From the NCBI RefSeq assembly GCF_019649055.1, contig NW_026570252.1:992001-1056000 (forward strand): a DNA stretch of 64,000 bases. The letters are read 5' to 3'. This DNA is from Paramacrobiotus metropolitanus (Eukaryota; Tardigrada; Eutardigrada; Parachela; Macrobiotidae). Of the stretch, positions 1 through 64,000 are shown piece by piece. How positions within the stretch are numbered: position 1 is the first letter of the stretch; every line of letters starts with the position of its first letter. Under the pieces are notes generated by a model. That model was not told the origin of the DNA. It did not search any database and was given only the letters and a program-made list of their open reading frames with translations. Both the position numbers and the translations under genes were made by a program.

Positions 1-1
1 C

Positions 2-379
2 TTGTATCCATCCATATTCCCGAACATGGACTTTAACTTTAGTCCACATCCGGCCACAGGCCAGGCTCATACCAGCGGCGTGGATCCAAACCGGACCAAC
101 CCGCTGAGCCCAATGTTCGGGCCACCGGCCACACAAGGACAGATGGGAGGCCAAAGTGGTACACCAACGGTGCAACAACCACTAGTAGGCCAAATAAGCC
201 TATTTGGCCCTCCTATCTCGGCGGCAGCCCAAACGGGCCAAGCTCAGCCGCAGACGGGCCAGAATGTGCCCATGGGCCAAAGCGTGCCCCAACCACTAGG
301 CGGACCGCCAACGGCGGCCACGCCACCAGGACCCGCAGCCCAACCAGGCCAGGGCCAGAACGCGCCCATGCTGGTCTAG
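2..379 (+). CDS. Gag N-terminal segment, ended by in-frame TAG
   Basis: A 125-codon segment rich in Pro, Gln, Gly and Ala that ends at TAG (377-379). It is in the same frame as the main gag frame starting at 404, and its composition matches that frame's N-terminus, so it is probably the N-terminal tail of Gag cut off by one stop codon. Alternatives are an upstream leader peptide or stop-codon readthrough. It may begin before the window. No domain is recognisable; such tails are common ahead of retroelement capsids. Confidence 0.5.
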   Translation: MYPSIFPNMDFNFSPHPATGQAHTSGVDPNRTNPLSPMFGPPATQGQMGGQSGTPTVQQPLVGQISLFGPPISAAAQTGQAQPQTGQNVPMGQSVPQPLGGPPTAATPPGPAAQPGQGQNAPMLV

Positions 380-403
380 CTCCCGAATGGAGCATATGGA
401 TGG

Positions 404-1969
404 ATGGCGTCCAACGGGGCCATCCAGATTATACCGGGACAGCCAATGTTGGCTCAACCCCAGCAGGTGCCGCAGATACCACTGCAACAGCTGACACCTG
501 CCCCGTCGCCACCGGCCAGTCCTTCTCTCTCAACCAGAGAGCAAATCAAGGAGATGGCCCAAGAGATGGGAAAAGCAAATGCGAGAGCTCAAGTCCGCAC
601 CGTGTTGCCAAAATTTGACGGCAACAAAACAATGGTGAAAGGATGGCTTGCACAGGTCCGACGGATCTGTAAGCAGTCGTCCGATCTGAATAAACCAGAT
701 TCGGACTTTATGAGCCGAATTTACATGGCCCTATCGGACCCTGTAAAGGAATGGTACACTGGCCAAGCCAATCGTGAAGACGAAGACGGCTGGACGGTGG
801 AAGAGTGGCTCCAAAAATTCGCCACTCGCTACGGCGATGACAATCAGCAGGCCACTGCCATGGGGGAAATCACACACCGGTGTTATCAACACGGGTTCGA
901 AACCCCAGAGCAGTACTACGACGCCATGCTGACACTCCAGACGCGTGCTGGCCTAGACGAAACGATGACCCTTCACTTTCTGAGGGAAAACGTGAAAGAG
1001 CCAGAACTGCGCCGCGCTCTGGACATCCGGATACCGAAGTCACCGGCAGATTTCCGGGACTATGTCCGGCAATATACTATGGGAAAGCCGGAGTACGAGG
1101 GAAAGGCGGGCCGAGGATACCCAATCATCCGATCGGCTGTACAAACGCCATTAGCCCAGGTCGTACCACAACAACCGGCACTCTATCCTCCGCAAGCGAC
1201 ACAGGCCCAAATTGAGGCAACATACGCCGCTATCGCGGCTCTGAACTTGGCCTCCCCACAGCGTGGGCCCACACCGCCCAACGGCGGTGGTGGTGGCTAT
1301 GGCCAGGCCCGGAACCAGGGCAACTTTGGCTATAGCCAGGGCAACAGTAGCGGAGGGCCAAAGGGCAAATTCTCCAAGGGCCAAAACGCCAGCTTTAGCG
1401 GAAACCAAGCCGACAATAGCCCTGGGGGACAGAACCGAAGCCCAGGAGGTAACGGAGGCCAGAGTGGCCAACGCCAAACTCTGAGCCTTGAAGAGGCCCG
1501 CAGACAAGAGGACATGTACATCGACCGAGTCGAGCGCATGTTCGAACGATGGGCCAAAGACGGGTTCATCACTTGCAGCCACTGCCTGTGGGGAAACCAC
1601 ACAACCGAAGGCTGTGGCTATGCAAACAGGCCATACGGCGAAAATCCAAACCGAAAGTGGTACTTGGATTGGCGGAGCCGTTACACAAAGGGCTACCCTA
1701 CCGGGTCAGCAAACCCTAACCGCTTCGGCTTAGTGCCACCCAAACAACCCAGACCACAACGTGGTAATGGGGGGAATGGCAGCCGAAGACAGTCCACCGG
1801 CTCAGGAAATGGGTCTGGTGGCGGCAATCGCCAGAATGGTCCAAAGCAGGGATACCAAACGCCAGCCAATGAAAGGCCAGCGCTACCACCCATACCGGAC
1901 CAGCTGGTAAAGCCAAACGGCAATGGCGGCGGCCTCAACCGGGCCAGCCCCATCGCGGGAAACGCTTAA
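404..1969 (+). CDS. gag: Gag polyprotein (capsid and zinc-knuckle nucleocapsid)
   Basis: 521 codons from ATG 404. A Pro/Gln-rich N-terminus is followed by a helical capsid region (about residues 65-235) with the Trp- and Tyr-rich pattern of retrotransposon capsids (for example KEWYTGQAN, VEEWLQKFATRYG). A Gly/Asn/Gln-rich linker follows, then one perfect CCHC zinc knuckle at residues 391-404 (CSHCLWGNHTTEGC, C-x2-C-x4-H-x4-C), then a basic Gly/Pro-rich tail. Gag would package the element RNA and form the particle. The frame ends at TAA 1967-1969, directly after a slippery heptamer that leads into the protease/pol frame. Element 2 has the same layout, including a knuckle of identical spacing. 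Confidence 0.85.
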   Translation: MASNGAIQIIPGQPMLAQPQQVPQIPLQQLTPAPSPPASPSLSTREQIKEMAQEMGKANARAQVRTVLPKFDGNKTMVKGWLAQVRRICKQSSDLNKPDSDFMSRIYMALSDPVKEWYTGQANREDEDGWTVEEWLQKFATRYGDDNQQATAMGEITHRCYQHGFETPEQYYDAMLTLQTRAGLDETMTLHFLRENVKEPELRRALDIRIPKSPADFRDYVRQYTMGKPEYEGKAGRGYPIIRSAVQTPLAQVVPQQPALYPPQATQAQIEATYAAIAALNLASPQRGPTPPNGGGGGYGQARNQGNFGYSQGNSSGGPKGKFSKGQNASFSGNQADNSPGGQNRSPGGNGGQSGQRQTLSLEEARRQEDMYIDRVERMFERWAKDGFITCSHCLWGNHTTEGCGYANRPYGENPNRKWYLDWRSRYTKGYPTGSANPNRFGLVPPKQPRPQRGNGGNGSRRQSTGSGNGSGGGNRQNGPKQGYQTPANERPALPPIPDQLVKPNGNGGGLNRASPIAGNA

Positions 1970-2000
1970 GGTCGGGGAGTATCGGCAACTCACCTGACCT
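1957..2000 (+). promoter_or_regulatory. -1 programmed ribosomal frameshift signal between gag and pol
   Basis: The heptamer GGGAAAC at 1957-1963 is in the gag reading phase as G GGA AAC, the X XXY YYZ form of a -1 slippery site, one sense codon before the gag TAA. A -1 slip enters exactly the frame that stays open through the protease segment to 3603. After a 5-nt spacer (1964-1968), 1969-1980 pairs with 1988-2000: AGGTC/GACCT, one G-T wobble, GG/CC, one bulged A (1992), GAGT/ACTC, with a 7-nt loop at 1981-1987. Slippery site, spacer and stem all match known retroviral and retrotransposon signals. Activity is inferred. Confidence 0.7.
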
Positions 2001-2052
2001 AAGACCGGAACCTAAACCGCCGGACATAACCCCTGTACAGTTACTAACCCCC

Positions 2053-3603
2053 ATGGATCCCAAATCGATGGCTCAACAGCCTACCGGCGGATCCAGGTTT
2101 AGCGCCAAACCAGCGACTAAGCCACCTGGCTCTAAAAGTGATGCCAGACCGACAGTCGCACTGCAGGCGACCAAGTCGATTTTCGGAGCCTCAACTAACC
2201 CCAAGGCCAACCGATCACCAAAACTCGGAGCCTCAACCAACCTTAAGGCCAACCGACTACGTGGCAAAGCGAGACGTCGCACCACGAACATGACGTACCC
2301 ACAATCGGCGTCAGACACATCCTCCGACAGCGCACCGGAAGGATGGTCCGTAGGAAGTACGGACAGCGAGGTTGATCCACCGGAAGAGTGGACAGCCGAA
2401 CCTCTTGAGGCGTCTACCCCTCGGATCTGTGAGCTCCAGACCCGTGGACGACCCCTCGGCACCACACCAACGGTGCGTACCATCAACAGTTCACGGACCT
2501 TCCTAAACACCAAAAATATGTTCTCGACCCTACGGGTAGCGGAAACATCACCGCAGGAAGAGTCTGTCCAACAGGAGCTAGCAGCACCCAAGCATGCTCC
2601 TAACGATCCAGGACCAGTGTCGCTAATCCCCATTGTACCGGTGATGCGGGAAGTGACAGTTGGTCTCGACGAAAATCGCAAACCAAAGACCGTAAGAGCA
2701 TGGACACACAAAGTCCAGATTGGACCAGTCCACACGCTCGCTATGCTGGACACCGGAGCGGAGACATCCCTCATCAGCCAGCAATTCTGCACCGCCAATG
2801 GCATCAAAACAGAGCCATTACGTCGGAACACCAAAATCCTTGGTGTTGGCGGACAAACCGCCTTTGTGGTCTCCCTATGCTGCACCGTACCGGTGACATT
2901 GCAGGGATACAAGAGCCACCACACGTTCTTCGTCCAACCGACGTTAACGGACGTGCACGTATTACTTGGCTGTGACTATCTCCACTCCAAGTTTACGTTT
3001 ATCCTCAAGCCAAACGAAGAAATCGTTTGGGACGCGGTAAAGTCAATCCCGATACCAGAGGCACCGGGACCCGACAATGAGGTGCGGATAAATCGGCTTC
3101 GCGAACCGACTGTCCAAACTTTTACCTGTTGGGAATGCCTGAACACCATTGAAAGCCTAATATGGGAGCTGCGCGTCCATAACGCAATCGAGCGTTACAT
3201 GACTCAATTCCGTGCAGGCATACTCAAGCCAAATCACGGGATAGTAAAGACTATCCCGATACCAGAGGCACCGGGCCAACGGCCGGTGCCTGATAGTGAA
3301 ATTGAGGAGAAACTGGTCCAGCAATACAAAACTTGGTTTACAGGAGTAAGAAATTTCCTGGAATACCGAGCTGACCGACTCCTTGCCCTAGAAGAGGGCT
3401 GGCTTGAAGAAAAAGGCGCACCACTAACGTGGCCGCAGATTGCCGAACAATACGGACCATTCGCCCAAGAACTGGATGACTTGATCCAAGAAGGAGCTGT
3501 ATGGGAGGACGAACGTCTAGCCCTAGTGTGGGAATACAGAGAGTACCACATGGAAGCTCCAAAAGCACTCCAAAGATGTGCACGGATCTCTTCGATAACA
3601 TAA
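2053..3603 (+). CDS. pol: Pol segment 1: retropepsin-like aspartic protease
   Basis: First ATG at 2053, but the frame is open back through the end of gag (to 1957), so it is probably made by frameshifting as Gag-Pol. The first 200 residues are Ser/Pro/Lys-rich linker. The protease active site LDTGAETSLI has its catalytic Asp at residue 233 (codon 2749-2751), and the flap/dimer region ends with LLGCDYL. The 14 residues from this Asp (DTGAETSLISQQFC) are identical in Element 2. The protease would mature Gag-Pol. The sequence PIPEAPG occurs twice (near 3052 and 3259), suggesting an internal duplication. The frame stops at TAA 3601 while the neighbouring frame continues, so the polyprotein frame appears broken between about 3540 and 3603. 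Confidence 0.75.
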   Translation: MDPKSMAQQPTGGSRFSAKPATKPPGSKSDARPTVALQATKSIFGASTNPKANRSPKLGASTNLKANRLRGKARRRTTNMTYPQSASDTSSDSAPEGWSVGSTDSEVDPPEEWTAEPLEASTPRICELQTRGRPLGTTPTVRTINSSRTFLNTKNMFSTLRVAETSPQEESVQQELAAPKHAPNDPGPVSLIPIVPVMREVTVGLDENRKPKTVRAWTHKVQIGPVHTLAMLDTGAETSLISQQFCTANGIKTEPLRRNTKILGVGGQTAFVVSLCCTVPVTLQGYKSHHTFFVQPTLTDVHVLLGCDYLHSKFTFILKPNEEIVWDAVKSIPIPEAPGPDNEVRINRLREPTVQTFTCWECLNTIESLIWELRVHNAIERYMTQFRAGILKPNHGIVKTIPIPEAPGQRPVPDSEIEEKLVQQYKTWFTGVRNFLEYRADRLLALEEGWLEEKGAPLTWPQIAEQYGPFAQELDDLIQEGAVWEDERLALVWEYREYHMEAPKALQRCARISSIT

Positions 3604-4358
3604 TAACACTCCGAAGACAAGTGGCCCAACATCCTGGCTTAACCGTCAGCATATGGCCGAAATATGATCTGAGCCTGACTTACGTCAGGACCATACCGGA
3701 ACCATTGCCAGAAGCAGCACCGCATATAGCGACAAAAGTGCGCTTCAATGATGGCCCACACCCGGAACAGGGAGGCCATCGAAGGGACACCAGCCAGAAC
3801 GAGCAGGACCCTTCGTCGGAGGAAGTCCAACTGACCTGTCCTCTATGTGGAGACGGCGTTGAAGCAGTAATACGGGCCATACAGACCCGTTCGGCTCAAC
3901 GTTGGGCAGGAGGCCGACCAGCCTCGCCACTCCCTAACGGGAGCCGTCCAACCACTTTGGCGGAACCGGACGAACCTGAGAAACAGGAGATCGCAACCGG
4001 GACGCCAGAGATCCAAAAAGTGGATCCTATGACCACACCGACACCAACGGTGACCGGCAGGCCGCCAACCTCTAACGAGGACAATGGCGAGCCAAAACAT
4101 GAGCAGGACGATAAACCCGAGTCTACCGATTCGGACGTCCAAAGCTCAAGTGACTCACCGGACACGGACTCCGATAACCAATCATCGGAGGAGTCAAGTG
4201 ATGACGAAGAGGACACAGAAATTCTCCAACTCCGGGCCGAGGCACCCATAATCCGCAAACTGCGGACCGAACGTCCAACGGACTGCCTTAAGGAGGAGAG
4301 AAGCTGTCTTCGTCCACCAGCGGTACACCTTACCGGCATACTCAACCTGCTGGATTAA
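3501..4358 (+). CDS. pol: Pol segment 2: acidic linker between protease and reverse transcriptase (frame-shifted piece)
   Basis: This frame overlaps the end of the protease segment, lies -1 to it and +1 to the reverse transcriptase segment. The simplest reading is one original frame broken by two compensating indels, near 3550-3603 and 4270-4358; in Element 2 the corresponding region is continuous. It contains a CPLC motif (near 3837) and a long Asp/Ser/Glu-rich stretch (about 4090-4230). No enzyme domain is recognised. ATG 3501 is probably not a genuine start. Confidence 0.5.
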   Translation: MGGRTSSPSVGIQRVPHGSSKSTPKMCTDLFDNIITLRRQVAQHPGLTVSIWPKYDLSLTYVRTIPEPLPEAAPHIATKVRFNDGPHPEQGGHRRDTSQNEQDPSSEEVQLTCPLCGDGVEAVIRAIQTRSAQRWAGGRPASPLPNGSRPTTLAEPDEPEKQEIATGTPEIQKVDPMTTPTPTVTGRPPTSNEDNGEPKHEQDDKPESTDSDVQSSSDSPDTDSDNQSSEESSDDEEDTEILQLRAEAPIIRKLRTERPTDCLKEERSCLRPPAVHLTGILNLLD

Positions 4359-4377
4359 GGTCCGGTCCTATCGGACT

Positions 4378-5949
4378 ATGGACCCGGGACGGCCAATCCA
4401 CTTCAAATCGCTGAGACGACCACACCGCTTGGTCCTACCGATCGAAGCGGAGGTCCAAACTCGAAATAGCGAACATGCGTGGATCCAGGTCCAAAATAAG
4501 TCCCGACGCGACCAAATCCTCCGTAAAGGTGCAAAAATCGGCCACATGTACTACAGTGACATGTATGAGCCAGACATCAAGGAGGATGGAGTAGATTGGT
4601 CAATTCCCAATGCCGACGCCCTACCATGGCCAAAAGTGGCAGGGAACAATCCTAATCGGTACCGCATCATTAATGACCATGCTATGGTCCGGGCAACTGT
4701 AAAAGTGGAACTCCCACCGGAGTCCATCACCCCGGTCCAAGTCAGCATTGACTTCCCTGTCGACCCAAGACAGAAACTTATGTACCTCGGAAGCCAAGAC
4801 ACCAAACGGAGTCTGGCCATGCTCGACGGACCAGTCCAGCATGATGGCACTAGTTTCACCATACTGGTGTCAAACTACTCCAAAGAGCCCCATATACTCC
4901 GGAAAGGAGTCAACATGGGCCAAGTGGAGCCATACGAGGAAATCTCGGACGAAGATTACGCCAAGATCAATTCCCTCCAAACCGGAGAGGAAGATCCAGA
5001 AGTGGAACGCGAAATTCGCGCCCACATCGCCAATGCACATTTTGGCGACCACCTGACCGAGGAGCAGACCGCTCTACTCCGTCAGGACTTATGGGAACTC
5101 AGGGCCATATTCCCGACGTCCAAAAAGCCTTACGGCGACGTCAAAGGAGTGACCCACGTCATAGAAGTTGGCGACGCTGCACCAATCAAAATGAACCCAA
5201 CCCGAACGAGTTGGAAGGGACGAGAGTTCATCAATAAGCACGTCCAGGAAATGTTGGACCAAGGCGTGATTGAACCGTCCATGGCAGCGTGGAGTTTCCC
5301 AGTGGTCCTCGCTTCAAAGAAAAACGGCGACGGGACCATGGGCACCCGGTTCTGCATAAATTATATAAAGCTGAACACGGTGACCAAGAAGAACAATTAT
5401 CCATTGCCCAATCCAGACGAACTCCTGGATCAATGCGCAGGAAACGCCTACTACGGCAAGGTAGATTGTCAGTCCGGATTCTGGCAAATCCCTATGGACC
5501 CAGCGTCCATGGACTACACTACCTTCGTGACTCCAGAAGGGATGTTCCGGTTCAAACGAATGCCGTTTGGCGTCTGCAATGGGCCAGCCACTTTCCAAAT
5601 GACAATGGATAGGATCGTTGCGCCGGCCCGCAAACAAGGCGGCGTCTTCGCATACATCGACGACGTGATATTCTTCGGCAAGACATTCGGGGAATTCAGG
5701 AAGGCGTTCAGAAACACGCTCCTCTGCCTCAGAGACGCCGGATTCACGATAAAACCGTCGAAATGCGAATTTGGAATGGAAAAACTCCAATTCCTTGGAC
5801 ACATCCTCAGTAAGGATGGTGTCCACACTGACCCCGAGAAGGTAGCGGCCATCGCCGAGAAACTACCGCCCAAGACCGAACGTCAACTTCGCTCGTTTCT
5901 TGGACTCGCTAACTATTACCGGAAGTTCATTCAGGGCTACGCCCAGTAG
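4378..5949 (+). CDS. pol: Pol segment 3: reverse transcriptase
   Basis: 523 codons; the frame is also open upstream of ATG 4378. About 220 residues of linker resemble the same part of Element 2, followed by a Ty3/Gypsy reverse transcriptase: the WSFPVVLASKK region, RFCINYIKLN, NYPLPNPDELL, FWQIPMD, the hallmark MPFGVCNGPATFQ, and the catalytic YIDD box at codons 5653-5664 (residues 426-429). The connection GFTIKPSKCEF...LGHILS and FLGLANYYRKFI follow. It would copy element RNA into DNA. It stops at TAG 5947-5949 just after FIQGYAQ, where Element 2 reads straight on into RNase H in the same frame, so the stop is either a mutation or a readthrough site. Confidence 0.9.
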   Translation: MDPGRPIHFKSLRRPHRLVLPIEAEVQTRNSEHAWIQVQNKSRRDQILRKGAKIGHMYYSDMYEPDIKEDGVDWSIPNADALPWPKVAGNNPNRYRIINDHAMVRATVKVELPPESITPVQVSIDFPVDPRQKLMYLGSQDTKRSLAMLDGPVQHDGTSFTILVSNYSKEPHILRKGVNMGQVEPYEEISDEDYAKINSLQTGEEDPEVEREIRAHIANAHFGDHLTEEQTALLRQDLWELRAIFPTSKKPYGDVKGVTHVIEVGDAAPIKMNPTRTSWKGREFINKHVQEMLDQGVIEPSMAAWSFPVVLASKKNGDGTMGTRFCINYIKLNTVTKKNNYPLPNPDELLDQCAGNAYYGKVDCQSGFWQIPMDPASMDYTTFVTPEGMFRFKRMPFGVCNGPATFQMTMDRIVAPARKQGGVFAYIDDVIFFGKTFGEFRKAFRNTLLCLRDAGFTIKPSKCEFGMEKLQFLGHILSKDGVHTDPEKVAAIAEKLPPKTERQLRSFLGLANYYRKFIQGYAQ

Positions 5950-5958
5950 ACTTCCAAA

Positions 5959-7677
5959 ATGTATGAACTCCTGCGGAAGGAAAGTTCGGTCAAGAACGAC
6001 TGGACTGACGCCCACACCGCCGAGTTCAATGAAATCAAAAAGGCCCTAACGGAAGCCCCAATATTGGCCAAATTCGATGCGACCAAGCAGACCACCATCG
6101 AATGTGATGCAAGTGGTGCTGGCATCGGAGCCATACTCAGCCAGGACTCGAGGCCAATTGCCTACGCAAGTCGTGTCCTACATGGAGCTGAGAAGAACTA
6201 CGGCGTGACCGAATGGGAATGCTTAGCCGTAGTATGGGCCGTCCAAAAGTTTAAGCACTACATTGACCACGGACCATTCACAGTAAGGACGGACCACAGA
6301 GCCCTAACCAACCTGCTTAGATGCGAGTCTAACCGGCCCGGCATCAACCCTCGTCTTACTCGATGGGCCCTCGCCTTACAGGGACGGGACATCACCATCG
6401 AGTACAAGCCAGGCACATTCTGCGACAACGCCGACGCCTTGTCCAGATGGCCACTCGAACGGGACGATGATAAAGGTCCACACGAAGAGTTGGATCAAGT
6501 CCCTAACTTCGAGGATTATAAAGACGAGATTCCAGCACGCATCATAAAGGTGCGCAGGCTGCAAGTAACTGACGAGGACCCCGCAGATGAATGGGACAAG
6601 CCTCTCCTTCCTGATTGTAACGCAATCAGCGATTGGAACGAATTCAGCACGGCGGACATACGGGTCATTAACGTACCGGCACCCACACCGGGAGAACCAG
6701 AGCCCGAAGTCCCACCGTGTCCAGAAAAAGTTACGGACCGCACCGCGCAAGAACTGCGACGGATGCAACATCGTGACCCAACTCTGGCCAAGAAAATCCA
6801 CGAGTTGGAACATCAAAGTGAAATGGATAAGAGGTCCAAATTACCCGAACACTACCAGATGGACAAAGGTGTGCTCTACCGACTCACCGAAATCAACGCG
6901 AAACTCGAAAGAAGATTCGTTGTCCCTCTGTTTATGCGGAAAAACATTATCCAGTCCCTCCATGACGGAAAAACAGGGAGCCATTTTGGATACCGCAAGA
7001 CCATCGAAGCAGCCAAACTCAGGTACCACTGGGACCGCATGAGCGGCGACATACACGACTACATCGATCGATGTCAGACGTGTATCTTCGGCAAAGTACC
7101 GCGGCGAGCTACCTACGGTAAGCTGCAGCCGACCGAAGCTGTGGCGGCTTGGTACCGCGTCTTCGCCGACTTCAAAGGACCTCTACCGGTGACCCAAACC
7201 AAGAAATACCGGTACATCGCTGTGGTGGTCGACCAAATGACGAAGTTCACCATACCCCAGCCGACCAAGACAAACTCGGCCAAGGAATTTGAGAAGTTCT
7301 TTGTCGAAGAAGTCGTACTAAAGTACGGCATGCCGCATACCATGCACTCCGACCGGGGCACGCATTTTACGGCAAAATCTTTCGCCAAAGTGGCGAAAAT
7401 CTTCGGCATCGAGCAGACCTTCGGATCCGCTTATCATCCAGAGGGCCAAGGCCAAGTCGAACGCCAGATGCAAACGATCTGGGACGGAATTCGAAACTTT
7501 GGCGGCGCCGGCGACGAACATCGTTGGCACCGGGCCCTACCCTACGTGATCTCCGGCATGAACCGTGCCGTTCACGCAACTACTGGATTCTCGCCATACC
7601 ACATGCTATATGGACGAGAAATGACCATACCACAAGACGTCCTCGCTGGGACCAACGTCCCAGAAACTTACGACTAA
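5959..7677 (+). CDS. pol: Pol segment 4: RNase H and integrase
   Basis: Same frame as the reverse transcriptase, beyond the TAG. RNase H: ECDASGAGIGAILSQ, then the TDHRAL region and DNADALSRWP. Integrase: zinc-binding part with HDGKTGSHFG and CQTC, then the catalytic core with Asp codon 7168-7170 (FADFKG), Asp codon 7351-7353 (HSDRGTHF) and Glu codon 7459-7461 (QVERQM). The spacing of 61 and 36 residues is the D,D(35)E arrangement and is the same in Element 2. All three catalytic residues are present. It would insert the cDNA into the host genome. The frame ends at TAA 7675-7677 inside the domain, and the homologous reading continues in the next frame, which points to a single-base indel near 7675. 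Confidence 0.9.
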   Translation: MYELLRKESSVKNDWTDAHTAEFNEIKKALTEAPILAKFDATKQTTIECDASGAGIGAILSQDSRPIAYASRVLHGAEKNYGVTEWECLAVVWAVQKFKHYIDHGPFTVRTDHRALTNLLRCESNRPGINPRLTRWALALQGRDITIEYKPGTFCDNADALSRWPLERDDDKGPHEELDQVPNFEDYKDEIPARIIKVRRLQVTDEDPADEWDKPLLPDCNAISDWNEFSTADIRVINVPAPTPGEPEPEVPPCPEKVTDRTAQELRRMQHRDPTLAKKIHELEHQSEMDKRSKLPEHYQMDKGVLYRLTEINAKLERRFVVPLFMRKNIIQSLHDGKTGSHFGYRKTIEAAKLRYHWDRMSGDIHDYIDRCQTCIFGKVPRRATYGKLQPTEAVAAWYRVFADFKGPLPVTQTKKYRYIAVVVDQMTKFTIPQPTKTNSAKEFEKFFVEEVVLKYGMPHTMHSDRGTHFTAKSFAKVAKIFGIEQTFGSAYHPEGQGQVERQMQTIWDGIRNFGGAGDEHRWHRALPYVISGMNRAVHATTGFSPYHMLYGREMTIPQDVLAGTNVPETYD

Positions 7678-7696
7678 CGAACGATACGTCAAGAGG

Positions 7697-8716
7697 ATGC
7701 AAGAGCGCCTGAACCGGGCGCATGAAATTGCGAAAACGCGGATCGAAGAAGGATTCCTCAGGGATGCGGCTATCTACAATAAAAAGAAGTCGCAGGCCGA
7801 GTTCAAGAAGAGGGACTTGGTCACCCTGAAGAATATGGTAGACGACCCGACCAACCCAAACAAGTTCGAAGGCGTCTACATTGTCATCGGCATACCCAAG
7901 CCGAACACTTACTGGATCCGAGAGCGGGACACTGGTGTGGAACACACCGTATGTGTCGATCGCCTAAAGCCATACCTTAACCCGGACGGCCCGAGTCGCA
8001 GAATAACTCGCTCAAGCAAAAAGAGAGGCGGCGACGCCGAACCGGAAGGTACAGAGTCGGAAAGGTGCAACAACAAGGCAGAGCCGGGACAAGATGCAGA
8101 GCTCCCACACGCCCAGAATAAACTGGAGAAACTGCTGAAGAAGCAGAAGCCCGGAAAGGGCCCGTCCAAAAAACTTGTGGCGGAGCAGCAAAAGACTCTG
8201 CAAATCCCAGGCTATGGCCCACCTGACCCAAAGACTTCGGACCCAGCAACAACAGTGAAGCGTGGCCCAGGCCGACCTCGAAAGGCCAAACCGGATTTCG
8301 AGACACCGGCGCTTCAAAAGCTTCAAAACCAGCCATTAGCCGTCATTGACCCAACTTTGGCCCCGGCGGAACCAGAAAAAGGGACATCCGCCACGGACAA
8401 GCCAGCGGTGACCGCAGAGCCAAAGGTGGCCACGGCGCCCAAAGAGAAGCCTAAAAGACCAAAAACGCCTAAAAAGCCGAAGGCAACCCTTACGGCCCAG
8501 CAAGTCCTAGAAGAGGACGCAGTTGCTGAAGATGAGGCGGATAAAGACTTACTCACCCGTATAACCACGGGACGGGAAAAATCTGAGAAGGTCTTAAAGG
8601 GCAAAAAGCAGAAGTCCAATACGCACCCACCGGGCGTATCGGACCAGTCCAGTACAGTCCCACCGGATGTACTGGACAAGGCGGTTGATAAGGCTGGACA
8701 GAATGACATAAAATAA
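7697..8716 (+). CDS. pol: Pol segment 5: integrase C-terminal domain and basic tail
   Basis: 339 codons in the +1 frame relative to the integrase core. The start matches the end of Element 2 pol: a helix with RAHEIAKTRIEEGFLRDAAIYN, here 7709 onward, then the small beta-rich domain (KRDLVTLKN ... VCVDRLKPYLNPDG). A Lys/Pro/Ala-rich tail of over 200 residues follows, including a Gly-Arg-Pro AT-hook-like stretch (KRGPGRPRKAKP) and repeated PKK/KRPK motifs. I see no chromodomain. The tail would suit DNA or chromatin contact, which is an inference. ATG 7697 is probably not a true start; the frame is open upstream. Confidence 0.75.
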   Translation: MQERLNRAHEIAKTRIEEGFLRDAAIYNKKKSQAEFKKRDLVTLKNMVDDPTNPNKFEGVYIVIGIPKPNTYWIRERDTGVEHTVCVDRLKPYLNPDGPSRRITRSSKKRGGDAEPEGTESERCNNKAEPGQDAELPHAQNKLEKLLKKQKPGKGPSKKLVAEQQKTLQIPGYGPPDPKTSDPATTVKRGPGRPRKAKPDFETPALQKLQNQPLAVIDPTLAPAEPEKGTSATDKPAVTAEPKVATAPKEKPKRPKTPKKPKATLTAQQVLEEDAVAEDEADKDLLTRITTGREKSEKVLKGKKQKSNTHPPGVSDQSSTVPPDVLDKAVDKAGQNDIK

Positions 8717-8938
8717 TATCTGACATGGTAGACTTAGAAGTAGTCTAACTAACCATAAAAAGTCACACGATCGTATCTGTGAGCTGCTACCGAAACTAAC
8801 TAACTTAAAATTAACTAACCTAACCCTAAATGACCAGTAGCTTAGAAGTAGCTTAACCTGGTCCGATAACGGATATGGTAGCTTAGAAGTAGCTAGCCGT
8901 ACTTTGAACTAACAAAGTAGGTAGGAGTCTAACACCGC
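8717..8938 (+). ncRNA. Intercistronic segment with three conserved-loop hairpins
   Basis: This 222-bp gap between pol and ORF A has three hairpins with the identical 7-nt loop TAGAAGT. At 8729-8747 the stem is TAGACT/AGTCTA. At 8832-8863 the inner stem is AGCT/AGCT and the outer stem GACCAG/CTGGTC. At 8877-8898 the stem is GG-T-AGCT/AGCT-A-CC with one bulged G. The stems differ but stay paired, which argues for an RNA element. It could aid translation of ORF A, RNA packaging or processing; the sequence does not say which. Confidence 0.6.
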
Positions 8939-8950
8939 GTGATTCGTCTC

Positions 8951-11900
8951 ATGACAGCGCCCCATTCAACGATGGAAGGACGTCGACGAACTGATCGCTC
9001 AGATGACTCCGACCGAAGCAACCGACCACATCCATATTCACGACCGAAATCCCGGTCGGGCGGATCTTCCACTCGGTCGTCTAACCGGCCTCCGAGTGTA
9101 CAGGTACCGAATATCAGAGCTAACTTAACTGCTGAGCAGTTTACTACTATGTCAGTCGGCCCCAGTTCACGGGCCGACACACCGCTACCGCGGGCACAGC
9201 CTCTGCCACCTCGAGCCATTCCGCCACAGTATTGGCCGCCAGGGACATTCTCTGACGATACCGGACTCTTGGTCAACGCAGCAGTAGCTGGCAGCCAGCC
9301 AAGCTCTACGTCGGGCCAAACGGTCCGACGTTATCCTCGTGGCCCAACGGGCCCACCTCAACCGATTCTGTATGGTGGCCTACCGACCACTTCGGCAAAC
9401 CAGCCGGTTGTTACAACTGCGGCAGTCGGGCCAACGGTCATGACTACGCCGGTCCATACTGGACCGCGGCCACAGTTTACTCCGCCGCCATACTACAATC
9501 CACATTACGGATATCCACCGTACCCTGCGCCTGGACCTTCAAACCAGCCGCAGCCAGATCCAAACCAATTGCGATACCCACCACCGTGGATGTATCCGCC
9601 AGGACCTTATGGATATCCACCGCCTTATGGCGGATATGGAGCATACGGCCAACCGCCGTATAGCCCACCTTCAGCGGCACAACCTGACCCTACGGGCCAG
9701 GCGCCGTCTGACTCATCCATTGAGCCTCCACGAGCGGGACCGGAAGCGTATGTAACTCCAGCGCCGCCGGAAACCCAGCCAAGCACATCACGGCCCGACG
9801 GGTTACGTGATTACCCATTACGGGTATTCGTGGACGGCCGACTAACGGTTTACAACCGGCCAGAAGAGGTTCCACCAGCATTGGCGGCCCAACTTGGCTT
9901 AGCCGAACCGGAACCAGTGGCAGGGCCAACACTGAACCCAGTGTTGACCGGGCGCGACCAGACTGTCCCACCGACAGAACCTGTGTCGTCGCCAATGCCA
10001 GATGAAGAGGAAGATGAAGGGGACGTCCAATGGGATCCAACCACCCCACCAATGAGGACTGAATCCCCTACAGAACTTTTGGCCGACGGACGGACTCCAC
10101 TCTACCAACTTCAGGACAATCTGAAGGAGATGGAGGACGCTATCCAAGAACTGGAGACTATCATTCGAGAACTCGATCGAATTGGTCCTCACTACCGTGA
10201 GTTGATCCAGAAGATCATTATCGATCAAGAAGAATGCAGGCGCCAAGCGCATGAACTTAGCGAAGAAATCGCAACCCGCCGGGCCCAGCACGAAATCTTC
10301 CCGTTGCATGACCAGACCGGTCAGGCCCTATTGGCGGCATCGCAAAGATTAAGATGGCGACTGGAGCAACACAAGATGGCTCACCGGTTTAGAACCAGGG
10401 CCAAAGAAGCCACAGCGCCATCACCATCACCGCCTCCACAGAACCCAACAGTCGTAGTTACCACTACGACAGGGGAATCTTCCGCGGCACCAGTGGCCCA
10501 GCCTACGTCTACCGACGAGGCAATGTTAACGGCCACTGGATTGGAACCGCGAGAACCGACATCATCTCCGTACGACCTGAGGGCTTATCCAGACATACTG
10601 CCTCTGGAACGCGAACTTCACGCGGCGGAACTCCTAGAGGAGGAAATCCGCAAAGCTATCACCAGTCTGAAAGGCGTGGACATCGCCACTATGCGGAGAA
10701 AAGTCGCGCTAGACTTAGAATTCCAGCGCGTCCTGGAATATAGAACCAGGATTCGACGGGCCATGCTGCGATTTATGGATAGGCCATTAAACACGGCCAA
10801 TGACGCGCCAGCATCGCGCGATTTCCGTAACCGGCAATATCAGCTTGGCCTGATCGACGAAGCACTCAGGCGCGTGTTACCTAAACCCCGACCGGGGCAG
10901 CCAACACGCGTCGGACAAACTGGACTTCTCACGCCGACACTTTCCTCAACACGCCAACCGGCGGAAGAATTGAGGATGCGGTTTTTGAGAATTATGCGGA
11001 TCTCGGCTAAACGATTTGCAGCCGGACCGGCACTTAGTCGACCAGCCAGCGCGTCGGACACAGAAACCGACAGCGACATCGAATGGTTCGACATGCCAGA
11101 TCCAATCCCAGTACCAGGATTAACAGCTCCGCCCGATCATATGGTCGCGCCAGAACGACAGGTCCACCCTAGACCTGGTTTACTGGCGCCGCCACCAGAA
11201 ATAGCGGAACGCCTGGAACTAATTATGAGGGCCAACGTCACGCAAGGCAGACCGGCTTATGCGGACGACTTCCCTGTGTTAAACCAACTGGTTAACAACA
11301 ATCAACCGGCCCCTCGGACTTTACGTCAACAATGGGATGACGAACAAGCAGCAGCGGACCAACGGTTACGCGAGGCTGACACCGGACCCATTAGGATGAC
11401 GATCCCTCAGGCAATGAGGAATAGAAACCTCATTAGAGATGCCGAGGACATTGACCGTCGCCTAACTAACCGGATCCAAGATCTCAGCCCATTCGACCCA
11501 GAAGCGGTCAGGCTGACAGAACAGCAACAGAGCCTTACCCAACGGTTGGTTCTGCTCAGGGATCTTACTCCGAACAGTACGATGCCTACCGGTCAATCGT
11601 TAACTGTTTTGGACCACACCACAAGATGGATCCGTGAATTCATCGAAGATTACTGGAAGGTCCAACGACCTGGCCCGTCAACGACGGCACGCCCCAGTGA
11701 CTTCGACCCAGTAAATGAATGGCGACCATCACCAGTGTCTGCGCCAGCACCTTTGGCCCTGACATATGAACCGGCCGCCTTACCATCAGTTGGACAGCCA
11801 ATTCTAGCTGAGTTGGCCCAGGCCCTAACGGTGCCTGATCCAACATCAAGTCAATCCGTGGACACTGCTGGACCTGCTATAGCGGACAGCAGTATAGAAA

Positions 11901-12280
11901 CTCTACAGCAGGACGTTGAAATGGACGTGAGCCTGCCGGATAAAACTCTCGAACTTTCGCCGGAGAAGCCGGCTGAACCGTCGACACCAGTCCAACCGGC
12001 TGGTGAACCGACAAGTCCAATGGCTGTTGACGCACCAACGGTGTCATCACAGCCCACCTCGAAACCAATCGAAGGCGACACATCTGGTGGCACCCTTGTT
12101 GTCCGACCAACGGACAGGAAATCCACAGGAGGAAGGCCAGAACCAGCCACTCCTGCCACAACAAGTGGTCCACAGTCGCCCAGGTTCAAAAGAAGAAGAG
12201 GACTCCTCCAGAAGTCGAAGAGCCTCCTTCGCAGCAGTCACTCCCACCTTGGAGAGAACCGCGTGAAAACCTGGAATTAA
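8951..12280 (+). CDS. ORF A: Pro/Tyr-rich low-complexity protein with coiled-coil segments
   Basis: About 1109 codons from the first ATG (8951). Not a known family. An Arg/Ser-rich start is followed by a long Pro/Tyr/Gly stretch (9470-9700, many YPP, YGYPP and PPY repeats) of the kind found in phase-separating proteins. Charged heptad-like helices follow at about 10100-10420 (DNLKEMEDAIQELETIIREL) and 10600-10780, then Pro/Thr/Ser-rich sequence to the end. From 12007 the -1 frame is also open and leads into ORF B, so A and B may be one protein. In Element 2 a shorter Pro/Gly/Arg-rich region is fused in frame to the domains of ORF B, which supports this. It has no transmembrane segment and no envelope-like features. 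Confidence 0.7.
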   Translation: MTAPHSTMEGRRRTDRSDDSDRSNRPHPYSRPKSRSGGSSTRSSNRPPSVQVPNIRANLTAEQFTTMSVGPSSRADTPLPRAQPLPPRAIPPQYWPPGTFSDDTGLLVNAAVAGSQPSSTSGQTVRRYPRGPTGPPQPILYGGLPTTSANQPVVTTAAVGPTVMTTPVHTGPRPQFTPPPYYNPHYGYPPYPAPGPSNQPQPDPNQLRYPPPWMYPPGPYGYPPPYGGYGAYGQPPYSPPSAAQPDPTGQAPSDSSIEPPRAGPEAYVTPAPPETQPSTSRPDGLRDYPLRVFVDGRLTVYNRPEEVPPALAAQLGLAEPEPVAGPTLNPVLTGRDQTVPPTEPVSSPMPDEEEDEGDVQWDPTTPPMRTESPTELLADGRTPLYQLQDNLKEMEDAIQELETIIRELDRIGPHYRELIQKIIIDQEECRRQAHELSEEIATRRAQHEIFPLHDQTGQALLAASQRLRWRLEQHKMAHRFRTRAKEATAPSPSPPPQNPTVVVTTTTGESSAAPVAQPTSTDEAMLTATGLEPREPTSSPYDLRAYPDILPLERELHAAELLEEEIRKAITSLKGVDIATMRRKVALDLEFQRVLEYRTRIRRAMLRFMDRPLNTANDAPASRDFRNRQYQLGLIDEALRRVLPKPRPGQPTRVGQTGLLTPTLSSTRQPAEELRMRFLRIMRISAKRFAAGPALSRPASASDTETDSDIEWFDMPDPIPVPGLTAPPDHMVAPERQVHPRPGLLAPPPEIAERLELIMRANVTQGRPAYADDFPVLNQLVNNNQPAPRTLRQQWDDEQAAADQRLREADTGPIRMTIPQAMRNRNLIRDAEDIDRRLTNRIQDLSPFDPEAVRLTEQQQSLTQRLVLLRDLTPNSTMPTGQSLTVLDHTTRWIREFIEDYWKVQRPGPSTTARPSDFDPVNEWRPSPVSAPAPLALTYEPAALPSVGQPILAELAQALTVPDPTSSQSVDTAGPAIADSSIETLQQDVEMDVSLPDKTLELSPEKPAEPSTPVQPAGEPTSPMAVDAPTVSSQPTSKPIEGDTSGGTLVVRPTDRKSTGGRPEPATPATTSGPQSPRFKRRRGLLQKSKSLLRSSHSHLGENRVKTWN

Positions 12281-12399
12281 CTCGTCCAACCAGGCCCACT
12301 CCACCAGCGCGGAGTGGCCTGCCAAAGGACTTAGACGTTCCCGGCCCTACCAGGCCTGGCCCGTCCATACTTAAACCAAAGAAGGCGGAACCACCGACT

Positions 12400-15300
12400 T
12401 TGACCCTTCGTGGCCTACCGGCCAAGAAGAAGAAGTCGCCGCCGAAGAATTTTCCTGGCAAGGGACATGTGCTCTCCCCACCGGAAGCACCAGCGATTCC
12501 GTCAGGAACAACCCAGCCACTGCGGGACGAACCTCCAACGAGGCATCGCATCCGACTGACTCAAACGGAGTCATGGGATGACCCGCATAACCGGGCTGTA
12601 AGCGAGATCATAGAAGTTGATCTACGCTTAAACCTGACTGAGGAGGATATGCGCCAGCGACTACGCGCCGGCGATCCTACATTAACGGACCGTGAGATTG
12701 ACCGCATCAACCGAGGTTGTCAATTGATGGTCCAAGAACGAACAATCCTCATCAGAAAGCTGATGGCCATGCGGAGCAAAAGCCAGGCCCTTCGCCAACG
12801 CAAGTTGCCTAGCGAAATTATCGAGCACGCCATCTATATCAGGGGCCCACACATCAATCCAAGGGCATGGACAGTTGAACCGCGCCCACGACCAGGCCAG
12901 CCAGTGGAAGACGAACTGCCACCGGAAGAGGCAGAAAGCGAGGACGAACGTCCTCAACTGCCGGCGGCCTTCTGGGGCGTCTCGTCAAGTGAGGAGTCGG
13001 AGAATGAAGAAGACTTGGACGAACATGTCCAAAGGGCGTTATACGAGACCAGTCAGGTCCGGCCACCTTCAACGAAGGAATCGCCACGCCGAAGTCGATC
13101 TCCGTCAAAAAGAACTTCTCCTGGACGCGCCACATCAACCCCGGCGCGAATGCCCAGCATGCCGGCCATCGAACCGGCGCCTGCCAGGTTCACACCGAGC
13201 CGGCCAGGCAAGTCCCCGACCAAAGAGAGGATGGACACCACACCTCCTCAGCAGCCAACCATGACCATTACTGTGGAACGAATCGCAGCACCTACGGTGT
13301 CTGCAGGTTCACCACTTGAGCCAGTAACGGTCACGGTCAGAACCCCTGCACCAGTGGTCGCAGAATCGGCCAGAATGATGTTGCAGATAACTCCGGCTGT
13401 CTCGGACCAAGAAGAGGAAACCGACACGGCCCTGATGCCCATGAGTGCTCTCACTCCTACCGAGCAGAGACACTTATACGTCCACTCTGACCAAAATGAA
13501 CGACGGCGATACCGGTTCCTGCTCACAAAGAGACAGGAGGCGAAGGAGCAGAATAACATGGAAGAATATGACATGTTATCCGAGATGCTCGCGCCATTAA
13601 TTTACCGAATGGTAAAAGATTACCGGACCCGTCGCAATCAAAGGGCCTTTCCCCCACCAGAGCAAGACCCAATGATGACTGATGCCCTGCTGTCAAATGC
13701 CCCACTGATTGTGGTACCGCCAAAGACGCAGGTACCCCCAGCTTCAGAACCAATGGATACTTCTCCGTCCGGACCTGTGGCCATGGAGCCTCGGCCAAAA
13801 CCAGTCCAACAGGAGGAGCCACCGAAGGCCACTTCGTCGGCACAAGAATCGGCAGGCCAAAGTCAGTCCGGAACAGGGCCAACGGCCGCTGCTCCGACAA
13901 TATTGACGAACATGCCCGCCAGTGTCGACGACATACCTTTTGGCCGTCCAGTAACTTTCCCCATAACTGGGACATTAGATAATTTGGCACTTGGCATGGG
14001 TGTGATCCACTCAGCTAACTCCCAACGGAGTAAGCAGCCAAGGAAAGCCAAGAACCCAGAGAGGGCCAGACCGGCCTCTCGTCCAGCTTCTCCTCAACCG
14101 AGGGCCAAACCGGCCACTCGCCCAAACTCCCCTCAACCGAGTGGAAGTCAGGCGGCCACACCTCGGCCAACATCTAATCCAGAGGCCAAACGTAACCGCC
14201 AAAAGAAACAAGCGGCCAAGGACAAGAAAAGTCAAGAGGCCAAGATCGCCCAGCTTGAGAAGCGGCTGTCAGGCGATGAAGACGTCCAAGTCCTATCGGA
14301 CAGTCCAGATAAACCAGCAGAGCCCGCATTAAATCGCTCACGGCGGGACGAGGAGTATGAACCACGCTGCGGGACAGAACCGCCCTCAGAAGAAGTCATG
14401 CTTCCCTCGCCATGGGACGATGAGGCCGAGCTACCGGACCCTGGACCGGAGGCCACACACATAGAGGTCCCAGCGGATCACTATGTGCGATTAACCGTGG
14501 CAGCCGCCAGGGCTATGAGACGCGCAACAGGACGAGACATGTACCAATGCCTCGTCTGCGTCCTCCGGTCCCGTATGAAGTATAAGGAAGAATACCAGGG
14601 CCTACCGGCTGCGGACCGTGTACTAACGGCACCATTTATACGGCGGATGGTATCCCGGATTCTGGACATGGGACTTCTGGTCCGCACACACCGTGATTGG
14701 ACCAGTATGATGGAACTTCACGTGGCCAGTCGGCCAGCAGGACTTTCCCGCAGCCGGGATTTTCCTTTCCATCAGATATGCAGGACCATCGCTTACCTGC
14801 ACAACCCAAGAGGGTCCAACCTGACCGATATCGCCAGGACACTCAACGCTCTCTATTACCTTGGAGAGGAGAACCTGGATAAACTCACAACCAGATTGGC
14901 TGATGAGCTAATTGCGCTGGTTAGGGAAGGAACCCTGGAAACGACCAACGCACATAGGGCGGAACCAATTCGCTTCACCATTCCGGGATTCATCCCACAG
15001 AAGACCCAACGGTCTCTGTATGTGTCACACGACGTTGACACAAATTGGGATCCGGACAGAAAGAAAGCGGTTGGACCGCCGAAGGACAAGCTGACCGGCA
15101 GAGCCAAGGAGGCTTACTTAATCTCCCAAGAGGCCAAACTGCCAGGTCCAAAGAACTTGCCGGTTGAAAAGCCCCCTCGACCATCGGTCACTAGAAGGGA
15201 AAAGGCTGCACGGCAAGAAGTTGAAGAAGAGATGCGCGCGGCCGGAATCCGACCCGTGCCAAGGGACACTGTGTCACTGCCTAACGCAGCTGGCCAGTCC

Positions 15301-16560
15301 AGACCTCCTTCACCGACTCCATCAGCCACATCAACTAATAGTCGAAAGACTACGGCCACAAAGGCCACGGCTGCAAAGAGGAGCGGGAGGAAGGGCCCGC
15401 CACCACCGGGCCGAGACGTATCGGACTCCGAGGACTCCGAACCGGAGGACTCGGAGAAGGAACAAGAAGAAGAGCCGGACCAGGACCAAACTATGGAATC
15501 CCAAAAGTCCGACTCGGATGACAATGATGACGATGACCAGAGCCCTGGTAAACTGACCATTAACGTTCCATCGGACCACGACACGGAAATCCCACCTGGT
15601 GATGAAAATCAGCCACCTAACGGTGACCAGGATATGGAGGACCAGGGCGGTGCAGAAGGCGCCAGTCAGGACCAAAGTGGCGCAGACGGCGCCGATCGGG
15701 AAAGTCAGGCCAGCGTAGAAGACGCTGAGCCAAGTGGAAGCGGTGCACAGCCCGAACGGGACAGAGTGCGAGACTCCACCTCACCAGAATCAAATGACGG
15801 TGAGATCCAGTGGACCTTACCCGACCCATGCCCGGCCAAACCGCGCATAGATTATGTGCCGCCACCAAGAACCAATGTGGCGAGGAAATGGCCCGGCGGA
15901 GATCCATCAAAGAAGCCGAAGATCTCCAATACGGACGAGACGTGGGCATATATTAAGGCAGCCTTAAAGGCGTTGTCCCAAACGGGCACAACCCTTGCTA
16001 CAGGAGGCTTGGCCTTCCAGCTCATCCAGAAATATAATGGCCCACCAGTATCCAAGTCCAAGGTGATGAAATACATCAGAATGGCCTATGAAGAAGGAGC
16101 TATCCTTCGAACCCATCTGCCTAACATGCAGATGTTTTACACGTTCCCACCGGAAAGACGTGACGAAGCGCCTCAAGGCTATTGGGAATGGCAAAATGCC
16201 ATCTTGGCGGTACTGACCACCACGCAACATCCCTTGGGCCTGACAAGAGGTGAAATGGCCAACCAACTCCTTGGACGATATGACGTACAACTTTCAACGT
16301 ACGATCCTCAGCTGAGTGCCGGGAACGAATATCCCCCTAGTCGCCCCAACGGGTTGTACTACCTCAGCGAAGACGTACGATACATCGTCAAAAAGATGCT
16401 GCGCGAAGGCTGGCTCGAGCAAACTGTTGACGAGCCAGAAGCCCAGCAGCGTTACCGGATGAAGAATAATCCACCGGATCGCTATGGCCCTCGTCCCACC
16501 GAACCCGCCTCCTTGGCCTCAACCAAGTCCAAGAAGAAGCGGCGCACTTACCATCAGTGA
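12400..16560 (+). CDS. ORF B: large protein with two winged-helix plus linker-histone (H15)-like modules
   Basis: The frame is open from 12007 and overlaps the end of ORF A; codon 12400 is TTG, and the first ATG is about 80 codons further on, so expression may need a frameshift, or an indel has split A from B. About 690 residues of Pro/Ser/Glu-rich sequence with basic patches come first. Residues about 694-780 look like a SAMD1/KAT6-type winged helix, and 785-870 like an H1/H5 globular domain (ICRTIAYLHNPRGSNLTDI). Acidic Ser/Asp/Glu linkers follow (15421-15780). A second pair is at about 1179-1255 (YIKAALKALSQTG) and 1260-1365 (WQNAILAVLTTTQHPLGLT), then a KSKKKRR tail. These resemble modules that bind DNA or nucleosomes. 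Assignment is by motif reading against Element 2; module 1 is clearer than module 2. Confidence 0.6.
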   Translation: MTLRGLPAKKKKSPPKNFPGKGHVLSPPEAPAIPSGTTQPLRDEPPTRHRIRLTQTESWDDPHNRAVSEIIEVDLRLNLTEEDMRQRLRAGDPTLTDREIDRINRGCQLMVQERTILIRKLMAMRSKSQALRQRKLPSEIIEHAIYIRGPHINPRAWTVEPRPRPGQPVEDELPPEEAESEDERPQLPAAFWGVSSSEESENEEDLDEHVQRALYETSQVRPPSTKESPRRSRSPSKRTSPGRATSTPARMPSMPAIEPAPARFTPSRPGKSPTKERMDTTPPQQPTMTITVERIAAPTVSAGSPLEPVTVTVRTPAPVVAESARMMLQITPAVSDQEEETDTALMPMSALTPTEQRHLYVHSDQNERRRYRFLLTKRQEAKEQNNMEEYDMLSEMLAPLIYRMVKDYRTRRNQRAFPPPEQDPMMTDALLSNAPLIVVPPKTQVPPASEPMDTSPSGPVAMEPRPKPVQQEEPPKATSSAQESAGQSQSGTGPTAAAPTILTNMPASVDDIPFGRPVTFPITGTLDNLALGMGVIHSANSQRSKQPRKAKNPERARPASRPASPQPRAKPATRPNSPQPSGSQAATPRPTSNPEAKRNRQKKQAAKDKKSQEAKIAQLEKRLSGDEDVQVLSDSPDKPAEPALNRSRRDEEYEPRCGTEPPSEEVMLPSPWDDEAELPDPGPEATHIEVPADHYVRLTVAAARAMRRATGRDMYQCLVCVLRSRMKYKEEYQGLPAADRVLTAPFIRRMVSRILDMGLLVRTHRDWTSMMELHVASRPAGLSRSRDFPFHQICRTIAYLHNPRGSNLTDIARTLNALYYLGEENLDKLTTRLADELIALVREGTLETTNAHRAEPIRFTIPGFIPQKTQRSLYVSHDVDTNWDPDRKKAVGPPKDKLTGRAKEAYLISQEAKLPGPKNLPVEKPPRPSVTRREKAARQEVEEEMRAAGIRPVPRDTVSLPNAAGQSRPPSPTPSATSTNSRKTTATKATAAKRSGRKGPPPPGRDVSDSEDSEPEDSEKEQEEEPDQDQTMESQKSDSDDNDDDDQSPGKLTINVPSDHDTEIPPGDENQPPNGDQDMEDQGGAEGASQDQSGADGADRESQASVEDAEPSGSGAQPERDRVRDSTSPESNDGEIQWTLPDPCPAKPRIDYVPPPRTNVARKWPGGDPSKKPKISNTDETWAYIKAALKALSQTGTTLATGGLAFQLIQKYNGPPVSKSKVMKYIRMAYEEGAILRTHLPNMQMFYTFPPERRDEAPQGYWEWQNAILAVLTTTQHPLGLTRGEMANQLLGRYDVQLSTYDPQLSAGNEYPPSRPNGLYYLSEDVRYIVKKMLREGWLEQTVDEPEAQQRYRMKNNPPDRYGPRPTEPASLASTKSKKKRRTYHQ

Positions 16561-16751
16561 CCTAGGCATAGAATTTGCATAGGGTCTAGGGGGTGAACCC
16601 GATATAATTCACCGGGCAAGAAAAGCCTAGTTAACAAATCACACGTAAAAATCATAGGGACGTAAAATATAGGGCGTAATCATCATAGGGACCCGTCATA
16701 GAAAGTGGATTTAACCTTATTCTGCAAGTTTCATTTCTGTTACCACAGAGA
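16561..16751 (+). ncRNA. Intercistronic segment with a variant of the conserved hairpin
   Basis: The gap between ORF B and ORF C begins with a hairpin at 16561-16583: outer stem CCTA/TAGG, one unpaired base on each side, inner stem GCA/TGC, loop TAGAATT. It has the same architecture as the TAGAAGT hairpins before ORF A and in the 3' region. A weaker TAGAAAG loop with a 2-bp stem lies at about 16697-16707. The motif CATAGGGAC occurs twice (near 16654 and 16684). Confidence 0.45.
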
Positions 16752-18689
16752 ATGGGACTTACACCACAGCAGAAGTACGAGCCGCGATGTTCGGACTGCA
16801 GACGCAATAGCGGAGACCAGAACCGCCGGGACAACTCCCCACGGGAATTGTTCCCTTGCGCATATCACCTGCGGCCGGGCTTCCGCGACGAGAATGATAG
16901 AGCCTACTGCTTCTACTTGGAAGTGGTGAGAGGCAACTTCGATGCATACTGCCACATGACCAGCCGTGATGGAAGCCACCTGTTTCCCCTACTGAGGGAC
17001 TACGAGCAGATAGAGATCTACGATCTCTACATGCAACGCAGTGGCGCCCGACAACCTGGCTGGAGCAGCACCGGGACTCAGATTCCTCCACTCAGCCAAT
17101 CGGCTCGAGAACGAAAAGAGGAACGACACCGGGAACGTCGAGCCCGTAACGCGGGTTCTGACCAGCCCTCAGGGCGCGGCCCAACGGCCGCCCCGAGAAC
17201 ATATGGACATCAGCAGCGGCCATCGTCAGGCTCTCAATCCTACGGATATGAGTTGTCTACACCGACGACATACAATCAGATCCTGGAAAACATCAACAAA
17301 GCTATGGTTGACCAGGCGGCCAAACAGCTGATGGAAGGTGGACTGCTGGACGCCTTGAAAGGACAGTATCCGCCAGCGCGTACCGAACAGTACGCGCCAC
17401 TGGCACCGCTACCGAGGAACCCAGATGACTTACGTCACCAGATACAGAGCCGCAACCAGAACCAAACTGGCCGCCGTAGCCAGCCCGAGGAGCGCCAAAC
17501 GCGCACATCACCCGGAAAACGGAGCGAGGCAGAGTCCAACCTGATTGTCGCTCAGTCCACCAAGCGACCAGAACGAAGTGTCAGCTCAGTGGCCCACAAT
17601 ATCAGCATCCAGATACCGATGGAGACTGAGTCCGCACCGCCGTCATCGGACCTACCGGCCCGACAAGACGCAAGCGTTAGTGCCACGGACTTCGACCCAT
17701 ATAAACATGCTGAGGACCAGGGCATCAATATCCGACCACGTCCCCATCGGGAGGTGACGGACTACATCATGGGCGCTATCCCATACCCTAGGGAGCGATG
17801 GGCCCAACTTAACGCCATGGTCCAGAACTTGCAAACCTTCGTCATCCGGTCCGGCCTCGAAATGAAGATGCAGAAAAAGGAGTGGCCCCGTGCTTTCAGC
17901 ATGGCGGAACACACCGAAAACCGCGAGGGCTATCCAATGGTCCGTGACAATGCTCTATCGAGCATCACGGACGTGAACTTACTCGGACAGCCCGTTACCA
18001 GACCGGACTGGAACGACTTGTGCCAACTGCACATAAAGGACGACCAACTCGACGTCGTCAAATATCTGGCCCAGTTTGTCCTACCGGACGCAAACGCCAG
18101 CTTCATAGTCGCAGCTTCACGAGCCGCCATGGAAATCCCATGCAAGCCGGCCGATCACAAGGAGGCCCCCGGGACGTACACTTACTCGTATAACGGCACG
18201 ATGATACGCATCTTTGCCGCCAGACTGGGACACTTACGGTGTCACTGGAAACTTGAAGTTGCCTACCGGCAGGGGAAGATCATTCCTCGATTACTGACTC
18301 AGGTGGCCCTCCTTGGAAATCAAATTCATGAAATCGAAGCGGAAGTCAAAATTCAAAGCGCCCTGAACGTTTTCAGGAGCCGCGCCAAAGACTACCGTTA
18401 TCGCCATCCAACGGACTTCGACGACGGTGCGGAAGCGTTCGTCAACCGAACGGCAGCGCGGAAACTTCCAACGAAGTTTCGCACCCAACGATCCTCAACA
18501 GGATCGTCCGCACACGTCCAGACCCAGGCCGAACAGTCTGGCCCAGAAGTCCAGCCGACCAGCACCTCCAGCCAACATCAACATAACCTGACTGAACAGG
18601 AATTGGTGGACATGGAGGAAAGCGTCGTTGACCCACTCAACCCAGGGTTGGGCGACGGCGACCAAGCCGGACAAGGAGGGCAGGAATAG
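16752..18689 (+). CDS. ORF C: zinc-finger-like protein conserved between the two elements
   Basis: 645 codons from ATG 16752. The N-terminus has C13-x2-C16 and C36-x2-H39, a probable zinc site. Next is FYLEVVRGNFDAYCH, which aligns with FYEAILGNVAAYLEF in Element 2. The middle is Gln/Arg/Ser/Pro-rich and disordered. Residues about 412-500 are a helical block (VKYLAQFVLPDANASFIVAA, IFAARLGHLRCHWKLE) that aligns with Element 2 (YVLQFILPETNPALFFLAC, VFAARLGHFNSHCELA). The tail is acidic and Gln-rich. There is no signal peptide or membrane segment, so it is not an envelope protein. The alternating Leu/Ala/Phe helix pattern could suit a structural or nucleic-acid-binding protein; the role is unknown. 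Confidence 0.75.
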   Translation: MGLTPQQKYEPRCSDCRRNSGDQNRRDNSPRELFPCAYHLRPGFRDENDRAYCFYLEVVRGNFDAYCHMTSRDGSHLFPLLRDYEQIEIYDLYMQRSGARQPGWSSTGTQIPPLSQSARERKEERHRERRARNAGSDQPSGRGPTAAPRTYGHQQRPSSGSQSYGYELSTPTTYNQILENINKAMVDQAAKQLMEGGLLDALKGQYPPARTEQYAPLAPLPRNPDDLRHQIQSRNQNQTGRRSQPEERQTRTSPGKRSEAESNLIVAQSTKRPERSVSSVAHNISIQIPMETESAPPSSDLPARQDASVSATDFDPYKHAEDQGINIRPRPHREVTDYIMGAIPYPRERWAQLNAMVQNLQTFVIRSGLEMKMQKKEWPRAFSMAEHTENREGYPMVRDNALSSITDVNLLGQPVTRPDWNDLCQLHIKDDQLDVVKYLAQFVLPDANASFIVAASRAAMEIPCKPADHKEAPGTYTYSYNGTMIRIFAARLGHLRCHWKLEVAYRQGKIIPRLLTQVALLGNQIHEIEAEVKIQSALNVFRSRAKDYRYRHPTDFDDGAEAFVNRTAARKLPTKFRTQRSSTGSSAHVQTQAEQSGPEVQPTSTSSQHQHNLTEQELVDMEESVVDPLNPGLGDGDQAGQGGQE

Positions 18690-19005
18690 GCCAACGGCCA
18701 TTCCTGCATGTCGGCCCTAAAATTGGACCGGCATCGGCTGAACCGGACTTGAACACCATAATGGGTACAATCCAACGGTTGTAACCCTCGCCCAACAAAC
18801 GTGGCTTACAGCCATGTATCGTCTACCTTACCGGACCTAAACTCCTGGACCTTAACCGGATTCCCCGGATTGGCTCTGGCTTAGCGGCTGGGACCATGAA
18901 TTTGGCCTGGCCATCCCAGACCATCCGACGGAGTCCACCGGACCGAACTTGGCGCAAGGCCCGGTTCACCGGCATGGAAAGGATCCAGCGCCCAGAAGGC
19001 GGCGA

Positions 19006-19280
19006 CGGCCCGCATAGAAGTTGCGACAAGCCGTGGATCGATCCTGGCCCGCATAGAAGTTGCGACAAGCCAAGGATCAGCCTGGCCCGCATAGAAGATG
19101 CGACAAGCCAAGGATCAGCCTGGCCCGCATAGAAGATGCGACAAGCCAAGGCCAAGTCCTGGCCCATAGAAGTTGGACCAGGCCCGCTGTGTGTCCAACG
19201 GACCATACGCGGCTCACGAGTTTAGTTGCCATACCAGGCAACTGGGACAAGTGAGTAAGGGAGCCACATAGAAGTTGTGG
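19006..19280 (+). repeat. Array of six TAGAAGT/TAGAAGA-loop hairpins in the 3' region
   Basis: Four near-tandem hairpins (19006-19033, 19040-19078, 19084-19109, 19122-19147) share the inner stem CGCA/TGCG and outer stem GGC/GCC; the second also has a GATCCT/AGGATC closing stem. Loops are TAGAAGT in the first two and TAGAAGA in the next two. Two more have different stems: 19158-19182 (CCTGG, CCA / TGG, CCAGG) and 19264-19280 (CCACA/TGTGG), both with loop TAGAAGT. The loop is the same as before ORF A. Confidence 0.65.
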
Positions 19281-19582
19281 TACACCCACTTTGCATGCCA
19301 CGTCCAACATCCTCACCACGGACCGCCCAGAGGCCCATCCAAAAGATGCACTGCCTCGAGGCCAAACGAGGATGCTTTTAGTCAGCAGACTGACTCCTTT
19401 GTGGAAAACGCCTACAGGCGCCCACAACTCAATTTTTTGGAGTTTGGCCCGGCTAACCTGACGTTTTCGTCGGCAGCCACTTAATTTTGTTATGGCCACG
19501 GTCTCAGGCCTATCTGACAGGACATGGTAGCTAACTCATGGCCCACGGCCAATGAGACGGACCAGACTCAACGAGTCTGCAA

Positions 19583-19769
19583 TTTTGGCCCGCCATACAC
19601 CTTGGACCGTCGAAAAAACGACTAAGTCCTTTTGGCCCGCCATACACCTTGGACCGTCGAAAAAACGACTAAGTCCTTTTGGCCCGCCATACACTTTGGA
19701 CCGTCGAAAAATCGACTAAGTCTTTTGGCCCGTCCAACGACGTGGCCCACCGAAAAATCGACTAAGTCC
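19583..19769 (+). repeat. Four-copy 47-bp tandem repeat, each unit a hairpin with an A-rich loop
   Basis: Units begin at 19583, 19630, 19677 and 19723 (period 46-47). The first three can fold as GGAC-c-GTCG, a loop of A residues, CGAC-taa-GTCC; in unit 3 the inner stem is shortened by an A to T change. Unit 4 is diverged and lacks the outer GGAC. The repeat lies in the untranslated 3' region of Element 1. Confidence 0.8.
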
Positions 19770-20990
19770 ATATCAGAGAGCCAAAACCTGTTATACAGGA
19801 CCCCCACGTCCCACACCAGCCGGAGGCGAGCCACATCACAACGGAACCCCGTATCCCGCCCCAGAGCATGTCAGAGACCGAGTTTGGACCGCCCCAACGG
19901 GTTTGGTCCATTACACCACTTCGGTCCTGGGACTTAGAAAATTTTTCCATTGTGGCCCTCGTGGACTTAGAAGATTTTTGGACCTAGGCGCATGACCAAA
20001 CTGGCATGCAAAGCCAAAGCGGTCCAAGTTAGAGACCCATGTGAACCGCCCTAACGGGACTGGTCCAAAGCACCAATTTTGGCCACTGGGAAGGAATCCG
20101 ACAGGACTCCCACACCCACTACACCAGGGACAACCCTAACGGGTCAGGTCCAACAGAGGCATGTCAGACCAAAGCATGGCCATCCTAACGGAATTGGTCC
20201 AAGCACACTAATTTGGTCACAGGAGCACCTCTCCTGTCCAGAGGCATCACTCTGGCCCATCATGGACCGCCCAACCGGGCTTGGTCCACCATATTGAACC
20301 AGGAAGGGGAGAACTTGTCCTTGCAAAAGCAATAGTGCCTTCCATATACCGCACCGCTGGATTTACTTCACTGGACCCCTGTGGACATCTCTGGGAACCG
20401 TCGCCCCGGATCTACAGGACCAGACCAATCCTACCGGATAAAGCGGACCGTTGACTAGGACCCGTGTGGACAAAAGTGGCCCTGTGGTAACCCTAGTCGG
20501 AATAAGCCATTTTACGTCTAGTTTTTTAACCATACCTGGTTTTTCTAGACTTTATTAACCAAAGAATTGATGTTTTTATTTAGCCAAATAACCAAAGGAA
20601 TTGGCTTTGGGATCTCTAACTATGATCTTACTTTCTTAAACTCTCACCGAAATTGTGATTTTTCTATTTCGATGTTTAACCAATGAGCCTTACAAACTTT
20701 ATTCTTTTAACTGTTCGACCAAACCAAGCCTTCAAACCACACTGGAACCCCCTGCAACCAGAGTGCACTCCAGATTTCGGCCGTTAGGTGCACTGCACCG
20801 CGGGTCTGGAGCAACCGACCCTAACGGGTTTAGAGACAAAGTGGCATCCGGCCCTACCGGGTATCGGATCCTGGCACCCTACCGGGTTGGCCAGGGGCAG
20901 AGTCGGAAGGTGCTCGCAGGAGCTCCCACTCCCGCCCAGAGGCATGTCAGAGACCGCACACTCGAGGCGGTAGACACCTCTTGTGGCTTT

Positions 20991-21564
20991 ACGCGTTCTT
21001 CCCTCGTATGGGAACAACGCCCTCATTGGCTGTGATAATTTAACATCACAACCAATGAAAATTGTGAAATACCGGATTACACGGCTCGATTATACTAAAA
21101 TATTTAGTAGCGCCTAATTAGTAGCACCTAACCTCATATCGCGTTGCTATTAAAAAATTTAGTAGCACCTAGATATACTGCACTGCAATAAAATATTACT
21201 AGCACCTATTTAGTAGCACCTAGACATGACCTACATCGCATTACTATAAAATATCAGAACACCAAATTAGTAGCACCTAGACATAACTTACACGTGGCTA
21301 GAAATAACCTAGAAATATTTGTAGCACCTAATCAGTAGCACCTACATATATTGCACGTGCATTGCAATTTGCAATAAAATATTAATAGCGTCTAATTAGT
21401 AGCACCTAGACGAAATTCGCATTGCAAACGCGAATTTATTAAACTATTTAGTAGCACCTAATTAGTAGCGCCTAGACGGTAGTGTAATGAGCCCATTTCG
21501 CAATTTCTATTGGTTGTGATCACAGCCAATGAACGCATTGTTCCCATACGAGGGAAGAACGCGT
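20991..21564. mobile_element. Mutator-like non-autonomous TIR element (MITE) with 10-bp target duplication
   Basis: The 574-bp element begins ACGCGTTCTTCCCTCGTATG and ends with the inverted copy; the first 27 bp are perfect inverted repeats and weaker pairing extends to about 75 bp. It is flanked by identical 10-bp direct repeats TTGTGGCTTT (20981-20990 and 21565-21574). Duplications of 9-11 bp are typical of Mutator-like transposons. The interior is AT-rich and built of repeated units around TAGTAGCACCTA, with no coding capacity. It sits in the 3' flank of Element 1 and is therefore younger than that sequence. Confidence 0.8.
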
Positions 21565-21574
21565 TTGTGGCTTT

Positions 21575-22964
21575 GCTCTGTCGCCCGCCCGCACATGGCT
21601 ACTCCATTCGTGCCGCGCTATTACGCTGCTCACTCAGCGTATACTTTGTCTACGCTGACCAATCAGCGTATTTCTGCACTCTTGGGGGCGTAGCCCAGCG
21701 CTTACGAGCGATTCCATGCTTTACGGCATCAGCTGTTGCATACCTGCAGCACGCTGAATCATTAATCACGATTCTCACGAGCTCGCTGGCAGCTACTTTC
21801 CACAGCTTAGACCGCATTGGTTTTCTGTGTTTGTTTGTGGTTGCTTTATTGTTACCAATAAAGGCATATTTTGCCCCATTTTCCATCTGCTTCTGTGTCT
21901 TATCTGACATCAACTTCACCTTTACCTTTGCCTTTGCCGCCGCGAACACCTTACCGTCCGAATTAGCCTTTCCAATAAACCTTCCTAAATGACCTTTACC
22001 GTTGGCTTTAGACGTTGCATGACAGACTGCCGTCAAACACTCTGCCGTTTTTTTATCATTATTGACATCAAACAGTTAAACAATAATTATTAATTTATCA
22101 AGACAGCCGGTTAGCATTAGGTATACTTTTTGATCGAGTAAGCTGTGTAGCCACATCAGGATTAACTTGTTTTGGAATTTTCAAGGCTAGTTTTGCAGGT
22201 GTAACGGCACCTTCATCAAACCGTAGACGCTTTGACGTCACAACGTAGAAATTCGACATCTTACAGGTCACATCGATTTGGAGAGGATTATGACCGAAAT
22301 TATGTGGCCAAACCATACATATTTTAGCAACATTCAGGAATCGGTATCCTGAAGCCGACTTAATAATAGGTAGGCTAGGATATATTCAGGATATCTATGA
22401 CTGACTGCTAACACTCAAGCGAAATAGATGTTTGTATGGAACTCATATTTGAAGATAGAATCAGATTGTGTTAGTATAAATAGTAAGAGACGCTTGCCTT
22501 ATCAAATATTAATAATTCTACAAAACCCTTAAAATACTGATACTGTATCGGCAAAATTTATTTAATCGAAGGTTAAGTGAGTAAAATTTACCTTTTTGCG
22601 CTGTCAGCGACAGCAATTAAGGAGTGCTCACAATGTAGTTGACATTGGCCCTATCCGAATCAAACGCGCAAACAACCACGCTAGCGTTTTCGGCTGGGCC
22701 AGTCATGTCCAGTTTGCCAGTGTTTTGCAGTTTCCAGTCTTCTGACGTACGAGATAAATCGCTTTGCCCCCACTGTTTCGATAGTATAGATTCCATTATT
22801 CTTTTGATTCTAGTTAATATGCTGTGAAAAAGGGATAAGGCGTGCAGTATATACAACCAAAAGTGGCTACCTTGTTATAATTATTTACAGTAATACCAGT
22901 ATATAAAGCAAAAATTTCATAATTTTTCATGTCGAAGATACAACAGCGCTAAAAAATTTCGGAA
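21575..22964. other. Non-coding stretch containing one arm of an inverted repeat
   Basis: After the TIR element the sequence is moderately GC-rich to about 22040 and includes AATAAA at about 21857. It then becomes AT-rich. The left arm of the inverted repeat 21911-22040 / 22973-23102 lies here. I see no convincing gene. Confidence 0.4.
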
Positions 22965-23102
22965 ATGGTGAAGTGTTTGACGGCAGTCTGTCATGCAACG
23001 GCTGAAGCCAACGGTAAAGGTCATTTAGGACGGTTTATTGGAAAGGCTAATTCGGACGGTAAGGTGTTCGCGGCGGCAAAGGCAAAGGTAAAGGTGAAGT
23101 TG
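21911..23102. repeat. Inverted repeat with 130-bp arms and about 930-bp spacer
   Basis: 21911-22040 matches the reverse complement of 22973-23102 with only a few mismatches. Both arms can encode the same Lys/Gly/Ala-rich peptide (ANGKGHLGRFIGKANSDGK); one difference is synonymous (AGG versus CGG for Arg) and two others change SK to AE. It may be a fold-back transposon or an inverted duplication of a short coding exon. Confidence 0.65.
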
Positions 23103-23117
23103 AAAAAGGCAAAGTGA
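22965..23117 (+). CDS. Small Lys/Ala/Gly-rich ORF in an inverted-repeat arm
   Basis: 50 codons from ATG 22965 to TGA 23115. The peptide is basic and ends in AAAKAKVKVKLKKAK. A diverged copy lies in the opposite arm on the minus strand (about 22036-21911). Function unknown; the frame may be kept only because the repeat is recent. Confidence 0.25.
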   Translation: MVKCLTAVCHATAEANGKGHLGRFIGKANSDGKVFAAAKAKVKVKLKKAK

Positions 23118-24486
23118 AAAGGCAAAGGCAAAGGGAAGGCAAAGGTAATCTTGGCCGACCCGCAAAAAGCGGATGCAACTAGATGGGACATCAATAAACT
23201 AGAGGCAGAAGCGTGCAAGACTGTTGCAGTAAGGCGACCTTTGGAGAACGGTGGATGACCTTCGGCAGAAAAGTGGACTATCTCGGTCAGAAAGGTGCAC
23301 TACCATAACAGCACCAAGAGTGTTATTACGTCCGCACCTGAATTTGTTTACTACACAAAATGTAGTACTGCTTGTGATGTAACAATGTTATTAACCTAGT
23401 GCGCAAGTTTGCAAAATTGTTACTGATAAAGTGGCAGAAGCAGCGCAGACATAGGCATAGCAAGCAAAACGAAGTCGTTTCCGTATTTCGCATTCAACCC
23501 GAAGAGCTGCGCTACGGTATGTGACATGCCAGTGGCCTGTTCGGTGCCTCTTTTTAATAAGTGTAGCTGAGTATTTACGTAATGCAAGCCACCCCCTACA
23601 GTATGGCTTGAATTTCTCTTGAGCGCATATTACAGGGGTGCTACGCCAAGTTCGGGCAGTTTTTCTAAAAAATTACTATAGGTCACCCACCAACAAAATT
23701 ATAGTTACTCAATTTTTATGTGATCACCGTATGTCTTACGCATCTTTTTTACTACGAGACGTCGCACTGGGGGCGTGGTCTGAATTACAGGTGGATTTAA
23801 ACTAGAGCAGACCCGCATAAAAATTCGGCTCGACCCATGAATCGTGGTACACTTCCTCCCGTTTGAAATTTGTTTAATAATTCTGCTAATGCTATTGTCC
23901 AAAATTGATAATTTTAGGCTGTTTGCCATTCAAAGTTCTTAAAGAATAGAAAAGAACCTTGTTTCGAGGTCATCTCCAGCACCGATCCCGCCAGTGTTAT
24001 TTGCTGACCCAAATTATATACCTTTTGGGTCGCTCGACAGTTTATAAAAAAGTCTATGAAAAAAACTTTCTTGGGAAATTTTCTAGAAGGGCAGGTATAA
24101 GCGCTCTGAAAGTGTCTGCTACCTCATCCCCATATTAGCCGGTTCGCTGCTCGAGGTCACATTTAAAATTTCGAATTTTATCGTTTTTGAATTCCCAGTA
24201 AAACGTTCTACTGGAAAAGTGCAAAACAAAAAATAAAACGGCGCGCACAAATGTTTTCGAATTTAATTTATGCAAGTGCCCGAACTTGGCGTAGCACCCC
24301 TGTATTACAACGAGAATACACAATCATATGGCTGCAATGTCACAAAAGGAAACACAAAAGGAAACACTTAAAAGTGATTTTCCATTTCTTTGGTAAAGAC
24401 ACTCAGGAACTTGAATTTAGTTTGTGATTGGAGCAAGCGTTATCGCCTTCAAACTGACCGGGTTCCGAGTTTGAAGTTGGTGTGTT
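23118..24486. other. AT-rich intergenic DNA
   Basis: No gene recognised. Low-complexity AAAGGCAAAGG-type sequence runs to about 23150, and a GGTGGATGACCTTCGGCAGAAAAG-type fragment at about 23249 recurs in similar form near 41190 and 47430. The stretch holds the 3' flank of the kinase gene. Confidence 0.3.
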
Positions 24487-26177
24487 TTAAGGAATGATGT
24501 CAGCAAGTGAGAGCTTATCTAACAGCATCCCGGCCGTTACCCTTTGGTTTGGAGCTGGCTTTAAGCACAGCTGTATACAGGCCGCCAACTTCCTCGGAAT
24601 GTCAGCACTGACAAATGGCACATAACCATCAATAATAAGGATGGTATATCGGCTCATGGAAACCGAGTCGTCCACAGTGATTTGTTCTCCATTCTTTTGA
24701 AGTAGTTTTTTGTCAGTTTTGCTACCTAAGCAGCGTTCGGCAATCTCTAGCATTATACATCCCAGGCACCATACATCTGTCTTTCGTCCTGGACTCTCCG
24801 TTCTAATCATACTAAACTTTTTCAGCATTTCCGGGGACATATAGCTAAAAGTTCCATGCAGTTGTGTGATGTCTCCAGAGCAAGTCACACTTTCTTGCAT
24901 GTGAACTAGATCCTCCAGATCACCGATTAGCAGCCTCTTTCTGCCGTTAGGCAGATCTTTCGTTAAAATGTTTGCAGGTTTCAGGTCGCCGTGTATTATA
25001 TTCCGCTGATGCAAAAGGTCAACTCCTGCTGTTATCTCTTTGCAATAACGTTCCACATCGTCGTACCGGTACGTTTCGTGCCCAGTGCTGCTGTGCGTCG
25101 CTTTCTTCAGACAGCATGCGAGATCACCTGGAATTCAAGTTTCTATGCTTGGGTAAAATAATACCTGCTGAAAACGGATTAAACAATAACAGTCAACTTA
25201 CTTTCACAAAGTTCCATCATTATTTCCACCGTTGTTTTGCCGATGTTTTTTGTGATGCGAACTAGATGACAAGGTACAATATTGTCGTGCACTAACGTGG
25301 GAAGTTGCCTGAGTCGATCTATTTTTTTTTCCCAGGTTTCCTGGTTGGTCACAGCACCGAGCTCAATTCTTTTGACAGCGACAATCTTAGCGCCCTTATA
25401 GTTGCCGGGGCGAGTAATCTTGCCTTTATAGACTCTGCCAAATGTCCCGCTTCCAAAGTTTCGGTAATACCTTGTACCGGCAAGTCCGGCCAATCGTCTC
25501 GATAACATCCATCTGCAAAAGCAAAAGTTACTCCAAACACGAAAAATCCGACTTTTAAATTGGGCAGGAAACCAGTAAACCGCAAGGCGTCTAACAGCAA
25601 TTCGGGCTTTTGTACGGGTACCACTGCGAAAGCAGGTGCATGGTAGAGTATGTAATCTTATCGCGTGAATAAAGTTCTCGACAATATCGCCACGTGGAGA
25701 TCATTCACAAGAAACACCGCAGCAGCACCGTAGCAGCAGCTCACATTGGACTATAGAACGCGTGTACGGGAAAAAAATTTTTGGGGGTTTTGTGGCAGTA
25801 AGTTTTGTGGCAGTGAGGTCACTTTTGCCGTGGCGCGATCAAGCACCATATTATTTCAGAAAACTGAATTGATTATTAGCGGCCTTTGCCCATCGTACCG
25901 GGAGCAGCGGATCCAATTTCGTTTTGTTTGCTTTCTCACGAAGCCTTCTGTAGAAGACTAATAAAACTAAAGAGCAAAAAACATTGGTATAGATTTGCTA
26001 TGTCTTCATCAGACACTAATTAAACTTACCGAAAGCGAAGCCCATGAAAAGGAACCCTAATGCAGCCCAAAAAAGGTATGCATTCCATCTGTCCTCTGGC
26101 TTTTCACAGGACATCCATTCACTTCTAGTCTTTTCAAAGTGCTGGTCAATAAATTCCACCGGCTCTCTCCACTCCAT
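24487..26177 (-). CDS. Single-pass membrane protein kinase, four exons, atypical DFG motif
   Basis: Proposed exons: 26177-26030, 25947-25899, 25512-25202, 25127-24487 (1149 nt, 382 aa, phases consistent). The last intron (25201-25128, GTAAGT...CAG) is well supported; the donor of the 49-bp exon (GTACGA) is weak. ATG 26177 has an in-frame TGA 9 nt upstream. Residues 33-49 (AYLFWAALGFLFMGFAF) are a membrane segment followed by a basic stretch, so the kinase would face the cytosol. Kinase motifs: Gly loop GSGTFGRV (86-93), Lys113 (AVKRIE), HGD instead of HRD (215-217), N222, DLE instead of DFG (239-241), SPE for APE. It resembles the STE/TKL Ser/Thr kinases. Loss of Phe and Gly in DFG leaves activity uncertain. 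Confidence 0.7.
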
Positions 26178-29100
26178 CACGCGCTCTCAAGCATTTATTT
26201 GCACACTGCAGTGGAATAACCAATAACCAGAAAGATACAGAAAACCAAAACTGTAAGAAACCAGGAACACTAAGAAAAATAGCCTACGGCCGCTACACTG
26301 ACTGACCTAAATACAACAAACCAAATAAAAAATTTTTCAACTCTCAAGCTAATAGTCCATCAATTTAATGGCGCGTACTTTCGCTTATATCGGTGCTCGA
26401 CACTGAAACGCTCCAGAGCTGGCGTAATGCCTCCAAATCAAAGTCAATGCAACGGTAGCACGTCAATTCGCCGATCTACATTTTGCTGTCCGACAATTTG
26501 CTGAGCGACAGGTTTCAGAAAAGCCCCAAAAAAATATCGAGTACTGAAGTCTTTGAGAGGTCAGTTACAACTTATAAGCAACCAGAAACTGACTTGATGA
26601 AAATGAGTTACACTGCGATTCATGTGCCAATTCAACTGCAAGCAAATAAACATGACTGCGGCGTACAATACGACATAAAAAATTAAAAGCGTGTAGAAAG
26701 TAAGTATTACAAACTACTAATGTACAGCTTCAAGGAACTTAACTTCAAGGAAGCATTACCACAGACAACACTCAGCCATACTAATGATTTCAGACTGCTT
26801 TTAATTCACTTTAGTAGGCAGAATTTATCGCCTTGATGTCTGCAGCTCTTTAGCGCACACAAACCTAAATCTTAACTATTCGTTTTTACGTTTTATTTCA
26901 CCATCGCTTCAGCACTCGGACGAACATACACCGAATGTATGCAATATCTTCTGCGCGATACAATACTTTAACATCAATTTTATACGTCTAAACGCCTAAT
27001 TTCCAGAGCGGTAAACTTGTAAAATAGGCTCTAAGAATTTAAGGAATCTGCTGGGAATTAGCAACTATCGACAACTGCCTGGACTACTAACATTGACAAA
27101 TTGGTAGGCTGACTACCGTCAATGTGGCACTGAAGTCAAGTAAGCATTGTACTAACACTCGGTATTTTGAGAAAATGTAAACCTCTTCCGTTTTCTTAAC
27201 CCGGGAATGCCCGATACCCGAAGGAGTGCGATTTTGTGCTCGAAAATCGAGATTTCCCGATAAAATAATTCAGTTAAAAACAAGGATCTTTTGTATGACT
27301 GTGCAGACCATAGGTCGCCCGCGGCGACCTGTGTGTCAAATAACACCAATGGGCGTAGACGGTCATTAGCATGAATTAGGTTTAATTCAATGATAATTGT
27401 GCACGCAGCAATTACTCAATGCCAAAATATTTATCGGATAGCACGTTAAAAGTACCAGTAAAAAACAGCATTGCTGTGGCCAAGAAACTAACCACTGGGC
27501 AGCGAAAAATCAAGAATATAAGCAATCCATGAAAAAATATATATAATATAATATAATTTCGTATAATTTTACGTATAATTTTCGTATAATTTTACGAATA
27601 GTAAAAAAAATGGGAAAAACTAAAGATAAACGCAATGAAAGAAACCCAAATGAAATGAAAAAACTCATGCAAAGCGATGTCAACTCGAACTCGACTCTAA
27701 GACCTGCATTAGCTGGTATGTACCGGTATATGATACCCTTCAAGACAGTCGTCATGCACTTTGGCGCTGAATTTGGTGCATAACCACTATGCTGAGCTCC
27801 CCTTTTTGTACTGCTCGCAAGAGCCATGTTTGCGTTATTATGTTGTGGCTGGTCGCAGGCTGGGGCGGCGTCAGAAACCAATGTGGACACCGGACAGTCC
27901 AGTTACGGTGGTGACTGGCGCACGGATCTCGCATAGGCAAGCTGCGACATCCTGTGCGAGTGCAATAGTTACACTCAATCTTCAACTCCCTGCAGGGAGA
28001 TGCAACTCCGTGGAGCTGATTGGCCCCGCCTTGCGCCGTTATTGGTCGCTGTGCTCTTCGGAATTGCAACTACGGTCTACGGCGTAGACCAGCTAAATAG
28101 CTGGTAAAGCTTCGCCGTGGACGTACCCCGACAGGCCCGACCAAACTAACCTGAAGTTTGAAGTCAATTTTCAACTTTGATGCCATAGACAGGCAAAAAT
28201 TTATTTTCATGCATTTCCGTAAACAGAAGCACATCATAACTATCCAAGAAATTTTAACTTTCCAAAAGTAAATTTTTGATTCTTTCATACTATCGCGCAC
28301 ATAAGCATACTATGTAAGTAGTAAAGTTTTAGAATATATATAATAATATTTTGTCAGTACAATAAAGTTTTTTTGATTCTCCGTTAACTACCCCGTAAAA
28401 GGGACAACTCCGGACGCGCAAAACACTGGAAATCACCCTCAATCTTCGTTGTTAACTTGAACTGGGAGACGTATTCTTATTCGCTGCTTGAAACACTCCC
28501 CCTCTCCTCGGGGTTGCCAGCCCGTGCAGGAAGTTGAAGATTGAGTGAGACTAATGTAAACCTTATGATTACTAGTGATTAGGTCGACGGCATGCCGTAG
28601 CAATAAAGATTTCAATGAATTGGCCGCCCACTTGCATATTGTACAGTAGCTTGCAAGCCTATCAGGCTGGACAATTGGTGCATGTTCTGATATATACGGC
28701 GCCATAGTTTTGCTTGTCCAAACTGCATAACTGCCATCTTCTTCGCGCCAAACTAGGTACAATGTTATCATATCATTCACCATAATATCTAACATCGATT
28801 ACGGCATGGGAAACATAAATATCACGTTGGTTTTCGTCAACCCTTTGTTTTACGGAAGCAAATAACTTTTATAGACAAGTGCCGACCGTTCGGGCTGCCG
28901 ATCAGTAAAAGCGTCATTAGCTGGCTTCGTCACTGCACGAAACTTTCGTGCAGCCTGAACCTCGTGGCGCTATTTAACACCTGAACTGACAGAACCGAAT
29001 GCTGATTACGTCTTGTAAATAGAAACATCTGTCCACATGGCGACCATCCGTACTTTATGACCCTCCATGCCCATTGGTACTACACGACACCATAATACGC

Positions 29101-29757
29101 TTTTGACTGACTGCGGTCCTCAACCCGGGTAGTGCCTGGCTTTTGGAACCCGCACTATACATTTGCAAACAAGACGTTGTCGGTTGTACTCCGTTGAAGT
29201 ATCGACATCGACTAATCAGTTAAATAACCTCGAACAGTCTAAAAAGTTCAAAATTAGCGGTTTTTGCGCCCTCGTGGTTCTTGAACTGCTTAAGAAGCAA
29301 GAATGACGTACATTTTATGGTTGCTTTGACGCTTGCTATCAGGCTTCTTATGTCGTGGGTCATATCGATTAACTATTGTCGATCGTTTGGGAAAAATTCT
29401 GAATTATATGCGGTCGCTTGACACCACTGGGCGTCAACAGGGCAGTCGTCGGCCAAAACGAAAATCATTTGATGTGACCCATTAAAAAACCAGTTCAAGG
29501 CAGCCCTGATACGAATATATGCTCTAGGCAGCCACACGATCGTTGAAACGGTCGGAAGTTGAAAGTGCTGGAAGAGAGCAACAAGCAACCAATAAAGCAA
29601 AGACCAAAAAAAGTTGTAGCTGCTCATTGAAATTCTGGGGATAGAACGTTCCGAGCACATTTTGTGAATGAAAAGGTTCACACTGACGCTTAGTAGTTAG
29701 TACTGAGTTAGTACTATGCCTACGATATTTTATCAAATACAGTACCATATATGACCG
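26178..29757. other. AT-rich intergenic DNA with small palindromes
   Basis: No gene recognised. At 27537-27600 there is an AT-rich array of TATAATTTTACG-type repeats. A 21-bp segment at 27973-27993 recurs inverted, with one mismatch, near 28525-28546, and a perfect palindrome GGTCTACGGCGTAGACC lies near 28073. A minus-strand 118-codon frame at 28439-28795 resembles nothing I know. Confidence 0.3.
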
Positions 29758-30093
29758 GCAGGGGGTAAAACGTGGCATTGGCACCTGCCAGTGGCACTGC
29801 CAAAGGCATGGCGAGCGATAAAACCTGGAGGCTCTGGCAACTGGCAAACGATAAAACCTGGCAGATGCCACATAAAATGTGGCACATTTTGTAAGCGGGC
29901 GAACGTCGGAGCGCTTGGTCAACTGTAGAGTTCTGCAGTTTTGCCAGTGCCCTGAGCACAGGCAGTTTATTTGTAAAGAAACAGCACTGGCCATCAACGA
30001 AGTGCCTAAGTAAGCGGCGGCATACAAAATTTCAAAAGGTCACTTTGCATCTTGCCGTTTGCGCAAATTACCGTAATAAAAAAGAATTACCAG
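29758..30093 (-). repeat. Interspersed repeat R1, copy 1
   Basis: About 336 bp, nearly identical to the reverse complement of 33694-34012. The other copy lacks about 20 bp around a partly duplicated TTTTATCG segment. More diverged copies are at about 38990-39320 (same orientation as this one) and a fragment at about 42711-42765. No coding capacity beyond chance frames; probably a short transposon family. Confidence 0.75.
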
Positions 30094-31394
30094 TCAAGTT
30101 TAGAAGACAATGGTGGCACTTAGGCGCTCCGTTGGAATGTTACTTGCGAATTGCGGTTGAACTTGGTTCTTTAACCGGCAATTAAATGGGGTACAGTACA
30201 GTACTAAAAATAACCTAAACAACCAGGCCTAAAGCGTTCAGGGCATTACAAGTATATTACAAGGCATTACAACTTACAAGTACAGTTCAATAGTACAGAA
30301 TGTCTACCGGTAACACAGTGATTGACGTAGCAGCAAAAAATTAAGTTTTATTGCTTCAAAGTACCGTAATTTGCCATATGCGGACTGGGTGTTCTCGTTC
30401 TTACTCATAAAGCAGAGCTCTTAAACTATAAGCTTATGTAGAAGCATAGAACCCTGATAGAACTCTCGATGCTGAAACGCTTTGCTGTTATTATCTGTGC
30501 ACTTGTTGTAAAACTTAGCATGCGAAGATTATCTGAAATTGCTATTTTGCACCAATTACCAGTACTTCTTGTTAATTAAGGAAGTACGAATGCTTTGCAA
30601 CACAATTGTAGTAATAACATATTTAGCGGATGGTTCCTAATCACAACATCTCGATGCACTGGATGCAAAAATGATTACGAATAACTCAATAAATACTCTA
30701 AGTACAGTATTTTACGTTTTGGAATCAGTTAGGCCTAGGCGGCATCCATAAATAACGCCAACATTTGCCGATTTCACCCCCTCCTTCCCCTGCGATAAGT
30801 TTTTTTCTAATATCGAGATAAGGCAAATAGAACTGTCAGACGCTCCTGCTCCCGCCAATTCGCGTCACGGACTTTATGGATGCCGCCTGAAGTATTATCA
30901 TGCAACGCTGGGAATAAAATGATCCAATAGCACAGCTTTCTTAAAATCATGGATACACAATAGCGCCGATAATTACTAATGTATTCACCAATAATTAGCG
31001 GCGGCATTACTTGTATTACTTGTACATTATTAGCGTGGAATGTACTACGTAGTAGTAAATTTCACGCTAATAATGTACATGTAATACCAACCTACTTGTA
31101 AAAATGTGCAGTTACCAATTACCAGTATCGTACAAAATTTAAACCACATACAGAAGTGTAGTGTGCTTAAACTTCTTGAAACCTTTAAGATGAAAAGCTG
31201 TCAGATGTCAGTAATAGGCTAACCGAGGTGCAAGCATCAATTAAGCTGCTTGTTACTTATTACTTACGCAAATTGGCATAATGGTGGAATATTGAGAACA
31301 GGATGATAGAAACTTTTACTCGAATTTATTTTACGTAATGCTTCCCGCGAGGATCCTATCCTACTTGATGGAATTGTTAGGCACGCCGCACAAT
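30094..31394. other. AT-rich intergenic DNA with two short fold-backs
   Basis: A 152-bp element at 30737-30888 has perfect 16-bp terminal inverted repeats (AGGCGGCATCCATAAA). A hairpin at 31014-31086 has 24-nt arms that are nearly perfectly complementary, around an inner TACTACGTAGTA palindrome. No genes seen. Confidence 0.5.
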
Positions 31395-32060
31395 ACAAAC
31401 AGCATCGCACTCAGACTCATAAAAACAGGTCAGATGCAGAAGTTCCGACTTAACGGTCAAAATTAATTTAATATTAACGTACGCACTACGCACACTGGCA
31501 AAAAGAATCTATCGTTTGGGCTCATCTGCTTGTCGCATGAATCATAATCGGCGTTATGTACACCCTAGTGACCCTACCACAACGGGGAAAATAATCAGCC
31601 GGCAAAACAAAAAGATAAAGCTGGATGTATGTATGTGAAGTACAGGATGTATTCGTATGTGAACTGTGCATGTAATCTACATGGCGCCGGTTTTTTTGTA
31701 ATAACAGTGCTGACATAATTATTAAAACACTCAACCGAGCAGGCTTCAGTAGGACTCGTAGACTGAAAATAAAGATTATACAGTAACACCGTTTAACCTT
31801 CTCGGCCTGGCTTGTAGTTTGCAGTCAAAAGACTATTGGTGAGCGTGTTAAAAAAGCGCGGCTACATTTATTAACTGTAATTTTCTCTTCAGAAATGATA
31901 ACGTTAATAAAGTCAATCAGTTATAGCAATACAGTTTCTCTTCCAGTCCGAAACTGTTTATCGTGAATCATACTCACGGAGTGTTATTAGGTACGTGACT
32001 ACGTCTAATTGGCATTACAGTGCTCGACAATTTGAAAAACTCAATAATTTTTAACTGCGA
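31395..32060. repeat. Diverged long interspersed repeat R2, copy 1
   Basis: Segments of this stretch match 40020-41060 in the same orientation: CTCATCTGCTTGTCGCATG versus CCTCTGCTTGTGTCGCATGG, the shared ACATGGCGCCGGTTTT, AAAAGCGCGGCT, and GAGTGTTATT(A/G)GGTA. Similarity is patchy, with indels, so this is an old repeat. Limits are approximate. Confidence 0.5.
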
Positions 32061-32839
32061 AAATACGAGCACCAGTTACATTACCATTTAGTATAAGTTT
32101 TTGATCGGTAAACATGCAGTTAAAAGTGGTGTCGTTATAAATGATTTTTTATATGCATTTAACTTCGCGGTCAGTTTAGTTGTTATGGACTGTGTTATTT
32201 GTTTCACTGTGTTATTTGTTGTGTTTACCTTAATCAGCGATATTGCGTACTGTATTTCTCATCCAGGTCAGTCAGACGATATGCAGACGATTAACACCTA
32301 AATTGAAAACTAATGTTTCATCACAGTAAATTAATAAACAGCAGCAATAAGCGGGCTAATCACTGAGAAAACTTTATTTAAATTACCCGAAACAGATCAC
32401 GTTATGTAGGAAGAACAAAAATACGAAAATGGTACTGCCGCTCTCTAGTAGTACAACATAAATCATGTAAATAAATTACATAGTCATTCTTGAATAGTCT
32501 AAAACGGAGAATGGTACTAGTGCAATGGTACTAAAAGAAAATTAATTTTGACTAAATATGCGTATAATTTTGCATACTGTTTTGTACAGCATTGTACGTG
32601 TACGGTGTACTCTATAGTGCAATGTTGTGCTGAAGTACGGCTATCCAAAAAATGAATTGGAAAAGTTGATTAATGAACTAATAAATCTGTTCCAAACTTT
32701 TATTTTACCGGTTGCTTCCATAACAGCAAGCCAGTTATGTTTCGGGTTTGAATAATGATAGAAGTATTTATCTAAATCATCGTTGGGGGTACAAATTAAA
32801 CCACCAACTTTCCACATGCGCACTATTGCGCATCACAGT
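32061..32839. other. AT-rich intergenic DNA, nothing recognised
   Basis: Short chance frames only; no repeat partner found in the window. Confidence 0.3.
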
Positions 32840-33542
32840 GCATACTTCGCTTTTACTCGCGTTCCGACCGCTTACAGATTACAATTTCACGTTCCGACCA
32901 CCGGTCTGCATTAGTAAACCCCCCTAGCGCGCGGTTACATTTGAAAGGTAGCGACGGCAGGCTTTGCCAATGAAAATACTGGAATCCATATCGTATGGCT
33001 GACTTTTAATGCTCATCCCTCGTAAACTACGAAGCAAATACGCTAAAACAATAATTTAAGATATGTGGAAAAAAATTCTAAATTTTTCAAGCCTAAGTAC
33101 GTGACAATTCATGGAAATCAAAAGAAGTTATATTCTTATAGACAACGGCGATCGCTTAAGCATACTTCTATCTGTACAATCAACGGCGAAGAGCTACGCA
33201 GTACGCCGAGATCCTAGGGTCAGAAATGGTCTGTCTACGAGAAAGGAAAATGACTATAACTTTTCTTAATCGCCATAAATTTCCACTTATTTGGAATCAA
33301 AAATCTTGTAAATTTTTTCTCCATCTTTAAGTCCATTGGTTGAGTACTAGTAATATTATTCCGTAATGCATGGGGGACGAGCGTTTGAAGTGAGCGAATG
33401 ATGCAGATTTAACAGTAAGCGAAGGCTGCGCTACGTAGAAAAATGTAATCGCACGCAGGGGGGTTTACTAATGCAGACAGGTGGACGGAACGTGAAAGTG
33501 TAATCTGTAAGCGGTCGGAACGCGAGTAAAAGCGAAGTATGC
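32840..33542. mobile_element. 703-bp MITE-like element with about 103-bp terminal inverted repeats
   Basis: 32840-32943 matches the reverse complement of 33441-33542 at about 90-95%, beginning GCATACTTCGCTTTTACTCG. The interior is AT-rich and non-coding. I could not identify a clear target duplication, so the superfamily is open. Confidence 0.7.
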
Positions 33543-33693
33543 ATAAATGTGTTAGCTACCAGCATACGATGATAAACTGCTTATGTTGAATATGTTCACA
33601 ACTTCACATCTATCATTTAATTCGATTGCGACGCATATTACAGCGACGTGCCTTCAGGAAGTGCAGCGGTTGTACTTTAAAGTTTAAACGCGT

Positions 33694-34012
33694 CTGGTAA
33701 TTCTTTTTTATTACGGTAATTTGCGCAAACGGCAAGATGCAAAGTGACCTTTTGAAATTTTGTATGCCGCCGCTTACTTAGGCACTTCGTTGATGGCCAG
33801 TGCTGTTTCTTTACAAATAAACTGCCTGTGCTCAGGGCACTGGCAAAACTGCAGAACTCTACAGTTGACCAAGCGCTCCGACGTTCGCCCGCTTACAAGA
33901 TGTGCCACATTTTATGTGGCATCGCCAGTTGCCAGAGCCTCCAGGTTTTATCGCTCGCCATGCCTTTGGCAGTGCCACTGGCAGGTGCCGATGCCACGTT
34001 TTACCCCCTGCC
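33694..34012 (+). repeat. Interspersed repeat R1, copy 2 (inverted relative to copy 1)
   Basis: Near-identical to the reverse complement of 29758-30093, with a deletion of about 20 bp. The two copies bracket 3.6 kb that contains the 703-bp MITE and repeat R2; no shared target duplication is evident, so they are probably independent insertions rather than ends of one element. Confidence 0.75.
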
Positions 34013-35434
34013 TATATGACCTCCCACGAACGTGCCGATACAGCAGTCACACAAAGCACTAAACAGGTCATTCCCTGCTTTTACAGTGCCCGAAATCATA
34101 CTGTAAATGACACGGTAGGTATAATTAAAATCGACGTGTCATCTGTATACTCCACACGAGCACTGGATGCCAAACTATCCAATCACATCGTCTTTGGATT
34201 CTGGTATAAATCATACGAAAAAGTGACTGATAAGCGAAATTATGTATTTGCTCATAAGTGACTTACGCATAAAATTATTTCTGGGAAAAACTGTCCCAAC
34301 GTGACAGTGATGTACTGTATTTGTAATTTTAAATTTTGTGTGACGAACTAATTTTACTCAATGTGCTACAGTTACGTATAGTATTATTTCTTCAATTTTT
34401 TATGACTGACTTTACCGTTTAACTTACATTGCTTGTCAGCAGCGGCTCACTGGCATACGGTCAGAGGCAAGAAACAGTTCTTTGTCTGAAGAGTTGGCCT
34501 GGATACGAGTATCAAGTGTCCTGAACCGCGCGTGCGCTGCAAAGATTTTAAAGACTCGGTAAGCTAATGCCAGCTTCTCAAATAATTTTAAATTTTCAAA
34601 GCAGTGATTCAGAAAGTAAAATGAAAGGAAGGATCAAGTGTAAAGTGATAACGTGTCACACAAAGCTTGAAAATAAAACTTATCAGTGATAGCAACACGT
34701 AGTGGTGAATCTACCGGTTTCATTCTGTTTGGCGCCGAAGAAGTGATAAGAGCTTGAATACTTTTTATTTTGCCATCACCACACAGGTAGAATACGTATA
34801 AGGTTGAGGTATGCCGAACATTTTCTTCGGCCAAACTGGGTAAGGCAACCTGACACGAATTACACGATAAGGAACAATGAAGCACGCAAAGATAAGCCGC
34901 TGTAACAATACACAACGGTATTACTCTATGACGCGCGATTAGTTCACAATTACAAGCTTGTTTCGTAATTTTTATAGCATCATCATAGCGATAAATACAA
35001 AATTCACGGGTCCAAATTCCATATCACGAAGCGCTATGACACGATTAATTTTATGCTCTACATGAGCTTGGCACGGCTGTGGCGCGTCGAATATAGGTCT
35101 TATAAACTTTGTAAATTATAAACTATAAATTATAAACTTTGTAAACTTCGATATTCATTGTAGAACATTAACTATTCGCCTTCATTAAATAAAGGAGAAA
35201 AGTTAACGTTTTACAATAAAATCAGATCTTGATTTCTTCAAATATTTAAAAGAGTAAATTTGTCATTGTGGTTAGCATAGTGCAGTGGCACTCCTTCACA
35301 GCACAAACGTTCCGCCAAATACGGGCTATCTGTAGCTTTATGAAGGACATTATCAACAAGCATGTACTGGAATAAATTCCATAGGCATACAAATCATTTG
35401 CGCTAAAATCTTAAATTTTCTCATATTTTGCTTT
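34013..35434. other. AT-rich intergenic DNA; contains a diverged repeat R3 copy
   Basis: 34805-34970 resembles 37601-37790 in the same orientation: TATGCCGAACA, GCCAAACT(A/G)GGTAAGGCAAC, a run with CGGTATTA, then AAGCTT. No gene recognised. Confidence 0.35.
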
Positions 35435-35438
35435 CAGT

Positions 35439-35720
35439 TGTGGGATATCTCCCACATACAGGCTGTATGCATGTGCACGCGCTGTACGCATGATCAGAGT
35501 ATGACTGACGTGCGTTCTGGAAGTATCCAGAACGATCTGGAGATGTGATGTCAGACTATTGATTTTTGCGCAGCTGCGCTGCGCAGTGGCAGTATATATG
35601 GTGTCGGTTGTGCTAGCGCAGAGGGAGCTCCTCTGATCAGTGGAATAAAATGCCGGCGCCGAGTCCCGTTGATTAGAGCGTATATACATACGTAGATTTA
35701 TATGGGGCGAGCCGCCCGCA
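35439..35720 (+). repeat. 5' LTR of the small LTR element
   Basis: 282 bp, TG...CA. It opens with the palindrome TGTGGGATATCTCCCACA, has a TATA-like TATATA at about 35593 and a poly(A) signal AATAAA at 35644-35649, giving a normal U3-R-U5 order. It holds a 92-codon minus-strand frame that is a chance frame. Confidence 0.93.
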
Positions 35721-35723
35721 AAT

Positions 35724-35741
35724 TGGTAGCAGATCGTGGTT
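35724..35741 (+). promoter_or_regulatory. Primer binding site, initiator-Met tRNA type
   Basis: TGGTAGCAGATCGTGGTT follows the LTR after AAT. The first 10 nt and the last 5 are complementary to the 3' end of animal initiator methionine tRNA; three central positions differ. Confidence 0.7.
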
Positions 35742-36125
35742 GAGATCTATGTTAACATCAGTTTTCCTCTGACCTTTCATATTTTTCATCTGAATTTTTT
35801 TGTGTGGTGGCTCGCCCCAGTACGAGCCCATTACGAATCTATACCATCTTTTCCCAATTTTGCCAACACAAGATTATTACCGCCTGAATACGTTCTGCGG
35901 TGTTTAGTTATTCTACCTAACGCGATATTTCATCGGGATTTCACCAACGCATGATTCTAATTCCATCGCCTGCATATGCTGATCAGAAATTCCATCGTTT
36001 TTCTTGACCTTTTACTAAATGTACTGAACGTATTTTAGTGAACTGTTATTTAACATTATTACCTTAAAATCAATTGAGAAATTTATACGAATAAATGTGA
36101 CCTTTCATAACATTTGACCATCAAC

Positions 36126-36581
36126 ATGGATGCCAAATCTTTGTCACCGGAGCAATACGTACAAGCAATCCACTGCTACTTAAAATCAACCACACCCAAT
36201 CCAACGTTTCAAGATTTATTATCTCTTCTCTTCGACTATCTGCCAGAACAGCTGAAACCAACATTTTTTGCCAATTTGCCTGACTCCATCAACACCTTTG
36301 TTCAACAGCTGACTTTTGAGCTGAAGTCAATCCCACCTAATTCACGACCAAGATTATTCTTTCCTGTTCAACAAATCCATGCTGTAAGCCCAACCCCATA
36401 TAATTTTAATGCGATCAAACTACATGTTCTACCAGACCAAGAATCGCACGTCAACACGTCCCAGAAAACTCCGAAGAAACACCATCGCTTTCACGCACGT
36501 TCATGTTACAATTGCCGCAAGCCAGGACATGAAGCAGCCACATGTAGGAAGCCTATGAATTTGCCCGTATACAGACATTGA
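36126..36581 (+). CDS. Short Gag-like protein with CCHC zinc knuckle
   Basis: 151 codons from ATG 36126; the frame is open 4 codons further upstream at a TTG. A helical N-terminal part (about residues 1-100) has no strong match that I recognise. A perfect zinc knuckle, CYNCRKPGHEAATC (C-x2-C-x4-H-x4-C), lies at residues 127-140 after a His/Lys-rich basic stretch. It probably binds the element's RNA. It is shorter than usual Gag proteins, as in TR-GAG type non-autonomous elements. No protease or polymerase follows. Confidence 0.75.
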   Translation: MDAKSLSPEQYVQAIHCYLKSTTPNPTFQDLLSLLFDYLPEQLKPTFFANLPDSINTFVQQLTFELKSIPPNSRPRLFFPVQQIHAVSPTPYNFNAIKLHVLPDQESHVNTSQKTPKKHHRFHARSCYNCRKPGHEAATCRKPMNLPVYRH

Positions 36582-36907
36582 CGAAGTATGGAAGCCATTG
36601 ATTCGATTTAGCCTGTGTAGCCCGAGTTGCTTTCGTAGCCTGATAGCTTATGTAGCCAGTTCGGCCAGTGGGGAAATGGAATAATAACGGTTGCAATGCT
36701 TCTACTGCTAAGAAAATGCCTGCCTGTTATTGAGCGGATTCCCATGTGACGATAAACTGCTTTCCAAGACCTACTTCCACTCCAAAAATCAATAAACCTC
36801 TACGTTTCCTGGATGTGCGAGCAATCGTAATCGCAATTTCCTTAACATGTAATGTTTTACTGTCATCGATTTTTTCTAATGTGTGACTACTGTTATACGT
36901 GTCGGTT

Positions 36908-36921
36908 TAGAAAGGGGGAAG
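36908..36921 (+). promoter_or_regulatory. Polypurine tract of the small LTR element
   Basis: A purine run around AGAAAGGGGGAAG ends 2 nt before the 3' LTR, the expected place for the plus-strand primer. Confidence 0.75.
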
Positions 36922-36923
36922 TA

Positions 36924-37205
36924 TGTGGGATATCTCCCACATACAGGCTGTATGCATGTGCACGCGCTGTACGCATGATCAGAGTATGACTGACGTGCGT
37001 TCTGGAAGTATCCAGAACGATCTGGAGATGTGATGTCAGACTATTGATTTTTGCGCAGCTGCGCTGCGCAGTGGCAGTATATATGGTGTCGGTTGTGCTA
37101 GCGCAGAGGGAGCTCCTCTGATCAGTGGAATAAAATGCCGGCGCCGAGTCCCGTTGATTAGAGCGTATATACATACGTAGATTTATATGGGGCGAGCCGC
37201 CCGCA
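36924..37205 (+). repeat. 3' LTR of the small LTR element
   Basis: 282 bp; I found no difference from the 5' LTR. Followed by the CAGT target duplication. Confidence 0.93.
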
Positions 37206-38731
37206 CAGTGTACATTTTATGTATTTCTTATTGGTCGCCGACACCTTCCCCAGATGGCGGGCCACATGAATAACTGCTTATATTAGAGACCACAATTTAC
37301 AACTGCTCTTTAATTATCATACCAAATCGAACTTTTTGTTATGTGCGCACGAGCAAAATTATAGCGGACAAAGTGGTTGTTACTTTTCTACGTTGTAAAT
37401 ACTAAATTAGGCCTCGTCCCGAATTCAAAGCGAATCTCGTTGCGATACAGCAACTCGACCTCACGAGGTGGCTTCGCGTACCGTATCTGTAGGCGTGGCC
37501 ACTGGATACAGCCATCTCGTACGGTTGAGCAACCGTACCATAACGAGATTCGCTTCGAACCTTACTTGCCTTACTTGTTGTAGTGTTCCTTAGGTTTCAC
37601 AGTATGCCGAACACTATCATAGCCAAACTAGGTAAGGCAACTTGACAAGATACGGAACAATGTAGCAGTCACCCAGAGCTCTGACTGTTTCATTGTTTTC
37701 TGTGACAGAGATAACGCGGGGCAACAGTGAACAGCGGTATTAATCTATCGCAATGGGTTAAAGTCACAGTGGTAAAATATAAGCTTCGAAAGCGTAAGAG
37801 CTTCCAAATTCATCATTCATAAGCGATGTTTTCATTACAAAAGGACGTAATCATTTCTAAAAAAAATTCATTTTGTTACGAAAACTTGACACCTGGGAAC
37901 AATATTTACATAATTATTTGAAGTGTAGTGCACTTTAAAAGAAGAAAATATGGGAAAAGATTATATATATTTGCTTATGGGCTGCGCGTTTCTTATTGCG
38001 GGTGTTGTTATGCTGCCACTTTCCTGGTATTTTCCTGGGGACCTGTACAGTCCTGTTCAGGAAGGACTTACGTTGGAGAGAAGTGAGTGAGCGTAAGCTT
38101 AGGCTTGGGCATTTTGTGGTCTATTTAGTGGGAAATTACGCATCAGTATTGCTACCTGTAATCATGTAAGCTTGGTATAAACGATAGAGAACTTAATTTT
38201 TCGGGGTCGAATTCCGCTGTTTTCATATTTTTATGATGCGAGTCATGCGACTTACGATGCGAAAAACACAACTCTGATGTTGTTACAACACCGTTCAGAT
38301 TTCTTTATAATAAAAGAATAAGAGGGGGTGTGAACCGTGTGATCGCCGTGTCTGCGCATCCATCCCGAACGATACACTGGATCAATCCTTAATTTCCATA
38401 TCATATTATTTGATAACCCCAACTGGGGAGGTTTTAACAAAATTAGTTTGGTTTGAAGAAGAGAGATGCGTTTTCAAGAAAACTCTGAAAGGCCTTACTA
38501 TACAAAGTCTACGGAACTTTGCAACAACCAATCAGAAAAATCAGCAATAACTCCGCCACCAGGTGGAGGTTAACTAAGTACGTGCCTCCGGTATCCGCAT
38601 AATTATTTATACGTAACAACCCGTCCATGGGGTGGGACAGTACTTACTGTTGTAAGTACTGCCTGTTACACGCGAAACAGCTGTATTCTCACTTCTCACG
38701 GTCAGCTGTATTGCTGTACGAGGAGGATTGA
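37206..38731. other. Intergenic DNA with one strong palindrome
   Basis: 14-bp perfect arms AAGCGAATCTCGTT at 37428-37441 and its inverse at 37542-37555 enclose 100 bp that also holds ACGGTTGAGCAACCGT. A diverged R3 copy is at about 37601-37790. No gene recognised. Confidence 0.4.
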
Positions 38732-38983
38732 TGTTGAGTCGGTAGCGAATTTATAGCCTTGAGTTAAATTGAACATCGAGTTCACCAGAGGTTGATTTAG
38801 CAGTCAACCGTGGAAGGTTGCCCTAACCAGCATGGTAAGCGCCAGTCGTTCACTATGGTGGACGATTACGCAGCTGGTAGAGATTTTGTTAGGGCAAAAA
38901 TCCGCGTTTGACGGCTAAATCAACCTCTGGTGAACTCGGTGTTCAGTTTAACTCAAGGCTATAAATTCGCTACCGACTCAACA
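38732..38983. mobile_element. Fold-back element, about 252 bp with 76-bp arms
   Basis: 38732-38807 pairs with 38908-38983, starting TGTTGAGTCGGTAGCG, with only a few mismatches. An inner nested pair involves TTGCCCTAAC/GTTAGGGCAA. A diverged relative lies at about 53116-53240 (ACGAGGAGGATTG, GAGTTAAACTGAACACC, AACCGTGGATGGTTGC). Confidence 0.75.
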
Positions 38984-38989
38984 TTGGCA

Positions 38990-39320
38990 AGGTGTAAAAC
39001 CTGGCAATGGCACCTGCGAGTGGCATTGCCAATGGCATGGCAAGCGATAAACCTGGAGATGCCGCATAAAATGTGGCACCACGTATAAGCGGGTTGGGAG
39101 TTTCTACCACGACAAGCGGTTCGAAGTGCTTGGTGACCTGTATATTTTTGAAACTTTTTTCAGAGCACAGTCAGTTCTTCCTGGGAACTGTTTACAGCAT
39201 CAGCTATGCATGCAGGGCGTAATTGTGCGATACCATATGAAATTCAAAAAGGTCAACTCTGCATCCTGCTGTTCGCGCTAAGTCCCGCAACAAAAATCCC
39301 GTAATAAAAAAGGAAAACCA
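38990..39320 (-). repeat. Interspersed repeat R1, diverged copy 3
   Basis: Shares AAACCTGG, ATAAAATGTGGCAC, ATTCAAAAAGGTCA and CCCGTAATAAAAAAGG-type segments with 29758-30093 in the same orientation, with many substitutions. It directly abuts the fold-back element. Confidence 0.55.
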
Positions 39321-40019
39321 CGCTAAAAATAGTATCGTGGCACTTCCTGAAGGCACAACACTGGAATTGCAATACTTCTATGCCTTACGGTTGAACGCAA
39401 TGCTGTACTTCGTTAATTTCAGTGGTACAGCAATAAGTACGTAAGTAAATGCGGTACAGTGCTATACAATAAATATAGCACCAGCACGATAGGCGCTGCG
39501 GCAAAAACAGCACTTAGGCAGGCTCTGTCCCTCGGTGTAACCTGTATAAAAGTAACTTACTATGCGACCATGCCTACGGTCTACAGAGTGTTGCAATGTA
39601 ACTGTAAGATGTCCACCAGAGCCATTTGATGTCCACCAGATGTTCACCATTAGCAACATCAAGTTGTTGTCTTGTTCTGCCTTCAAAGTACGTATTTCAA
39701 AACGTGCCAATGGCTGACTTTGTAATGATGTTAGGTATTCGGTAGAATATCTTTCAGACTCTTGATGTAATAATAATAATAATAATAACTACGAGTACAC
39801 TTACGATCAAAGCATATAATTCTCGGTGCTAATTTGAGGACGCTTTCAGACTATATATTTACAGTATTCATATATACTACCGTATGGTCTACATCCTACG
39901 AATTAAGTTTCACATAGCGCTACACTATGGTCCTATCTTTCCCGTCCAGCTTAAATAGAGCCCACATTCATAAACATGACAGTAACGGCAGGTGCCGAGT
40001 GCCGACGTTATTTAACACT

Positions 40020-41060
40020 AAAAACAGCGCCAGACTCAGAGTCAGATGTAAACCCGCACCGGATTTTGACGAACGTTAACCGCACAGCAGGACATATTGT
40101 AATACTCGTGTATCGCTCGGGTTCCTCTGCTTGTGTCGCATGGCTTATTTCCGCCGGTATGTGCAACAAAACAAAGTAATCAGCTAACAAAACCGGAAGA
40201 TAAGGCCAGCTGTTCGTGGAGCTATTCCGTGATTGTAAAAATGCGCGTATACATGGCGCCGGTTTTATTTGCAGTAACAGCACGGTTCACATGCAGTATG
40301 CACGTATACCGAGCAGTTGAGCCGAGCCGGTACCACGGCAAAATAAATGGCGCTAGTACCATGGCGCCAGTAATGATATGCCGGTACCGTAGTACAAGCT
40401 TGTCCGGTAATTTCCTACGTAAAGGTACAGCTAGCGCAAAATTTGCGCTTAAAAACGATAGCCACGTCACTACGCTTATCTGATTGCCTAAATGCGCTCC
40501 GCAGTTAAGATCGTCCATTACCACACCGACCGTTTTTTAGCCACCTTCCGCCAGGCAGTTACTGTTATTCTCATTGAAATTATATGGCGTGTACCAAGCC
40601 ACCAGCCAGCCAAATTCAAGTTACGTGTTTAAACAGTGTGGCGTGGCGCGCCGTAGTGTGAAGTTTGGCGTAACCCGCAAATCTGTGTAGTTCGCTGTAT
40701 TGATTCGTCAGAAATTACCGGACAAGCTTGTACATAATACTTACACTACTCGTATTCGCAGATTGCCAGGTTTTACATGACACCATTTTTACCTCCTTGC
40801 TGGGCCTGTGCCTGCAATCTGTAGTCAAAACACTCATAAAAGCGCGGCTTTACTCACTACTGATTTTTTCTCTGCAGCTAGACATGATCTCGTAATGTTT
40901 GGAAGCGATTATAGCAATAAATTTGAATGTATTTTCGGTTCGAAATTACGTTTGTCGTTCATAATACATTACTGATAGCAAGCCGAGGAGTGTTATTGGG
41001 TATGTTTCATTAGCACTACACTGCTAATAGCAATATTGTATAACTGTAAACGCAGAAGCA
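40020..41060. repeat. Diverged long interspersed repeat R2, copy 2
   Basis: Partner of 31395-32060. It is longer because of extra sequence in the middle (about 40320-40750). Non-coding. Confidence 0.5.
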
Positions 41061-42278
41061 CTATCACCTTTATCCTTCAATATTACTGTTTCAACTGGCG
41101 GAGATGCAATAGGGATCTCTCTATAAATGATTTGTTGACATGCTCGACATGTTCGGCAATCGACAGGAAGGTGGATAACCTTTGCAAAAAGGTGGATGAG
41201 AAAGGCGGATGACCTTCACGGAAGATCCACCAGCCACCCGTCCACCTTCCTGCCGGCTACAAATGCGCTCGTACAAGTACGCGTTTCTGCGCTGTACAAA
41301 TTTCTGTCAAGTGCAGGGTTAAAGTACAGTATGAATGCGTGAAATTGCCGTAAGCGAAGTGTTTATGTTTGTCAGCTACGCATGGTTATCTTTTGTAAAA
41401 TTCTTTGACTTTGTTTATTTATAATTAATTTTTAGCAGAAACATATTTAAACAGTATTGTAAAGTGTTTTTGCGTATTATCAACCGAACACGGAGCCGCA
41501 GGCAACGGGGAGCTGCGGCACGAGCGGAGCTTGCAGAGCAGCGAGCAAGACATCCCGTTTCTACGAGTAAGACAATTTCCAGTGTCCGACGTGGTTCTAA
41601 AATTAATCAAAGTGAGAGTGTAGTTTTTGAAGTTGCAAAAAATAATTTAAAAATGCAAACTGCAAAGAACTGAAAATATGAACTGCATACCGCTCAATCG
41701 AGTTAGTGTTTACTGCTTAATAATTTTTAATAAAGCATCTAATTTCTTAATAAAAAGCAGAAAAATTAGTACCGAGAACCATAATTTACGTTCTTCGGTA
41801 CTCTGCATTTCTTGTGAGTCTGTGATCGCATGAGTAATTGCGATCGATTGCGATCGCTCATGACAGTCTGCGGAAAATATCGAAAATGTGAAATTTGTGT
41901 GCGCTAAGACAGCATCAAAGGCTCTCAAAACGCACGTGTTTAATTTGAGGTTTCAACAATAAAATTTTGTTATAAAGGCAATTTTTAATAAGGGCTCAAT
42001 TTAAATAATTTTTTATGCAATTCCGAAAACAGTCAAGCATTCATTGTAAGAATTAGGTATATTCTAACATTTGGCGGTCAACTCGCTCAGAAATAACCTA
42101 GAAAGGATACGGGTAGTCTTTAAATCGCGTAAGCAAGGTGACTTATTTGTGGTTCATTTCTTCCGCGCAGTTTGCACGGGTCTACTAGTATCATCATAAT
42201 TCGGTTTCTCGCACCATTTGCGCGTTATATGTAAATAATGTAATTCCCGCTACATATGTAACGTAGTTTATGTTTCAG
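41061..42278. other. AT-rich DNA upstream of the first recognised Ig exon
   Basis: A palindrome at about 41166-41266 has GGAAGGTGGAT/ATCCACC and CCACCTTCC arms. A 5' exon with signal peptide for the Ig gene is expected here or further upstream, but I cannot identify it. Confidence 0.3.
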
Positions 42279-44617
42279 TCAACCAAATACTGAACGAAGC
42301 GAAGGAAAAGAACGGCAGCGGCACCATGCAACTCGGCCTTGGACGCGATCCGATGTCCATAGAGAAGTTTTCCATAGAGGAACTACCGCAAACGAAAGTC
42401 ATCAGAGTTCCGGAAGGCGGCACACTCGTCCTTACGTGTAGCAATGCGAACAACACCAACAACTCGAAGGTGTGTATAAAGCGGGTTAACAATCCAGATT
42501 GCATGTGCCTAGCTCCTTTTCCTTACCAGAAGTGGGTCAACCTGTACCCAACTTGAAATCGGCTGTCGCGGTCGCGCCCCGGACCAGTCTTAGTAACCTG
42601 CGCGACACGGTATACAGCCGCGACTGCACCGGCGCCGTACTGGTGCTGCTGTCAGGCTGTGCTCCCGCGACGCCGCGTCAGCTACGGCACAGTATCTAGC
42701 CGCAACAGCTGCACTGGCAAAGGCATGGCAAGGGAAGAAACCTGGAGACTTTGGCAACTACTAAAATATGGCAAATGGCAAAAATAATATAGTGGTGAAA
42801 ACAGTTATCCAGCGCACAGATGTTGTGACTTCATACACATCCCTATATCACAACTTGCTTGCCAGTGGCAAAGGTCAAAGGTATGCGGCGTCCAGCAAAG
42901 GAAGTATACTGACAGGTCATCGTAGCATACGCTACCTAGGGATGTTACGAAGTATACCAAAAACCTATAACCGGTAAAACTGTCTGGGCATATGAGCATT
43001 TCGTTGTTCGTTGTTCTTAAAACTGCGTAAATTGTTCCCGGCCAGTTTCTTGCCAAGAGCCCAGCCAGATATGTGACCGTAACGTAGGTATAGGAAGCCC
43101 AATTATAAAGATTATCGAAGTATTTACAATTCGTTCGATGAGTATCAAGAAAGTACCAACAAAAACAAAAACCAAAAGAAAAAAACCTCCTCAATGTTAT
43201 CTTGGTCGGGAATCGAACCCATAGGCAATAACACATATAGCATTTCCTGCTTAAGCAACTCTTTCGCCCGATTTCTGACCATTTATGTCGCTATCCTGAT
43301 TCCACTCTTACAACGAGCTTTTCGGTTCGACTCCGCGACGGTCCGTAAATTTCGACGGTGCTGGTAACAGCCAGCCGTGTCTGGTCAGTTTCCCCCATTC
43401 CGCGTATGCGGCTGCTGCCCAACGTTTGCAGCTCAACGCATCAGCAGCCCCAGGTACGGTCAATATACGAAGCAGCACGTGCGCCCACGCAGGTCACGTC
43501 AACAGCCAGCGGTTTTCCGCGTTCCCATGTTCCATGGTACCAGTGTGATGATATCCGGCCATTTGAAATTTTTTCACGGAATGACCTTTCGCCTCCATTT
43601 CTGCTGGGAATCCGACAATCTTCAGTCAGCGGGTGGATTCTCCGCTTATGCCACCATGTCGTAGCAGTCTCCCAGCTAACCGCTAACGTCGTGGTAACCT
43701 ACACGACGCAAGTAACGTCGTGGTAACCTGCCTCGCAAGCCGCGACTGTCGCGACCCAAGTTTGGTAGGGATTCAGCTAGTCCTGTTCCCTGCAGCTGGA
43801 GCACCTCACACCCTTAGCGGTTGTCTTTTACGTAATGCCAACTATTGTTTTATCTTTTATGTTATTCTCTTGGTAAAGCGGTCGAGCGACAGGTAACGGG
43901 GAAGCTTTTTAACTAAAACGGCTTTTTAAATGTTGATTGCAGGTGTCTCACGCAAAAATTCCGCCGGCTTTCAAATTCAACGGATCGCTGCTTAATGTGA
44001 CCGAACCCCCGTCTTTTCACAGAATGTATCATCAAGTGAATTATTACTGCAATTGCACTGATGAACTCAGTTCTGGGGGGGCACCTCTGAGGCGCACATT
44101 GATGTCTGACGAGTACGATCCGGTTACCGGTGCGTTTTCCATCGCCCTACCAAACTTCTCATACATACACACCGGACTGTACGAGTGCCTGCACTCCAAC
44201 GGGAGTCAGCTGGTGGTGACGCAGCGCTACTGGGTCAGCGCCATCCTCGTCCGCAATAATGTCTTCAATCCGCCCATGAAGGACATCACCGTGCGCGAAG
44301 GCGACCCAGTGGAGATGGTCTGCCCAGTGCGCTTTAATTTTCTCCCAGGACACCTCGTCAACCGCTTCCTCTGGCGTAGGGGAAGCTACCTACTGATGGC
44401 AAAATCTATCCCGGAGGCGGCCGGTAAGGCGCGATCGTGGTGGGACTTCAGGGGGATTTTCCAGTTTGGCGTGCGTGAACCGTGCACATGTAATTCAACA
44501 ATGAGAATCGATAGCGTCACACGGAAAGACGCCGGATTATACGAATGTTGGTTTAAAATCAACGACTACTTCGACGAGTGGATCTTCCAAGAGGCATTTT
44601 TGCATGTTATTACCTGA
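42279..44617 (+). CDS. Ig-domain protein gene A (two exons recognised; 5' exon missing)
   Basis: Exon 42279-42484 follows TTATGTTTCAG and ends before GTTAAC; exon 43943-44617 follows GATTGCAG and ends at TGA. The intron is phase 0, the incoming phase is 1. The protein has two Ig-like domains. The first runs from VPEGGTLVLTC in exon 1 to HTGLYECLHSNG in exon 2; the second from VREGDPVEMVC to KDAGLYECW. Both show the strand-B Cys and the D/HxGLYxC strand-F motif. There is no membrane segment in the recognised part, so it may be secreted. Gene B is a paralogue with the same intron positions, facing it 6 kb away. The intron holds an R1 fragment and a tRNA-like sequence. Ligand unknown. Confidence 0.75.
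43193..43266 (-). other. tRNA-like / Pol III B-box sequence, probably a SINE or tRNA relic
   Basis: On the minus strand GGGTTCGATTCC matches the Pol III B box and sits about 50 nt after a GGCGAAAGAGTTGC segment that loosely resembles an A box; T-runs follow. Acceptor and anticodon stems do not fold well. A second B-box-like GGTTCGACTCC lies on the plus strand at about 43325. It is inside the intron of Ig gene A. Confidence 0.3.
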
Positions 44618-47600
44618 CGTTTCAGCTGACGGCCAAAATCACAAATAAAAATCGTCGCATATCTGTAAGCGATAACAAAAACGAAAACAGTTACGATTTG
44701 TAAATGTTCCGGAAAAGTGATTTTCGACGCCAAAGGTCAGTGATTATTCGGGAATTCTTATCTAAATTGGTGCAACAGCGCTGAACATTGTAAAGTTGAT
44801 GGTTTACCTAATATAGATCTTAGATATTAGCTGTTAAATTGCAAAGCGTGCATGAAGACTAGAGTAGCCCGACGCAAATACTGCCGTTAAACGAGTACTA
44901 GAGGAGCCAGTTTATGATTTACAGGAGATTAACAGTAAGATTTGGGCAGGCCATTCATGGCCAAAAAGAAGCAGAGTGACTGTGTTCGGCGTCAATTTGA
45001 AACGATAATTAGTACGAGTACGTAGTACGATAACTCGTATGTTTGGATGTACCTTCTGTCACTTTGGCGTCGTAAAACAACAGAAGAATTTAGTCTTACA
45101 TTGATTTGAATACAACGCCCACCACAGTCTGCACTTCCATATCATATGATCTAAAAGCGTACGGAAACCTGCAGTCTTCCTGCATTACATTCGATTCCAA
45201 AACGTCCATGCACCTATCTGTATGCGTGGCAATATACCAATATGCTTCGTGTTCCATCAGTATTGCTCTGCTATCTCCGTAAATCCTTCACTAAACGGCG
45301 TCTTTCTCTTCTACGAATAACATCGGAATAGCTGCCACACGATTACACCAAAATACAAACGCGTTTTGCTTAGCTTCCGCAATCTTGTCGGCTGCTCCCT
45401 ATAGATTTTCGCCCAGATAGAGGGTATATTGGCCGAACTTGCCGGGGAAAAAACGTTCTGTACCGCGCGCGATAATTCAGCAATAGATGCGAGCCAGACT
45501 AGAGCAAAAATGTAATAAATGCCACGAAATATTCGAAAACGGTAAAAAGTCACAATAAAAATTAGGTGAATACTTACAATAAGTTTAACTCCAGAGTACG
45601 CAGCTATTTACCGTTAAGGCCAACCATAGCTACCTATGCAGTATGATATTGCATAGAATCGCTACTTCCCTAATTCTCATACGCATTCCGGTCTTTTTGA
45701 GTGAATGGTTTCATATTCCGGTCACCGGTCTTTTGCGTCTCACCCGGTTTAGAGTTTCTGTTATTTCTTAGGTTTTCTTAGTAAATTTGTTGCGTTTACT
45801 CTTCGGACTTAATGAGAGAGGTTGGTTTTATGAAAACTAACCATTTCTGTGAATTTTGCTTAGTTAAGGCATTTTGCTACCTGGTGACCGGAATATGAAA
45901 CTGTATAGTTAAAGTGACCGGAATATGAAAAATAGTGCAGTACTGGAAAGCGGTGTACGCACAAAAAAGCTAAATTTTTCAGGAAAGCGCACTCGTTTAT
46001 GTCACTGCACGATAAAATTACTGATGTAAGAGCACATCTTTTATTAGCTTCAGCCGCTTTAATTATGCGCTAAGCAGGATGATGCAGTTAATGTTCCTTT
46101 TACTGGTAGGCTACTGGCAGCGATAATGAAAATGGTACTGGCACTGGCAGCGATACCTGGTGTGGTAATGGTGCTGGTAATGGGACTGGTAATGGGACTG
46201 GTATTGGTTATTGTAGACTGTAGTGGTGCAAACAAGTACTACTTCCGCCCGTATTATTGCCGCTTTAGTAACAGCCCCAGTAAAAGTGACTTTATGTTAT
46301 TAGAAGTACCCACAATCAGCCGCCTTGTGCACGATGATTTTTTTGGATTGTATGACTTACGCTAGATCATTTACGAACATTGCCCTGACAGCAAGCAGCT
46401 TTAGTTTGACTTATGGTCAGATATTCCACTATGTCGTTACTCTAGAGGTTAGAAACCTGCAACTATAAAGAACGAGAAGGAAGCAGATCCTTCGTCTTTC
46501 CTTAGGTACGGCAAATTATGAGCATGGGTAATGGAGTGTGACCTTTAATCCAGAAAAGTGAGCTCTTGTTCCTCCCCAGCTGATATCACCCCTCTCGAGA
46601 ATACTTTTCTGAAAGGCCTGCAGACTGCGGCGAATCAATTCGTCACGAATTCCCCGACGATAAGAATACTATTTTCCCATCTTGGTAATGCAATGAAGGA
46701 AAACAATATTACCAGGACACATTCCTCGTATGTCTAAACGAACAACAATGACTATGGTTCGTGCAAGCGCAGAACACCTATATAGCATGTTCACAATTAC
46801 TTTCATGCGTACAAGTCAAATCATCGCATTGCAACAAATCAGGGACCTGAAGTAAGGCGTTGCAAAATGAAGCCGTGCTGATACGTATGCAGCGCCGCAG
46901 TTGATTTTCGGCGCCAAATATACATAAACGCAGAATCAAATCAGTGATACCGTTTTACAGTACTTCTGCTGTTACCGGGCTGGAGTATGGCGTTGCTCCC
47001 GTACATATGGCAAAATTCGGCTCAGTACGTAAGCCCATATTCAGCCACAACCTCACAGTCACGCCAGGTTAAAACGTGCAGGGAATGGTGCTAGAAGCTT
47101 GGTTTTTCCCCTTTTATTCATATAGGTGCTTATGCTAATTCTCATGTGTTTGTGAAAATGAGATGCTACGCACGAGCAGAACAAATGCAATAAGGAAGTA
47201 AGATTCACCTTTGTGTGCCGCACAGCCATCTAGTGTCTACTTGTTAATAATTTAAAGGGTTTACGAATTTACTGGATATAAGGATAATTTCCTTCTTTAT
47301 AAGGACAAGTGGCTATTTTACCCGTTTTTGTGGCAAAATAGCTTTTTGTTATTTTGCCCACAGTATGGGCGGTAGAACAGCATTTTGTTATTTTGCCCCA
47401 CACTCGCACACAGTTTTACGCAATCCGGCAGGAAGGTTTACGCATCCGGCAGAAAGGTTCACGCGGCACCTCTGATCGTGAACAATTTACCCGTAAACCT
47501 TTCTGCCGGCTACTCACCGGGATCTGACGAGCATAGTACCCCAATACAAGTACTGGGCGCTAGCGGGTGAAATCCGAAACAAGTACTGGGCGCCAGCGCG

Positions 47601-47826
47601 TTCCTCTTTGGCGGCAGTCAGCTGCGTAGATTGATTAGGAAATTTAGGACAATTGGCGATCGTTGCGCTGACAGAATTATAACTATCTAAATAAATCCTC
47701 AAAATTGTTTACATACGAGTACACCTTGTATGTCGCAAAACATTACTAAATACCTATATTGGCATACAACACAACCTGAGCATGCAGCGTGTGCATCAAC
47801 TTAGCAAAAACGTATATCACGATAAC
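44618..47826. other. Intergenic DNA between the convergent Ig genes, left part
   Basis: Contains a 19-bp perfect inverted pair GTTTCATATTCCGGTCACC (45708-45726 and 45883-45901) with a third copy of 17 bp at 45914-45930; GGTACTGG/GGTAATGG microsatellite-like sequence at 46106-46210; tandem TTTTGTTATTTTGCCC at 47344-47398; and GCAGGAAGGTTTACGCATCCGG-type repeats with an inverse copy near 47427-47512. A minus-strand 80-codon frame (45311-45553) starts with a hydrophobic stretch but has no other support. Confidence 0.35.
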
Positions 47827-48573
47827 TAACCAGGGCAGCGTCACCGGCGCCCCTCAGAAAAATCTAATTTTTTGCAGGATGACAGAGTAACCATAGGGTA
47901 TACCTAAAAAAATAGTATCATCTGCCATGGTCAGTAGGGCATGGCCAAACAGAATTTAAAAGTTAAAAATTTGCTGTGTTATATATAGCCTACGGCCAAT
48001 GCATTGCTTCGTACTTTAAGCACATTTAAGATTTAATACGGACCACTTCATGTGTATCGTACGAGGCTTGTGTACGCTGAGTATTCTCGGCTTCCCGTTT
48101 CTGAAACGGGCAAGTAGAAAACAGTTAATTATTTTTAATTTTAGGGATGATCTGTAGGTCCTCATTACCTCGGTTTTCGTGCTAGCAGTATGTGATAAAA
48201 ACTGATAGCGCGAATCGAAATGGAAGTATTTACACCTGCTAATCAAGCTCTTACAAATTATTGTCAATTACCACCTACAGGCCCGCTTCAGAAACAAAAC
48301 GGTTTAATAACGGAGAATATTGGACACGCACAGGCCTCGTACGACAGCGCATTCAAGTGGTTCGTATTAAATCGTAAATGTGCTTAAAGTACGAAGCAAT
48401 GCATTGGCCATAGGCTATAACACAGCAAATTTTTAACTTTTAAATTCTGTTTGGCCACGCCCTATTGACCATGGCAGATGAAACTATTTTTTAAGCATAC
48501 CCTAGTGTCACTCTGCAATTCTGCAAAAAATGAAATTTTTCTGAGAGGGGGGCCGGTGACGCTACCCTGGTAA
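47827..48573. mobile_element. Inverted-repeat element, about 747 bp with about 260-bp arms
   Basis: 47827-48090 pairs with 48313-48573, clearest over AAAGTACGAAGCAATGCATT and CTGCCATGGTCA; identity looks about 80-85%, with small indels. The loop is about 220 bp. It is non-coding. It lies between the two Ig genes, and such a long imperfect hairpin could give double-stranded RNA if transcribed. Confidence 0.7.
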
Positions 48574-50308
48574 GAGTATTTGTCAAACAGCCTTCTTCCG
48601 GGCATGCATTATGTGCTTTGGTCACAGGCCATTGTGCAGGCTGTGCACAAAATAGAGTACGAATAATACGATTGCCATCGGGATGCCACATTTATGCAAG
48701 AAAATTCCCCACAATTCACCACATTAATGCATGAAAATTCCCATGTAAAATAAAATTCACCGGTATAGACACTTGGTTGGCTTTCAGTCACTCGCGTCAC
48801 AGGCCTCGAATAACAGCAGTGCGCTGGCAGAAGCCTCTTTTTCCCTTTTTAATGGCTTTACGCAGGCCATAATACACCTTGCCCTTTAGACGTCAAACGG
48901 TGGTTACAAAGTTAGCGTTGGGGCCGCTTCCCGTCCATCCTTGATCCTAAAAACCACAACGGCGCCGATTCCCGCGCCCCATCTCCACCATGCATCACGC
49001 CAGCACTCCACACGTCCGTCTTCCGGCTGGTCCGCTCCGGCCTACCGAGCCAGTTCCCCGGGTCGTCCCGTGCTCGTATCGAGCTTTTTTTTAGTTATTT
49101 AATTTCATTTTTTTAAATTCTCTTGCCATTTTGCATATTTTTTAGAATGACGCAAGTTTAAGTTTTATTTCCTTATTTGCTTACTCTGGTCTTTACTTAC
49201 TCTACAATTTGAAAACTGTAACCTTTAATGGTCCAGGTTTTTTGAATGTTCGTATACTAGTGTTTTGGCTCATCTTTTTTCCTTTTTGGAAACTAGCTGG
49301 TAGTTCCTGTACTGTACTGATACTGAGTTTTGAGAATGGAGCACACGTTGATGAGTCCATAAAAACTGCGCAAAAATACGTGTCAGACGGTCCGGATTGT
49401 ATGAATATCTTGCCAAGTAAAAAATACTCTAAACTCTAAATTACAAGCGTTCTACAGCGTAATAAACACTGCAGTTTTTTGAATTACAGTATTACGTCAA
49501 AAACATGCATGATTGGCAAAGCGACTGCCAACCGACAAAACAGCTAAGTGATCAGACCATTATTCGACATGCAGAATGTAATACTTCCTATATAATACGC
49601 ATCACAATAATATTACGGCTGCTGGCGCGGCAATGCGTAATCATAAAATGATAACAAATAACGAGGGTGTCCGAAACAAACGCGCTTGACTCGTACACAT
49701 CGCCATCAAGTATTGCTGTTCGTGATCAGTTGGCGGGTTAGCGTTAAGACCGCCTTGTCTGTATGTACCCAGCTGCGATATACCGACATACTCGTAATTT
49801 ATATGGTGCATATAGTTTTGTTTATTCGTGGAGCAGACAAACCCTCGAGGCACTCAGCTTTTACTCTACAAAACTTGTTGTTCCTTTAATCTTCTCGTAC
49901 TGTACAGACTCTAAAACAAAATGAAGGGATATTCTCCAGTTTCAGTAAAGACAGGTAGTCTCCAACACAATTACAGCCAAAGACCTCCTTCCCATTATTT
50001 CTCCCACACCCCGCCCTTGCATAAAAAAATTATACAGTACAGTTTCAACAAAAAACTTCAACAAAAACAACAGCTTCAACATCTGCAGTACAGTAAAGTA
50101 CAGTTTCATCAAAAATTCCTTACCATTCCAACGTAAAGAAATGCACTTTCAACAAGGATCTTTTTCTATACCAATCCAGGAGAAATTGCAACTGCCACAA
50201 ATGTAGCCACACACAGATGTATGTATGTACACGCAGTTGCCGAAGCGTGCGCTAACAAAATGCTGGCTATGAGGCTCCAGTAACATGCAGATAGGCTCCC
50301 TGCATAAC
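48574..50308. other. Intergenic DNA, right part between the Ig genes
   Basis: T-rich and A/C-rich low-complexity stretches (49085-49200; 49960-50130 with repeated TACAGT and TTCAACAAAAA). No gene recognised. Confidence 0.3.
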
Positions 50309-51706
50309 CTACTCGTCGAGGCGATCGTTGATGCGGAACCAGCATTCGTACCAACCGGCGTCGGTCCATTTCACCCTAGGGATCATCATAGCGGAAAGGC
50401 ACTGATTCTGTGCGTTGATACCGAACGAAAACCTCACCACCCCATCAAAGTCCGGCTGTGATGCATCCGTATAAATCACCGGCGGGGTGCCGGGGGGCAT
50501 ATTCGCCACGTAGCGTCCCTTGCGCCACAAGAAGCGCGTGACGAGGTCTCCGGGGAGAAACTTGAAGCGCACCGGGCACTCCATCTTCGCTGGCTCGCCA
50601 TAGCGAACGGTGACGTTCTGCATGGGCGGACTGAAGACCTCGTGGCGTTTGAGGGTGGCGCTGACCCAGTAGCGCTGCGTCATCACCAGCTGGCTGCCGT
50701 TGGAGTGCAGGCACTCGTACAGACCGCTGTGGGCGTTGGAGAAGCCCTCCAACGTCAGGATGAACGCGCCCGTGACCGGGTCGTAGCCGGACGCCTGCAC
50801 AGTGTGCCACGCAGTGTAATCCTCCGGTTCTCTTTCCATTGTGCAGGCGCAACAGTCACTCATTTCCTTGAACGCTTTCCTGGTTGTCGTGTCATTCGCA
50901 AGAAGAACCAGCACTCCGTTGTGCGTGTACGCCGGCGGAATCCTTACGTGGGAAACCTTCGAGAGAACGTCGAGCATTGTAAGAAGAATAAAAGTTTTAG
51001 CTTCTAAAATCGATATTACTACAATGAAAGCTAGCAATCTCAATAAAGATAGTGAATGCCACCATGGAATAACAGAAAGTAATCAACAACAAGATCAAAA
51101 ACGTTAGTTTTGCCGCTAAAAAGAATAACAATAAGGAAATTCTCTAATAGGAAGGCACTCCACCCTGTATTTTACCCTGATCAGGAAGTGTTCCTTAAGC
51201 CTTATGAAACAGATAGCAGTGCCCATATAGGGACAAAAGGCACACAGTTAAAAGGGTAATGCTATTACGAACTAATTTCTTGGCTGCATGTGTCAACTAA
51301 TTCTTCCAAAATCATCGTTTAATGCCTGTTATCCATAACGGAAGACGGCTACACCGACACGTACTGCGGTACATTAACTAATGTTTGTTGAGCTAATCTG
51401 CTTGTTCCCAGCAGAATTCCCGCACGGCACTTAAATCTGCGTAAGCGTCGTGCAGCATAATTCAAAACAAAGCAAACCGGGTGATGTTAGTCTCAACACG
51501 TCGCACACATACCGGCGTGTTGTCCTGTTTGCGGTTGTTATTGCAGGGAATGGATAGTGCGCCGCCTTCAGGCGTCCGGATGATCGCCGTTTCCGGTGGC
51601 CATTCGGCAATCGAAATTTTCTCCGGCGTCGGGCCGATCCCGTATCCGTGCAGGAACATGGCGCCGTTCCCGTTCAGTCGTCTGGCCTCGTCCAAGATAT
51701 CGCTGA
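50309..51706 (-). CDS. Ig-domain protein gene B, paralogue of gene A (5' exon missing, shortened 3' end)
   Basis: Exon 51706-51498 follows TTTGCTGCAG and ends before GTTGAG; exon 50956-50309 follows TTCTCTCGAAG. Phases are the same as in gene A. Two Ig-like domains: RTPEGGALSIPC to HSGLYECLHSNG, and VRYGEPAKMEC to TDAGWYECW. The segment around SGLYECLHSNGSQLV and TQRYWVSA is almost identical to gene A. The frame meets TAG right after RINDRLDE, where gene A continues for 12 more residues. Either the protein is slightly shorter, or the GTAGGT here acts as a splice donor to an exon I cannot see. There is no membrane segment in the visible part. The two genes point towards each other, as from an inverted duplication. 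Confidence 0.75.
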
Positions 51707-53407
51707 CTGCAGCAAACAAATCATTGTTAAGCGGTGAAGGAAATGAATGCAACAGGTGGCCAACTTCCTACAAAATGCCCATATGATTTTGACACATCGA
51801 TGATACTGGCAGTCTGGCAATGCGGTAGCAGAAAAGAATTTACAAATAATAAAAACTGTGCAGAAGAGTAATAATACGAAATTGAAAAAGCGACTGAATA
51901 CGCGGCGAATGTATGGAGGCGCGAAAGTTGAGTGAGCGCGCTGGAGATAAGATAACGCGCGAATGTACGTGATGCTGTATGGGAGAAATCGCCGTTTTCC
52001 GAGATTCGCGACCAGAATAGCTACACCGGAATAGCTTTCTTGAACAGAAAAATTTTAACCGCGGTTTCACCGCAACGCACCGAACTGCACCGTTAACAAC
52101 CCTACCCCTACAGCTTCGACGTCGTGAGGCACGTTGGACCATTGTCCAACGCCAATGCAACTCGCACGTCGCTATGCGCGAAAATTTCCAGGCGCAACTT
52201 GCCGGGAGAGAGAGCAGGTTAAATAGATTCATCCTGCGAAAAGTGCAGCGACCTACTTGCTGCTGCAGTCAGAGTCAGACGGTCCACAGCAGCCATGACC
52301 GGGTACGGAAGGGTGGTAGATTGCAACAGGAGTATCACGGCGCAAGCTACGAGATCACGAGCCATTATGGATGATGTGGCAAGAATAAAAACGGTAAAAC
52401 AAAGAAAAAGTACAACACTTTTGTCGACAAGTTAACTTTATAGTACGTACCACAGCGTCGCTCTATGGGTTGCAAATGTCGACGCAATATGACGCGCTGT
52501 CTGGTGCTATCTACGCAATATTCGTAGTACGGTCTGTAGTGGACCACGGCGCAGATACCACTACTAGTGGTATTTGCGCAGTATTTACGGAATACACCGC
52601 GGTTCCGATTGCTGACGTTAGGAGCCGGAAAAGAACCCGAACCGTTGCAAAACCGACAGCGACTTGACCCCCAGCGCCAACAGAAATAATCAACTTCAGT
52701 ACATACGGGCAATTCAAACCGGAAGCATGGATGCATGCGCCGCAGCATGGATTACTAAGGCAATCGCTTGTAGCCATCATAACTTAGCTGATATAGAAAT
52801 CTGGGCTTTTGCGCTTGAGTTATACGTATGTCCGACTGGTAACATACAGAGCTTACTGTAATGCTGTCTGTTCAGTTCTTTTCACTCTCTCGGACTTTCT
52901 TAGAAGTAAAATCAAGACATAAGGTCATTACTGGCTCTTGTCCAGTGCACGATTGCGCAGGATCGCGCAATGCAAATTACGGAATAAGTATCTCGGAAAA
53001 CTTAACATCTTATAACATCATCGAACGGCAGCGATGATACCTTTATGGTAAAGTTATGTTTCAGTGTTCTGCCGTTCTGCTCAGAATACGTGGTTTTTTT
53101 ACTTTTTAATACGTACGAGGAGGATTGTGGTTGCGTCGATAGCGCGTTAGCTGCTACGAGTTAAACTGAACACCAGTCCCGTAAGGTAATAACGTGGCAG
53201 CGAACCGTGGATGGTTGCACTAGCCAACACGTGCGATGTGCGTGTGCGATCGTTGTGCATTCCGGTACTTACTTAACTCACTCTGACTTGTCAAGCGCTT
53301 ATGTAACACATCCAGCGGGCGGTTACGTATGCGGAAATTTATCGGTCAAGTATTAAATCGGCGCATCTCATTAATCAACTGTTACGCGAACTGGTCGTTG
53401 AACTGCC
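51707..53407. other. Intergenic DNA between Ig gene B and Element 2
   Basis: The missing 5' exon of gene B should lie here or further right. 53110-53240 is a diverged relative of the fold-back element at 38732. Otherwise nothing recognised. Confidence 0.3.
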
Positions 53408-53957
53408 TGTTATAGGGAATACGAGGTTTATCCTCGTATCCCGGATGACGAATGAATATGAGACAACACACGTGAATAAAATGGGAATTTTATTCATAAG
53501 TGAATGCAATACATTGCGGAGGAAAGGGCACAAAAGGGAAGAGAAAAATATGCCAGTCGAGACTGTGCATATTCACACACTAAAAGAACACAACACCACG
53601 CTGGCCACATATCCACCTGGCTGGCTCTGCACACCTGTGGTGACGTAGTACAGAGTTGTATCGTACAACTCGTACCGTCATCCCTGCATGCCACCGGAAA
53701 GGGACTCGAGCTCCTGCGAGACAATGCTGTTCGTCAGCCTTCATATCCATCCGTATCGTCTCTGGCCAGCGTGTCAATAAAAAATTAACACAAATTTCAT
53801 GAAATAAAGAGATTTCATTCCGTACAAAATGAGCATCATTAGAATGAGCAAATTTATCAAGATCATTTCCATCACAATTATTTAGGAAATAATAAACTGT
53901 CAAATTCTTTGGTTAGATCAACATTTGAAAAAAAATTAACACAAATTTATTAACACA
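53408..53957 (-). repeat. Candidate 3' LTR of Element 2
   Basis: On the minus strand this reads TGTGTTAATAAA...CCCTATAACA, with AATAAA near 53482-53487 and a terminal hairpin ATACGAGG/CCTCGTAT (53418-53441). A direct repeat of TTAACACAAATTT occurs at 53786 and 53936. The partner LTR is outside the window, so the limits are a guess from TG/CA ends and position just after the last ORF. Confidence 0.3.
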
Positions 53958-53998
53958 AAATTCCAATTATTCCCATTTCAGCAGTGCCACTCGTCAGT

Positions 53999-54850
53999 TT
54001 AGCGCTTCGGGTCGTATCGTCCAATTTGGCGGTTGCGGCGTCGCTGCTGATTTTCGTAATCATCTTCATCATAATAATCGTGTTCGTCACGATCATCCCG
54101 ATCCGCAGCGCGACTGCCTCGTCCCGAGTGGCTTTCGTAGCCATATCCAAGCGTTCCAGAATTTGGCTGCTGATCGTCAGCAGCTTCTCCTTCGTACTGG
54201 CGGGATCGATTAGGATCGCGACTATTATCAATGATAATACGGGCGTCGTTAGCCTGAAGGTTTCGTACCTCTGGCTGAACTGGCTGCACAATCCGGGGAG
54301 TTTTCACATGGTCCATTAACGCATATTCCGCACTAAAGTCTCGTGCTTCAGGATTAATATCCATGCCTTTGAATCCATGATTTCGTAGATTGTCGTTTTC
54401 AATCATCGCCCGGATGCGTCTCTGAGCCGTAGCGCGGTCTTCTGGTTTACCGAGCGCATCCACCATAGTTCGTCCGTATTCACGCCAGTTCTTCTTTTCA
54501 TCCGCGAGTTCGCAGTGGGAATTAAAATGTCCCAATCGTGCGGCAAATACCAGACGGAAGAAACGTTTCAGTGGATCGTCCACTGGTCGATCTTTCCACT
54601 GCGTATCGCTGTACTTGTTGACTTCGCAGATGGCTTGCGTAATATCCATGGAAGCGCGACAGGCTAAAAAGAACAACGCCGGATTCGTCTCCGGTAGGAT
54701 AAACTGTAGCACATACGCCTCCATTTTTGCGTGTCCACGTATTTGGAATTGACTCAGCCATTCTGCATCTGGAGTTAACAGAGGAACTCCGATTCGGTCG
54801 CGGCTCAGCTGTGTTTGCATATTGTGACGGCGTCGTTCCGTGTAGTACAT
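53999..54850 (-). CDS. Element 2 ORF C, C-terminal part
   Basis: Counterpart of residues from about 395 of Element 1 ORF C. It aligns over VLQFILPETNPALFFLAC and VFAARLGHFNSHCELA. The C-terminus is rich in Arg/Asp/Tyr and contains DRDDRDEHDYYDEDDYE. It is in another frame from the N-terminal part; the homologous reading moves from that frame to this one at about 54855, so there is a frame break of one base or a frameshift site. Function unknown. Confidence 0.65.
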   Translation of the reverse strand: MYYTERRRHNMQTQLSRDRIGVPLLTPDAEWLSQFQIRGHAKMEAYVLQFILPETNPALFFLACRASMDITQAICEVNKYSDTQWKDRPVDDPLKRFFRLVFAARLGHFNSHCELADEKKNWREYGRTMVDALGKPEDRATAQRRIRAMIENDNLRNHGFKGMDINPEARDFSAEYALMDHVKTPRIVQPVQPEVRNLQANDARIIIDNSRDPNRSRQYEGEAADDQQPNSGTLGYGYESHSGRGSRAADRDDRDEHDYYDEDDYENQQRRRNRQIGRYDPKR

Positions 54851-55724
54851 ACTCCGCTTCTTTCCGGGAAAATTTCAAGCCTGGAGTATTCTGTTCCTGC
54901 ACGACTTTGTCCAATTCCGATTTCTGATAAAAGGAATGGAAACTCAACACCATCCTTTTCAGGGCCGTCTCTGTTACATCGTCAGCATTCCGCAGATTCA
55001 AAGCTTTCTGCAACCGTTCCGCTTGAGTCGTAATAGTGCCGTATCCGAAGTGAATACCCATCATAGTTGGATGTTGTAAAATGCGCGGGTTCATGTGTTC
55101 GTCACATGAATCGTCCTTCTCCTTCGTAGGAGGTTGCAGTTTCGGGTCCAAGAAGACGTTCGGTACCGATGAGAACTTCTTCAAGATCGGTTTGTTGGCG
55201 ATCTGCTCGTTATAGATGACGGGTTCTCGGGTTCGTCCCCATCCACGGAATGTAGCTGTGACATCCTGGATGACTGGCTCCGTTTCGGTGATGCGTTTCA
55301 TCAGCGCCGGCATGTTCTCCACTCGTTTATCGAGTGATGGGTGTCGTGGGGCTGAAGGTTCCTGCGTAGATTTCGTGAACTGAGCCAGATTAACAACTGG
55401 CAGCGTACCTGCGTTCGGCTTTTCAGCTGGCTGTGATGGTGGGCGTTCGATATCCCTCCAGCGTTCCTCCTTCCGTCGAATGCGCATATGCGTTTCCACG
55501 ATGACTCGTTCGCGGAAATTCTCGTTGTTGTGCGGACTCTCCCAGTACTCCGGGCGGATAAACTCCAGGTACGCGGCTACATTACCCAGAATGGCTTCGT
55601 AGAAGAGTTCTGCTACCTTCTGCGGTTCCGTCAATCCGGACAACAAATGACGTACGCATGGACGTTCGGCGTTCTTCTGACATCGCTCACAGTTTTCGTG
55701 GAACTTTTCAATTTTATACTCCAT
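54840..55724 (-). CDS. Element 2 ORF C, N-terminal zinc-finger-like part
   Basis: ATG at 55724. C12-x2-C15-x7-C23-x2-H26 matches the C-x2-C...C-x2-H start of Element 1 ORF C, with a shorter loop. FYEAILGNVAAYLEF follows and aligns with Element 1. The middle is charged and disordered, then comes a helical stretch. The frame remains open to 54522, but beyond about 54850 the conserved sequence is in the next frame, so the last about 110 codons are out of frame. Confidence 0.65.
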
Positions 55725-55763
55725 TTTACCGGTACGTGAAAAAAAAAATTCAAAAATATTCAC

Positions 55764-55982
55764 TGTCTGCCGGCTATGCAGATGAAGGACTGGTTTGCAT
55801 GCGGTTTTTGCCGTTCAGCTAGCACGTGCGTCTCATCTCGTTCACTCATGAAATTCGGAGGCGTGGTAGACAACTGCAGGCTGTTCGTCAGCCAATCATA
55901 GCGTTTTCTTCGTATAATTCTTTCAAGTGGGCGTAATAGACAGATCAGACTGTTCGTCAGCCAATCATAGCGTTTTCTTTGT
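55764..55982 (-). promoter_or_regulatory. Intercistronic segment with a duplicated CCAAT-type motif
   Basis: Two 35-bp copies about 64 bp apart (near 55876 and 55940) read, on the minus strand, AACGCTATGATTGGCTGACG plus AACAG. Each has an ATTGG (CCAAT box) next to TGACG. This could be an internal promoter for ORF C or an RNA element. It does not contain the TAGAAGT hairpins seen in Element 1. Confidence 0.4.
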
Positions 55983-58217
55983 CTACTTCCTTCCAACTGT
56001 CTTATATCGGCCATCGTCTTCTTCATAATCCAGTTCATCTGCTACTGTATTTTCGATTTGATTTTCAGCGTTATTTGGCAATCCATTGATGATATATATT
56101 CGTAAATAATTAAAAATCTCTCGGATTGTTGATCCATTAGGGTGACGAATGTCTCTGATGGCGTGATTAACAGCCTCCGTCCAAAAGAAGGGATTTTCAA
56201 AGTCTGCATTTATTCGATTCGTAATGCTGCACGGTTGCTGATAAACTGCTTCCCAGCTGCCGTAGTATCGTTCTACGAGCCGTGCATTTGTGGCATGCAT
56301 TTCCAGTTCTTCTTGAATTCTTTCTCGCGTAATTCCAGTCATACCCGGCTGTGCACGTATTGCCTCCCAAATTCTAATGACTGTAGGTCGGCTTTGCGTA
56401 TTTTCGACGATTCGTATCGCCTGCGTAATATTATCCATAGAGATAAATACCGGTGCATCCACTGAAAGTGCTGCACTACGTGAACTTGCGGGAGACAAGG
56501 GATCGTGCGGGTTTGTTCGACGGTTTGCTTTCCTCGCGACTGGTGGTCTGGATGTTCCCGGAAGTGGTTCCGGTGCTGTCTGTGTCAGCCGGGCCGAGCG
56601 TTGCGTACGCTGGCTAATTCTTTCACTTCGTCGCGGTTCAGACTGTGGTTCATCCAATAAAATTACAGATGTATTCCCTTCGCCAGATGATGTCGTATCG
56701 TAACGGCGTTTTGGTTCCATCACTGCGTTAGAATATCGCTTATGCGTCGTAGGTGCTGGGCGTACATCTGGACCGTATGGTGTTTTTGGAATTTTATTCG
56801 CCGGTGTTCCAGTCAGGCCAGACAATCGTTGTCTGCGTGATGCCATTAAAGCATAACGTGGCTCTGGATCATTTCTCTGGCGTAAAACTTCCGTCAAATG
56901 TTGTTCAACCAGGGCATCCACTGCTCGACGAACATTATGCTGGTGTTGAATCCAGTCTACTGCAGGTACTGGAAAAACGGCGTTTAAATGTCGTAAAATT
57001 TCGTCGTAGGTGGATCCCTTTGGATTTCGAATTTCTTTTAACGCCTTTATAATTGCCTCTTCAATTCTGTGCGGTGTGTCCATCGTGTAGTCTTCGTGAC
57101 CACGTTGCAGTGACTCTGGATTCACATAAGCTGCATCAGTCTGCCAGTCGTTATATGTTTCCAAAATCGTTCCACGCTGCACTCCTTGTTCCAGTGCGTA
57201 CTTGAATAATTTCATATCCGCTTTACGATTATGAATATCTTTTTCCCATTGGCGATACTGCTCTTTCAAATAAGCCAGAGAAGGCTTACGCTTTCGTTTC
57301 TTGACTGTTTCAATGCACTCCTTAATGGCAACAATCGCCTGGCTAATTTGTGGAATGTCGTACTGCCGTTCGTCGGCATGTCGGCTGCGGGATTCAGATC
57401 GTGCTGGTGTCGATGCGCGTGAAACAGGGACTGAAGACAGTTCCGAAGGAATTTCTGACTGTCGAGACTGCATCACTTCATCCAATTTCTGAATTTTAGT
57501 CTGCGTAGACTTTTCCTCTGTCACTTTTCGACGGCGATTCATTCCTTTCGTAGGAATACGGAGTGTAATTGATTCGTTCATTGGATCGTCTGATTGTTCG
57601 ATAAACGCTTCTATCTGTCCTGGCTGTCGCATCTGGGCGTTTAATTCCGCGCGTAATTCTTCCATGATTTGCCGGCGATACTGTTCGTCAGTATTAAGTG
57701 GGCCGGTAATTCGTATACGGTCTCGTGGATTCTCTGCGCGTAAATCAGCCATAATCTGGACAGTTTCTCCACTTGATTGACGTGACACTGACGCTGGACG
57801 CGTAGCCATAGATGTAGAAGTAGCCGTAGTTGTTGTGGTCGTATTCGTTGCAGATGTGACGGCAATCGTATAAATCGGCCTTGGTACGCTTCGTTGCGAA
57901 GTAATCCACTGTCGTTGCGTTCGTTGCGCGTGTGTCACTGGAGGTGTTTCCTGCAGCACAATAACTGGTGTTAAAGGAACTGTCACCGTGCCGCCTCCCT
58001 GCTGATATGGGTTTTGCTGGTGCGTCAGCGAGACATTCGGGAGTCGTATCGGCACTTGAATTTCCTGTGCTGCGTTTCGGGGATCGTAGATGTAAGGACC
58101 ACGTGGTGGTAGATTAAAATATCCTCCACGATTCATTGGGGGTCGTCCCCGTCTTGATCCGCGTCCTCGTGATGGAATCGGGACAGGTCGCTGATCCTGA
58201 TTCTGGTCTCGATCCAT
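55983..58217 (-). CDS. Element 2 ORF A/B: protein with two winged-helix plus H15-like modules
   Basis: 744 codons from ATG 58217, 67 nt after the pol stop. The N-terminus is Arg/Gly/Pro/Gln-rich (RGRGSRRGRPP). Residues about 286-372 form a SAMD1-like winged helix (KKRKRKPSLAYLKEQYRQW). About 382-470 form an H1/H5-like globular domain (IIKALKEIRNPKGSTYDEI). About 594-660 form a second winged helix (TQSRPTVIRIWEAI, ITRERIQEELEM). About 674-740 form a second H15-like domain (VNHAIRDIRHPNGSTIREI). The order winged helix then H15 is the known N-terminal arrangement of animal KAT6 acetyltransferases. In linker histones this fold binds nucleosomal DNA; SAMD1-type winged helices bind CpG DNA. It may tether the preintegration complex or particle to chromatin. 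Confidence 0.7.
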   Translation of the reverse strand: MDRDQNQDQRPVPIPSRGRGSRRGRPPMNRGGYFNLPPRGPYIYDPRNAAQEIQVPIRLPNVSLTHQQNPYQQGGGTVTVPLTPVIVLQETPPVTHAQRTQRQWITSQRSVPRPIYTIAVTSATNTTTTTTATSTSMATRPASVSRQSSGETVQIMADLRAENPRDRIRITGPLNTDEQYRRQIMEELRAELNAQMRQPGQIEAFIEQSDDPMNESITLRIPTKGMNRRRKVTEEKSTQTKIQKLDEVMQSRQSEIPSELSSVPVSRASTPARSESRSRHADERQYDIPQISQAIVAIKECIETVKKRKRKPSLAYLKEQYRQWEKDIHNRKADMKLFKYALEQGVQRGTILETYNDWQTDAAYVNPESLQRGHEDYTMDTPHRIEEAIIKALKEIRNPKGSTYDEILRHLNAVFPVPAVDWIQHQHNVRRAVDALVEQHLTEVLRQRNDPEPRYALMASRRQRLSGLTGTPANKIPKTPYGPDVRPAPTTHKRYSNAVMEPKRRYDTTSSGEGNTSVILLDEPQSEPRRSERISQRTQRSARLTQTAPEPLPGTSRPPVARKANRRTNPHDPLSPASSRSAALSVDAPVFISMDNITQAIRIVENTQSRPTVIRIWEAIRAQPGMTGITRERIQEELEMHATNARLVERYYGSWEAVYQQPCSITNRINADFENPFFWTEAVNHAIRDIRHPNGSTIREIFNYLRIYIINGLPNNAENQIENTVADELDYEEDDGRYKTVGRK

Positions 58218-58283
58218 GTTATTCTGGACGACAAAAATAACATAAAATAATCCCAACTAGTCCGCGTAATTATTTCTCGGTAA

Positions 58284-61200
58284 TTATCGATAGAAAATAT
58301 TCAAAAAATTAACTCGTGCCGTTCTGCCCGTTTTATGTAATTTGGAATAATTAATCATTTTTCTAGGGCGTAAAATTCTGCGTTTCAGCTGATTTTCATG
58401 CTCATCCTCTAAATTCGTATTCAGAGGTGCTGTCAACATTTCGTTAGGGCTTTTTCGTTTAGGCCCGTCGATAATTTCAGCTGGTTTATCCGGCACGGTG
58501 TCGATGGCGTTCATCACTTCGTGTGATTTATCGCTACTATGCCCAGGCGTGGATTCCTGTATTTTATCCGTTGCCTGCGGTATGGGAATGCCTTGCTGTT
58601 GCGGTGTTATCGTAACACTTGGAGTTTCGTCTTCGACATTTTCCCACCCGTGTTCGTCACGAGTATCTGATTCCGCTGGTTTAATTGGCAACTTGATTCT
58701 TAATTTGGGAATTTTCCGCAGTTCGATGTCCGGTGATATGTATGGCTTAAATCGGTCAACTGCCACGTCCATTATTTTTCCGTCTTTTTGGCATTTTACT
58801 GTGACCGTGTTTCCGTATGGGAATTTTAAAATTTCGTATGGTCCCAGATACTGCTTTCGTAGCGTATCTACTTCGTCTTTCTTCTTTTGATTTTGCTTTA
58901 TCCATACGAGATCACCGATATTGAACGTAGGCGTAGACTTTCGTCGGTTATATAATTCCGCTTTCTTTTGGAATTCTTCTTCAATAAATATTTCCGCTAT
59001 TTCGTGTGCACGTGCGAGGTGATCTGCTGTCGCTTTTACGTAATCATCTACTGACTCGTAGTCGACGGGAAGATTCGTTTGCGTAACGATATCTTCTGGA
59101 ATTACTTGTTCCCTGGCGTACAGCATTCGAAACGGAGACATCTTCGTCGTTTTATGCGGTACTCGGTTTCGTGCCGAGACTACAAATGGAAGAAACTGGT
59201 CCCAATTTCGTACATGTCCTCTCCGCACGTACATCGCGAGTGAATCTGCTATACTACGCATCTGCCGCTCAACCAAACCGCGTCCTTCCGGGTGGTATGC
59301 GCATCCAAGGTGTCGTTCGATTTTTAAGATTTTCGTAATCCTTTCAAAGAGTTTACTCGTAAATTGTCTTCCTCTGTCCGTATCGACTATCCTTGGTGCT
59401 CCATATGGCAGTATCACTCGTTTCACGAAGAAATCAGCGACTGTTGAAGCTTTTATATTGGGCAGCGCGTCTGCTATCACGAACTTTGTTAGGTGATCGA
59501 TGGCCACGGCGATGTATCGGTTTTTGTTCTTCCGCGTAATCGGCAACGGGCCTTTTAAGTCCATTTGAATTTTGAAGAATGGTTCACCGACTTTCACTTC
59601 TTGTAGTTTTCCTGGCGGTAATTTTCCAAGAATTTTCCGCATCTGGCATCTTTTGCAGCTGTCACAGTAATCGATGACGTCCTGCGTCATGCCGTTCCAG
59701 AAGTATCGTACTTCTATCGCCTTATACGTTTTCTTTCTTCCAAGATGTCCGCTTGAAGGGGAATCATGCATGGCACGTAAAATATCTCCTCTCATGTGAC
59801 GTGGAACGATGAATCGACGGTATTTTTGTGCATCTCGTTCCGATATTTTATACAGTACTTTATGCCACATTTCGTATGTGTCATAATCTTTCGGCAACGG
59901 CTTCGTCGCATCGCGGTTTTCCAGCTTTAGAATTTTCTTTAAAATTACGGGATCCTTTTCCTGTTCTTTTCGTAAGAACATAAAATTGTCTTCTTCGGTA
60001 TCCGCATCGTGATCAGCTGGGTCGTCCAGCGTAATCACATTTATTCGTGCTGTTGACCGCTCATAATCATTTAATTTCATCCCTTCGTCTTTATACGCGT
60101 CGAATGTTGGCAGTTCATCCAGATTCTCGTCTGGTGATGGTTGTCCGATGGGATTTCGGCTTAAATCATCCGCGTTATCGTTCGCTTTTCCAGGGCGATA
60201 TGCAATTTTTATCTGGTATCGTCCCAGAGCAATTGCCCAGCGTGTAAGTCGCGGATTAATTCCATCCCGTTTCGACGTTGATCGTAAGAGATTTGCCAAC
60301 GCTTGATGGTCCGTTTTGACCGTAAATTCACTGTAATCAACATAATGTCTAAATTTATTTACAGCGAATACGACCGCAAGACACTCCAGCTCCGTAGGTG
60401 CGTATTTCTTCTCAGCGTCTTTCAACACACGGCTTGCGTAAGCCACCGGTTTTCCATCCTGACTGAGTATCGCTCCAATTCCTACGTAGCTAGCGTCGCA
60501 TTCTATAACCACGGGTTTTTCCGGATCAAATTTTACTAAAATTGGCGCGTTGGTGAGAAGATGTTTGAGTCGTTCAAACTCTTCGTCGTGCTTCTCGTTC
60601 CAATCGGCCTTGACGTCTTTTCCGCCTTTCAGTAAATCGTATAAATTACGCGTTTTATTCGCGTAATGGTGGATAAATTTCCGGTAATAATTCGCGAATC
60701 CGAGGAAAGAACGTAGCGACTTTTCGTCAGTCGGCTTTTTCCTTGCGTTAATCGCGTTAATCTTCTCCGGATCCACTTTAATTCCTTCCCTCGATACGAT
60801 ATGACCGAGGAAATGAAGTTCCTCCTTGGCGATATGGCATTTCGATGGCTTTAGCGTAAAGCCAGATTTACGTAAACATTCAAATAGTGCTCGTAGTTTC
60901 ATTATGCCATCCATCAAGTCTTTGCAGGCGCATATTAGATCGTCTAAAAATGCGAAAATTCCTTCTAATCCCATCGCCTTTAATGGTTGTATCGTAGTAT
61001 CCATTGCAGCTTGGAAGGTCGCAGGACCATTACAGACGCCGAAAGGCATTCTCGTAAATTCGTAAAGTCCATCCTGCGTTATGAAAGCTGTCTTTTGTAT
61101 CGATTCTTCGTCCATAGGAATTTGCCAAAATCCTTGGTGACAGTCAAAGGTGAAGAAAAGAGCGTTGCCGGCCACGGCTCCCAGTAATTCATCTGGATTT

Positions 61201-62900
61201 GGAAGGGGATAGTTGTTTTTGCGCGTGACATTATTAAGGCGAATATAATTGACACAGAATCTCGTATTCTGCCAACCGGCTAGACGATGTCCATCAGCGT
61301 TATGTTTAATCGCTAGTACCACTGGAAAACTCCATGCAGACTTTGATGGTCGTATGACGCCTTTCGCTAACATGTCCTTCACGTGCTCAGAAATATATTC
61401 TTTTCCCTTCCAGCTCGTACGGTGTGGCGGGCACTTCACAGGTTTAGCGTCACCTGTATCAATATGGTGCTTTGCAACTGTCACTGTCCCGTATGGACGG
61501 CTTTTCGATGGAAATACATCTCGAAATTCGTAAAATAATTCCACCAGTTTTCTTTTCTCTTCATCACTCATTTGTGGACCGAAATGCATCGCGGCGATAT
61601 TTTCATCCATTTCTTTCTTCTCATCGGCAGTCATTGGCGTTACTTTTACAGTGGAAACTACAGGTTCGTCCTGTATTTCTTCATACGTTTCCAAAATTCC
61701 AAGCCAAGTGCCTTTGCGTACAATCTGCCGCTTGTCTTTGAAATTGGTCATAAATATATCGATTATCCGGTTTTCCGGCTTCACCAGTCCTTGTACTGGG
61801 GTCATCTGCGTTGCAGAGAATATAGCGGGATTCGGCGAGAAAATGTACGGTTCGTTTCGTACGATATCGTATTTCTTTGGCATTGCCGATATCCACGTGT
61901 ATCCAGGGTCCACGTTGAAGTCGTCAGTCGCGTAGACTTTTAATAATTTAACGCGTGCCTTTGGCTCGTTTGCCCTTTTAATCACCGTTGCAGCTTTCGT
62001 AAGCTCTTTTTCCACCGCGTTCACATCATATTCTTCCTGCATTTCTTTCAGCTCTTCTGGTGACATCTCGATCACACTATTATTGCTGTCCGGTTCGCTA
62101 ACACGATTATCCGGTAGTTTTATCTTTTGACGGGTGAAGTACGGTTTCCTTGTTGTGGGCTGTATGGTTGTGTCCATGCAATCACATGCCGGTTCGTCCG
62201 ACATTTGTTCGCGTAGCCATTCTCGAGCTCTTCGCGTTAATTCTTCAAGATCCTCTTTATCGGGATTTTTTTCTTTCTGATCCTTATTGTTGTGAGATAG
62301 TGGCATCTCGACCGGTGCCACCGGTATAGGGAGAGATGACACTATCTCTACTGCCGTATTATTTTGCGTTTCGTACGCATCCACATTTGCACTCGTGGCA
62401 GCGTTCTTCACTGGCCCTCTTTCGTTAGGTGGAATCCATTCTGTCACCACAATGCGACTTCCACTTATCACAATTTTTATCTTCCGCAGAAAATCCTGTC
62501 CAAGGAGGACTTTAACGGCATCCTGCGTTGGCTTCACGTAGAAGCAATGGCCAGTCATTATTTCGTCCATGGAGACGGGCACTGTGCAAGCGTATTGCAC
62601 GGGGAAATTATGTATACCGCCTATTCCGCGTATGGAAAGTGGCGTCTTTAATTTATACGTCTCCAATTTATTTAATTCGCAAAATTGTTGCGAAATTAAG
62701 GACGTCTCCGCTCCAGTGTCAATCATTGCGTCCACTGGAATTCCTCCTACTTGAATGCTGTGCGTCAGCACCGGTGCAATCTCCGGTTGATTTAATGCCG
62801 TTAATAAATTTACTTCGGCGTATTTCTGTGGAGGGCGGTTCACGGTGAATCCGTGAATACTTATTCCTTCGGCGTTCGTCGCCTCAAAATCCGTGTGCAT
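58284..62900 (-). CDS. pol: Element 2 Pol: protease, reverse transcriptase, RNase H, integrase (uninterrupted)
   Basis: 1538 codons from ATG 62900; the frame opens after TAA 62976-62978, so it does not overlap gag and is not reached by a simple -1 slip. Protease IDTGAETSLI has Asp61. Reverse transcriptase: WSFPVVLAIKHN, RFCVNYIRLN, MPFGVCNGPATFQ, and FLDD at residues 651-654 in place of the usual YxDD. RNase H: IECDASYVGIGAILS and DNADDLSRNP. Integrase: zinc region with CDSCKRCQMR; catalytic D1114, D1175, E1211 (spacing 61 and 36, D,D(35)E). The C-terminus has the KPYISPD beta-domain and a tail without chromodomain. It has no stops or frame breaks. Confidence 0.95.
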   Translation of the reverse strand: MHTDFEATNAEGISIHGFTVNRPPQKYAEVNLLTALNQPEIAPVLTHSIQVGGIPVDAMIDTGAETSLISQQFCELNKLETYKLKTPLSIRGIGGIHNFPVQYACTVPVSMDEIMTGHCFYVKPTQDAVKVLLGQDFLRKIKIVISGSRIVVTEWIPPNERGPVKNAATSANVDAYETQNNTAVEIVSSLPIPVAPVEMPLSHNNKDQKEKNPDKEDLEELTRRAREWLREQMSDEPACDCMDTTIQPTTRKPYFTRQKIKLPDNRVSEPDSNNSVIEMSPEELKEMQEEYDVNAVEKELTKAATVIKRANEPKARVKLLKVYATDDFNVDPGYTWISAMPKKYDIVRNEPYIFSPNPAIFSATQMTPVQGLVKPENRIIDIFMTNFKDKRQIVRKGTWLGILETYEEIQDEPVVSTVKVTPMTADEKKEMDENIAAMHFGPQMSDEEKRKLVELFYEFRDVFPSKSRPYGTVTVAKHHIDTGDAKPVKCPPHRTSWKGKEYISEHVKDMLAKGVIRPSKSAWSFPVVLAIKHNADGHRLAGWQNTRFCVNYIRLNNVTRKNNYPLPNPDELLGAVAGNALFFTFDCHQGFWQIPMDEESIQKTAFITQDGLYEFTRMPFGVCNGPATFQAAMDTTIQPLKAMGLEGIFAFLDDLICACKDLMDGIMKLRALFECLRKSGFTLKPSKCHIAKEELHFLGHIVSREGIKVDPEKINAINARKKPTDEKSLRSFLGFANYYRKFIHHYANKTRNLYDLLKGGKDVKADWNEKHDEEFERLKHLLTNAPILVKFDPEKPVVIECDASYVGIGAILSQDGKPVAYASRVLKDAEKKYAPTELECLAVVFAVNKFRHYVDYSEFTVKTDHQALANLLRSTSKRDGINPRLTRWAIALGRYQIKIAYRPGKANDNADDLSRNPIGQPSPDENLDELPTFDAYKDEGMKLNDYERSTARINVITLDDPADHDADTEEDNFMFLRKEQEKDPVILKKILKLENRDATKPLPKDYDTYEMWHKVLYKISERDAQKYRRFIVPRHMRGDILRAMHDSPSSGHLGRKKTYKAIEVRYFWNGMTQDVIDYCDSCKRCQMRKILGKLPPGKLQEVKVGEPFFKIQMDLKGPLPITRKNKNRYIAVAIDHLTKFVIADALPNIKASTVADFFVKRVILPYGAPRIVDTDRGRQFTSKLFERITKILKIERHLGCAYHPEGRGLVERQMRSIADSLAMYVRRGHVRNWDQFLPFVVSARNRVPHKTTKMSPFRMLYAREQVIPEDIVTQTNLPVDYESVDDYVKATADHLARAHEIAEIFIEEEFQKKAELYNRRKSTPTFNIGDLVWIKQNQKKKDEVDTLRKQYLGPYEILKFPYGNTVTVKCQKDGKIMDVAVDRFKPYISPDIELRKIPKLRIKLPIKPAESDTRDEHGWENVEDETPSVTITPQQQGIPIPQATDKIQESTPGHSSDKSHEVMNAIDTVPDKPAEIIDGPKRKSPNEMLTAPLNTNLEDEHENQLKRRILRPRKMINYSKLHKTGRTARVNFLNIFYR

Positions 62901-63012
62901 ATTTTTATCCGGCGGTTTCGGAGGTACGGGAACAGCGTAGCCGGGATTTACTGGCCGTTCCCTTGCGGGTTTAAATTACCAGCTGCGGCATCTTGCGGTA
63001 CAGGATTACCGT

Positions 63013-63723
63013 TTAAATCAGTGAAGGTTCGTCCTCCTGATTATTATTATATCTGCCGTTCCCACGGTTTCCTCCGCGGTATCCGCCGCCGCGAAATCCA
63101 CTCCGTCCTCTGCCACCACGGAAATTCCCCCGGTTTCCGCCGTTCGAGTCCGCATTATCGGCTCCGGCTGCGTGGCGCGCAATTACTGTTGCTGCTCGCT
63201 GGTGTTCCGGATGAGTTTTCATGTAGAATAACTCCATTTCGGGATGGTTATTGCAGAACGTAGGGTTGTCGATTTTCGCGACTCCAGCAAATCGGCAACG
63301 CCGGGTTTCGTGACCCTTTATCTCACAATTATCGCAATAGAAGGAGTTGCGAGCGTAGTTGCCGTTATTATTGTTATTTCCACCGCCGTTATTAAATTTT
63401 CGATTTCCGTTCCAAGGACGATTAAATTTCCCTTTCGGCGGTGAGGATGATGGCGTGGGGGATTTACGGCTGTCGTCACCGTTTGGGCTTCCTCCGTTGC
63501 CATTCTTCCACTTTTTTCTCGTAACCGTTTTCCACGGTTCCTCTTTGTCGTCAGCTGTTGCTGCGTTAATTACGGCGTAGCTTTCTCCGTCGACGGTTAC
63601 CAAACTAACTGTTGCAGTCTTTTTGTCAGTTCCGTTTACATATTTCGGATCGTCCGAAATAATACTTCTGACATACGAAAGCCATTCCGTTGGCGTTTTC
63701 GGATCTTTAATTTTCAAGGCCAT
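63013..63723 (-). CDS. gag: Element 2 Gag, C-terminal part with zinc knuckle and Arg/Gly-rich tail
   Basis: It continues the capsid in a different frame from 63707-64000. It has KTPTEWLSYVRS at the end of the capsid, then Asn/Gly-rich linker, a CCHC knuckle CDNCEIKGHETRRC (C-x2-C-x4-H-x4-C) and an RGG-type tail (GGRGRSGFRGGGYRGGNRGN). It would bind and package RNA. It ends with TAA at 63013-63015; pol opens 35 nt later. Confidence 0.8.
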   Translation of the reverse strand: MALKIKDPKTPTEWLSYVRSIISDDPKYVNGTDKKTATVSLVTVDGESYAVINAATADDKEEPWKTVTRKKWKNGNGGSPNGDDSRKSPTPSSSPPKGKFNRPWNGNRKFNNGGGNNNNNGNYARNSFYCDNCEIKGHETRRCRFAGVAKIDNPTFCNNHPEMELFYMKTHPEHQRAATVIARHAAGADNADSNGGNRGNFRGGRGRSGFRGGGYRGGNRGNGRYNNNQEDEPSLI

Positions 63724-64000
63724 GTAGTTGCGGATAATCCCTTATTCCTTTCGTAAGGAATGTGCAGAGTTGTTTATCCGATCCGATCATACCGGCCATA
63801 TCGCGTAAAGATACCATTTTCTGATAATAGGTGTCAATGTCTTCTTTTCCGGCTTGCCAGACACGTGTTGTCAGCTCATTCAAGGCTGTCGTAGCCCGAT
63901 TCTTATCAGTAAAGCGCTCAGTCAAGAGCGTTAACCAGGCTTCAATATTATCCAGGTGTGGCTGCGATCTGATCGTCAGATTATACCACTGCTGTGCCTC
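63707..64000 (-). CDS. gag: Element 2 Gag, capsid part (cut by window edge)
   Basis: The frame is open from the right edge. It has the capsid pattern (QQWYNLTI, IEAWLTLLTERF, LNELTTRVWQ, FLTKGIRDYPQL) and ends at TAA 63707-63709. The continuation is in the frame of 63013-63723, so one base has probably been gained (or two lost) near 63710-63725, next to an A-run. Confidence 0.7.
   Translation of the reverse strand, partial: EAQQWYNLTIRSQPHLDNIEAWLTLLTERFTDKNRATTALNELTTRVWQAGKEDIDTYYQKMVSLRDMAGMIGSDKQLCTFLTKGIRDYPQLHGLEN

Follow-up and report, generated by a model that had tools for sequence, protein, structure and literature searches.

The window, that is, the whole 64,000-nucleotide stretch of Paramacrobiotus metropolitanus DNA analysed here, holds two retroelements, both with the pol order of the Ty3/Gypsy class (Metaviridae; PR-RT-RH-IN). 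Element 1 is about 25 kb long, and the segment at 12400-16560 falls in its 3' part; element 2 is much shorter, yet has the same protein aboard. The features are as follows, WH denoting a winged helix and H15 a domain of linker-histone type:

404..8716, + strand: gag and pol of element 1 (ORFs 404-1969, 2053-3603, 3501-4358, 4378-5949, 5959-7677 and 7697-8716)
8939..12280, + strand: ORF A, 1113 aa, proline-rich, no Pfam match
12400..16560, + strand: ORF B, two WH-H15 pairs with an acidic/low-complexity linker between them
14479..14715, + strand: winged helix 1 (WH1) of ORF B, SAMD1/KAT6-WH1 type, residues ~694-772, with profile matches to element 2-type and host profiles and a wing Trp
14716..15009, + strand: H15 1, linker-histone type, residues ~773-870, containing NPRGSNLTDI
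15934..16185, + strand: winged helix 2 (WH2), residues ~1179-1262, from the 17-row pair-2 profile against the element 2-type profile
16186..16497, + strand: H15 2, residues ~1263-1366, from profile comparison and dN/dS
16752..18689, + strand: ORF C, 645 aa, N-terminus Cys/His-rich, with a homologue in element 2
20945..21909, + strand: 3' LTR of element 1, with a 574-bp inverted-repeat insertion within it at 20991-21564
53999..55763, - strand: ORF C region of element 2, two overlapping frames (55763-54522 and 54850-53999)
55983..58256, - strand: ORF B of element 2, 757 aa, two WH-H15 pairs (pair 1 57353-56787, pair 2 56450-56034)
58284..62900, - strand: pol of element 2 (PR, RT, RH, IN), 1538 aa, from Pfam

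The 5' LTR of element 1 (381 bp, C32:988394-988774) lies outside the window. The LTR ends are of the TG..CA type (TGTCAG..CTGACA), TCAA flanks the element at both ends as a target duplication, and the 5' LTR is followed by the primer site TGGTAGCAG, which we take to be initiator-Met-like. On C6, C8 and C22, the two LTRs of a pair are separated by 24.5-25.7 kb. Protease, RT, RNase H and integrase are broken across several frames and were matched by the Pfam families RVP, RVT_1, RT_RNaseH, Integrase_H2C2 and rve; 404-1966 and 7697-8713 had no Pfam match at E<=0.01, and 404-1969 was judged by eye, from position and sequence, to be gag. Pfam revealed no chromodomain at the integrase C-terminus at E<=0.01, either in 7697-8713 of element 1 or in the pol of element 2, and a simple hydropathy test found no strong envelope-type transmembrane stretch in ORFs A, B and C, the 19-residue mean peaking at 1.23. 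By the chromodomain search and this simple test, element 1 would be neither a chromovirus nor an errantivirus-like element with env. For element 2, no LTRs were found in the portion examined.

The open frame of ORF B itself spans 1509 aa, overlapping ORF A, which is read in a different frame; the TTG start of ORF B is a product of the bacterial ORF table. Five relatives carry, around the same domain pair, a longer frame of 2540-2559 aa, which by its length could hold ORFs A and B together. In relatives, ORFs A and B thus probably form a single frame of ~2,550 aa with ORF B as its C-terminal part, and intact copies would probably not make ORF B as a protein of its own.

As a single sequence, element 1 yielded little. 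Scanning its ORF B alone against Pfam returned nothing useful (Shugoshin_N only, E 1.2), and neither did comparison of pair 1 with PDB chains, where a weak MarR match (E 0.012) was rejected and CTCF and other matches were regarded as chance. AlphaFold single-sequence models were poor, with mean pLDDT of 42.2 and 54.4. ORF B of element 2 matched Linker_histone (PF00538) above the Pfam cut-off at E 1.8e-7 and SAMD1_WH (PF21524) at E 3.5e-4 and 21.1 bits, just below the cut-off of 24.5, with profile matches at residues 302-490 and 607-721. Linker_histone was the best Pfam match in all six further ORF Bs scanned, one of which, L012, is a copy of element 2; three exceeded its cut-off (L022, L026 and L012) and three stayed below (L018, L037 and L099), while element 1 gave no match. 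SAMD1_WH scored 16.5 bits in L018 and 16.9 bits in L012.

Profile comparisons connected these sequences. The element 1-type pair-1 profile matched the element 2-type profile with a probability of 93.9 (E 2.6e-8; 0/100 column shuffles at that score), and the latter matched a host KAT6-like family by hhalign with a probability of 99.4 (E 5.2e-20; 0/100 column shuffles), reversed and 100 shuffled profiles scoring far lower. The pair-2 profile, built from 17 rows, matched the element 2-type profile at E 1.4e-5 and the host family at E 5.4e-4 (0/100 shuffles each); against the element 1 pair-1 profile it was not significant, two of 100 shuffles reaching the score. Alignments A1 to A3 of elements 1 and 2 had the second pair misaligned and were left out of the analysis. 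The initial annotation had proposed two pairs of winged-helix and linker-histone-like domains, at about residues 694-870 and 1179-1365, the clearest with a SAMD1/KAT6-type winged helix ahead of an H1/H5-like globular domain; these matches bear out both the pairs and the twofold order, pair 2 being supported as a WH-H15 pair, though more weakly than pair 1.

The host family (L041-L053) forms clusters on C7 and C91 and combines a KAT6A-like WH, an H15 half and zinc fingers, the last recognised by eye. Its open frame stops within H15 and the remainder lies in a further open stretch, presumably beyond an intron. SAMD1_WH scores reach 65.3 bits in these genes, and a host WH matches that of KAT6A (7y43) at 4.3e-12. 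The WH alone and the H15 alone each match host genes, and 11 of 14 host H15 halves outscore host H1. Since the KAT6-like genes match across WH and H15, and H1 only weakly and in H15 alone, H1 was rejected as donor, not being the nearest relative. Kinship of the element pairs with a KAT6-type module, rather than with plain H1, is therefore well supported at the level of sequence. In a tree whose root and long branches are unsure, 14 host rows grouped with human KAT6A and ZMYND11, apart from the element pairs (support 89/96). Of the earlier proposal that the protein could come from a captured host chromatin gene, the kinship stands, while the direction of capture and the steering to chromatin are tentative; the presence of a two-domain module otherwise known from the chromatin enzyme KAT6 and related proteins suggests that a host part giving access to chromatin was acquired by the elements. 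Elements and host family share the WH, H15 order over 125 alignable columns, but the host genes lie outside retroelements, carry zinc fingers and group with KAT6A/ZMYND11.

Across the four domains of ORF B, dN/dS against four copies was 0.05-0.32, lowest in H15 2 (0.05-0.12). The linker (0.15-0.20) lies within the range of domain values, and two of the four comparisons give WH1 a higher value (0.29-0.32) than the linker. ORF B is under purifying selection, and elements with ORF B are present in many copies in the genome. The wing Trp is invariant in 24/24 element rows, and WH1 is basic, with a net charge of +8 in element 1 and +6 in element 2. With a net charge of -5 to +2 in 24 rows, against +8 for host H1, the pair-1 H15 ranges from near neutral to acidic and is not the strongly basic globular domain of a linker histone; the pair-2 H15 carries -3 and -6, and WH2 +3 and -1, in elements 1 and 2, respectively. 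Given the low net charge of H15 and WH2, nucleosome-dyad binding is doubtful. In the 12 element 2-type rows, K66 of MORF WH1 is never retained, and a basic residue at 26, P27 and K24 occur in three rows each; the basic/Pro loop is kept in the rows of element 2, L018 and L037. The CpG-reading residues of KAT6 are thus mostly lost.

The idea that a WH-H15 protein defines a retrotransposon group was rejected: 3' regions were examined in 13 lineages or copies, and in 4 of them the ORF B protein was not found; it is therefore either dispensable or provided in trans. No ORF B was found in C25 and C22, which are close relatives by RT. A protein database search with ORF B of element 2 scored 7991 candidates, none at E<=1, and the viral contigs searched gave no match.

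According to passages of PMC9908889, WH1 of MORF binds unmethylated CpG linker DNA and WH2 the nucleosome dyad, jointly with nanomolar affinity; WH1 directs KAT6 to promoters, and WH1-WH2 alters nucleosome FRET as H1 does. The N-termini of KAT6A/KAT6B (MOZ/MORF) described there share the element order of a SAMD1-type WH followed by an H15-type WH. Unlike these proteins, the element module is duplicated, sits in a Ty3/Gypsy element, bears the wing Trp, has mostly changed CpG residues and lacks a Pfam match to a MYST catalytic or DPF domain in ORF B of either element.

Tentatively, and at somewhat less than an even chance, we favour a reading in which ORF B, as the C-terminal portion of an accessory protein and with two tandem KAT6-related modules, tethers the integration complex to DNA or chromatin in the nucleus. 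The protein would enter the nucleus, its winged helices would keep the element cDNA or integration complex bound to nucleosomes or DNA of the host, and it might contact integrase and affect integration; as a separate protein, it would be the counterpart of an integrase-fused chromodomain. Speaking for such a tether are the domain kinship, purifying selection, copy number, basic WH1, invariant wing Trp, the lack of a chromodomain match and of an envelope-type hydrophobic stretch, and the nanomolar binding of MORF WH1-WH2 in the cited passages (PMC9908889); the charge of H15 and WH2, the loss of CpG-reading residues, the four cases without ORF B and a linker dN/dS like that of the domains speak against it.

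Alternatively, four tandem domains of DNA-binding type might coat or bend the ~25-kb cDNA, be it inside the particle or within the pre-integration complex, as an architectural protein similar to a linker histone and without targeting. The unusual length of element 1 and the H1-like FRET effect in PMC9908889 would suit such packing, but the much shorter element 2 has the same protein and the H15 domains carry no net positive charge, making it rather unlikely. We consider it unlikely, too, that ORF B is a transcription factor or anti-silencing protein, an enzyme-less KAT6 N-terminus that attaches to the element's LTR or to promoters of the host and either brings in chromatin enzymes or keeps them out: promoter targeting by KAT6 WH1 (PMC9908889) and a function in trans, which would suit C25 and C22, fit this idea, but most CpG-reading residues are gone. 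Neutral or acidic H15 surfaces, the lost K66 and mostly lost R26, and the probable fusion with ORF A in relatives would agree with winged folds that gave up DNA binding for protein interaction, for example with ORF A or C as the particle is assembled; the still basic WH1 and the basic/Pro loop kept in three rows make this quite improbable. That the pairs are chance or compositional resemblances and no WH-H15 domains, as the missing Pfam match of element 1 and its low-confidence models might suggest, is highly improbable given Pfam matches above cut-off in element 2 and relatives and the shuffle and reversal controls, which already contradict it for pair 1.

Chromoviruses are Ty3/Gypsy elements with a chromodomain fused to integrase, through which they read chromatin. 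Like them, the tardigrade elements bear a domain of chromatin-reader type, but of another fold, in a 3' frame instead of on integrase and without a chromodomain match. The chromodomain is listed as an accessory domain in a passage of PMC6338049. Orchid Gypsy elements of 25 kb, which carry an m6A demethylase ORF according to the abstract passage of PMC9289625, resemble element 1 in size and in having an additional ORF of a cellular family; they differ in their enzyme domain and plant lineage, and that passage makes no mention of WH or H15. Among the papers listed in our searches, outside which lay subscription papers and preprints, no published description of such a retroelement protein was recognisable.

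Returning to the tether, an extended version, possible but doubtful as a whole, is that an animal retroelement lineage acquired the KAT6-type, nucleosome-reading WH1-WH2 module from its host once, as the shared wing Trp may suggest, and doubled it, and that it now serves as an integrase-independent chromatin tether replacing the integrase chromodomain, some relatives having lost the module and using it in trans. If true, the KAT6-type tandem would be a second, unrelated solution and a novel route by which a retroelement engages chromatin, and the elements would offer a natural series of diverged WH-H15 pairs, with and without the CpG-reading loop, for probing what the residues of that loop mean.

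Element 1, identified as a Ty3/Gypsy element by its Pfam order of protease, RT, RNase H and integrase, has pol genes divided among several frames in this copy, followed by three further ORFs. The second of these, ORF B, had been annotated initially as holding two pairs of winged-helix (WH, SAMD1/KAT6 type) and linker-histone-type (H15) domains, at residues ~694-870 (pair 1) and ~1179-1365 (pair 2). Searches covered 533 contigs (C-numbers; 169.8 Mb), the window lying on contig C32; L-numbers denote fetched stretches.

C32:988394-988774, 5' LTR of element 1, 381 bp, TGTCAG..CTGACA
Window 8939-12280, plus strand, ORF A of element 1, 3' of pol
Window 12400-16560, plus strand, ORF B of element 1, 3' of ORF A
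Window 16752-18689, plus strand, ORF C of element 1, 3' of ORF B, Cys/His-rich N-terminus
Window 20945-21909, 3' LTR of element 1, interrupted by a 574-bp inverted-repeat insertion
Window 63.7-54.0 kb, minus strand, element 2, with an ORF after pol that has Pfam matches
Window 55763-53999, minus strand, ORF C of element 2, Cys/His-rich N-terminus
L100:2046, L101:503 and L102:874 (minus strand), further ORF Cs, Cys/His-rich N-terminus

Pfam gave nothing useful for ORF B of element 1 alone. The ORF after pol in element 2 matched Linker_histone (1.8e-7, 31.7 bits; cut-off 22.4) and SAMD1_WH (3.5e-4, 21.1 bits, below the cut-off of 24.5), and Linker_histone was the best Pfam match in all six further ORF Bs (one being a copy of element 2), exceeding the cut-off in three; in L026 it sits in the second pair. 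Profiles were built from 24 pair-1 rows picked from 59 stretches (12 element 1-type, 12 element 2-type), 17 pair-2 rows and 14 first exons of KAT6-like host genes. In HMM-HMM comparisons, the element 2-type profile matched the host profile at 99.4% (E 5.2e-20), and the element 1-type profile matched the element 2-type and host profiles at 93.9% (E 2.6e-8) and 54.2% (E 1.9e-5), respectively. Pair 2 matched the element 2-type profile at 57.7% (E 1.4e-5) and the host profile at 12.7% (E 5.4e-4), and in all these comparisons the real score exceeded those of all 100 column shuffles. Pair 1 is securely predicted to consist of WH-H15 domains. For the second pair of the initial annotation, support comes from the element 2-type profile and, to a lesser degree, from the host profile, but not from pair 1 of element 1, against which its match was not significant (2/100 shuffles reached the score). 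AlphaFold models from one sequence each were helix-rich and of low confidence, with mean pLDDT values of 42.2 (residues 685-1386) and 54.4 (element 2 pair 1).

From stop to stop, ORF B has a frame of 1509 aa, part of which overlaps ORF A in a different frame, and five relatives (C6 twice, C21, C23, C110) show a 2540-2559-aa frame at the same domain pair, a length that would accommodate A plus B. ORF B of the window copy is therefore probably not the whole protein; its A-B frame appears to be disrupted, with intact versions apparently present elsewhere. The insertion itself is young, given 100% identity between the LTRs over the stretches of 346 and 47 bases that match. The 3' LTR pieces total 391 bp, in agreement with 381 bp plus a 10-bp duplication, and TCAA flanks the element on either side. 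Element 1 measures ~25.5 kb including the inserted piece; LTR-pair starts are spaced 24.5-25.7 kb apart in copies on C6, C8 and C22, and differently on C115 (22.0 kb), C151 (28.4 kb) and C187 (17.2 kb).

The 574-bp insertion (window 20991-21564) terminates in 46-bp inverted repeats, contains internal repeats (AGTAGCACCTA) and is bordered by a ~10-bp repeat (TTGTGGCTTT). The left flank of element 1 (L065:2345-2393) matches window 23161-23117 in inverted orientation, adjoined by arms at 21910-22050 and 22963-23103, and the landing site seems to lie inside an older inverted-repeat element (21910-23161). Tandem 38-47-bp repeats with GGCCCG occupy the 3' non-coding region (19007-19165 and 19582-19767). 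Elsewhere in the window, two related ORFs (43937-44617, plus; 50309-51043, minus; phmmer E 3e-68) match the immunoglobulin V-set at 26.2 and 27.9 bits, barely above the cut-off of 26.

A pair-1 search returned at least 151 places, and of the 39 RT matches listed first, 19 have, by eye, an ORF B-type domain match ~4-5 kb downstream. We fetched the 3' regions of six copies, a non-random sample because they were picked for having no listed domain match. C91 represents a high-copy family whose RT is 59% identical to that of element 2. It carries ORF A and an ORF B in which pair 1 scores 54 bits and pair 2 a weak 12 bits; the ORF occupying the position of C (L099:6473) resembles ORF C by eye only. 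C103 has an ORF B with a single diverged pair (12.9 bits), plus ORF C. On C16 and C30, ORF C comes directly after the pol tail, or after the position where that tail would lie, and ORF B was not found. Two copies showed no B or C match and no further long ORF in the 4.5 kb past the pol tail:

G000 C25:656200-660700 (L115), copy without long ORFs after the pol tail
G000 C22:1389800-1394300 (L116), copy without long ORFs after the pol tail

By RT they lie near the L018 family, and they may be derivatives that make use of borrowed ORFs B and C, or may simply have decayed. ORF C is common to element 1, element 2, C103, C16 and C30 by phmmer, the last two being copies that lack ORF B, and may be the more general of the accessory proteins in the lineage; Pfam found no match for it in element 1 or in its L099 counterpart.

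Across 13 lineages or copies (elements 1 and 2, L018, L037, L022, L026, L078 and the six fetched), ORF B was seen in nine and not found in four; beyond these 13, families at ~40% identity likewise carry it. In a 14-row RT tree, element 1 groups with C91 (100/100), and little of the branching order among the other rows is settled. ORF B occurs on both sides of the element 1/C91 split, which fits an old gain followed by losses, repeated gains being the alternative. A wing tryptophan shared by 24/24 element pair-1 rows, and by eye absent at that position from the 14 host rows and KAT6A, points to pair 1 having arisen once among the elements.

Element WH and H15 each match host KAT6-like genes on their own. 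Host SAMD1_WH matches exceed the cut-off at 13 places, many of them in clusters on C7 and C91; the top-scoring one (C66) appears by eye to be a different gene. In cluster genes, the first open stretch encodes a KAT6-like WH followed by the N-terminal half of H15, with the remaining H15 and zinc fingers in further stretches (by eye).

C7:1485322-1518640, C7:1739295, C91:470795-488206, C3 and C86, host multigene family (L041-L053), partly clustered, with KAT6-like WH, H15 and zinc fingers (by eye)

The WH of one cluster gene matches KAT6A (7y43) at 4.3e-12 and ZMYND11 (9loa) at 1.9e-4, and 11/14 host H15 halves outscore host H1. Among the matches listed, at least one H1-type Linker_histone match lies outside the elements, in a search that missed the elements' own H15 domains. 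Capture of a host chromatin gene had been suggested, to be examined by phylogeny; a 43-row tree did part the element pairs from the 14 host and two human rows (89/96), but it is midpoint-rooted with long branches flagged, and gives neither direction nor date of transfer.

Comparing the window copy with four others gave dN/dS of 0.05-0.32 for the four domains and 0.15-0.20 for the linker, some dS values (1.66-1.83) being near saturation; selection maintains the ORF B protein, with no clear excess of constraint in the domains over the linker. In the MORF study (PMC9908889), WH1 binds unmethylated CpG, K19/K21/K22 and K24/R26/K66 mutants of WH1 lose or weaken DNA binding, and WH2 is located at the nucleosome dyad. 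Host rows retain R26 in 13/14 and K66 in 6/14. None of the 12 element 2-type rows has K66, and three (EL2, L018, L037) combine a basic position 26 with Pro27. WH1 carries a net charge of +8 (element 1) or +6 (element 2), and pair-1 H15 one of -5 to +2, versus +8 in H1; host H15 halves range from -6 to +5 (13/14 at or above 0). Given these residue losses and the near-neutral H15, KAT6-style CpG reading has probably been lost in most families, and dyad binding by element H15 is uncertain. CpG observed/expected ratios of 0.86-1.42 show no strong depletion in this DNA.

Among the literature matches listed, we found no retroelement with such a WH-H15 protein, and the main text of a tardigrade transposable element paper (PMC11071193) contains neither 'histone' nor 'Paramacrobiotus'. 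A Pfam scan of pol gave no chromodomain match and ORFs A, B and C contain no envelope-like hydrophobic stretch, which makes a DNA or chromatin tether for integration our first choice for the ORF B product; a cDNA-packing protein and a self-regulator of the element follow as close rivals. As a candidate tether, ORF B protein would hold the integration machinery to DNA or chromatin. On the host side, such an expansion of the WH-H15 family seems out of the ordinary for a KAT6-type module, and it might itself be a response to the elements.
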